A stretch of DNA of 37,563 bases from an uncultured bacterium (lineage in GTDB: Bacteria; Planctomycetota; Phycisphaerae; Phycisphaerales; SM1A02). This document shows positions 1 through 37,563 of the stretch, piece after piece (positions within the stretch are counted from its first letter, which is position 1; every line of letters begins with the position of its first letter). The notes beneath the pieces were generated by a model. It saw only the letters and a list, made by a program, of their open reading frames with translations. It did no database searches and was not told where the DNA came from. The stretch covers positions 1 to 37,563 of the forward strand of contig CAIYOC010000189.1 of the NCBI GenBank assembly GCA_903927725.1, read 5' to 3'. Both the position numbers and the translations under genes were made by a program.

Positions 1-1277
1 AGGCCGTAGCCGTTGCCGAGCTTGCCACCCACGGGCCGGGTCTGGCTGCTCGAGTTGTTGTTGAACCATGCGATGATCCCGAGCAGGCTGCTATCGTTCG
101 TGCCGCTCAGGTAGCCAGTGAAGCCATGGAACGCCGTGGTCGTACCTGCCCGGTAGGCGTACTCCCACTCGGCTTCGGTAGGCAGCCGCATGCCGGTCTG
201 CGTCAAGAACCCCTGAACCGTGTTCCAACTCACCGATTCCACCGGTCGGTTGGGGACGTGGATGGCTGGTACCTCTGCACTCGCGCTCTGGAAGGAGCTC
301 GGGTTCGAACCCATCCGCGCCGTCCACTGCGCCTGAGTCACTTCGTACCGGCCCATGTAAAACGCGTTCGTCAGCGTCACCGTGTGGACGGGGCTCTCGC
401 TGGTGAGGCACCCATACTGCTGCGACGCGCTGCACCCCATCTGGAACGAGCCCGGAGGGATCAGCACCATCTCGATCTGCGTGGCAGTGTCCTTCACGCG
501 CCAGGCCAAGCCCGTGGCCATGATCGCCGCGCGCAGGGTGGAATCCGTCACCACCGCAGGATCGGGTAGCGGCTCAAGCAGCATGGCCCACGAGGGCGTC
601 ACAACGCTGAGGTAGGTGAACCCACCCGCCACCGTCACCGCACCCTTAGCGCCAGTCACGACCACATCGACCGCGCCAACCGAGCCCGCCGGCGTGACCG
701 CGGTGACCTGCGTGCTGCTCACGTTGACCACATTGGTGCAGGGCACGCCGCCGATGGTCACGCTGGTCGTGCCAGCCAGGTACTGACCCGTGATCGTGAT
801 CGCAGTTCCCCCGATGTACGGCCCGCTGCTCGGCACGATCGACTGGATCTGCTGCTCGACATAGGTGAAGGGCTGCGGCGACAGGCTCGTGCCGCCCACG
901 GCCGTCACGGCGATCGGGGCTTGGCCGACCGCGCCCGGCGGGGTAGTGGCGCGCACTTGCGTGGGTGTCAGCACCTGCACACCGGTGCACGGCACACCAC
1001 CGACCGTCACCGAGACCGTGCCACCGAACCCGGCACCGTTGATCGTGAGCACCGTGCCACCGAGCGAGCTCCCCTGCAGCGGCGTGACCGAGGTCACCGT
1101 GGGCGGGCAGAACCCCCAGTTCGACAGCACGACCGCGAGGTCGCCACCATCGACCCTGCCGTCACTGTTGATGTCGCCAGCGCACTGAGCGTGGCCGGGT
1201 GCAGTCAGGGCAAGGGCGGCCAGCGCGCACAGCATGGCGCACGCGCATCGAACGGCTCGAATCGTCCCGGTCAGCAT
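1..1277 (-). CDS. Secreted protein: signal peptide, dockerin-like motif, two IPT/TIG domains, SUMF1/formylglycine-generating-enzyme-like domain (C-terminus truncated by window edge)
   Basis: Manual translation from ATG at 1277 (minus) is open to the window edge; this frame is absent from the ORF track because it has no stop. Reads MLTGTIRAVRCACAMLCALAALALTAPGHAQCAGDINSDGRVDGGDLAVVLSNWGFC, then two IPT-like repeats (SVTPLQGSSLGGTVLTINGAGF..., SIVPSSGPYIGGTAITITGQYL...), then SUMF1-like MVLIPPGSFQMG...YMGRYEVTQAQW...PVESVSWNTVQGFL...RLPTEAEWEYAYRAG. Confidence 0.88.
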   Translation of the reverse strand, partial: MLTGTIRAVRCACAMLCALAALALTAPGHAQCAGDINSDGRVDGGDLAVVLSNWGFCPPTVTSVTPLQGSSLGGTVLTINGAGFGGTVSVTVGGVPCTGVQVLTPTQVRATTPPGAVGQAPIAVTAVGGTSLSPQPFTYVEQQIQSIVPSSGPYIGGTAITITGQYLAGTTSVTIGGVPCTNVVNVSSTQVTAVTPAGSVGAVDVVVTGAKGAVTVAGGFTYLSVVTPSWAMLLEPLPDPAVVTDSTLRAAIMATGLAWRVKDTATQIEMVLIPPGSFQMGCSASQQYGCLTSESPVHTVTLTNAFYMGRYEVTQAQWTARMGSNPSSFQSASAEVPAIHVPNRPVESVSWNTVQGFLTQTGMRLPTEAEWEYAYRAGTTTAFHGFTGYLSGTNDSSLLGIIAWFNNNSSSQTRPVGGKLGNGYG

Positions 1278-1451
1278 GATGAAGTCTCCTGGAGTCGCAA
1301 CCATACCCCCGCGGGCTCGCTGCGCAAACAGCATCGCACGGCCCAGACGCAAGAACCGCACGCCGTGGACCGAGCCCAGTAGGACGGGCAGCGCGCGCGT
1401 CCGCGCAGCCGGAACCCGAGGTCGCGGGAGGACGTGCGCCCCCGCGCGTGC

Positions 1452-2597
<1,146 letters not shown>

Positions 2598-2885
2598 TTT
2601 TGGCTCAACTCCTGTTCCAGCGTCCGAACCGGACGGGGTTCGGGATCGTAGCGACCCCTTGTGGGCGCCATGATCGTTCCATCCCTGCTCTCCCCCGCCG
2701 CGGCCGGCTTCGGCATGGTCAGCGGGCTGGGCTTTGGGGTGGACCTCGCCGGGCTCCTCGGCAGCGGTGGGTTGCCGATCTCCCCCGATGGCGCGTCCCC
2801 GGGCTCATCCAAGGCGGTTCCGAAGGGCAAGGCGGGTCAGGCCCCTCGCGTGCAATCCACGATCGGTCTTGATCGTTCCACTAGC

Positions 2886-3503
2886 ATGCCGCTCCCCATG
2901 GAGGCCTGGGAGTCACAGACCGACGAAGCGCTGCTCAAGGCGCACCTTGACGGTCGTGATGGCGCGTTCCGCGCGCTGCTTGAGCGCTACCGCGTGGAGC
3001 TCCACCGCTTCCTCACCATGTTCATGGGCTCGGCCTCGGCGGCCGACGATGTCTTCCAGGACACGTGGGTCCAAGTGCACCTCTCCGGCAGCACCTTCGA
3101 TCAGGAGCGCACCTTTAAGCCGTGGTTGTTCACGGTGGCCGCGAACAAGGCGCGCGATCACCTTCGCCGCCGCAAGCGCCACGCCATGACCTCGATCGAT
3201 GCCCCCATGCGCGGCACCGATGGCCAGGTCGCGCTGGCCGACACGATCTCACGCAACGATGAATCACCGAGCGACCCGATGGGTTCGCACGACGAAGCTC
3301 AGATGGTCAAGACCGTGGTGGACGGGCTCCCCGCCCACCTTCGCGAAATCCTTCTCCTTGGGTATTTCCACAAGATGCCGTACCAACAAATCGCCGAGAC
3401 GTTGGGCATTCCGCTTGGGACCGTCAAGAGCCGCCTGCATGCGGCCGTGGCTGCCTTTGCCGATGCCTGGAAGCGCACGCAAGCCGGACAGGATGCCGCA
3501 TGA
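2886..3503 (+). CDS. ECF-type RNA polymerase sigma-70 factor
   Basis: Sigma region 2 (FRALLERYRVELHRFLTMFMGSASAADDVFQDTWVQVH...KPWLFTVAANKARDHLRRRKR) and region 4 (LPAHLREILLLGYFHKMPYQQIAETLGIPLGTVKSRLHAA). ATG at 2886 chosen over the longer ORF start at 2661. Confidence 0.9.
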   Translation: MPLPMEAWESQTDEALLKAHLDGRDGAFRALLERYRVELHRFLTMFMGSASAADDVFQDTWVQVHLSGSTFDQERTFKPWLFTVAANKARDHLRRRKRHAMTSIDAPMRGTDGQVALADTISRNDESPSDPMGSHDEAQMVKTVVDGLPAHLREILLLGYFHKMPYQQIAETLGIPLGTVKSRLHAAVAAFADAWKRTQAGQDAA

Positions 3504-4420
3504 ACCAGCACGAACCACACCTCGATCCGCGCGATGCGCACATCGTTGACCAGCTTGTGCACGCCGGCTGGGACCCAACCAAGGTCACGCCCGGCTCGTC
3601 TCAGGATTCCGATGCCCTGCGCGCGCTCGCGCGCATCGGCACGCTGCTCGACCGCTATCCAGCACCCGCACCCGACGATGCACTCATCGATGCCACGCTG
3701 CTCTCGGTCGAGCGCGCCGATGCCGACCGAAGCGAACGCATGACCCTGACCGATGCGCCGATCGCGCGATCGCGCTGGCGCATTCCAGACTTCATCAGCG
3801 TTGCTGCGTGCCTGCTGCTCCTAGTGGGCGTTGCCTTGCCGATCGCCAACCGCGTGCGATCAACCAGTTCGCAGACGCTGTGCGCCAATGGCTTCCGCGA
3901 GCTTGGCTCTGCATTCGCGGCCTACAGCCACGACAGCAAGGGCAACCTTCCGATGGCCGCCGGCCTGGGCTCGATGCTCAATGCGGGTCCTTCGGGCGAT
4001 CTGCCCACGTCAATGCCGGCGGACAATGCGCAAGCCATCCGCGTCCTTGCCGACAAGGGGTATTGCCGGCCGGGCTGCCTGCACTGCGCGGGCGCACGAC
4101 AACTGTCGTTCCGCGTGCCGCTGCACGCCACGCACGTGCGCATCACCACGCTGGTGCTCTCGCCGCTGGCCGCCGATGCCAATCCGATCCTGCTCTCGCC
4201 CAAGGTTGGCATCAAGTCCGCCAGCCCGAACCACGGCGGTGAAGGGCAGAACGTGCTCTTCAGCGACGGCGCAGTGATGTGGAAGCCGCTGCCCTTCATC
4301 AGCGTTGGGCCCGAGGGTCGCCTGGACAACATGTGGACCCTGCGCGGCGTTTCCGGCGGCGAAGGCGTGGACTTCAAGGGCGTGAAGTTCGACCAGTACG
4401 AAGTGTTCCTCGGCCAATAA
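3500..4420 (+). CDS. Single-TM protein in anti-sigma position with DUF1559/pseudopilin-like C-terminal motif
   Basis: Starts by ATGA overlap with the sigma gene; TM segment FISVAACLLLLVGVALPIANRV; C-terminal SPNHGGEGQNVLFSDGAVMW resembles the H-x-DG motif of planctomycete pseudopilin-like proteins. Confidence 0.7.
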   Translation: MNQHEPHLDPRDAHIVDQLVHAGWDPTKVTPGSSQDSDALRALARIGTLLDRYPAPAPDDALIDATLLSVERADADRSERMTLTDAPIARSRWRIPDFISVAACLLLLVGVALPIANRVRSTSSQTLCANGFRELGSAFAAYSHDSKGNLPMAAGLGSMLNAGPSGDLPTSMPADNAQAIRVLADKGYCRPGCLHCAGARQLSFRVPLHATHVRITTLVLSPLAADANPILLSPKVGIKSASPNHGGEGQNVLFSDGAVMWKPLPFISVGPEGRLDNMWTLRGVSGGEGVDFKGVKFDQYEVFLGQ

Positions 4421-4529
4421 TCGCCAAGGCGCCCTCGGTCATCCACAACCCAAACCACGCACGATCGGTGCCCTTGCGGTGAACGCGGGTTGCCGCTACC
4501 CTTGCGGATCTCTCCAAAGCGGGTGCACC

Positions 4530-4847
4530 ATGCCTAAGAACAAGAGCCACAAGGGCCTCCTCAAGCGCGTCAAGATCACCAAGAGCGGCAAGATTAAGTT
4601 CAAGCCGCCGCGGAGCCGCCACTTGAAGAGCAACAAGACCGGACTGCAGGTCCAGTCGTACCGCAAGTCGCGCCACGCGCGCTCGGGCGACATGGGTGCC
4701 TTCGAGAAGTTGCTGTTCCGCGGCCTGCGCTCGCAGGAACAGCACGAAGCCGATGATGCCAAGGCTGCTGGCGAAACCACGGCTGCCACCGAAACCAAGG
4801 CAGCTCCCAAGGCCAAGCGCGCCGCCAAGGCCAAGGCCAAGGCCTGA
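4530..4847 (+). CDS. rpmI: 50S ribosomal protein L35 with Lys/Ala-rich C-terminal extension
   Basis: MPKNKSHKGLLKRVKITKSGKIKFKPPRSRHLKSNKTG... ; directly upstream of rplT. Confidence 0.88.
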   Translation: MPKNKSHKGLLKRVKITKSGKIKFKPPRSRHLKSNKTGLQVQSYRKSRHARSGDMGAFEKLLFRGLRSQEQHEADDAKAAGETTAATETKAAPKAKRAAKAKAKA

Positions 4848-4960
4848 TTCGAACGTTTGATCAGATCGCCTCGGCCACGGTGGCCAAGGCATTCGCACAA
4901 CGACCGACGGGAACGAAGACTGGCCCAGCCAGCCCCGATCGGACAAGCAAGGAGTGAACC

Positions 4961-5332
4961 ATGCCCCGTGCACGTAAGGGCGCAGCCCGTACCCAAGCCC
5001 GTCGTCGCCTGCTCCGCGAAGCCCGCGGTTACTTCGGCACCAAGAGCCGCCTGAAGCAGCAAGCCAAGGTTGCGCTGATGCGCGCCGGCCGCTTCGCCTG
5101 GCGTGACCGTCGCGCGCGCCGCCGCGAATACCGCAGCCTGTGGATCACCCGCATCACGGCCGCGTGCCGCATGCGTGGCATGCGCTACAGCGTGTTCATC
5201 AACGGCCTGTCGCGCGCCTGCATCCTGCTGAACCGCAAGATGCTCAGCCAGATCGCGATCGAGGACCCGACCACGTTCGACACGCTGGTCGAGACGGCCA
5301 AGAAGCACACCACCTGCAAGGTGGCTGCCTGA
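4961..5332 (+). CDS. rplT: 50S ribosomal protein L20
   Basis: MPRARKGAARTQARRRLLREARGYFGTKSRLKQQAKVALMRAGRFAWRDRRARRREYRSLWITRITAACR...; AAGGAG upstream of the ATG. Confidence 0.97.
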   Translation: MPRARKGAARTQARRRLLREARGYFGTKSRLKQQAKVALMRAGRFAWRDRRARRREYRSLWITRITAACRMRGMRYSVFINGLSRACILLNRKMLSQIAIEDPTTFDTLVETAKKHTTCKVAA

Positions 5333-5358
5333 GCCTCGCTGACCAAACCCAAGCACTC

Positions 5359-5391
5359 CAACCGCCCCGCTTGACGCGGGGCGGTTGTGTT
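5359..5391 (+). terminator. Rho-independent terminator downstream of rplT
   Basis: 12-bp perfect stem CAACCGCCCCGC-TTGAC-GCGGGGCGGTTG (5359-5387) followed by TGTTTC. Confidence 0.85.
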
Positions 5392-5405
5392 TCTGCAATG
5401 CCCTG

Positions 5406-7550
5406 ATGCCGCAGCCTGCACGCGCTCCGTCGGCCCGCCTCGCGTGGCTCGCTGCCGCGCTCGCGGCCGTGGCATGCGCGGCATGGTGCGCATCACGCAC
5501 GGGCGATCTTGGTCCAGCCCGCACCCCGGAGCTGATTCGGGTGGCGTTCCTCTCGGCGTGGCTCCCCTGCCTGTGGATGCTCTCGTCGGCAGGATGGGGC
5601 CGCTTGACGTGCCGTGCGCTCTCCATGCGCCGCAGCGATCCGGTCGAGCAGGCCGCGTTGGTCATCGGGCTCGGCGTGTCGATCCACCTCATCATCGATG
5701 CATGGTGCGCATGGCTGGGTGTGCTCGCGTGGCAACGACCGATCGGCGCATCGTTGCCGCTCGTGGCGGGGCTCGCGGGTCTTGTCGGCGCACCGCGCCG
5801 CGTCTCGATCGTGCCGCCGCGCCTGACGTGGCTGGTGGCGCTCGCGCTTCCGGTGGGCGTGCTGATTGCGGCAGCCTCGACTGCACCCGGCTGGCTCTGG
5901 CAGACGGAGTTCGGCGGCTACGACGCATTGACCTACCACCTGCTGCTGCCGCGCGAGTGGCTCGACGCCGGCCGCATGGCCACGCTCGATCACAACGTGT
6001 ACTCGGCGCTGCCCTCCTTCATGGAGGCATCGTTCATGCAGGTGCTGGCCTTCGCGCCCGATCCAAAGGTTGCCGGCACGTGGGCGCAGTGGCTGCATGC
6101 GCTGATCGCGCTCCCTGCCGCGCTGGCGTGTGCCGGCGCGGCACGCTGCGTGGCCCGCGATGCTGGCGCATCGATCGAGGCGATCGCGGCATCGGGCTGG
6201 CTTGCGGCGATCGCCCTGCTCACGACGCCGTGGATCATCGCCACGGGCTCGCTCGCGTACACGGAACTGCCGGTGGTGCTGGCCATGGCGCTGGTCGTGA
6301 TGCTTGTGATCGATCGCGATGATTCGCAGCGCGCCAACGTGCTCGCCCTGGCGATCGTCTGCGCGGCGGCCGTCGGCGCAAAGGGCAACGCTGCGGGTGC
6401 ACTGGTCCTTCCAGCGATGGCGCTGGTGGCGACGGCACAGCGCCGGCAGATGCGGTCGCTGCTCGCGTCATGCGTCATCGGCATCGTGATCGGCGCCGTG
6501 GCGCTCATGCCGTGGTGGCTGCGCAACTTGATCGATGCCGGGCAGCCGTTCTTCCCATTCGTGCGCGCGCTCGGCCCCGGCCAGTGGTGGACCGACGGAC
6601 AGCAGCAGGCGTTTGCGTCTGCTCATGCTTCACCCGGCGGATCGGGGCTCACCGCACTCTGGAACGAGTGGCTTCGATTCGGCATCGGTGCACCACCCGA
6701 TGTTGCGGAGCCATGGCGGCCGCAATGGCTCCTGCTGCCGTGGCTCGGCCTGATCGGCGTGATCGCCGGACTTCGCCCGCGCGCCGGCCGCCTGCCGTGG
6801 AGTGGCATCGTGCTGGCTGTGCTCGTCATGGCGAACCTCGTGTTCTGGGTCGGTTTCACCCACCAGAAGTCGCGCTTCCTCGTGCCGATCGCCGCACCGA
6901 TGGCGATCGCAGCGGGCGTGCTGCTGGCCGCGCTGGCTTCGCGGCGTTCGGCCGCAGTGCAGACGGGAACACGGGATGCATTTGCCCGCGTGCAACGCAC
7001 CGGCGTGAGCCTGCTGGCGATCGGCATGGCCTGTGCCGTGCCGTGGTGGTACGCCACCGACGGCCGCGCTGGCGCACCGGCTGCCGCGATCGGTGCTGAA
7101 GACGTGTTCACCGGCGAAGCGCTCGGCGACGAACTGCGCGCATCCGGTGCAGGCGACGATGCATGGCTCGAAACGGCGCGGGCAGCATCGCCGGCCTTCG
7201 TCCTCAACGAGATGCTCGCGCCCTGCGATCGGGTCATCTCGCTCGGCGAGAGCCGCGGCTGGTATTGCAACCGCATTCCTGACTACCACACCGTCTGGGA
7301 TCGAGGCCCGCTGGAACGCATGCTCGCGAGCGGCATGGGGGCAGCTGAATGCGTGCGTGAACTCCGCAGCACCGGGTACTCCCACGTGGTCGTCGATCAC
7401 TCGATGCTTCGCCGCTGGCGCGCAAGCGGCTGGCTGGATGCAGGCATCACTGACGCGCGCGTGGACGCCTTCCTCGACCTGCTCGACCCGGTGGCCGAGA
7501 CCGCCGGCGAGTGCTCCATCCACCGCATCCCGAGAGCCGACACACCATGA
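5406..7550 (+). CDS. Polytopic membrane protein, GT-C/glycosyltransferase family 39-like
   Basis: Many TM segments; GGYDALTYHLLLPREWLDAGR and PWWLRNLIDAGQPFFPF resemble PMT/ArnT-like GT-C proteins. Start set at 5406 because the ORF start at 5385 falls within the terminator. Confidence 0.7.
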   Translation: MPQPARAPSARLAWLAAALAAVACAAWCASRTGDLGPARTPELIRVAFLSAWLPCLWMLSSAGWGRLTCRALSMRRSDPVEQAALVIGLGVSIHLIIDAWCAWLGVLAWQRPIGASLPLVAGLAGLVGAPRRVSIVPPRLTWLVALALPVGVLIAAASTAPGWLWQTEFGGYDALTYHLLLPREWLDAGRMATLDHNVYSALPSFMEASFMQVLAFAPDPKVAGTWAQWLHALIALPAALACAGAARCVARDAGASIEAIAASGWLAAIALLTTPWIIATGSLAYTELPVVLAMALVVMLVIDRDDSQRANVLALAIVCAAAVGAKGNAAGALVLPAMALVATAQRRQMRSLLASCVIGIVIGAVALMPWWLRNLIDAGQPFFPFVRALGPGQWWTDGQQQAFASAHASPGGSGLTALWNEWLRFGIGAPPDVAEPWRPQWLLLPWLGLIGVIAGLRPRAGRLPWSGIVLAVLVMANLVFWVGFTHQKSRFLVPIAAPMAIAAGVLLAALASRRSAAVQTGTRDAFARVQRTGVSLLAIGMACAVPWWYATDGRAGAPAAAIGAEDVFTGEALGDELRASGAGDDAWLETARAASPAFVLNEMLAPCDRVISLGESRGWYCNRIPDYHTVWDRGPLERMLASGMGAAECVRELRSTGYSHVVVDHSMLRRWRASGWLDAGITDARVDAFLDLLDPVAETAGECSIHRIPRADTP

Positions 7551-8503
7551 CCACCGTGACCCAATCATCACGCCGAGCCGTTCTGGTGGCGATCGCCGCC
7601 GTCTCGATGTCCGTCGGCTGTGCCAGCGAGCCGGCCGCCACCACCGCGCCAGCGGCGGCGCCCGCATCGGCTCCGGTCGCCGTGATCGATGGTCGCGTGC
7701 TCGATTGGCGCGCATTCGGACCGCTCGTGGCCGAGGCGAGCGGCGGCCCCGTGCTGGAGGAGGTCGTGCTCGAGTGGCGATGCGAGACCGAGTGCGCGAA
7801 GGCCGGCATCGCCGTGGGGATGGACCTCGTGCTCGCCGAGGAGCGTCGCGTGCTCGAGTCGCTGGACCAGGATCCCGAACGCGCCATGCGTTTGCTGCAA
7901 TCACTGAAGGCTCGCCAAGGGCTTGGACCGCTCCGCTGGCAGGCGCTCCTGCGGCGCAATGCCATGCTGCGCGCGCTGGTCGCCAAGGACATCGTGCTCG
8001 ACGAGGCCGTGATCGAGCAGGCACGCGACTCGCTCGTCGGCCCTCGGCGCGATGCCAGGCTGATCGTGGTCGCGGACCTCGTGGCGGCCGAGCGTGTGCG
8101 TACCGCGCTGCGCGATGGCGCATCGTTCCCCGAACTTGCCGCTCGCGAGAGCCTGGACACCAGTGCACCTCGCGGCGGGCTGGTGACCGGCGTCACGCGG
8201 CGCGATGCCGGCTACCCGAGTTCGTTCCGCGAGGCGCTCTTCACGCTCGCGCCCAATGCAATCAGCGATCCCCTGCTCGTCGAGGACCGCTTCATGATCG
8301 TCCAGATGCTTGCCGAGAGCACGCCGCCTGCTCTTGACCCTGCCGAACTCGACCGTCGCGCGCGCGAACGGGCCCGCATCGCGCAGGAGCGCGTGGCCAT
8401 GGAGCGGCTCGCTGACCGGTTGCTGCGGACGACATCGCTGAGCGTCTTCGACGAAGCCGCCAAGAGCAGCCTGGATCGCATGCGCACCGAGCGCGCGCGG
8501 TGA
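7547..8503 (+). CDS. Putative lipoprotein, PpiC/parvulin-type peptidyl-prolyl isomerase
   Basis: Lipobox-like VSMSVGCASEP; rotamase-like AERVRTALRDGASFPELAARESLDTSAPRGGLVTGVTRRDAGYPSSFREALFTLAPNAISDPLLVEDRFMIVQML. ATGA overlap with the upstream gene. Confidence 0.8.
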   Translation: MTTVTQSSRRAVLVAIAAVSMSVGCASEPAATTAPAAAPASAPVAVIDGRVLDWRAFGPLVAEASGGPVLEEVVLEWRCETECAKAGIAVGMDLVLAEERRVLESLDQDPERAMRLLQSLKARQGLGPLRWQALLRRNAMLRALVAKDIVLDEAVIEQARDSLVGPRRDARLIVVADLVAAERVRTALRDGASFPELAARESLDTSAPRGGLVTGVTRRDAGYPSSFREALFTLAPNAISDPLLVEDRFMIVQMLAESTPPALDPAELDRRARERARIAQERVAMERLADRLLRTTSLSVFDEAAKSSLDRMRTERAR

Positions 8504-8558
8504 TGCACGGATGAGGGAGGGTCGAATCGCGCGACGTACGCCGCCGACGGCGCGCGGC

Positions 8559-9674
8559 TCAGGTCCGCACGCCGCTCAGGCGCCAGACCGCCAGCGGGAT
8601 CAGGATCGCGATCGGGATGAGCACGCCCGCCGTGGGACCGAGCCCTGAGAGCGGCACGCTCATCGCGACCATGGCACCAAGCGACATGGGCACGGCGAAG
8701 GCAGCGCAGCGGACTGACTGAGCCAGCAGGTTGGCGGGTTCCCGCAGCAGGAAGTACGGCAGGCTCGCGACGAGCACGAGCAGGTTCGCCAGGATCGCGC
8801 CCCAGCGACCGATGACGAAGCGCCGGGCATCGGCGGCAGGAAGACTTCCATCCTCGACCATCGACAGGATCTGCCGCGACGAGAGCATGTGCGCGAACAT
8901 GCGGTTCTGCCGCATCACGAGCGCACCGGGCGAGAGCGACGATGGGAACTCCGCCACCGGCGTGCTGCTCGTGAGCTGCTGCGCGCGCTCGTCCCGAGCA
9001 TCGGCCGTGACCACGCGCCGGCCATCCTTGAGGATCCACGCCTGGCGCCCCTCGTCCCACGTGGCCGAGGGAGCCTGGACACGTGATTGCAGCGTGCCGC
9101 TGGCGTTGCGTTCGAGCGCCACGAAGCCACGCATGGTGGCCGAGGAGCGATCGAACGCTTCAGCGTGGAGCAGTGCGCCGCGGTCATCGGCAACGAGCTG
9201 GACGGGAAGCTGCTTGGGCCCCTTCTTCGCGAGTTCCGTGTGCTCGCGAAGAAGGCGCGCCGCGAGCCGCGGCACGATGACCTCGTTGTCGAAGGCCTGG
9301 ATGGATCCGAGCAGCGCACCGCCCAGGATGATCGGCAGCGCCACGCGCGGCAGGCTGATCCCGGCCGCCATCATGGCGACGAGCTCGCGGTTGCGGTGCA
9401 GCTGCGCCAGGGTGAAGCCCATCGCACCCACGGCCACCAGCCCGGCGAGGTACTGGTACATCTGGAAGATGCGCGGCCCGTGGAAGTCCGCCACGGCACG
9501 GATGATGCCGAGCAGGCTGGCCTCTCCATCGGGGCTCGCCGCACGAGCCGCTTCGACGAACTTCTGGGCCTGCACGATCGTGTCGACCGAGACGGCGAAG
9601 ACGAAGAGCAGCAGGAAGATCACGGCAAAGTTGCCGAGGAACCGCAGGAGGATGGTCCGGTCGAGGATCCGCAT
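8559..9674 (-). CDS. LptF/LptG family (YjgP/YjgQ) permease
   Basis: MRILDRTILLRFLGNFAVIFLLLFVFAVSVDTIVQ..., Q/HRNRELVAMMAAGISLPRVALP; typical 6-TM YjgP/YjgQ architecture with central soluble domain. Confidence 0.85.
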   Translation of the reverse strand: MRILDRTILLRFLGNFAVIFLLLFVFAVSVDTIVQAQKFVEAARAASPDGEASLLGIIRAVADFHGPRIFQMYQYLAGLVAVGAMGFTLAQLHRNRELVAMMAAGISLPRVALPIILGGALLGSIQAFDNEVIVPRLAARLLREHTELAKKGPKQLPVQLVADDRGALLHAEAFDRSSATMRGFVALERNASGTLQSRVQAPSATWDEGRQAWILKDGRRVVTADARDERAQQLTSSTPVAEFPSSLSPGALVMRQNRMFAHMLSSRQILSMVEDGSLPAADARRFVIGRWGAILANLLVLVASLPYFLLREPANLLAQSVRCAAFAVPMSLGAMVAMSVPLSGLGPTAGVLIPIAILIPLAVWRLSGVRT

Positions 9675-9681
9675 CGCTGCC

Positions 9682-11325
9682 TCAGTGCACCGCCACCTTG
9701 CGCCACGCCCACCACACGATCGCTGCCACAGCGGCGTTGCCCGACCACATCACCAGGAACCCCCAGACGAGCGCACCGTCACGCATCGAGTGCTGGCCCG
9801 AGTTGATGAGCAGGATGTCGATGATCGCCGGCACGAACGCGATCGCGTAGACGAGCAGCGGGCTCGAGCGTCGCATCTGCACGGCCAGTACGGCACCCAT
9901 CAGCAGGAGCAGCGGCGCACAGACCGCCTGCGCCAAGCGCATCCACGCGTGCGCCGTGGCCTCCCACACGACCTCGCGCCGCAGGTTGGCCCAAGCACCG
10001 GCCGTGGACCCGATCGACTTCGCGATCGGGCCAAGCAGTGCCGTGCTCTGCGATGCAGCGAGCGCGTCATTCTCGAGCGCATCTGCGGTCATCGATGCCA
10101 CGGGCAGCGTCATGTCTGGACGCACGCCGTCCAAGGTCTCGGGCCAGCTGGACGAGAGCCCTTCCACCGTGGGCTGCATGAGCGTGATCGTCAGGCGCAC
10201 TGCCGTCGCCGGATCATCGCCGCGGTCGAGCGGGGCAAGCTCGAATCGCGCCGAGGCTCCACGGCCTCGACGGAGCAGCCGGCCTTCCTGGCTCTCCTCG
10301 ATGATGACCGAGCCACCCGGCGCACCCACCGCCTGGCCACCCTGGATGCCCGCAGCTCGGAGCTCATAGCGGCGGCCCGAGCGGTCATCCACGAACGGCA
10401 CGGCGATCCCGCGACGAAGCTGAGCATCGGCGAGCGCCAAGGCTCGAGCACTGCGGACCATGCGGGCGATCTCGGCACGCCGCTGGGCGCTGTCGACGCT
10501 CACGTCCGGATTGCGCATCATCGACACGAGGTCGAGCAGGTTGGCCATGTTGGGGCTTCGCTCCGAAGCGCTCTGCACCTCGACCGCGTCCGGGTTGGCC
10601 TCGGGAACGAACGCCACGGTCCCATCGAGCAGACGCACCACGTTGACCTGGCGCATCGACGCCTTCATGAGCAGGCGCGACTGGCCCGCGCGGCCCTCGA
10701 CGCGATATAGGTCCACCACCGCCGACTCGGCCACGAACTCGGTCTCGGGCACCCCGCCCGGGCCGAACTCGACCGCAACCACGCCCCGCATGCCGATGCG
10801 GTCAGCCACGCCATCGGGCGCGTCAAGCAATTCGGCCTGGTCGGCATAGACCATCATGCGGCCGGCGTTGAACGCCTTGCCGTCGCGCACGGTCGCCACG
10901 AAGACCGCGGCGGCATCCTGCGTGATGACGGACTTCATCGCGGCCCAGAACGGCGGGATCACCGCATTCACGAGGATCGCCATGATGATCGCCAGCGCCA
11001 CGCCCAGGACCAGGTGCGGCCTGAAGATGCTGCGGTAGCTCAGGCCCGACACGCTCATGGCCAGGAACTCGTTGTCCGAGACCATGCGGTGCGTGACGAG
11101 CGTGGCGGCGAACCCGCCGGCGAAGGGCAGCGCGAACTGCAGCATGGGCACCGTCGCGAGCGCCACGTACTTCGCCACCCCGAACGGGCCAAGGAGATTC
11201 TGTGCAAGCGGACGAATGACCGCTCCGAAGGCGACCACGATCACCATGACGGTCGTGGTGAGCACGAGCACCTTCGTGATCTCCGCGATCACATGCCGGA
11301 CCAGGATGCTGGAGTCGGTGCGCAT
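9682..11325 (-). CDS. LptF/LptG family (YjgP/YjgQ) permease with enlarged central domain
   Basis: ATG at 11325; MRTDSSILVRHVIAEITKVLVLTTTVMVIVVAFGAVI...THRMVSDNEFLAMSVSGLSYRSIFRPHLVLGV; about 7 bp from the adjacent LptF/G gene. Confidence 0.83.
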   Translation of the reverse strand: MRTDSSILVRHVIAEITKVLVLTTTVMVIVVAFGAVIRPLAQNLLGPFGVAKYVALATVPMLQFALPFAGGFAATLVTHRMVSDNEFLAMSVSGLSYRSIFRPHLVLGVALAIIMAILVNAVIPPFWAAMKSVITQDAAAVFVATVRDGKAFNAGRMMVYADQAELLDAPDGVADRIGMRGVVAVEFGPGGVPETEFVAESAVVDLYRVEGRAGQSRLLMKASMRQVNVVRLLDGTVAFVPEANPDAVEVQSASERSPNMANLLDLVSMMRNPDVSVDSAQRRAEIARMVRSARALALADAQLRRGIAVPFVDDRSGRRYELRAAGIQGGQAVGAPGGSVIIEESQEGRLLRRGRGASARFELAPLDRGDDPATAVRLTITLMQPTVEGLSSSWPETLDGVRPDMTLPVASMTADALENDALAASQSTALLGPIAKSIGSTAGAWANLRREVVWEATAHAWMRLAQAVCAPLLLLMGAVLAVQMRRSSPLLVYAIAFVPAIIDILLINSGQHSMRDGALVWGFLVMWSGNAAVAAIVWWAWRKVAVH

Positions 11326-11332
11326 GGTGCGA

Positions 11333-12718
<1,386 letters not shown>

Positions 12719-12913
12719 GCGTGGAGTGTATGGACTCCGGCGAGGGACAATCGTCGATGCACGACGCCGGAGCATGCCGATGAACCATCGTCGGGCGTGT
12801 ACGGAACCCCGGCACTTGGGTACGATCGAACGACGCCGGGAACGGATGCCCGGCGGATGCACTCAAGGCACGAGTCGTGGTTCGGAAGGCGTGGCCAGGA
12901 AGGCGTGAATCGC

Positions 12914-14422
12914 ATGCGGAGCGAAGCAGCTGGGCAGTGTGGCTCGGGCACGGCGCCCTCGGCGTCGACCGATCCGGTCTTCGGCGGGAAGCGCGTCCAT
13001 TTCATCGGGATCGGCGGGTCGGGCATGAGCGGGCTCGCGCAGCTCCTGCAGCGACGCGGCGCGCGCGTCAGCGGTACCGACCAGTCTTGGAGCGATGTGC
13101 TCGATCGGCTTGGCGGTGATGGGATCACCGTCTCGGTCGATGCGCAGCCCACCGAGCTGCCCGAATGCGACCTCGTGGTGGCCAGCGCAGCCGTCAAGGA
13201 TCACCACCCCCTGCTCCAAGCCGCCCGACGCCACGGCATCGAGGTCCTGAACTACGCGCAGGCGCTCGGCCGCGTGATGATCGGCCGCACTGGCATCTCG
13301 ATCGCCGGAACGCACGGCAAGAGCACCACCACCGGCATGCTGGCGCACGTGCTCATCACCTCGGGCGTCGATCCCAGCTTCATCGTGGGTGCGACCTGCA
13401 ACCAGATCGGCGGCGGCAGCCGCGTGGGCACCGAACGGATTCCCGCCGGTTCGCTCGCGGGCGCCCCCGGGGTCATGGTCGCGGAAGCGTGCGAGTACAA
13501 CCGCTCGTTCCACAGCCACCGCCCCACGCTGGCCCTGATCAACAACATCGAGGAAGACCACCTCGACTTCTACACCGGCGGCCTCGACGAGATCATCGCC
13601 TCGTTCAACGCGTTCGCGGCACGCCTGCCCGATCGCACGCAGGGCGGCCGGCTGCTGATCGCGCACGATGGCGCCCACCGTCGCCGCGTGACCGCCGGGC
13701 TGTCGTGCGCCGTCAGTTCCTTCGGCTTCGCGGCCCTCGCCGACTATCGCGTGCAGTTCGATGCCCAGAGCCGCGAATGCAGCGTGTCGCACCGTGGGTC
13801 CGAACTGCTGCGCTGGACGAGCCGACTGCTGGGCGACCACAACGTGCTCAACTCCGCGGCGGCAGGGATCCTGGCCACATGGGTCGGAGCCGACCGGGCG
13901 CGCATTGAAGAGGGCCTGTCCACCTTCGGTGGCGTGGACCGCCGGCTGCAGCACATGGGCGACCGCTCGCCGGCGACTGGCGGCACGGTGCGCGTATACG
14001 ACGACTACGGCCACCATCCGACCGAGGTCGATGCCACGCTGCGCGCGATCCGTGCCGGGCTTGCCCCCACGAGGCTGCTCTGCGTGTTCCAGCCGCACCA
14101 GCACAGCCGCACGCGCCATCTGCTTGATGAGTTCGCGCAGTCCTTCGGCCACGCCGACATCGTGCTCGTGCCCGACATCTACTTCGTTCGCGACAGCGCC
14201 GAGGACGCGCAGAGCGTGTCCAGCGCCGACCTCGTCGCCAAGTTGCGCGATCGCGGCGCACAGGCCTGGCACATCCCATCCTTCGAGGGGATCGTGCAGC
14301 GGCTGGACGAGATCGCGCAGGACGGCGACTTGGTCGTCGTCATGGGAGCGGGCCCGGTGTGGGAGATCGGCCGTGATTGGCTGGCTCGGGCGGCGGCCCC
14401 GGCAACCGGGCCGAAGCCGTGA
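12914..14422 (+). CDS. murC: UDP-N-acetylmuramate--L-alanine ligase
   Basis: VHFIGIGGSGMSGLAQLLQRRGARVSGTDQSWS, GISIAGTHGKSTTTGMLAHVL, ALINNIEEDHLDFY, DDYGHHPTEVDATLRAIR, VFQPHQHSRTRHLLDEFAQSF. Upstream part of the tracked ORF (11057-12913) is a shadow of the opposite strand. Confidence 0.95.
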   Translation: MRSEAAGQCGSGTAPSASTDPVFGGKRVHFIGIGGSGMSGLAQLLQRRGARVSGTDQSWSDVLDRLGGDGITVSVDAQPTELPECDLVVASAAVKDHHPLLQAARRHGIEVLNYAQALGRVMIGRTGISIAGTHGKSTTTGMLAHVLITSGVDPSFIVGATCNQIGGGSRVGTERIPAGSLAGAPGVMVAEACEYNRSFHSHRPTLALINNIEEDHLDFYTGGLDEIIASFNAFAARLPDRTQGGRLLIAHDGAHRRRVTAGLSCAVSSFGFAALADYRVQFDAQSRECSVSHRGSELLRWTSRLLGDHNVLNSAAAGILATWVGADRARIEEGLSTFGGVDRRLQHMGDRSPATGGTVRVYDDYGHHPTEVDATLRAIRAGLAPTRLLCVFQPHQHSRTRHLLDEFAQSFGHADIVLVPDIYFVRDSAEDAQSVSSADLVAKLRDRGAQAWHIPSFEGIVQRLDEIAQDGDLVVVMGAGPVWEIGRDWLARAAAPATGPKP

Positions 14423-14430
14423 GCGCAACC

Positions 14431-15375
14431 ATGGATCGCCACTGGACGAGCCTCTTCAGCGACCTTGATGTCCAGGTGCAGGCCGATGCGCCGCTTGGGC
14501 CGCTCACCTGGTTCGGCGTCGGCGGCCGCGCCGACGCTCTGGTGACGCCCCGCTCGCCGGAGGCGCTCGCCGAGCTGGTGCGACGCTGCCGCCACAACCA
14601 GGTCCGTGTGCGCGTGCTTGGCTCGGGCGCGAACCTGCTGGTCGATGACGCCGGCGTCGAGGGCGTGGTGATCAGCCTGAACCACGAGTCGTTCGCTTCA
14701 CTCGAGGTCAACACCGAGGGCGGCATCGAACTCATGAAGGTCGGTGCCGGGCATGACCTGATGAAGCTCGTGACCGAGTGCGCCCGCCGCGGCCTCGCCG
14801 GGATCGAGGGCATGACCGGGATTCCGGCGCAGATCGGCGGCGCACTCGCGATGAATGCGGGCGGCCGCTACGGCGAGATCGGCGATGCGGTGCATGCAGT
14901 GGCGATCGTGCGCCCCGATGGCGAGTTGCGCGTGTATGCCAAGTCCGAGCTGCACTTCGCGTACCGACACGCCACGCTCCCCGAGGGCGTCATCGCATGG
15001 GCCACCTTCTCCATGCGCGAGGACAACCCGCTGGCCGTGCGCGCGCGCGTGCAGGAGTACATGGCCTACAAGAAGTCCGTCCAGCCGATGTCCAACAGCG
15101 CCGCAGGCTGCATGTTCAAGAACCCCGTTGATCCGTCGACGGGCCAGCGCGTGAGCGCGGGCAAGCTCATCGACGATGCGGGGCTCAAGGGGCACCGGTT
15201 CGGGAAGGCGTTCATCAGCGAGCGCCACGCGAACTTCTTCACCTGCGAGCCGGGCGCCCGCACCGACGACCTGCGCGAACTCGTGCGCGTCGCCCAGGGC
15301 GCCGTGCGCGATCGCACCGGGCTTGGCCTCGAGACCGAAGTGGTCTTCTGGAGCCGACACGGGGACGGCTCATGA
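14431..15375 (+). CDS. murB: UDP-N-acetylenolpyruvoylglucosamine reductase
   Basis: PLGPLTWFGVGGRADALVTPRS, LGSGANLLVDDAGVEGVVISL, GIEGMTGIPAQIGGALAMNAGGRYGEI, AAGCMFKNP. An in-frame GTG at 14419 overlapping the murC stop is an alternative start. Confidence 0.93.
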   Translation: MDRHWTSLFSDLDVQVQADAPLGPLTWFGVGGRADALVTPRSPEALAELVRRCRHNQVRVRVLGSGANLLVDDAGVEGVVISLNHESFASLEVNTEGGIELMKVGAGHDLMKLVTECARRGLAGIEGMTGIPAQIGGALAMNAGGRYGEIGDAVHAVAIVRPDGELRVYAKSELHFAYRHATLPEGVIAWATFSMREDNPLAVRARVQEYMAYKKSVQPMSNSAAGCMFKNPVDPSTGQRVSAGKLIDDAGLKGHRFGKAFISERHANFFTCEPGARTDDLRELVRVAQGAVRDRTGLGLETEVVFWSRHGDGS

Positions 15376-16280
15376 CCCGCACGAGCGTGCTGGTCCTGAA
15401 GGGCGGCCCCGACGCCGAGCGCGAGGTGAGCCTGCGCAGCGGCGGCCGCGTCGCCCAGGCGCTCCGCGACGACGGCACCTTCGACGTGATCGAGTTGGCG
15501 ATCGATGCCGCGAGCGCAGATGAGCTTGCCGCGCTGCAAGGCGACGTCGTCTTCCCCGTCCTGCACGGGCCATGGGGCGAGGGCGGGCCGCTGCAAGAAC
15601 TGCTCGAGGCCGCAGGGCGGCCGTTCGTCGGATGTGGCTCGAATGCGGCGCGCATCGCCATGGACAAGGCCGCCACCAAGACCATCGCGGCGCGTGCCGG
15701 CGTGCCAACACCGCGCGCCCGTGTGCTGCGCGCGGGTGACGAGCTCGACCTTGAGCCACCGGTCGTCCTCAAGCCCAGCAACGATGGCTCGAGCGTCGAC
15801 CTCTTCGTCTGCCACGATCGTGCTGCGGTCGACCAAGCCCTGGCCACCGCGTTCACCCGGCGCGAACTCATGCTGGCCGAGGAGTTCATCACTGGTCGCG
15901 AGATCACGGTCGGCTGGCTCAACGGCCGCGCGCTGCCGATCGTCGAGATCGTCCCCGCCGAGGGGCTCTATGACTACGAAGCCAAGTACGTCCGCAAGGA
16001 CACGCGCTACGTGCTGGACCCGGAGCTGCCGCCCGGGGTGGCCGAGCGCGCGCAGGCGGCGACCGTCGAGGTGTGCCGAGCCTTGGGCTGCCGGCACATC
16101 TCGCGAGTTGACTTCATGATCGACGACCGAGGCCCCTGGATGCTTGAAGTCAACACCATGCCCGGCATGACCGACACGAGCCTGGTCCCGAAGGCCGCTG
16201 CGCATGCTGGCCTGCCCTTCCCGGCGCTCTGCCGAACGCTGGTGGAGTGCGCTCTGGCCGATCGCTCGCGGCGGCCCTGA
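15372..16280 (+). CDS. ddl: D-alanine--D-alanine ligase
   Basis: VLKGGPDAEREVSLRSGGRVAQALRDDG, FPVLHGPWGEGGPLQELLEAAGRPFVGCGSNAARIAMDK, FMIDDRGPWMLEVNTMPGMTDTSLVPKAA. ATGA overlap with murB. Confidence 0.95.
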   Translation: MTRTSVLVLKGGPDAEREVSLRSGGRVAQALRDDGTFDVIELAIDAASADELAALQGDVVFPVLHGPWGEGGPLQELLEAAGRPFVGCGSNAARIAMDKAATKTIAARAGVPTPRARVLRAGDELDLEPPVVLKPSNDGSSVDLFVCHDRAAVDQALATAFTRRELMLAEEFITGREITVGWLNGRALPIVEIVPAEGLYDYEAKYVRKDTRYVLDPELPPGVAERAQAATVEVCRALGCRHISRVDFMIDDRGPWMLEVNTMPGMTDTSLVPKAAAHAGLPFPALCRTLVECALADRSRRP

Positions 16281-16321
16281 ATTCTCGACCACGCAGCGAC
16301 GATTGGCCGATAGTCGCCCTC

Positions 16322-17158
16322 ATGGCGTCACGTTCGTCGTCGTCCAAGGCACCTGAAGCATCGTGGCGGGCTACCGCCGAGCGCATCGCCGGCATCGGTG
16401 CATGGGTCGGCTGCGCCGCCGTCATCGTCATCCTGGCCACGGTGGTGCTCCCGCGCCTGCGCGGATCCGCCTACGGATCCACGTCGGCGCGGACCGCGAT
16501 CCGCTTCCCCAACGCCCCCCGTTGGATGACGACTGCCGAGATGAAGCCGATCGAGGATGCCGCGCAGTCGATCGTTGCCACCGGCAACGGACGGGACATG
16601 CTGCAGACCCTGCAGCGCTACCTCGAGTCGACCGGTTGGTTCGAGTCCGTGGAGCAGGTGCGCCTGGTCGACCACGACGGCATCGAGGTCCTTGCGACCT
16701 ACGCCACCCCCACTGCACTCGTGGCTGATGGCAGCATCGATCACCTCTGCGACGCTCGAGGCCACCGCATGGCGCGCGACTATCGCGCGAAGGATGGCCC
16801 AACGCTTGTTCGCGTGCTCGGCGTTGCGGGGCCGACCCCCGCGGTGGCGGCCGCATGGCATGGCCCAGCCCTGAAGGATGCGATCGACCTGCTCCAGACA
16901 ATCGATGCACAGCCGTGGCGAGGCCAAGTCGCCGCGATCGGCGTGGGTCGTCACGCCAAGGACGGTTCGCTCGAACTCGTGACGACCGGTGGCAGCACCA
17001 TCGTGTGGGGCCGGGCTCCTTCGGCAGCATCGCCGGCCGAAGTGCCGACGGGCCAGAAGCTGGAGTACCTTTCGTTCCTGTATGCCAAGCACGGGCGCAT
17101 CGACCACGGCCACCCCACGAGCATCGACGTCCGGGTGGACTGCGCCAGCGCCCGCTGA
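16322..17158 (+). CDS. Putative divergent FtsQ/DivIB-like protein (single N-terminal TM plus POTRA-like region)
   Basis: Located immediately after murC-murB-ddl; one N-terminal TM (IGAWVGCAAVIVILATVVLP); LQRYLESTGWFESVEQVRLVDHDGIEVLATYATPTALVADGSIDHLCDARGHRMA resembles the POTRA and following strand of FtsQ. Confidence 0.65.
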   Translation: MASRSSSSKAPEASWRATAERIAGIGAWVGCAAVIVILATVVLPRLRGSAYGSTSARTAIRFPNAPRWMTTAEMKPIEDAAQSIVATGNGRDMLQTLQRYLESTGWFESVEQVRLVDHDGIEVLATYATPTALVADGSIDHLCDARGHRMARDYRAKDGPTLVRVLGVAGPTPAVAAAWHGPALKDAIDLLQTIDAQPWRGQVAAIGVGRHAKDGSLELVTTGGSTIVWGRAPSAASPAEVPTGQKLEYLSFLYAKHGRIDHGHPTSIDVRVDCASAR

Positions 17159-17189
17159 ACGCACCCCCACGCCCCTGCCGCGCTGGCTC

Positions 17190-17813
17190 GTGATCGCGGC
17201 GTTCTGCTGGCTCGCTGCATCGTGGGCGATCAGCACGGGCTTCATGACACCATCCACGGCAACTCGTGCGAGCGTGGCCCACGCCGTGCAGGTCTTCACG
17301 CTGATGGTGGCCGCGGGCGCCGTGGTCGGTTGGCCGCTGGCACGCCTGAGCCTGCGCAGGCCCGGGTCCATCATGCGGACCGTCGTGCTTGACGCGATCA
17401 CGATCGTCGTGCTCCTGCACGTCACGATCTTCCCGCTTCGGGCGATCTCGGGATGGAGCCGCGATCGTCTGCTGCTCCTGGATGCAAGCCTGATGTCCGC
17501 GATCGCCATCGTGGCCAGCGTGCTGCTGGTCGGCTTGCGCACGGATCGAACGGTGCGACGAGCGCTGGCCGGCATGGCGATCGTGCTGCTTGCTGCCGGA
17601 CCCGAGGCCCCCTGGATCGCGCTTGGATTCCAAGCACCGAGCGTGGCTCGCGCATTGCCTGGTGCGCTCTCGGTGGCCTGGTCACTGTCCGACCCGAGCC
17701 CCGGTCCGGTGAGTGCTGCCATGACGAGCGACACACTGGCAACAGCCATCATCGCCGGGGCAGTGCTCTGCACGGCGCTGGCTTGGTCACGTCGTGCCGT
17801 CACGCTTGCGTGA
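17190..17813 (+). CDS. Polytopic membrane protein of unknown function
   Basis: Hydrophobic ORF (WLVIAAFCWLAASWAIST..., TLMVAAGAVVGWPLARL..., TVVLDAITIVVLLHVTIFPLRAI, LMSAIAIVASVLLVGL). Start uncertain; GTG 17190 chosen to avoid overlap with the upstream gene. Confidence 0.55.
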   Translation: MIAAFCWLAASWAISTGFMTPSTATRASVAHAVQVFTLMVAAGAVVGWPLARLSLRRPGSIMRTVVLDAITIVVLLHVTIFPLRAISGWSRDRLLLLDASLMSAIAIVASVLLVGLRTDRTVRRALAGMAIVLLAAGPEAPWIALGFQAPSVARALPGALSVAWSLSDPSPGPVSAAMTSDTLATAIIAGAVLCTALAWSRRAVTLA

Positions 17814-17840
17814 CGTGGCCAATGGGGCTACCTTTTCCCC

Positions 17841-18305
17841 ATGGAACTCGTGACGCGGGCTGACAAGGAGCGCCTTGAGGCGCAACTGGCGGCGCTTCGG
17901 GCGCTCGACAAGCAGCTCGTGGAGCGCATTGCCGAGGCACGCGCCCAAGGCGACCTGCGCGAGAACGCCGACTACCACGCTTCGCGCGAGGACAAGTCGA
18001 TCAACGACGCCAAGATCCGCGAACTCGAGGCCCGCCTGGCCGGCGTGCAGGTGGTGGATCAGTCGGAGATGCCCAGCGACATGGTGTTCCTCGGCGCCGA
18101 GATCACCATCCGCGACGAGACTTCTGGCCGAGAAGACCGCTACAAGATCGTGAGCAGCCTGACCGACGCGGACGAATTGCCGTACCGCGAGGTCACTTCC
18201 ACCGGCCCGATGGGCCAAGCCCTCATGAAGGCCCGCGTCGGCGACACCGTGCGCGTGAACCTGCCCAAGGGCGAGAAGCGGCTGACCATCATCATCATCC
18301 ACTAA
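17841..18305 (+). CDS. greA: Transcription elongation factor GreA
   Basis: MELVTRADKERLEAQLAAL...RIAEARAQGDLRENADYHASREDKSINDAKIRELEARL...SSTGPMGQALMKARVGDTVRVNLPKG-like GreA signature (ENADYHAA/S-like; GD.V). Confidence 0.95.
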   Translation: MELVTRADKERLEAQLAALRALDKQLVERIAEARAQGDLRENADYHASREDKSINDAKIRELEARLAGVQVVDQSEMPSDMVFLGAEITIRDETSGREDRYKIVSSLTDADELPYREVTSTGPMGQALMKARVGDTVRVNLPKGEKRLTIIIIH

Positions 18306-18308
18306 ATG

Positions 18309-18390
18309 AGTCACGGCCCTTCGGCCGTGAGGATTGAGTCACGGCTCCCAGGCCGTAAGGATTGTTTCGCGGCCCTAAGGCCGCGAATCG
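18309..18390. repeat. Three tandem GC-rich hairpins between convergent genes (possible bidirectional termination region)
   Basis: TCACGGCC-CTTC-GGCCGTGA (18311-18330), ACGGC-TCCCAG-GCCGT (18341-18356), TTCGCGGCC-CTAA-GGCCGCGAA (18366-18387), separated by near-identical AGGATTG spacers. Confidence 0.8.
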
Positions 18391-18393
18391 CGC

Positions 18394-20064
18394 TCAGGGA
18401 GCGCCGCGATCGAGGACGATTCGACGCCCGGGCTCGGTCGTGGCGACCTGTTCGAAGCCGTCCGGCCAACACACCGTGACCTTCACCGGCCCCTTCCCCG
18501 GCAGGCCCAGGTGGGCCTCTGGCGAGAACGTCGATTGGAACGGTCCGCCGCCAGCGAGCCAACGCCGCTGCACCAGGCCAGACTGTTCCGCCGTGATCAT
18601 CGCACCGACCGCACGGTGATTGCGCGACCCCGCACGCGTGTCGCGCAGGCTCACCACCAGCCAGTCACCCTTGACGTCATGATCGTTGCGCAGGACGCGC
18701 AGCGGACCGTTGAGTTCGCCGATCACCGCATCGACATCGCCGTCGCCATCCAAGTCCCCGAACACCGCCGTGCGATCACGATGCGGTGCGGCCAACCACG
18801 CAGCATCGCTGCGCAACGGCGAGAACCGCTTTCCCGTGCGCTCCAGCACCAATCGCGGCTGTGCGTACTCGGAGTCGAACGTGGCCTTGGTCGCGTTGGG
18901 ATAGACGTGCCCGTTGACCGTGAAGAGGTCCTCGTCGCCATCGTGGTCCAGGTCCGCAAAGACCGAGGCCCAACCGCACAGCGCCCGCGATGGCGCGCCG
19001 GTGCCGTACTGGCTCGAACGGTCATCCCAGAAGCCATCGGTGCGATTGAGGAAGAGCGTGTTGGTGTCGCTCGAGAAGACCGTGGCGTGCAGGTCCGGGC
19101 GGCCGTTGCCATCCACATCGCCCAGCGCGACGCCCATGGTGGCCTGCTCGATGCCTTCAAGGTTGGTGCTGCAGCCCATGCGGCGTGCGCGCTCCGCGAA
19201 CCTGAAGCCGCCTTGGTTGACGTGCAGGTGATTGCCGCTCGAGTCGTTGCCCACGAAGAGATCGACGAGCCCGTCGCCAGTGAAGTCGCACGCGATCACG
19301 TTGAGTCCGAACCCGGGCGCCACCGCACCGACGCCGCTCGCCTCCGTCACGTCGGTGAACCGGTCGCCATCGTTGCGCAGCACGACATCCTGCAGCGGCA
19401 TCAGGCCCTTGGGGCCATTGATGACGGGCTGCCCCTTGAACATCGCAGGCGCCAAAGGCTTGGCGGGGTCGTAGTCGACGTAGCGAGCGACGTAGAGATC
19501 AAGGTCGGAGTCCCCGTCGAGGTCCGCCAGCGCGCACCCCGTGCTCCAGCCTCCCGGCCCAGCCGCACCCCAGCGCTCGGTCGCGTCGATGAAACGCCCA
19601 CCGCCGCGGTTCAGCCAGAGGGCGTTGCGTCCGAAGCCCGCGATGAACAGGTCATCGCGACGGTCACCGTCGACATCTCCGGCTGCCACGCCGAACGACC
19701 AGCCGCGATGCATGAGACCGCTCTGCTGCGTGATGTCAGTGAACCGGAGGTCACCATCGTTGCGCCAGAGCCGGGCTCCCGGGCCCTGCATGGGGTCGGC
19801 GAGCGTGGCGCCATTGGGCATGAAGAGATCAAGGTCGCCATCGTCATCGACATCGATCAGCGCAAGCCCCCCACCCTTCACCTCAAGGATCTGCGAACTC
19901 GGCTGCGCTCCACTGGTCATGGTCGCCTGGATGCCCGTCGATGCCGTGACGTCCGTGAAGCCGATTGGCTTGGTGGTCGCCTCAGGCGCCGGAACCTGCG
20001 TTGTGGCCGCGGGAAGGAGCACATGGCTGGCCACGATCGCCAGGGCCACCAACGCTGCGGCCAT
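18394..20064 (-). CDS. FG-GAP/VCBS repeat protein with ASPIC/UnbV C-terminal domain (CRTAC1-like)
   Basis: ATG at 20064 overlapping the upstream TGA; N-terminal TM/signal; repeats such as GLALIDVDDDGDLDLFMPNG, GVAAGDVDGDRRDDLFIAG, ALADLDGDSDLDLYVARY; C-terminal HRAVGAMITAEQSGLVQRRWLAGGGPFQSTFSPEAHLGLPGKGPVKVTVCWPDG. Confidence 0.9.
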   Translation of the reverse strand: MAAALVALAIVASHVLLPAATTQVPAPEATTKPIGFTDVTASTGIQATMTSGAQPSSQILEVKGGGLALIDVDDDGDLDLFMPNGATLADPMQGPGARLWRNDGDLRFTDITQQSGLMHRGWSFGVAAGDVDGDRRDDLFIAGFGRNALWLNRGGGRFIDATERWGAAGPGGWSTGCALADLDGDSDLDLYVARYVDYDPAKPLAPAMFKGQPVINGPKGLMPLQDVVLRNDGDRFTDVTEASGVGAVAPGFGLNVIACDFTGDGLVDLFVGNDSSGNHLHVNQGGFRFAERARRMGCSTNLEGIEQATMGVALGDVDGNGRPDLHATVFSSDTNTLFLNRTDGFWDDRSSQYGTGAPSRALCGWASVFADLDHDGDEDLFTVNGHVYPNATKATFDSEYAQPRLVLERTGKRFSPLRSDAAWLAAPHRDRTAVFGDLDGDGDVDAVIGELNGPLRVLRNDHDVKGDWLVVSLRDTRAGSRNHRAVGAMITAEQSGLVQRRWLAGGGPFQSTFSPEAHLGLPGKGPVKVTVCWPDGFEQVATTEPGRRIVLDRGAP

Positions 20065-21014
20065 CACGGCTGCCCGCCCTTCGCCGGATCCACGATGCGC
20101 CCCATTCGTTCGCGCGCCTTGAGCTCTTCCACTCGCGCGCGATCGGCAGCCTGGGCATCGCCAAGCCGGTCGTAGCACCGTGCAACCTTGGCCCAGACTT
20201 CGTAGTGGTCGGGCCACGCCCGCAAGGCCCGCCGGTACAGGTCCACTGCATCCTGCGTGCGATCTGACCGCAGCGCGAGGTCACCCTGACGAGCCAGGAT
20301 CTTGCCGCGATCACGACTGCGCGATTCCTCCGCGCGCTCCGCTTCAGACAAGCACGCCATCGCGCGCTCGAGTGCGGCCGCGGCGGCGTCGACCTGGTCC
20401 TCATCGATCTCGACCAAGGCGATGCCGTACCACGAGTCGCCCGCCGTCGGCACTGTGGCCACATGCGACGTGAACGCCCCGCGTGCACCATCCAGATCGC
20501 CGGCGTAGTAACGAGCCCAACCCAGGAAGTGCGCCACATGCGCGTGCTCGGGGAACTGTTGCGCACGTTGGGTGGCCTCGATCGCCGCTGCACCCGCCAG
20601 CGCCTGCTCGAAGAACGGGAGGGCGTCGCTGTAACGCTTCTGCTTATGCAGGCTCAGACCGAGGACGAACGCCGCTCGGGGCTGATCGGGATGCGCCGCC
20701 AGCGCAGCGCGCGCCACGGGCTCAGCCTGCTCGGGATGGTTGCGAGCGATGAGCTGCAGCGCCACCCGGGCTTGGTCATCGCCCGGTGGCGGAGGCGGCA
20801 CGTCCGCGTTGGCGCGCTTGAGGGCTTCTGCCACCTCGGGAGGAAGTGACGGCTGATCGTCGGACGGTGACGTAAGCGTGGCCGGCGGAACTTGCGACGC
20901 TTCATGGTCGGCGGTGGCCGCCTGGTCGACTGGTTCCGGGGGGGTGGCCCCGCCCCGCCCCGGGTCGGAGCATCCGAGGACCATGAACACCACGGCAGGA
21001 ATCAGCACGCGCAT
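20064..21014 (-). CDS. TPR-repeat lipoprotein
   Basis: Lipobox FMVLGCSDP; TPR-like segments PRAAFVLGLSLHKQKRYSDALPFFEQAL, HFLGWARYYAGDLDGARGAFTSH, LARQGDLALRSDRTQDAVDLYRRALRAWPDHYEVWAKVARCYDRLGD. Confidence 0.85.
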   Translation of the reverse strand: MRVLIPAVVFMVLGCSDPGRGGATPPEPVDQAATADHEASQVPPATLTSPSDDQPSLPPEVAEALKRANADVPPPPPGDDQARVALQLIARNHPEQAEPVARAALAAHPDQPRAAFVLGLSLHKQKRYSDALPFFEQALAGAAAIEATQRAQQFPEHAHVAHFLGWARYYAGDLDGARGAFTSHVATVPTAGDSWYGIALVEIDEDQVDAAAAALERAMACLSEAERAEESRSRDRGKILARQGDLALRSDRTQDAVDLYRRALRAWPDHYEVWAKVARCYDRLGDAQAADRARVEELKARERMGRIVDPAKGGQP

Positions 21015-21132
21015 CGACCCATCCTACGGAGCAAAAATCCGTGGGGTCGACCCAGTTTTTCGCCCCAGCACCCCCCCGAGACTTGCCCCACCACCGAGCC
21101 GGGTGAATAGTCGTGAAGATTCTCGCGAATGT

Positions 21133-21175
21133 CCTTTCATACGTTATTGAAAGGCCCGGTCAGGGGATCTACAGT
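21133..21175 (+). promoter_or_regulatory. Candidate sigma-70 promoter with overlapping inverted-repeat operator
   Basis: TTGAAA (21147-21152) - 17 bp - TACAGT (21170-21175); inverted repeat CCTTTCA-N8-TGAAAGG (21133-21154) overlaps the -35 hexamer; downstream gene starts at 21242. Confidence 0.55.
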
Positions 21176-21241
21176 CTCCATGCCGGCTGAAGCCGTCAAC
21201 GTCGTTGTCCGAAACAGTCCATGCCAGAAGAGGAACGATTG

Positions 21242-22888
21242 ATGCGACGCATGATGCTGCCTGCTTTCACTTTGCTCGCCGTGGCGCCACTCGCGAGTGC
21301 GCAGGTGTCGATCCAACCCAAGGCGGGGTCGCCACTCGTTGGACTCACCCCTGCACAGCTGGAACTTTTCTGGGCAGGTCAAGAGGCTTACTCGACGCCA
21401 GTCACGCTCGAGATGGGCCTTGGCCCCATCATGAACAAGAGCAACTGCGTGAGCTGCCACACCAACCCCATCGGCGGCTGGGGCAGCATCTCGGTGAACC
21501 ACTTCGGCATGGACGACAAGGGCGAGTTCATGATGAGCCCCGGCGAGACGCAGTCCCTGCTGCAGACGCTTGCGCTCTCACCGCTCTGCGCCGAAGTCGT
21601 TCCGGAGGACGCCACGATCTTCGTCCAGCGCGTCACCAACTCATCGATGGCGTTCGGTCTCATCGAAGCGATTCCCGATGCTGCGATCGCGGCGAACGCC
21701 GATCCGACCGATGCCAACGGCGACGGCGTCTCCGGTCGCGTCCACTGGGTTCACCTGCTCGAGGATCCCACGGGTCCACTGCGTGCCGGCCGATTCGGGT
21801 GGAAGGCGCAGGTCGCCACCACACTGAGCTTCTCGGGTGACGCAGCCCGGAACGAGATGGGCCTCACCAACGATCTCGAGCCGTTCGAGAATGCCCCAAA
21901 CGGCAACGAAGCGATCCTCTCCGAGTGCGACTCGGCAGCCGATCCCGAAGACACGCCGGACCTCGAGGGATACCGCTTCATCGATCGCGTGACGCACTTC
22001 CAGCGCTACCTCGCCCAACCGCCGCAGACGCCGAAGAGCGGCATGACCGGCGAAACCGTCTTCAATGCCATCGGGTGCAACGCCTGCCACGTCCGCGACT
22101 GGACGACGTCCAACTCGCCCCTGCTCGAAGACGCCATCCGCAACAAGGCCATCAAGCCCTACAGCGACTTCCTGATCCACAACATGGGTGGCCTCGGGGA
22201 TGGCGTTCAGCAAGGCGACGCCGACGAGAGCGAGATGCGCACCCCGACCTTGTGGAACCTGCGCACCCGCGACCCGATGCTGCACAATGGCGCCGCGTCG
22301 GGGGGATCGTTCGCGACCCGCGTGGCCAAGGCCATCGAACTCCATGGTCCGTTCGGCGAGGGCGCTGCGAGCGCGGCCGCCTTCATGGCCCTCGGCGGCA
22401 CCCAGAAGGCCCAGCTCATCGCGTTCCTCGGCTCGCTCGGAAAGCTGGAGTTCGATCTCGAGCCGGACAACCAGGTCGATGTCTTCGACTTCATGCTGTT
22501 CCAATCGTGCTACGCGGTCGGTGCCGCCTCGCCCGACACCAATTGCGGCGTGGCCGACTTCAACCAGGATGGCAGCATCAACATGGTGGATGCCGATGCC
22601 TTCATGCAGGCCTATCAAGGTGCAGAGGGCACCGGCGACTGCGACAAGGACGGCACGGTCGACCTGATGGCGATCCTGCTTGGTGCACCTGACGCCGACG
22701 GAGACTTCATTCCTGACGACTGCGCAGGCTGCCAGGCTGACTTCGACGGCGATGGCCAGCGAAACGGTGTCGACCTCGGCATCCTGCTCGCAGGCTGGGG
22801 TACCGCCGCGGCTGATGCCGACGGCGATGGCATGACCAACGGTGTCGACCTCGGCATCCTGCTCGCAGGCTGGGGCGCCTGCAACTGA
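21242..22888 (+). CDS. Di-heme oxidoreductase (DHOR/DUF1111-like, putative thiol oxidoreductase or peroxidase) with Ca-binding/dockerin-like C-terminus
   Basis: Signal peptide MRRMMLPAFTLLAVAPLASAQ; two CxxCH motifs (NKSNCVSCHTNPIGGWG, IGCNACHVRDW); C-terminal ADFDGDGQRNGVDLGILLAGWGTAAADADGDGMTNGVDLGILLAGWGACN. Confidence 0.85.
   Translation: MRRMMLPAFTLLAVAPLASAQVSIQPKAGSPLVGLTPAQLELFWAGQEAYSTPVTLEMGLGPIMNKSNCVSCHTNPIGGWGSISVNHFGMDDKGEFMMSPGETQSLLQTLALSPLCAEVVPEDATIFVQRVTNSSMAFGLIEAIPDAAIAANADPTDANGDGVSGRVHWVHLLEDPTGPLRAGRFGWKAQVATTLSFSGDAARNEMGLTNDLEPFENAPNGNEAILSECDSAADPEDTPDLEGYRFIDRVTHFQRYLAQPPQTPKSGMTGETVFNAIGCNACHVRDWTTSNSPLLEDAIRNKAIKPYSDFLIHNMGGLGDGVQQGDADESEMRTPTLWNLRTRDPMLHNGAASGGSFATRVAKAIELHGPFGEGAASAAAFMALGGTQKAQLIAFLGSLGKLEFDLEPDNQVDVFDFMLFQSCYAVGAASPDTNCGVADFNQDGSINMVDADAFMQAYQGAEGTGDCDKDGTVDLMAILLGAPDADGDFIPDDCAGCQADFDGDGQRNGVDLGILLAGWGTAAADADGDGMTNGVDLGILLAGWGACN
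22763..22875 (+). repeat. Exact 38-bp direct repeat, 75-bp period, encoding duplicated dockerin-like motif
   Basis: AACGGTGTCGACCTCGGCATCCTGCTCGCAGGCTGGGG at 22763-22800 and 22838-22875. Confidence 0.92.
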
Positions 22889-22945
22889 CCCGGCAACACG
22901 ATCACCTCACCAAACTTTCCAAGACCGACCACTCCAGGAGACACT

Positions 22946-25438
22946 ATGCAGACCAGCCGCTTCGTCCTGACCCTTGCCGTGGCCATCACCGCCTCGGCCA
23001 ACGCCCAGTGGGCCACGTTCCAGAAGCAGACCTCGACGCGCATGGTCGCGAGCGCTTCGCTCATCGTGAACCCGAATCTTGAGCATGATTTCGCCAGCGG
23101 CGACTTCGACAAGGACGGCGACATTGATCTGGCGTGCATGCGCAAGTTCCCCGGCTCTGTGCAGGGCGGTTTCCGCGACATCCTCTTCATGAACGAGAGC
23201 GGCGTGCTGGTCGACCGCACCGTCGAGTTCGGCTCGGCAGCCGACGCTGCCGGCTCGCAGGGCATGCTGGACCCCGCCAATGACCGTGACGTCGAGGCGT
23301 TCGATGTGGACAACGACGGCTGGCTCGATCTGATCACCGTGACCACCATGAGCGACCCGGTCAGCGCCATGCTCGGACAGCCGCGCGTGTACCGCAACCT
23401 CGGCAACAACGCGCAAGGCCAGTGGCAGGGCTTCCGCTTCGAGGACAACCGCATTCCCACCATGGTCAGCAAGACCGGCGTGGCGGCGAACCCGCGCGCC
23501 TGCGATGCCGCGGTGGCTGACTACACCGGCGACGGCTATGTCGACATCTACTTCGTCGATTACGACACGCCCGAGACGGTCGGACAGACCATTTGCTACG
23601 ACCTGAACTCCGACGGCGACACGGTCGATGCCGGCGAATGCCAGCAGTCCCCTGCTGAAGACGCCGCGAAGGACTACGACAACCGACTGCTCATCAACCA
23701 GGGCGCCGCGAACCCCGGCTTCTTCACCGATTCGGGAACGACGCGCATGACGGCTGCGCAGCTCGTGAGCGAGTTCGGCAACATGTGCGAGCCCGGCGAC
23801 ATGAACTTGGACGGCCGCCCTGACGTGGTGCGCGTGAACACCCTGACCGCTGGCCAGGACGTGGCGGTGTACTACCCCAACGCGGGCGGCACCTCCTTCA
23901 CCAAGGATGTCGTGTACCCCGGCCTCGCCCCCTACGGCCTCGGCGTCGATGACCTGAACGGCGACGGCAAGCTCGACTTCATCGTCGCCGACGACGGACA
24001 GGACCGCTACTGCCTCAACGCCGGCAACGGTACCGATGGCTTGGCCAACTTCACGACCTACGTGATCTCCGGCAGCCCGTCGGAGTTCGGCAACACGATT
24101 TCGATCGCCGACCTCAACAACGACGGCCGCAAGGACGTCATCGTGACCGACGTCGACAGCGACCTTGGGCCGTTCTGCCCGACCAGTGGGCGTACGACCA
24201 AGTTCTATCGCAACACCGGTTCCGACAGCGCCCTGCTGGTCAACGAGGCCGGCACCGTGCCTTCGGCCGAGCAGACCGGCTGGACCGACGCAGCCCTCAT
24301 CGACATCAATGGCGACGGCTGGCGCGACATCGTGTCGGGCACCTGCGGCGGGATCAACGTGTACATGAACACGCCCCCGATCAACATGAGCTGGTCGATC
24401 GTGGGCGGCGCACCCGCCACGGTCCCCCCGGGACAAGCGACGGCGCTCACCGCCAACGCCTCGATCGTTGGTGGCGGCTCGATCGTCTCCGGCAGCGCGA
24501 AGCTCTTCACCCGCATCAACAATGGTGCGTGGTCGGATTCGGCGCTTCCGAGTGTTTCGTCCACGCAGTTCCTGGTGAACCTGCCCGCGCTCGACTGCGG
24601 CCAGAGCTTGGATTGGTACATCTCGGCGCAGCTCTCGAACACCGGCACCGCGACCTGGACGCTGCCCAGCGGCGGTGCCGCGGGTCCGTTCGCGCTCGAT
24701 CCGGTCTCGGGGACCGAGCTGGTCTACTCGAGCGAGTTCGAAAACGGCACCGAGGGCTGGACGGTCGAGAACACCTCCGTCACGTTTGGCGCGTGGGAAC
24801 TCGGCGACCCGATCGGCAGCAACAGCGGCGCCACCCCCGTGCAGCCTGAACTCGACAACTCGGCGACCGGCGTGAACTGCTGGTTCACCGGCCAGGGCAC
24901 TGCCGGCGGCACGGCAGGTGCGGGCGACCTTGACGGTGGCCCCACTGTGCTCGTCTCGCCGGTCTTCACGATTGGCGGGCAGGACGTGAACATCTCCTAC
25001 GCCCGTTGGTTCGCCTGCGTCGAGCCGACCGCCGCCGAAGTGGACTCGTTGACCGTCGACGTTCGAGTCGATGGTGGCGCGTGGCGCAACCTCGAGACCT
25101 TCACCTCGAACACCGGGTTCTGGTCGGTCCGCGCCGGCAACCTCAGCTCGGCGTTGGCGCCGGGCAACACCCTCCAGATCCGCTTTGTCGCTCGCGACAA
25201 CCCGAACAACTCCACCACCGATGCGGCCATCGACTCGATCCGCATCGAGCGCGTGGTGTGCACGCAGGCCCCCGCCTGCGCGGGCGACCTCGACGACAAC
25301 GGTGCGGTCGACGGCGCCGACCTTGGCACGCTGCTGGGCCAGTGGGGCGGCGCGGGCTCGGCCGACCTTGATGGCAACGGCACGGTCGACGGTGCTGACC
25401 TTGGCGTGATGCTCGGCGCATGGGGCGCTTGCCCCTGA
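22946..25438 (+). CDS. Secreted FG-GAP/VCBS repeat protein with C-terminal beta-sandwich region and dockerin-like tail
   Basis: Signal peptide MQTSRFVLTLAVAITASANAQ; FG-GAP repeats (DFASGDFDKDGDIDLACM, GDMNLDGRPDVVRVN, IADLNNDGRKDVIVTD); tail CAGDLDDNGAVDGADLGTLLGQWGGAGSADLDGNGTVDGADLGVMLGAWGACP; AGGAGA upstream of ATG. Confidence 0.9.
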   Translation: MQTSRFVLTLAVAITASANAQWATFQKQTSTRMVASASLIVNPNLEHDFASGDFDKDGDIDLACMRKFPGSVQGGFRDILFMNESGVLVDRTVEFGSAADAAGSQGMLDPANDRDVEAFDVDNDGWLDLITVTTMSDPVSAMLGQPRVYRNLGNNAQGQWQGFRFEDNRIPTMVSKTGVAANPRACDAAVADYTGDGYVDIYFVDYDTPETVGQTICYDLNSDGDTVDAGECQQSPAEDAAKDYDNRLLINQGAANPGFFTDSGTTRMTAAQLVSEFGNMCEPGDMNLDGRPDVVRVNTLTAGQDVAVYYPNAGGTSFTKDVVYPGLAPYGLGVDDLNGDGKLDFIVADDGQDRYCLNAGNGTDGLANFTTYVISGSPSEFGNTISIADLNNDGRKDVIVTDVDSDLGPFCPTSGRTTKFYRNTGSDSALLVNEAGTVPSAEQTGWTDAALIDINGDGWRDIVSGTCGGINVYMNTPPINMSWSIVGGAPATVPPGQATALTANASIVGGGSIVSGSAKLFTRINNGAWSDSALPSVSSTQFLVNLPALDCGQSLDWYISAQLSNTGTATWTLPSGGAAGPFALDPVSGTELVYSSEFENGTEGWTVENTSVTFGAWELGDPIGSNSGATPVQPELDNSATGVNCWFTGQGTAGGTAGAGDLDGGPTVLVSPVFTIGGQDVNISYARWFACVEPTAAEVDSLTVDVRVDGGAWRNLETFTSNTGFWSVRAGNLSSALAPGNTLQIRFVARDNPNNSTTDAAIDSIRIERVVCTQAPACAGDLDDNGAVDGADLGTLLGQWGGAGSADLDGNGTVDGADLGVMLGAWGACP

Positions 25439-25464
25439 GCGCGAAGCAATCGTGAAGAAACCTG

Positions 25465-25494
25465 CGGCCCCGGCCTCGTGCCGGGGCCGTTTTC
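25465..25494 (+). terminator. Rho-independent terminator between convergent genes
   Basis: 10-bp perfect stem CGGCCCCGGC-CTCGT-GCCGGGGCCG followed by TTTTC. Confidence 0.9.
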
Positions 25495-25503
25495 ATTGGT
25501 GCG

Positions 25504-27387
25504 TCAACGATCCGATGCGCGGATCACGATCGACCTGCCCGTGCCGTCCACGACCACACGCGACTCGGAGGCCAAGCGGCTTCCAGCGGGCCACGTCACA
25601 GTGACGACGGTCTTGGTCTGCCCTTCCGGAAGACCGATCGTGAACGCCGGGTCGCAGGCGCTCAGGTAGCTGCGGGCGCCGCTGACGATGGTCGCTGCCG
25701 TCGTCGACGGCTCCGCCGCGAAGGGCGCCACGGTCACCAGTGCACCGATCCCCTGCGGATTGCCGGGCGGGCCCTCGAGCACGATGCGCAGCCATCGACC
25801 GTGCGCGGGGAGGTCGTTGCGCAGGAGCATCGGTGCACCGCCAGCCTGCGTGAGGGCCAGGTCGAGATCGCCGTCGCCATCGATGTCCGCAGTCGCCAGA
25901 CCGCGACCGACGACCGGTCGAGCCAGATCGCCGATCTTGCCGGCGGGCAGCTCGCGCAAGAGCGGGCTCGGTGCACCTCGCCCTGCATTCAGGAAGAGCT
26001 GTCCCCGCTGCCGCCAGGCCTGGCTGGGTTGCACCTTCGCGATGCGTTCCTCGATGTGACCGTTGGCCTGGACGAGATCGGCGTCGCCGTCGAGGTCCAT
26101 GTCCGCCATGACCAGGCCGAACGTCAGGAACGCACGTGACGCCGGGCCAAGTCCCTCGATGATGGCGTCATCGCTGAAGGACATCGTGGTACCTCGCTCG
26201 ACGTAGAGCGAGCTCATCTCGTTGGCGAAGTTGCCGATGGCGATCGCCCACTGGCGCGGGCGCAGCCACGCCGTATCGATGCCCATGGCGCCGGTCGCAC
26301 TGCCATTGCGATCGAACGCGATGCCGCTGGGTGCGCCGACCTCGACGAAACTCGCACGGCCTGGCGATCCCTCGTTGCGGAAGAGGAAGTTCGCGACGGT
26401 GTCGTTGGCGATGGCCACGTCCACGCGGCCATCACCGTTCCAGTCGCCAAGCACCACGCCGAGCGCCTTGCCCACGGGCTTGCCGGTGCTGGCGTTGGCG
26501 ACGGCAAACCCGCTCTCGGCCGTTGCATCGACCAGGCCCGCCGCGCCATCGTTGCGCAGATAGGTCAGGTCGACGCCCTCGAACCCGGTGGGCGAGCCGT
26601 ACGCGCGCCCGATGCCGGTGAGCCGGTAGTCGACAGCCAGATCGATCTCGCGCGACCAGCGCACATAGTTGCAGACGATGACGTCGAGGTCGCCGTCCTG
26701 ATCGCCATCGACCATGGCCGCGCTCGTGCCCCAACGAGAGGCTCGGGGAACGTTCAGACGGTCCGTGGCATCCTCGAAGCGTGGTCCGCCGCCGCGCTCG
26801 GTACGGTTCAGATAGACGGCGTTGCGTCCGACGGCGGTGACGAAGAGATCGGTGCGGCCATCGCCATCCAGATCGCCGGTCGCGATACCCATGCCGTAGC
26901 GCGGACCCTCGAGGCCGCTGCCGTTGGTCGCCTCGCGGAACTGCCCGCGTCCGTCGTTGGTCCACAGCCGCACGCTGTCATGGTCCGGCTCAGGCTCGCT
27001 GGAGAACGGCTCGCCCTGCCAGCGGCAACCATCGATCAGCACCAGGTCCTGGTCGCCATCGCCGTCGACATCGAGGAAACCGACGCCGCCGCCCATGGTC
27101 TCGGGCAGCAGGAACTCGCCGGATGCCCCGGTGGTGTGGATGAAGTCGATGCCGGCTGCCTTGGCCACGTCGGTGAAGGGCACCGGGGCGGGCGGCTCAT
27201 CGATCACCCGGGGCACGGCCGGCGTGACCGGCGTGGGATCAGGCTCGCGTGCGGGCGCGGGCTTGCGAAGGAGCAACCACGCCCCCGTGCCGACTGCACC
27301 GAGCGCAACGATCGTCACAATCGACCATCGTGCAGCGCGGCCAATGCTGCCGTCGTCATGCTGTGGCTCAGGTGCGTGGTCGTGCAT
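25504..27387 (-). CDS. Membrane-anchored FG-GAP/VCBS repeat protein with ASPIC/UnbV C-terminal domain (CRTAC1-like)
   Basis: N-terminal TM (WSIVTIVALGAVGTGAWLLL); PFTDVAKAAGIDFIHTTGASGEFLLPETMGGGVGFLDVDGDGDQDLVLIDG; further repeats; C-terminal GIGALVTVAPFAAEPSTTAATIVSGARSYLSACDPAFTIGLPEGQTKTVVTVTWPAG. Confidence 0.9.
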   Translation of the reverse strand: MHDHAPEPQHDDGSIGRAARWSIVTIVALGAVGTGAWLLLRKPAPAREPDPTPVTPAVPRVIDEPPAPVPFTDVAKAAGIDFIHTTGASGEFLLPETMGGGVGFLDVDGDGDQDLVLIDGCRWQGEPFSSEPEPDHDSVRLWTNDGRGQFREATNGSGLEGPRYGMGIATGDLDGDGRTDLFVTAVGRNAVYLNRTERGGGPRFEDATDRLNVPRASRWGTSAAMVDGDQDGDLDVIVCNYVRWSREIDLAVDYRLTGIGRAYGSPTGFEGVDLTYLRNDGAAGLVDATAESGFAVANASTGKPVGKALGVVLGDWNGDGRVDVAIANDTVANFLFRNEGSPGRASFVEVGAPSGIAFDRNGSATGAMGIDTAWLRPRQWAIAIGNFANEMSSLYVERGTTMSFSDDAIIEGLGPASRAFLTFGLVMADMDLDGDADLVQANGHIEERIAKVQPSQAWRQRGQLFLNAGRGAPSPLLRELPAGKIGDLARPVVGRGLATADIDGDGDLDLALTQAGGAPMLLRNDLPAHGRWLRIVLEGPPGNPQGIGALVTVAPFAAEPSTTAATIVSGARSYLSACDPAFTIGLPEGQTKTVVTVTWPAGSRLASESRVVVDGTGRSIVIRASDR

Positions 27388-27422
27388 CGAAGGCGGAGCC
27401 TACGCGCGGCCCGGTTCGTCAA

Positions 27423-30395
27423 TCACTCGCTGGAGCCAGATCCATGCAACGAACGAACGGCGGCCACGGAGGCCTGGGCGCCCACGCCGGTCAGCTCCCG
27501 CACGGCAGCAGGCATCGACGGCCCGGGCGATGCCTGGGGCCTGGTCGGCGCAGGAGCGTCGATCGAGGCCTCGAAGCGCCCTTGCCGTTGCAGGTCGTAG
27601 ATCGCGATCGGCTCCGCAGCATGATTCGCGGCCGGGTAGCGCGCGCGCGCCGCAGCGATCGCGGAATCACGGGCGTTGTCATCGAGCTTGTAGCGGGCGT
27701 GCTCAGCTCGTGCACGCTCTGCGAGGGTGGCATCCGCCTGCTCGGTGGCGACTTGTGAGAGAACGTACCAAGCGCTCGCATTCTCGGGATCGAGTGAAAG
27801 GGCTGCGTCGAGATTGGCCCGCGAGCCCGACAGCAGGTCACGAGCCTTCGATGGATCGATCGACTGGATCGCACGGGACCACTCGTACTGGACCTGCGCC
27901 AGGTCGATGAGCAGGCGGTCATCATGGCTGAAGTCGAAACCCCGCTCGATCGCCAGCGGGAAGGCACTGGACTTGACCGATGACATGTTGCGCACAGCAG
28001 CCTCGAAGTTGCCGTTCTGTCGATCGACCTGCGCACTGAACCATGCGATCGACCATGGATAGGCAGGCGAGGTGGCCTGCCCGGCGCGACCGAGCGCTGC
28101 GACGGCATCATCGAGCCGACCTTCCTTCAGGTAGGTCCTGGCCAGGCCGAGTGCGCCCTCGCCGCGACCGAGTTCCTCGACCTTGCGGAACGCTAGCTCG
28201 GCACCGCGCAGGTCACCCTTCTGGCTGCCGCGGTTGCCTTGGCGGAAGAGACCGATCGCGTAGTCGTACCAACGCTGCCACTCGGGGAAAGCGGCGGGCG
28301 CGCCCGTCGCTGGCGGCGCGGCGGCTGGGGCCGGTGCGGATGCAATCGCTGGGGTCTGTGCGGCCGTGGCCAGCGGCAGCGTGACCGAGTCCGTCGCCAG
28401 CGTCAGCACGGGCACGGTGTTGGTTCCGCTGCCCGGGTAGACGTAGTGCATGTAGGTCGTGTCGAACTTGCGGTAGCGCAGCGCGACCTCGATGATGACC
28501 GGTTCAGTCAGGTCCGCGGGCAGCGTCAGGCCGAAGTGCGTCACGTCACCGGCGCCGGGAGGGACCTGGTTGTTGTAGAGCGGGACGAAGATGTCCTGCG
28601 GATTGCGGCGGTCGATCCGGTTGCCCGCCCGGTCGAGCATGAACACGTTGAAGAACTTGCTCCAAGGGTCGACCGCCCGTTCGCTGTCGACGCCGCCACT
28701 GCGGCCAATCACGCGATCGCCCGAGCGCGCCGTCACGTCCAGCCAGACCTCGTTGCTGTCGGCAGTGCCCTGCGTGAACTCATGGCCGAGCTTGAGCGTG
28801 CGCGTGACGACCTCGACGAGCAGCGGCTCGCCCGGCGTGACCGCAGGCAGCATGGGATCGAGCGGCGCCTCGAGCGGGGCATCGACGTCGCTGCCGCGGC
28901 GGATCCCAAAGACATCCACGCGCATGGTTCCCTGCAGGAACGCCTCGCACTCGGCCTGCACCGTTTCGGCACCCATGAGGCCAGAAAGCAGCGGCGTTGC
29001 CGGGTTGGCGGTCGCGAAGCCGTGGTCCAGCGTCGCAAGCCGGCCGTCGCGGACCTTGGACCCGAAGTCATCGCTCGGGCGCGCCTGCATGTGGCAGCCG
29101 TTGCAGTTCGACTCGGCCTTGGCCGGGTAGTACCAGCTCTCGATGCCGTGGCCGCTCACGCCAGAGAGGCGAAACGAGTCGTAGTGATTCTGCCCGCGAA
29201 GCCAGCGGTAGTCATTCACGGCCTGGGGCAGGTTGACCTTGTGGCAGCTGCCGCAGAACTCGGCACTTCGGTGCACCTCGGGCTTCAGGAACGTCTGCTT
29301 GTGGAAGGCCGGCTTGGCCTTGACCAGCTGGCGGTTCACCCACTTGAGGAAGGGGTTCTGGCTGAAGGTGAACGGGTAGTGCTGGGATTCCTCGATCGTG
29401 TAGTCGGCATTGCCCCGCGGGGAGTTCACGGCCACGACCGAGTGGCACGACGTGCATGTGATGCTGGCCGCGCCGAGCGGATCCTTGGACACGTCGTAAT
29501 CGGGATCGTCGAAGCGGGCATGCTCGAAGGCGCCCGAGAAGAACGGAACGGGGTCGTGGCACCCGGCGCAGAAGCGGGCATCCTGCACCGAACCCTCGCG
29601 GGCGTGGGCCTCGCGCCGCGTTTCGCGCACGCTGAAGGCGTAGAGCGGATTGTTGAAGCTGCTCGCCGCGTGCACCGAGTGCGCCCACGAGTTGTAGGCA
29701 TCCTCATGGCACTCAAGGCAGTACTCGTTCATCATCAGGCTCTCGGCCGGAATGAACCCCCCGCTCGCCGTCCGGGCGAGGCTGGGCTCGAAGTAGTCGG
29801 CGTTGCGCGGACCGATCGTGGACCAGGGCCTTGCGTCCGAACCATGCAGGGCCACCATCGCTGCCGCGAACACAGCCGCCACCGCACCCCAGCGCACACC
29901 TACCTGCCAGCGAATGCGGCGGCCGGCCAGTCGGTGCAGCACGTAGAGCCAGATCGCCGCGACCGGCAGCACCACGTGCAGCCAGTAGACGATGCGGCGA
30001 GAATCGGGGCTGCGCAGACCGACATCGCGGCCGCCGATCTCGACATTGGTCAGGAGCGCGCCCGTCACGAGCACGCCGACCGAGGCCCAGAGCAGCACCC
30101 AGCCCGCACGCACGGCGCTGCGATTGGGTCGATCGTGGGTGTTGCGCAAGTGCACCGCGGCGAACACGATGAAGGGCAGCGTGAAGAGCAGGCCCAGCAG
30201 CAAGTGCCCGCCGAACATCCACTGGTAGAACTGGTTCTGGAGCGACTGGCCAGAGGCCCACTCGGCCACCGTGATGCCCGAGAGGTACACGCTGTTGACG
30301 ACCAGGATCGCGAAGAGCCCCAGCACGATTGAAAGCACAGGCGCCAGGCGTGGTGGCACGGGGTGCTTGAACGGCTTGCGTGCGGGCTCGGCCAT
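27423..30395 (-). CDS. Membrane-anchored multiheme (5 CxxCH) cytochrome c with C-terminal TPR region
   Basis: ATG at 30395; about 5 predicted TM helices with paired His (GGHLLLGLLFTLPFIVFAAVHL; LHVVLPVAAIWLYVLHRL); heme motifs CLECH, CAGCH, CTSCH, CGSCH, CNGCH; TPR-like repeats in the last third. Confidence 0.88.
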   Translation of the reverse strand: MAEPARKPFKHPVPPRLAPVLSIVLGLFAILVVNSVYLSGITVAEWASGQSLQNQFYQWMFGGHLLLGLLFTLPFIVFAAVHLRNTHDRPNRSAVRAGWVLLWASVGVLVTGALLTNVEIGGRDVGLRSPDSRRIVYWLHVVLPVAAIWLYVLHRLAGRRIRWQVGVRWGAVAAVFAAAMVALHGSDARPWSTIGPRNADYFEPSLARTASGGFIPAESLMMNEYCLECHEDAYNSWAHSVHAASSFNNPLYAFSVRETRREAHAREGSVQDARFCAGCHDPVPFFSGAFEHARFDDPDYDVSKDPLGAASITCTSCHSVVAVNSPRGNADYTIEESQHYPFTFSQNPFLKWVNRQLVKAKPAFHKQTFLKPEVHRSAEFCGSCHKVNLPQAVNDYRWLRGQNHYDSFRLSGVSGHGIESWYYPAKAESNCNGCHMQARPSDDFGSKVRDGRLATLDHGFATANPATPLLSGLMGAETVQAECEAFLQGTMRVDVFGIRRGSDVDAPLEAPLDPMLPAVTPGEPLLVEVVTRTLKLGHEFTQGTADSNEVWLDVTARSGDRVIGRSGGVDSERAVDPWSKFFNVFMLDRAGNRIDRRNPQDIFVPLYNNQVPPGAGDVTHFGLTLPADLTEPVIIEVALRYRKFDTTYMHYVYPGSGTNTVPVLTLATDSVTLPLATAAQTPAIASAPAPAAAPPATGAPAAFPEWQRWYDYAIGLFRQGNRGSQKGDLRGAELAFRKVEELGRGEGALGLARTYLKEGRLDDAVAALGRAGQATSPAYPWSIAWFSAQVDRQNGNFEAAVRNMSSVKSSAFPLAIERGFDFSHDDRLLIDLAQVQYEWSRAIQSIDPSKARDLLSGSRANLDAALSLDPENASAWYVLSQVATEQADATLAERARAEHARYKLDDNARDSAIAAARARYPAANHAAEPIAIYDLQRQGRFEASIDAPAPTRPQASPGPSMPAAVRELTGVGAQASVAAVRSLHGSGSSE

Positions 30396-30541
30396 GCCGC
30401 AAAGTCTAGGTGCTCGCTGGCCCATCGACGCATGACGGGGACCGCCACAGGCGAGAAACCCCCCCCGCTGCCGATCCGTCATCAAGCGCCCCGGCGATCG
30501 AGTCCCAGACGACGCAGCGATCGGTCTTCAGCGATCGGTCT

Positions 30542-33500
30542 TCAGCGACCGCCCTGCAGGCGCGTGTTGAAGCGCTCGTGCAGCACCTGCGCGCCGGGCG
30601 ACCGAGCCTCGCCCCGCATGGGCTGCGGATCGAGCGTCTCGCCGTCCTTGGTGAAGAGGTCCATGTCCTTGCACCAGCCATCGAGTTCGAGCACCCAATG
30701 GCGGGTCAGGCCGGTGGATTCCGGCGGCGCTTCAAAGGACAGCTGCAGTTCCTCGCCGCCGGCGAAGATTGCGCAGGCATCGTCCTGCGTGGCCGTGAGC
30801 GGCAAGCAGTCGCCAAGCTGCGTGTACTCGCCCACCTGCACACGGCAGTCCCAGAGCGGCACCGCGCGGGCATCGTCGTAGTGCGGTAGGAACTGGTGAC
30901 CGGTCGAGCGCAGCGCGTAGCCGCGCCGAGCGATGGCTGCCGAGCGGGGCGCACAGGCGATGGGTTCGATCGGCGCCGGCTCGGCCTCGATCACGGCAAG
31001 CCGATCCCAGTAGATCTGGTGATTGGTCGAGAGCCGCAGCGCGGTGGTTCCGGTGGGCAGCGGAGGCAACGGCAGCATCGCGCGGCGTGGCATCCCCGCG
31101 GGGTAGCCGAACTGCTCAGCCACCATGGTCCACGTGCCGTCAGCACCGCGTGCTTCGAGCGACGGTGCGCGGAAGGCCGCACCTGCCTGCCAGGCGGCGA
31201 ACATCGTCTGGCAGTACGGGTACTCGATCCATCCATCCATGACGAGCCAGGCGTTCGAGAGCTGCGAAAGATCGCGGCCGAACTCGAGCTCGACCATATG
31301 GTCTGAGGTCAATCGACCGATGTGGCGATGATCGAGCGGCCCCGGATCGAGCGCGATGCGATCGGCGCGAAGCACCGCATCCAGCGGCCCCTTCGCTGGA
31401 GAAGCATCGATCGAGGCCGAAGCGTGATGCCCCGGTCCACGCGCGTGAAGCGAGGTCGTGACGGCCGTTGGCAGATGTTCCGTGCGCCAGAAGATCGGTG
31501 CGCCCGTGGGCGCAGGGCCGTTGATCCCCATGCGCTCATCGACCGCCATGGACCACCCATCAGGAAGGTCGTAGGCCATGAGCCGCGCGCCGTCGATCCA
31601 GCATGCTTCTTCCATGGGCTCAGCGAGCTTGAGCCGGTAGAGCCCGCGATCGGCGACGAGCGTGCCGGGTGACAGCAGCACATGCTCCCACGGACGCGGC
31701 GGTGCGTACACACCGGGCTCGACGAGGTAACCGAGCCCACCGACGCCAAGGCAGTCCGTGACGAAAGTGTGCTCGCGACCATTCCACGCGAAGATCACGG
31801 GGCAGCTGCTGATCTGACGCTGCGTCTCGACGAGCGTGCGCCGCGAGCCGGCCATGAGCCAGAGTTCGCTCTGCGTCACGCCGTCGCTCCAGTCGATCGC
31901 GAGAGCATCGACATGGGGCGCCGGACCAAGGCCGATCGAGACTGGCTGCAGGCTCTGGCCGGGACCGGAGCCGATACGCCAGGTCGTGGTGCTCGACCAC
32001 TCACTGCCGATCCGCGCCGTGAGCCGGGTGCCGATGCCGCTTGCGTTCGAGCGCATGCTCTGCGCAGGGTCGATGCGGCCGCGGGGATCGACAGCCGCGA
32101 ATCCGCCGCGACCAGCGCCCGGACCGAAGACCACCGGCGGGCCTTCGGGCTGCGTGGCCAGCATGCTTGGCCCCTGCTCCGGATGCAGGTTCACGACCGC
32201 CCACGCCGTGGCAGGCTTGGGTGCACGCTCGATCCAGACCTGCTGACCGGATGGATCCATCCCCACGAGTGCACTGCCCTCGCCGCACAGCACCTCATGG
32301 TGCAGGTCGCCGTTGAGGTCAGCCAGTGTGAACAGGCTGCTTGATCCTGCGGTGGCCCCGGCATCGATCGAGCCTTCGGCCACAACATTCCACGGGCCCG
32401 ACCAACTCGCACCGCGCTCGGGATTCGTCGGGGCAAGCACCAGGAGCGATCCACCCATCTGGGGTGCTGCGGTGTTCATCACCGGCGCGGCCGCCGATGC
32501 ATTGGGAGCCTGCCAGAGCATCACCAGCGGCGTGCCGTCGATCGAGCGCTCGGTGCACGCGATCCACCGCGCGGAGCGGGACTCGATCGCGCTGAACCGG
32601 GGCTGGCGCGTCCACGACCAGAGGCGGTCGTTGCACCACACGGTGCACCCTTCCGGCCCAGCGAGCAGCAGATCGACATCACGGTCGCCGTCGACGTCGC
32701 CGAGTGCGATCTGCGTCGCGGGCTTGGCGGCATCACCCTGAAGGCGATCGGTGATCTCTCGCATGGGGCCGCCGTCGATCCCCGCGAAGAGCCGTAGCGA
32801 TCCAGCGCCGTCGAGGAAGGCCAGATCAAGGTCCCCGTCGTGATCAAGGTCAGCCATCACGCCATCGCGTGCAGCCGGGATGACGGAGAGCCCGAGCGAC
32901 TCCGTGCGGTCCTGCCACCCATCGGCGGACTGCATCCACGCACGCACGCCAGCAGAGCCCAGAGACACCAGATCCACGCGGCCATCGCTGTCGAGATCGC
33001 CAGCCAGCACGCCGAGCACGCTTGGTGCCGCAGCCAACGGGTGCGCACCATCAAGCACAAAGCCCCTCGGCGTGGACTTGAGGATCGCGTTGGGGCGATC
33101 CCCTTCGAGTGCACCCGGGATCACCAGGTCGAGCGAGCCATCACCATCAAGATCGACCGCGCAGACGCTGGCGCCGCCGGATGCGCTCCACGACAGGCTC
33201 GCACCGGGAGCGAGGGTGATGGCGACCGGTGCTGCGAGCATCGGCCCGCGCGCCGGCTCAGGCATGGGGGACGGCGGCACGATGCACATGCCCAAGCGCC
33301 CCATGCGGGTGTACTTGAACTCGGCAAGCGTGCTGCGCGGGTTCATCGCGAGGCGCTCGAAGGTCTGCATCGCCAAATCGGCGGCCGCGTCGTCGCCCGT
33401 GCGCGCAGCCATGCGCTGGATGCCCAGCTGCGCGCTGCGCAGGAATGGGTCGAGTTCCGCAGCCCGGCGGTACCACGTGAGTGCCTCCTGATCGGCACCG

Positions 33501-34015
33501 GTGAGCTCAAGGCACTGACCCACGTAGAAGCTCGCATGGGGATCGCCGGGCACGGCATCCGCGCAGCGGCGAAAGTGCACGAGCGCCTGCTCCGGACGGC
33601 CAAGGTAGAGCTCGCACAGGCCGATGCCGTACGTTGGCGTGCCCCACGTCTCGACGCCGGGTGCGCTGTACGAGCGAAGGATCGAACGGAACTCCTCGAT
33701 CGCGCGCTCCTGCGCGCCCTCGACGGACTGGTTCATCAGCGCAATCGCGGCGTTGGTCAGGCCCCATCGATTGCCGTGGACCTGCGCGCTGCCCTGGAAG
33801 TGCAGCCGTGCGGCCTCGAAGTCGAACTGCCCCATCAAGCCGATGCCGTGGTTGAGTGCACCGATCTGGACCGCGCTCAGTGCAGGTTCATCAGACGCGG
33901 GCTTCGAGCAACCACTCGTTGCCGCAGCGATCAGCAGCACTGCGCCAAGCGCACGACCGGCGCGGATCACGGCGCGCCGTGCTGGGGACTCGATGGCTCC
34001 CCCCGCCCCGCTCAC
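30542..34015 (-). CDS. Large lipoprotein: TPR region, FG-GAP/VCBS repeats, ASPIC/UnbV-like region, about 420-aa uncharacterised C-terminal region
   Basis: GTG start with lipobox-like LLIAAATSGCSKP; TPR-like ALNHGIGLMGQFDFEAARLHFQGSAQVHGNRWGLTNAAIALMNQ...; FG-GAP repeats (AVDLDGDGSLDLVIPG, AGDLDSDGRVDLVSLG, MADLDHDGDLDLAFLDG); long unassigned C-terminus. Confidence 0.85.
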   Translation of the reverse strand: MSGAGGAIESPARRAVIRAGRALGAVLLIAAATSGCSKPASDEPALSAVQIGALNHGIGLMGQFDFEAARLHFQGSAQVHGNRWGLTNAAIALMNQSVEGAQERAIEEFRSILRSYSAPGVETWGTPTYGIGLCELYLGRPEQALVHFRRCADAVPGDPHASFYVGQCLELTGADQEALTWYRRAAELDPFLRSAQLGIQRMAARTGDDAAADLAMQTFERLAMNPRSTLAEFKYTRMGRLGMCIVPPSPMPEPARGPMLAAPVAITLAPGASLSWSASGGASVCAVDLDGDGSLDLVIPGALEGDRPNAILKSTPRGFVLDGAHPLAAAPSVLGVLAGDLDSDGRVDLVSLGSAGVRAWMQSADGWQDRTESLGLSVIPAARDGVMADLDHDGDLDLAFLDGAGSLRLFAGIDGGPMREITDRLQGDAAKPATQIALGDVDGDRDVDLLLAGPEGCTVWCNDRLWSWTRQPRFSAIESRSARWIACTERSIDGTPLVMLWQAPNASAAAPVMNTAAPQMGGSLLVLAPTNPERGASWSGPWNVVAEGSIDAGATAGSSSLFTLADLNGDLHHEVLCGEGSALVGMDPSGQQVWIERAPKPATAWAVVNLHPEQGPSMLATQPEGPPVVFGPGAGRGGFAAVDPRGRIDPAQSMRSNASGIGTRLTARIGSEWSSTTTWRIGSGPGQSLQPVSIGLGPAPHVDALAIDWSDGVTQSELWLMAGSRRTLVETQRQISSCPVIFAWNGREHTFVTDCLGVGGLGYLVEPGVYAPPRPWEHVLLSPGTLVADRGLYRLKLAEPMEEACWIDGARLMAYDLPDGWSMAVDERMGINGPAPTGAPIFWRTEHLPTAVTTSLHARGPGHHASASIDASPAKGPLDAVLRADRIALDPGPLDHRHIGRLTSDHMVELEFGRDLSQLSNAWLVMDGWIEYPYCQTMFAAWQAGAAFRAPSLEARGADGTWTMVAEQFGYPAGMPRRAMLPLPPLPTGTTALRLSTNHQIYWDRLAVIEAEPAPIEPIACAPRSAAIARRGYALRSTGHQFLPHYDDARAVPLWDCRVQVGEYTQLGDCLPLTATQDDACAIFAGGEELQLSFEAPPESTGLTRHWVLELDGWCKDMDLFTKDGETLDPQPMRGEARSPGAQVLHERFNTRLQGGR

Positions 34016-34992
34016 GGCAGTTCCCGCTTGGCGTGGGCGATGCGCTCATTGGTCGACTCGATGGATATCGCGCCGGTGCCCGAGGGCGCCAAGTACGGCC
34101 GCTCCATGTACGGGTGCGCGCTCGTACGCAGGTGCGCCCGCATGTCATGGCCGCGCGAGCGTGCGCGCGCGGCACGCAGCGCATCAAGATCAATCGGCGC
34201 AACCACGACCTTCTCGCCGGGACCGGGGTCCGCCTGCGCGAGCACGCGCCCCTCGAAGTCGACGACCATGGATCCGCCCGGCCACGAGAACGGCGGATAG
34301 TCGCGGAAGCTCGCACCTTGGTTCGCCGCGACGACGTACGCCGTGTTCTCGGCGGCGCGGGCGCGGTTGAAGAGCGTCCACCAGTCCATGGGTTGCGTGG
34401 CACCCCACGGATCCATGTAGGCGCTCACGCGGACCAGGACCTCGGCGCCGTTGAAGGCGAGCTGACGAATCGTCTCGGGGAAGAGCCAGTCGTAGCAGAT
34501 CGCGCAGCCGATCCGGCCGATCGGCGTGTCTGCCACCGGGAACATGGGCAGGTCGTAGTCAGCCAAGTCGTGCGGGCTCGCGTGCACTTCCCACGGGATC
34601 CACGGGTTCACCTTGCGATAGGTCGCCAGGATCCCATCAGGACCGATGAGCATGGTCGTGTTGAAGACCGCGTCCGGCCATCGAGGATGCCGCTCGAGGA
34701 ACGTGCCCGTCTGGATCCAGCAGCCGAGCTTCTTGCAGACGCGCGCGTAGGCATCGGTGTGCTCGTTCGGCAGTTCGACCGCCAAGTGCTGCTGCAGCTC
34801 CTTGACCGTCAGGTAGCACGGCGGCGTGTGCGCGAACTCGGGGAACGCTATCAAGCGAACATCGAAGAACGGTTCGTAGCCGCCGACGGTCGACTCGGCC
34901 ATGGCGCACATGCGTGCCACGCGATCGGCGATGGCGCTGCGGTCCTTCGGCGTCTCGAACGCAGTCTGGATGGCCGCAGCGTGGTACCTCAT
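34012..34992 (-). CDS. Carbon-nitrogen hydrolase (nitrilase superfamily)
   Basis: Glu-Lys-Cys triad candidates: LIAFPEFAH, ILATYRKVNPW, IGCAICYDWLFPETIRQLAFNGAEVLVRVSAY. Confidence 0.92.
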   Translation of the reverse strand: MRYHAAAIQTAFETPKDRSAIADRVARMCAMAESTVGGYEPFFDVRLIAFPEFAHTPPCYLTVKELQQHLAVELPNEHTDAYARVCKKLGCWIQTGTFLERHPRWPDAVFNTTMLIGPDGILATYRKVNPWIPWEVHASPHDLADYDLPMFPVADTPIGRIGCAICYDWLFPETIRQLAFNGAEVLVRVSAYMDPWGATQPMDWWTLFNRARAAENTAYVVAANQGASFRDYPPFSWPGGSMVVDFEGRVLAQADPGPGEKVVVAPIDLDALRAARARSRGHDMRAHLRTSAHPYMERPYLAPSGTGAISIESTNERIAHAKRELP

Positions 34993-35198
34993 GCGCGCTC
35001 CTCGATCCAGAGCTGCTGGATCGTCTCGAGGATGCGCTCGTTGCTGGGGTGACCGGGCTGCTCGGCGAAACCCGGCAGTTCCGTCACAAGGCTCCGCAGG
35101 CGCGGAAAGCTCACCGACGTGGGATCGACATCAGGGTGGCGGTCGGCCAGCTCCTCGGCGATGCGCTGAACATCGAGCCAGTGGAAACCACCGGACAT
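34989..35198 (-). CDS. iscX: IscX-like Fe-S assembly protein (69 aa)
   Basis: MSGGFHWLDVQRIAEELADRHPDVDPTSVSFPRLRSLVTELPGFAEQPGHPSNERILETIQQLWIEERA matches the IscX pattern (W.D...I...L...P..DP..V.F..L...V..L..F...P..SNE.ILE.I...W). Confidence 0.88.
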   Translation of the reverse strand: MSGGFHWLDVQRIAEELADRHPDVDPTSVSFPRLRSLVTELPGFAEQPGHPSNERILETIQQLWIEERA

Positions 35199-35596
35199 CA
35201 GTGCGGCACTTCCTTGACGGCGTTGCGGTTCCAGCTCGGCACGCGGATGACGATGCGGCCGGCCTTCTTGATCTCGCACTGGCAGGCAAGGCGGCTGTTG
35301 CGCTGGATGCCGGGGGCTTCCTCGACACGGTCGTCCTCGGCTTCGGTCGATTCGCTCAGGCAGTCCATGCCCTCCTCCACGTAGATGTGGCACGTGCTGC
35401 AGGCGCAGACGCCGCCGCAGGCGTGCTCGATGTTGATGTGCTGATCGAGCGCGAGCTCAAGCAGGCTCTCACCGGTGGCGCCGGTCAGGTTCCACTCCTT
35501 CTGCTCGGTGCCGGTGGCCCCTTCCGGGTCCTCGAGGTGGATGGTGACGGGCACGTTGCGCTCGCCGCGCGGGCCTTCTGATCGCTTGAAGCTCAT
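35198..35596 (-). CDS. fdx: 2Fe-2S ferredoxin (ISC-type)
   Basis: 132 aa; ESLLELALDQHINIEHACGGVCACSTCHIYVEEG...RNSRLACQCEIKKAGRIVIRVP with adrenodoxin-type Cys pattern. Confidence 0.93.
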   Translation of the reverse strand: MSFKRSEGPRGERNVPVTIHLEDPEGATGTEQKEWNLTGATGESLLELALDQHINIEHACGGVCACSTCHIYVEEGMDCLSESTEAEDDRVEEAPGIQRNSRLACQCEIKKAGRIVIRVPSWNRNAVKEVPH

Positions 35597-35635
35597 GGGG
35601 CGTGAAGTGTAGCCCTGCGCCCGTACCATGGCGGG

Positions 35636-36805
35636 ATGTCCGCCGCGCCCGATCCTCTTGCCCTGACCAGCCTTGCGTTCGTCGATGCCGCCAAGGCTGC
35701 GGGCATTGCGCGCGGCGTGGCGCTCGAGGCGTATCGCGCCGTGCACCGTCGCGGCGAATGGCTGCCGTGGATGGCGCCCCCGCCGCCGGCGCCCGTGCGC
35801 GAACTCATCGATGGCAAGACGGTCAAGTTCCTGCTGCAGGTCGACGGCGACTACGAGACCGAGAGCGTGGTGATCCCGATGCCGCACCGCACGGGCTGGT
35901 TCAGCCGCACGCTCTGCGTGAGCAGCCAAGTCGGCTGCGCGATGGGCTGCCGCTTCTGCGAGACCGCGCAGATGGGCCTGCTGCGCCACCTTTCCGTGCG
36001 CGAGATCGTGCAGCAGGTGCACCAGGCGATCTTCACGGTCGCCAACCCTTGGGATGACGAGCCCGCGACGGCCGGACCGGGGCGCGCGCCGGCGCCGGCC
36101 TTGATCGGCGAGGGCGAGACGAATCCACGTGGACCCGGTCGCGGCTTCCCGGTGAAGAACCTTGTCTTCATGGGCATGGGTGAACCCATGGACAACATCG
36201 AGGCCGTGCTCGGCGCGATCCGCATCATCGCCGACAAGAATGGCCCGGGGCTTGCACCCCGGCACATCACGATCTCCACGGTCGGTCGCACCGATGGGAT
36301 CCGCCGGCTCGGTGAGTTCATCGGCGAGCGCGGGTTCCACCAGGTGCAGCTGGCGGTCAGCCTGAACGCCCCCAACGACGAGGTGCGCAGCTCGATCATG
36401 CCGATCAACCGCGCCGAGCCGATGGCCAAGCTCCGGCAGGCGATGATGGAGTTCCCCAAGCGGCCGAGCGCCGCGCTGTGCGTGGAGTACGTGCTGATTC
36501 CCGGCGTGAACGACTCGATGGACCACTGCGACGAGGTCTGCGCGTTCCTCAAGGGCATGCGCTGCAGCCTGAACGTGATCCCCTACAACCCGCGGCGCAA
36601 CAGCCCGTGGCCCGCGCCCTCGGATGAGTCCGTGGATGCGTTCGTCAACCGCGCGGTCGCCAACGGCCAGTTCACCAAGATCCGCGGCACCAAGGGCCGC
36701 AGCGCGATGGCCGCGTGCGGCCAGCTCGGCAACGAGCAAATCCGCGCCCGCAAGCGGGTCGGCGAGGACGGCGCCACCGTGGGACTGACGGTCCGGGGGG
36801 AGTGA
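35636..36805 (+). CDS. rlmN: Radical SAM 23S rRNA (A2503-C2) methyltransferase RlmN
   Basis: TLCVSSQVGCAMGCRFCETAQMGLLRHLSVREIVQQV, NLVFMGMGEPMDNIEAVLGAI, SLNAPNDEVRSSIMPINRAEPM, GRSAMAACGQLGNE. Confidence 0.93.
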   Translation: MSAAPDPLALTSLAFVDAAKAAGIARGVALEAYRAVHRRGEWLPWMAPPPPAPVRELIDGKTVKFLLQVDGDYETESVVIPMPHRTGWFSRTLCVSSQVGCAMGCRFCETAQMGLLRHLSVREIVQQVHQAIFTVANPWDDEPATAGPGRAPAPALIGEGETNPRGPGRGFPVKNLVFMGMGEPMDNIEAVLGAIRIIADKNGPGLAPRHITISTVGRTDGIRRLGEFIGERGFHQVQLAVSLNAPNDEVRSSIMPINRAEPMAKLRQAMMEFPKRPSAALCVEYVLIPGVNDSMDHCDEVCAFLKGMRCSLNVIPYNPRRNSPWPAPSDESVDAFVNRAVANGQFTKIRGTKGRSAMAACGQLGNEQIRARKRVGEDGATVGLTVRGE

Positions 36806-36812
36806 GGACCAC

Positions 36813-37562
36813 TTATCGATCCGCCGCCAAGAGAGCGGCCATCATGGCATGGGCAACGGCGTCGTAGCCATTCAGCTGGGTTGCGCTGAAGTTGAGGTGT
36901 GCTTGACCAGCTGCGTCGTAGAGGCTCCCCGAAGGAGTGGTCCCGGCCAGAAGACGGGACGTGGGGTACAGCGCGTTGATGTCAACGACGGTCACGCCAC
37001 GATCTGCCTGCTGCCGTCCAAAGTCGCTGGCGCCGAGCGCCACGGCATCACGCGTGCTGTTCCAAGCAGCGATGGTCGTGGTGGGATGCGTGACGCTCAG
37101 GACGAAGGCCAGGGTCGAGGCGTCATGACCGAGCGCCTGCCAGCGGCTCCGGATCCTCGACACCATCCGATCCATGTTCGCCGTCCACGATGCCCCCGTA
37201 TCGGGCCCATTGATACCGGTATTCATGAAGCACAGAACGCGGCCGGTGCCTCCACAAGCGACCTGTCGGTCGTGCAGTTCATCGAGGTACGCGTCGAGCA
37301 CACCACCCATCCCCTCGAGCCGATCAGCAATCTGCTCGGTGGTCTTGCCGCCGTCGTAGATCAGCGGATTGATCGCGTAGCCACGGGCAGCGCGCTTGAC
37401 GATCGAGTGCCACAGGCAGGCAAACGGGCCGGCCGTCGGGACCCCCTGCGAGAAACCATCCCACCCCGCGCGGACGGCCACGGCGGGAGTCGGGACAGTG
37501 AAGTCAAGACTTGCGGTTCCTGTCCAGTCACCGGCCACGCCACCGCCGGTCGACGTGTAGGA
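36813..37562 (-). CDS. SGNH/GDSL-like hydrolase domain protein (N-terminus beyond right edge)
   Basis: Frame open to the window edge (SYTSTGGGVAGDWTGTASLDFTV...); INPLIYDGGKTTEQIADRL, VLCFMNTGINGPDTGASW, GQAHLNFSATQLNGYDAVAHAMMAALLA are consistent with an SGNH fold. Confidence 0.65.
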   Translation of the reverse strand, partial: SYTSTGGGVAGDWTGTASLDFTVPTPAVAVRAGWDGFSQGVPTAGPFACLWHSIVKRAARGYAINPLIYDGGKTTEQIADRLEGMGGVLDAYLDELHDRQVACGGTGRVLCFMNTGINGPDTGASWTANMDRMVSRIRSRWQALGHDASTLAFVLSVTHPTTTIAAWNSTRDAVALGASDFGRQQADRGVTVVDINALYPTSRLLAGTTPSGSLYDAAGQAHLNFSATQLNGYDAVAHAMMAALLAADR

Positions 37563-37563
37563 C

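Follow-up and report, generated by a model that had tools for sequence, protein, structure and literature searches.

A membrane multihaem cytochrome and a CRTAC1-like FG-GAP/UnbV protein are encoded by neighboring genes in a Phycisphaerae-type planctomycete MAG, and the same pair is found in Verrucomicrobiota, Acidobacteriota and other phyla. Because the UnbV partner gene follows the cytochrome gene in several phyla, the locus is apparently a widespread unit of TPR, UnbV and multihaem genes and not a chance pile-up of repeat proteins. We consider it somewhat better than an even prospect that the unit represents a two-gene, quinone-linked electron-transfer complex running from the membrane to the periplasm, made up of the cytochrome, the CRTAC1-like propeller and TPR scaffolds.

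A conserved cluster of FG-GAP/UnbV, TPR and cytochrome genes

Within 16 kb of the window (the whole stretch of DNA that was analysed, 37,563 nucleotides) lie genes for three FG-GAP/UnbV proteins, one further FG-GAP protein and three TPR-bearing proteins. The features are as follows.

34012–34992, minus strand: carbon-nitrogen hydrolase of the nitrilase superfamily, encoded by the gene that opens the conserved operon (Pfam CN_hydrolase, 134.8 bits)
30542–34015, minus strand: fused protein with lipobox Cys36, TPR (residues 45–226), CRTAC1-like FG-GAP propeller and UnbV (256–732) and a beta-rich C-terminal region (733–1157)
27423–30395, minus strand: membrane multihaem cytochrome with five TM helices, five CxxCH motifs, an Ig-like beta region and C-terminal TPR
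25504–27387, minus strand: CRTAC1-like FG-GAP/UnbV protein bearing a single hydrophobic segment at its N-terminus; its gene is the conserved downstream partner of the cytochrome gene (Pfam; a clade of its own)
25443–25503, no strand assigned: GC-rich hairpin and then a T run in the gap between convergent genes, probably a terminator as read from the sequence
22946–25438, plus strand: FG-GAP protein that lacks UnbV and has a dockerin-like segment at its C-terminus; its gene converges on the operon (Pfam; translation)
21221–22888, plus strand: di-haem oxidoreductase (DHOR) carrying two CxxCH motifs as well as a dockerin; its gene lies upstream of that for the FG-GAP dockerin protein (Pfam DHOR, 128.2 bits; Dockerin_1)
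20064–21014, minus strand: TPR protein TPR_A, whose N-terminal region has a lipobox-like Cys; its translation is coupled to that of the next gene (Pfam TPR_16, 70.4 bits)
18394–20067, minus strand: second FG-GAP/UnbV protein, UNBV_A, conserved partner of the TPR lipoprotein gene; frame open to 20217

Pfam searches placed FG-GAP_3 together with UnbV_ASPIC in 18394–20217 (minus strand, 38.5 bits), 25504–27387 (minus strand, 30.3 bits) and 30542–34015 (minus strand), and FG-GAP_3 without UnbV in 22946–25438 (plus strand). This bears out the sequence-only reading that four FG-GAP-type proteins lie within about 16 kb, and confirms UnbV in three of the cluster proteins, the third by its structure model. 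Three of the four UnbV matches in the genome fall in the cluster; the probability that three of four random positions would lie inside 15.6 kb is about 5e-4.

The sequence-only reading had further described TPR and UnbV modules in three arrangements, all of which were recovered: as separate overlapping genes (TPR_16 in 20064–21014 and UnbV in 18394–20217, with the overlap TGATG/GTGA), as a single polypeptide (30542–34015, where TPR is clear in Pfam and UnbV comes from a structural match to CRTAC1), and as TPR fused to the multihaem cytochrome (27423–30395, where TPR is seen in the structure model, below Pfam cut-offs) with an UnbV gene adjoining. We regard the cytochrome as the constant element of the cluster, where the sequence-only reading had counted it among three architectures. 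The probable start of UNBV_A is ATG 20067 or GTG 20070, codons that overlap the TPR stop codon, and the same TPR gene lies upstream in 8 of 8 members of its clade (support 1.0).

In the fused protein the UnbV match is weak, at 19.0 bits for the whole protein against a cut-off of 23.4 and 24.4 bits as a six-frame match. The identity of this region as UnbV/CRTAC1-like is settled by the predicted structure (pLDDT 78.7), in which 436 residues of region 256–732 align with CRTAC1 (9etn) at Z 31.9; the model also matches MamA, with Z about 20. The lipobox cysteine, C36, is at least 90% conserved in 21 homologues. Region 733–1157 gave no match of its own in searches with the whole protein, and the fused protein gave none against PHROGs. 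The stop of the hydrolase gene overlaps the start of the fused gene (GTGA), and the two adjoin in most family loci. In many family loci the operon is flanked by the genes for the DHOR and FG-GAP dockerin proteins; in other phyla most loci lack both beside the cytochrome/UnbV pair. An NCBIfam GC-type dockerin match in the DHOR protein falls below its cut-off.

Phylogeny spoke against the possibility, raised in the sequence-only reading, that the copies arose by local duplication. Each of the three UnbV proteins falls in an old clade of its own, 3.0–4.7 changes per site from the others, so they are not local duplicates. Gene order in the cluster is conserved across the family, and the UnbV tree and this order together rule out that the cluster arose by local duplication.

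A membrane cytochrome with a c552-like haem domain

The start of the multihaem gene was corrected to ATG 30395. The predicted structure (pLDDT 88) has five TM helices, and four histidines of the membrane part, H64, H82, H140 and H154, are invariant in 75 sequences from several phyla. On account of this histidine pattern and the helix pattern, the membrane part is a probable di-haem b cytochrome; sequence searches with this domain returned only insignificant PDB matches and scattered weak Pfam matches. Exactly five CxxCH motifs occur in 20 of 20 family members, and the five are invariant across the 75 sequences. Candidate distal ligands could be assigned from the alignment to all five c haems, namely the invariant H242, H365, H458 and H538 and position 375, which is His or Met. 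Such candidates at every c haem favor electron transfer over catalysis, and we infer that the cytochrome is probably an electron carrier.

Residues 216–673 of the model match the pentahaem c552 structure 5ze8 (Z 15.6, rmsd 3.6, 340 of 385 residues aligned), a match that is weak by sequence (E 3e-4). The best NCBIfam cytochrome model for 27423–30395 is ExtKL, whose 34.9 bits fall short of the cut-off of 250. No TPR family reaches its Pfam cut-off in the protein; the model has a TPR solenoid at about residues 705–920, and the fold-match lists were filled by TPR structures. At least 572 relatives of the cytochrome are among the matches listed in one scan. It is a little-studied membrane haem protein.

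The UnbV partner accompanies the cytochrome

The partner protein (25504–27387) matches CRTAC1 (9etn) with E 5e-15. Its gene was present in all 34 sampled planctomycete genomes that carry the cytochrome, adjacent to it in 32, and in 0 of 18 without the cytochrome. Five genomes in which the two genes adjoin (G106, G127, G235, G288 and G222) consist of a single contig; in G083 the genes lie apart. By ORF calls, an UnbV gene lies immediately 3' of the cytochrome gene in 55 of 70 loci, most commonly with a 4-base overlap, and cytochrome paralogues at 30–39% identity usually have an adjacent UnbV gene as well. Distance matrices for cytochrome and partner are congruent (Mantel r 0.90); the pairing and this congruence, which is expected in any stable operon, indicate co-inheritance and not contact. 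In three examined genomes of family f64 (L210–L212), no UnbV gene adjoins those for pentahaem-TPR proteins, so not every branch requires the partner. No single-chain cytochrome-UnbV fusion was found among the ORFs of loci L055–L194, and a long open frame at L062 from the genome search, considered as such a fusion, was rejected.

TPR modules are linked to UnbV chiefly at cytochrome loci

From the recurrence of fused and split forms it had been proposed that TPR and UnbV modules work together. The two modules do belong together, mainly at loci with the membrane cytochrome, but as a general pairing the link is weak elsewhere. Forty loci of relatives with other UnbV genes were fetched and six without a recognised central UnbV gene were dropped; at the remaining 34, TPR neighbors were found in 5/60 versus 2/115 controls (p = 0.047) and TPR was fused to the UnbV protein in one, which makes for a weak general association. 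All full-length pentahaem cytochromes examined carry TPR. In a tetrahaem subfamily the cytochrome has no TPR, and TPR is instead fused to the UnbV protein or encoded by an adjoining gene in 7 of 13 loci (p = 0.01), or 9 of 13 when the count extends to a nearby gene and to one coding for a TPR-Fe-S protein (p = 0.0006). The TPR/UnbV link is thus stronger at cytochrome loci than at other UnbV loci.

Comparison with known systems

The haem domain shares its fold, five c haems followed by a beta (Ig-like) domain, with Thermochromatium tepidum c552 (5ze8) and the PHC/ExtKL pentahaem cytochrome family (PMC11976967). Unlike the c552 chain, which lacks such a membrane domain, the protein described here has five N-terminal membrane helices with four invariant histidines, continues from the haem domain into TPR, and is paired with an UnbV protein. 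In joining membrane helices to a periplasmic multihaem c domain it resembles CbcL and ImcH, the inner-membrane quinone-cytochrome oxidoreductases of Geobacter (PMC6295460, PMC9129911), and the membrane part of CbcL has two b haems. In CbcL, MtoC and MtrH the multihaem domain is N-terminal and the TM helices, of which there are mostly six, come after it and contain three conserved histidines (PMC6295460), and CbcL itself has nine N-terminal c haems and six C-terminal helices. Compared by architecture, the cytochrome at 27423–30395 has the reverse order, with an N-terminal membrane part of five helices and four invariant histidines, then five c haems and TPR.

The UnbV proteins have the FG-GAP propeller and C-terminal UnbV domain of CRTAC1 (9etn) and bacterial ASPIC-UnbV proteins of the CRTAC1 family; the members described here differ in being tied to a membrane cytochrome. 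Hydrazine-synthase-like gene clusters also include a CRTAC1 gene (PMC12758564), and by their description they too place a CRTAC1/FG-GAP gene beside cytochrome genes, although there its neighbors are homologues of the hydrazine synthase alpha and beta-gamma subunits (PMC12758564). In the open-licence literature we found no description of the cytochrome/UnbV unit or of TPR with multihaem proteins in planctomycetes or verrucomicrobia, and no tested function for the bacterial CRTAC1/ASPIC-UnbV family.

A quinone-linked model and its alternatives

In the model that we favor, the first gene would encode an inner-membrane cytochrome whose two b haems would be held by H64/H140 on the periplasmic side and by H82/H154 on the cytoplasmic side, and would serve as the electron path linking the quinone pool with the periplasmic five-c-haem domain. 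The product of the second gene, an N-terminally anchored CRTAC1-like beta-propeller with UnbV, would dock on the cytochrome and organise its redox partner. TPR modules would serve as scaffolds, either on the cytochrome tail or in accessory lipoproteins (the fused protein and the TPR_A/UNBV_A pair), and the adjacent di-haem DHOR protein, which is not a universal neighbor, may be a local acceptor. The model builds on computed cross-phylum pairing, co-occurrence, haem motifs, candidate ligands, fold matches and TPR shuffling; b-haem binding, the direction of electron flow, contact between the cytochrome and the UnbV protein, and the final acceptor are what we infer from them.

TPR proteins act in cytochrome c biogenesis (CcmH/CcmI), and with this precedent the UnbV and TPR proteins could be periplasmic chaperones that mature or stabilise the multihaem cytochrome while standing outside electron transfer. 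Such assembly factors would give equally tight cytochrome/UnbV pairing, and some UnbV gene neighbors match the TPR_CcmH_CycH family. We nevertheless think this unlikely, as the UnbV partner tracks particular cytochrome subfamilies and the TPR of pentahaem members is covalently part of the cytochrome. The PHC/ExtKL/c552 fold of the haem domain, the rank of ExtKL as best NCBIfam cytochrome model (34.9 bits) and the export suggested by the dockerin-bearing DHOR and FG-GAP neighbors would suit an extracellular conduit that, in the manner of Geobacter CbcL with ExtKL-type partners, passes electrons out to the cell surface; with a score so far under the cut-off of 250, and no porin or outer-membrane cytochrome seen at the locus, we judge this distinctly improbable.

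There is very little probability that the cytochrome instead feeds the neighboring di-haem DHOR protein, for the reduction of peroxide or chemistry related to it. In many family members the operon does have the DHOR gene and that of the FG-GAP dockerin protein at its flank, but in other phyla most loci have neither beside the pair. We give next to no credence to a reading in which local duplication brought the FG-GAP and TPR proteins together as a general surface-adhesion cluster and the presence of the cytochrome is incidental. The propeller folds do resemble integrin and lectin propellers, but this reading is disfavoured by the separate UnbV clades and the co-occurrence of UnbV with the cytochrome across phyla, and the order of the genes is conserved over the family.

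Significance

Planctomycetes and related phyla commonly have CRTAC1/ASPIC-UnbV proteins. For the one UnbV clade found to follow a particular membrane cytochrome, there is now a partner and a role that can be tested. A single chain of this cytochrome holds a probable di-haem b domain, then a c552-type pentahaem domain, and finally a TPR tail. For annotation, the TPR, UnbV and multihaem genes at the locus can be treated as one unit. It is possible, and we suggest it only tentatively, that this fused b/c-type cytochrome and its CRTAC1-like docking subunit represent an undescribed, widespread kind of complex, linked to quinone and serving respiration or electron export, that occurs in Planctomycetota, Verrucomicrobiota, Acidobacteriota and other phyla, with bacterial CRTAC1 proteins acting as the docking subunits of multihaem cytochromes. 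Should the cytochrome prove to be a quinone-linked carrier, a sizeable gap in the respiratory chain of common environmental bacteria would be filled.

Gene content of the window

The window belongs to a 2.5 Mb MAG of 283 contigs, and its nearest named relatives, among the matches listed, are Phycisphaerae/Planctomycetota MAGs (L075–L077). Peptidoglycan, lipopolysaccharide-export and other housekeeping genes lie at the left and an FG-GAP/TPR cluster at the right:

1452–2597, minus strand, radical SAM protein with DUF3463, a make-up that we take to be that of the hopanoid enzyme HpnH
18394–20067, minus strand, FG-GAP/UnbV protein (UNBV_A)
20064–21014, minus strand, TPR lipoprotein (TPR_A)
21221–22888, plus strand, di-haem oxidoreductase (DHOR)
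22946–25438, plus strand, FG-GAP dockerin protein
25504–27387, minus strand, CRTAC1-like FG-GAP/UnbV protein (UNBV_B)
27423–30395, minus strand, multihaem-TPR cytochrome
30542–34015, minus strand, fused TPR/FG-GAP/UnbV protein
34012–34992, minus strand, nitrilase-superfamily carbon-nitrogen hydrolase
35198–35560, minus strand, 2Fe-2S ferredoxin-like protein
35198–36739, minus strand, 513-aa frame, apparently mostly an antisense artefact
35636–36805, plus strand, radical SAM protein

The domains that the sequence-only reading had named in the cluster were borne out by Pfam. In the fused protein, sequence comparison gives only a borderline UnbV match (19.0 bits against a cut-off of 23.4; six-frame match 24.4 bits), but the domain is clear in the modelled structure, residues 256–732 superposing on CRTAC1 (9etn) with a Z of 31.9. 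The C-terminal residues 733–1157 (window 30542–31819) are beta-rich and well conserved and match no known domain. Three of the four UnbV matches of the whole genome fall inside the window (P about 5e-4 under random placement).

Among 20 relatives, of which 19 share the window's family and one belongs to a different family in that order, the gene arrangement hydrolase, fused protein, multihaem-TPR, UnbV is kept in most spanning loci, with the DHOR and FG-GAP dockerin genes often convergent to this operon. The TPR_A/UNBV_A pair stays beside DHOR within the genus and in some other genera. Tight coupling is seen at the hydrolase/fused gene junction (GTGA overlap) and between TPR_A and UNBV_A (TGATG/GTGA). 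Across the family the hydrolase is the first, tightly coupled operon gene. The DHOR and FG-GAP dockerin genes are a conserved pair in the family, and both proteins end in a dockerin-like segment, suggesting export to the cell surface.

The membrane multihaem cytochrome

The cytochrome has 990 residues, and exactly five CxxCH motifs were present in all 20 relatives first examined. Conservation was assessed in 75 sequences from Planctomycetota, Verrucomicrobiota, Acidobacteriota, Gemmatimonadota, Latescibacterota and others, with phyla taken from record titles. The titles of L081, L111, L121 and L154 (Singulisphaera, Chitinophaga, Akkermansia, Kuenenia) do not seem to be dependable names for their bins. 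The haem motifs, H64, H82, H140, H154, H242, H365, H458 and H538 are invariant; at position 375, 71 sequences have His and 4 have Met.

The model (pLDDT 88) predicts five membrane helices (18–48, 55–86, 92–116, 130–156, 163–186). If the haem domain is taken to lie outside, H64/H140 fall near the periplasmic end of helices 2 and 4 and H82/H154 near their cytoplasmic end. This is how a di-haem b cytochrome is laid out, and the membrane part is putatively one. Modelled residues 216–673 match the T. tepidum pentahaem c552 (5ze8) over 340 of 385 residues (Z 15.6; weak by sequence, E 3e-4), and residues 705–920 are predicted to form a TPR solenoid. Cytochrome c552 has itself been related to ExtKL and cable-bacteria pentahaem cytochromes (PMC11976967). 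In Geobacter CbcL, a di-haem b membrane domain is joined to nine c haems (PMC9129911, PMC6295460); its membrane and c-haem parts stand in the opposite order, and we regard it as an analogue, not an established relative.

Pairing of the cytochrome with a UnbV gene

One scan of genome contigs found at least 572 cytochrome relatives, of which 80 loci were kept. Where the contig was long enough, most had a UnbV gene downstream on the same strand, mostly 42–50% identical to UNBV_B; by ORF calls it was the next gene in 55 of 70, most commonly at a spacing of −4. Because these loci had been picked by cytochrome, pairing was tested genome-wide in Planctomycetota. The partner was found in all 34 genomes with a close cytochrome (33 at >390 bits, one split across contigs), adjacent in 32 and apart in two (G083, G144). 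At E 1e-30 it was found in none of 18 genomes that lack a close cytochrome, several of which hold other UnbV genes; these 18 are a non-random sample in which the family, order and class of the window predominate. Distances of the paired genes correlate (r 0.90), as a co-inherited pair should give. Beside the pentahaem-TPR cytochromes L210, L211 and L212, of planctomycete family f64, a UnbV gene is absent.

We found no published description of this pair among the open-licence papers searched. Hydrazine-synthase-like clusters likewise have CRTAC1-family genes adjoining cytochrome genes (PMC12758564).

Separate clades of the UnbV copies

Local duplication, raised as a possible source of the clustered copies, was rejected. 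When 185 UnbV proteins were placed in one tree, the fused proteins (35/35, support 0.96) and the TPR_A partners (8/8, support 1.0) form separate groups; the cytochrome partners also group apart, at low branch support (0.55), with 58 rows and 8 further ones, all 8 from cytochrome loci. Tree distances among the three copies in the window run from 3.0 to 4.7 changes per site, and UNBV_A and UNBV_B are 32% identical.

TPR placement at distant cytochrome loci

Distant cytochromes (30–39% identity) adjoin a UnbV gene in 20 of 25 testable cases, judged by eye, and in 5 of 5 of a further sample. One group retains five CxxCH and the TPR tail. The second has four CxxCH (five in L215 only), no TPR and mostly about 700–800 residues. 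By Pfam, TPR is here fused behind UnbV (L196, L204, L205, probably L223), or carried by an adjacent gene (L206/L234, L227, L229), an additional cytochrome-TPR gene (L226) or an upstream Fe-S-TPR gene (L215). Thirteen second-group loci, found via the haem domain rather than TPR and picked by eye for sufficient flank, were compared with ordinary UnbV loci. TPR was present at 7/13 against 5/34 by a strict count (p 0.01), and at 9/13 against 5/34 by a wide count whose neighbourhood is looser than the control's (p 0.0006). The proposal that TPR and UnbV modules work together finds its best evidence in this placement, and at cytochrome loci only.

Proposed mechanism

The putative b haems and the pentahaem domain probably form a path for electrons that links the quinone pool with the periplasm. 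All c haems appear to be six-coordinate, which favours a role in electron transfer over one in catalysis. Anchored through a single N-terminal segment, the UnbV propeller is proposed to dock on the cytochrome, where it may recruit or orient the latter's redox partner, and TPR tails and TPR lipoproteins could gather further components. The neighboring DHOR protein is a candidate acceptor in the window's family only.

At the tetrahaem loci (L196, L204, L205, L206, L216–L230) we observed a membrane subfamily without TPR, with a UnbV match downstream of it wherever the contig extends far enough. This subfamily merits a separate family description.

Follow-up and report, generated by a model that had tools for sequence, protein, structure and literature searches.

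The window (the whole stretch of DNA that was analysed, 37,563 nucleotides in length) carries a block of four genes, nit-G-C-A, that is a recurrent redox module in several bacterial phyla. The four genes encode a C-N hydrolase (nit), a lipoprotein (G), a membrane-bound pentaheme cytochrome (C) and a CRTAC1-type beta-propeller protein (A), CRTAC1 being cartilage acidic protein 1 of humans. The string to which they belong is made up of three layers: a C-A core, nit-G as a common extension of this core, and the genes fdx and iscX, which are neighbours only. The cluster has apparently not been described before, no description of it having been found in the open (non-subscription) literature that was searched. 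In its genome, which measures 2.5 Mb and is 93% complete, the window is contig C189; MAGs with the titles Phycisphaerae, Planctomycetota and Planctomycetaceae are near relatives.

The open reading frames and their junctions were read directly from the sequence. Six consecutive, co-oriented genes are present on the minus strand (Table 1), with a 1-nt overlap of fdx and iscX (TGATG), overlaps at ATGA (iscX/nit) and at GTGA (nit/G), and gaps of 146 bp between G and C and of 35 bp between C and A. This is the arrangement given in a preliminary description of the DNA, the domain assignments of which were likewise borne out with Pfam and NCBIfam.

Table 1. Genes of the six-gene string and of its surroundings in the window
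Gene	Product	Position	Strand	Basis or context
fdx	2Fe-2S ferredoxin	35198..35596	-	Pfam Fer2; TIGR02007 below cut-off; neighbourhood maps
iscX		34989..35198	-	NCBIfam TIGR03412 above cut-off; neighbourhood maps
nit	Predicted cytosolic C-N hydrolase (CN_hydrolase), formamidase/aliphatic-amidase-like	34012..34992	-	Domain and residue scans
G	TPR/FG-GAP lipoprotein, 1157 aa	30542..34015	-	Pfam; AlphaFold model
C	Membrane/pentaheme/TPR cytochrome	27423..30395	-	Domain, motif and profile comparisons
A	CRTAC1-type propeller (FG-GAP x5 + UnbV_ASPIC)	25504..27387	-	Pfam; TM and motif scan
rlmN		35636-36805	+	Divergent; bounds the string upstream
FG2	FG-GAP gene	22946-25438	+	Convergent; bounds the string downstream
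DHOR	Di-haem oxidoreductase/putative peroxidase	21221-22888	+	Convergent; downstream of the string
m316	TPR protein, partner of A2	20064..21014	-	Kept ahead of A2 in neighbourhood maps
A2	Second CRTAC1-type gene	18394..20217	-	Pfam; approximately 34% identical to A

Conservation was examined in a sample of 121 genomes of the order, 36 of which belong to the family of the window (f1). Full-length C is encoded by 29 of the 36 family genomes and, among the rest of the sample, by two others (G030 and G089). G is present in 28 of the 29 C-positive family genomes and nit in 23 (it is missing from the other six), and neither gene occurs in any of the seven C-negative family genomes; Fisher p values for co-occurrence with C, uncorrected for shared ancestry, are 1e-6 for G and 2e-4 for nit. 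Neighbourhood maps show that most members of the family have the order nit-G-C-A and that fdx and iscX precede it in only about half of the family; in genus g12, G is located elsewhere and fdx abuts C. The correlations between the pairwise distances of nit, G, C and A (r = 0.70-0.87; Mantel 0/999) agree with what genes that share a history should show.

The preliminary description had treated the first four genes, which overlap one another, as part of one system. The unit fdx-iscX-nit-G is not the conserved one: within family f1 about half of the genomes have fdx and iscX beside the block, and no locus seen beyond this family has them there, so that they are ruled out as parts of the system, and what is conserved is C-A, extended by nit-G. 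The co-occurrence of the genes for the giant lipoprotein, the cytochrome and the ASPIC/UnbV protein with the nitrilase, which had been proposed as a check, holds in related and distant genomes, to the exclusion of fdx and iscX. An envelope redox or protein-maturation role had also been suggested; an envelope redox role fits C, and the parts of the suggestion that concerned an Fe-S carrier, Fe-S assembly and protein maturation fall away because fdx and iscX are not conserved members. The IscX assignment exceeds its cut-off (TIGR03412, 86.1 against 40.4 bits), and the ferredoxin scores 93.2 bits with the ISC-ferredoxin model TIGR02007, under the equivalog cut-off of 132.1.

A profile search for C in contigs from one genome per species returned 471 encoding stretches, and the 80 best were retained; these include records titled Planctomycetota, Proteobacteria, Acidobacteria, Verrucomicrobia and, in one case, Gemmatimonadetes. 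Among these best 80 of 471, A follows C immediately on the same strand (on its 3' side, at most 500 bp away) in 55 of the 63 species-level loci with enough sequence, and the two genes overlap in 25 of 70 pairs. In the same set, G lies no more than 1.5 kb upstream of C in 31 of 56 loci (in approximately 25 of the 56 it is not adjacent), and nit and G share an orientation in 32 loci from other species, with a 4-nt overlap in 16 of the 32. Thus, close coupling is conserved at both the nit/G and the C/A junctions. The genes of the block are probably co-transcribed. C was detected at E<=1e-30 in 115 of 392 Planctomycetota genomes, a divergent subfamily included, and A adjoins C in 19 of 20 further Planctomycetota loci in which both C subfamilies were sampled, as well as in three other loci (L075, L076 and L078). 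The window's own genome contains four UnbV_ASPIC matches in total, so that adjacency of such a gene to C is not what chance would lead one to expect. The C-A core is unchanged amid rearrangements of its surroundings, and several G-like paralogues are present in genomes that have C-A only. No recurrent further partner of C-A was found in other Planctomycetota, where its neighbours include genes of pyruvate dehydrogenase, topoisomerase VI and MscS.

Five loci in genomes titled Proteobacteria (L124, L141, L149, L153 and L156) have the order G-C-A or nit-G-C-A. Ribosomal L2 of these five genomes is proteobacterial (69-74% identical to that of E. coli, clade support 100/100), genomes titled Acidobacteria and Verrucomicrobia form separate clades in the L2 tree, and three related gamma genomes have the block in common; contig misassignment is thereby made unlikely as the source of the proteobacterial hits. 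The other phyla are nested among Planctomycetota in the C tree, which suggests transfers, in one direction or the other. In a Lysobacterales MAG (L156:2537-3523, minus strand), nit lies between G and C in inverted orientation and is kept in the block despite the rearrangement.

C consists of a five-helix membrane domain, a pentaheme c domain, a beta domain with the motif GHxFTQG, and a C-terminal TPR region; it has domain matches to Cytochrome_C554 and TPR and exactly five CxxCH motifs (at 226, 276, 314, 381 and 431). The structural model (pLDDT 78, pTM 0.75) has five long N-terminal helices; a fold search with the whole model was dominated by TPR hits and did not inform the heme part. Four histidines, two on helix 2 (His64, His82) and two on helix 4 (His140, His154), are invariant in 28 of 28 full-length rows of the alignment and in 31 of all 32 rows, and the five CxxCH and several histidines outside them are invariant or nearly so. 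Residues 1-199 matched no Pfam family that would describe the membrane domain (PF14358, DUF4405, gave no match at E<=5), and this domain has a weak hhalign match (probability 94%) to a DUF4405-annotated protein of Shinella. DUF4405 has been shown to bind heme b (PMC11334425), and DUF4405 cytochromes have, like C, four central histidines in transmembrane helices. From the four histidines and the weak profile match we infer two b hemes in C, and the histidine spacing would leave room for one heme towards either face of the membrane. The window's genome encodes a CcsA-type cytochrome c assembly gene.

The heme domain of C matches a multiheme (pentaheme) c protein of Shinella (hhalign, E=1e-37), and since the Shinella DUF4405 and pentaheme proteins each align to one half of C, C looks like a fused form of this pair. 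The relatives in Shinella and Nitratiruptor are encoded by two separate genes and have no TPR, whereas C is one fused gene; the c-type gene lies directly behind that of the small membrane protein (DUF4405 in Shinella), and the partners are FTR1 and imelysin, whereas the partner of C is of CRTAC1 type. On the plasmids concerned (L221:5237-7371 in Shinella and L222:5447-7353 in Nitratiruptor), the operons have the order imelysin, small membrane protein, pentaheme c, FTR1. C also resembles CbcL, MtoC and MtrH of Geobacter and other bacteria, which are inner-membrane fusions of a His-rich b-type domain with a multiheme c part and engage in quinone-linked periplasmic electron exchange of the kind that we infer for C. 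CbcL has nine CX2CH motifs in its N-terminal part and six TM helices in its C-terminal part (PMC6295460); compared with this description, C has the reversed order, with five helices, five CxxCH motifs and then TPR, and it differs from CbcL, MtoC and MtrH alike in its CRTAC1-type partner. A plasmid of Granulicella tundricola (L220:6032-10334) encodes, beside a CRTAC1 gene, a homologue of C that has five CxxCH motifs and a TPR region. The membrane domain is apparently missing from this divergent Granulicella protein, so a quinone link would not be universal.

A has a single N-terminal TM segment, six DxDxDG-type Ca motifs and a profile match to a CRTAC1 structure (9etn, E=5e-31), and is by these features an inner-membrane-anchored CRTAC1-type propeller that is predicted to bind calcium. 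G has a lipobox (TSGC, residues 33-36) followed by TPR, a CRTAC1-like FG-GAP propeller, an ASPIC domain and a C-terminal domain of approximately 420 aa; its UnbV_ASPIC match is sub-threshold in the protein Pfam scan and above the cut-off as a DNA match. The best PDB match of its AlphaFold model (pLDDT 82) is again CRTAC1 (9etn, E=9e-17), with no PDB match for the highly conserved C-terminal part. A and G resemble the CRTAC1 family, by profile and by fold, in having an FG-GAP propeller and then UnbV_ASPIC, but the bacterial forms are membrane- or lipid-anchored, unlike CRTAC1, and G has in addition TPR and the extra conserved C-terminal domain. A search of the open literature (titles, abstracts and counts, exclusive of subscription literature) found no bacterial function for UnbV proteins.

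TPR genes are also often found directly upstream of CRTAC1-type genes that are not next to C, as in five loci (L202, L203, L205, L210 and L215) and in the window itself (m316-A2, 18394-21014), and TPR and CRTAC1 genes are adjacent on annotated plasmids of cultured Acidobacteriota as well. In one locus (L119:12803-17932, in G030:C277), a single ORF of 1709 aa joins A to a second TPR/propeller, G-like part, and this fusion suggests that A- and G-type proteins interact. Given the TPR-CRTAC1 gene pairs, the single chain of G and the L119 fusion, the TPR tail of C is the likely docking site of A.

The catalytic residues of nit (E52, K127, E135 and C166) are invariant, the Glu-Lys-Cys set (E52, K127 and C166) in 26 sequences, and its best solved relatives are formamidases. 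It is predicted to be a catalytically intact cytosolic amidase, sharing the catalytic E-K-C and a second Glu with the formamidase/aliphatic amidase branch in the nitrilase superfamily, but it scores far under the equivalog cut-offs of that branch (112.6 bits with formamidase NF009803, cut-off 406).

We propose that nit-G-C-A encodes an electron relay in the periplasm that is linked to quinone, has CRTAC1-type proteins as docking partners and has C-A as its indispensable part, and consider the chances of this reading to be evenly balanced. C would reside in the inner membrane, with His64/His140 and His82/His154 each holding one b heme, and the b hemes would exchange electrons with the quinone pool and give electrons to, or take them from, the five periplasmic c hemes. 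The TPR tail of C would dock the membrane-tethered, calcium-binding propeller A, the lipoprotein G would stretch the complex across the periplasm, and A and G together would hold in place a substrate or acceptor in the periplasm. The homology of C to the split relatives in imelysin-FTR1 operons would make a metal such as iron the leading candidate substrate, although the iron reading is weakened because neither FTR1 nor imelysin was found near the C-A loci. In many species nit would be co-expressed with the complex, and it probably supplies or removes a small amide-type compound. It is possible, and we suggest it only tentatively, that C-A represents a new cross-phylum class of respiratory complex and that TPR-CRTAC1 is a general envelope docking module on varied redox or hydrolytic partners; a docking module of this kind would be the first function for bacterial ASPIC/UnbV proteins.

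Residues 220-560 or so of C are colinear with the selenoprotein MccSep (PDB 9wt8/9wt9; profile E=2.9e-7), the GHSIPDG-U-PTPN stretch included, and C scores 34.9 bits with the NCBIfam model ExtKL, under its cut-off of 250, so that by profile C ranks as a relative of MccSep/ExtKL and not as an equivalog. MccSep and ExtKL have, like C, five c hemes and then a GHxxxxG beta domain; for ExtKL no membrane domain or TPR is reported, and the gene context of MccSep/ExtKL is unlike that of C. This colinearity of the heme and GHxxxxG region, weak in the case of ExtKL, would suit a multiheme protein that is itself catalytic, reducing or oxidising a small N, S or Se compound, with A and G as its enzyme subunits, as would the reported location of CRTAC1 genes beside genes of hydrazine-synthase homologues in Planctomycetota (PMC12758564); for a compound of nitrogen, the presence of an amidase gene in the cluster would make sense. 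Such an enzyme is nevertheless unlikely, in that the selenocysteine of MccSep (Sec325) faces Thr in the C family (TQGTADSN) and Pro in divergent copies, the extra invariant histidines could provide bis-His ligation, and none of the hemes of C was identified as free and catalytic.

Among the surrounding genes, DHOR encodes a secreted protein with a GC-type dockerin and FG2 a secreted protein with a C-terminal dockerin-like repeat (recognised by eye). The DHOR-FG2 pair recurs near the block in many loci and is not universal, DHOR being missing from many C-A loci. DHOR is upstream of and co-directional with nit-G-C-A in L143, L158, L160 and G013, and elsewhere the pair is convergent and downstream of the block; from its occurrence in these two orientations, it may be a facultative partner. 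With DHOR as a peroxidase, the block could be conceived as a unit for Fe(II) oxidation or uptake resembling EfeUOB/FTR1, considering that DHOR is a frequent neighbour here, that DUF1111 di-heme peroxidases accompany imelysins (PMC3143127), and that the split C homologues of Shinella and Nitratiruptor lie between imelysin and FTR1 genes. The lack of FTR1 and imelysin near C-A loci, the loss of the permease context in C and the many C-A loci without DHOR make this quite improbable. It is very unlikely that CRTAC1-TPR units serve polysaccharide utilisation, with C supplying or removing electrons for oxidative attack on glycans: the CRTAC1/TPR pairs of Granulicella and Acidisarcina are situated among glycoside hydrolases and TonB receptors, and FG2 and DHOR have dockerin-like ends, but no carbohydrate genes were found in the window or near most of the Planctomycetota loci scanned, apart from L113, which has a glycosyltransferase-like gene nearby, and L192, which has a 3-keto-disaccharide-hydrolase domain nearby. 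The view that this is an ordinary string of functionally unconnected genes, in which common planctomycete families have come to lie together by chance, would accommodate fdx and iscX as mere neighbours and the multiple copies of FG-GAP/ASPIC genes in many genomes, but it is hardly credible when the C-A order is kept across phyla against four ASPIC matches in the whole of the window's own genome, and chance is largely refuted for C-A and for nit-G.

Planctomycetota and bacteria related to them carry numerous copies of genes of the FG-GAP/ASPIC-UnbV (CRTAC1) type. With a constant partner whose cofactor can be read out (five c hemes and, probably, two b hemes), such genes become accessible to interaction and redox assays; Granulicella tundricola is a cultured strain that carries a C homologue and CRTAC1 gene pair. 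The electron relay proposed here, if true, would mean that phyla for which genetic tools are scarce possess a further, widespread complex for respiration or metal redox chemistry, and would provide a handle on the abundance of TPR/propeller genes in such genomes.

A role in defence or in phage was considered and rejected: PADLOC returned no match, and PHROGs matched only the amidase, to one family of unknown function. Elsewhere in the window (11057-14422, plus strand), an ORF of which the approximately 640 N-terminal residues have no Pfam family match encodes a MurC-type Mur ligase, within a dcw-like murC-murB-ddl-ftsQ stretch.
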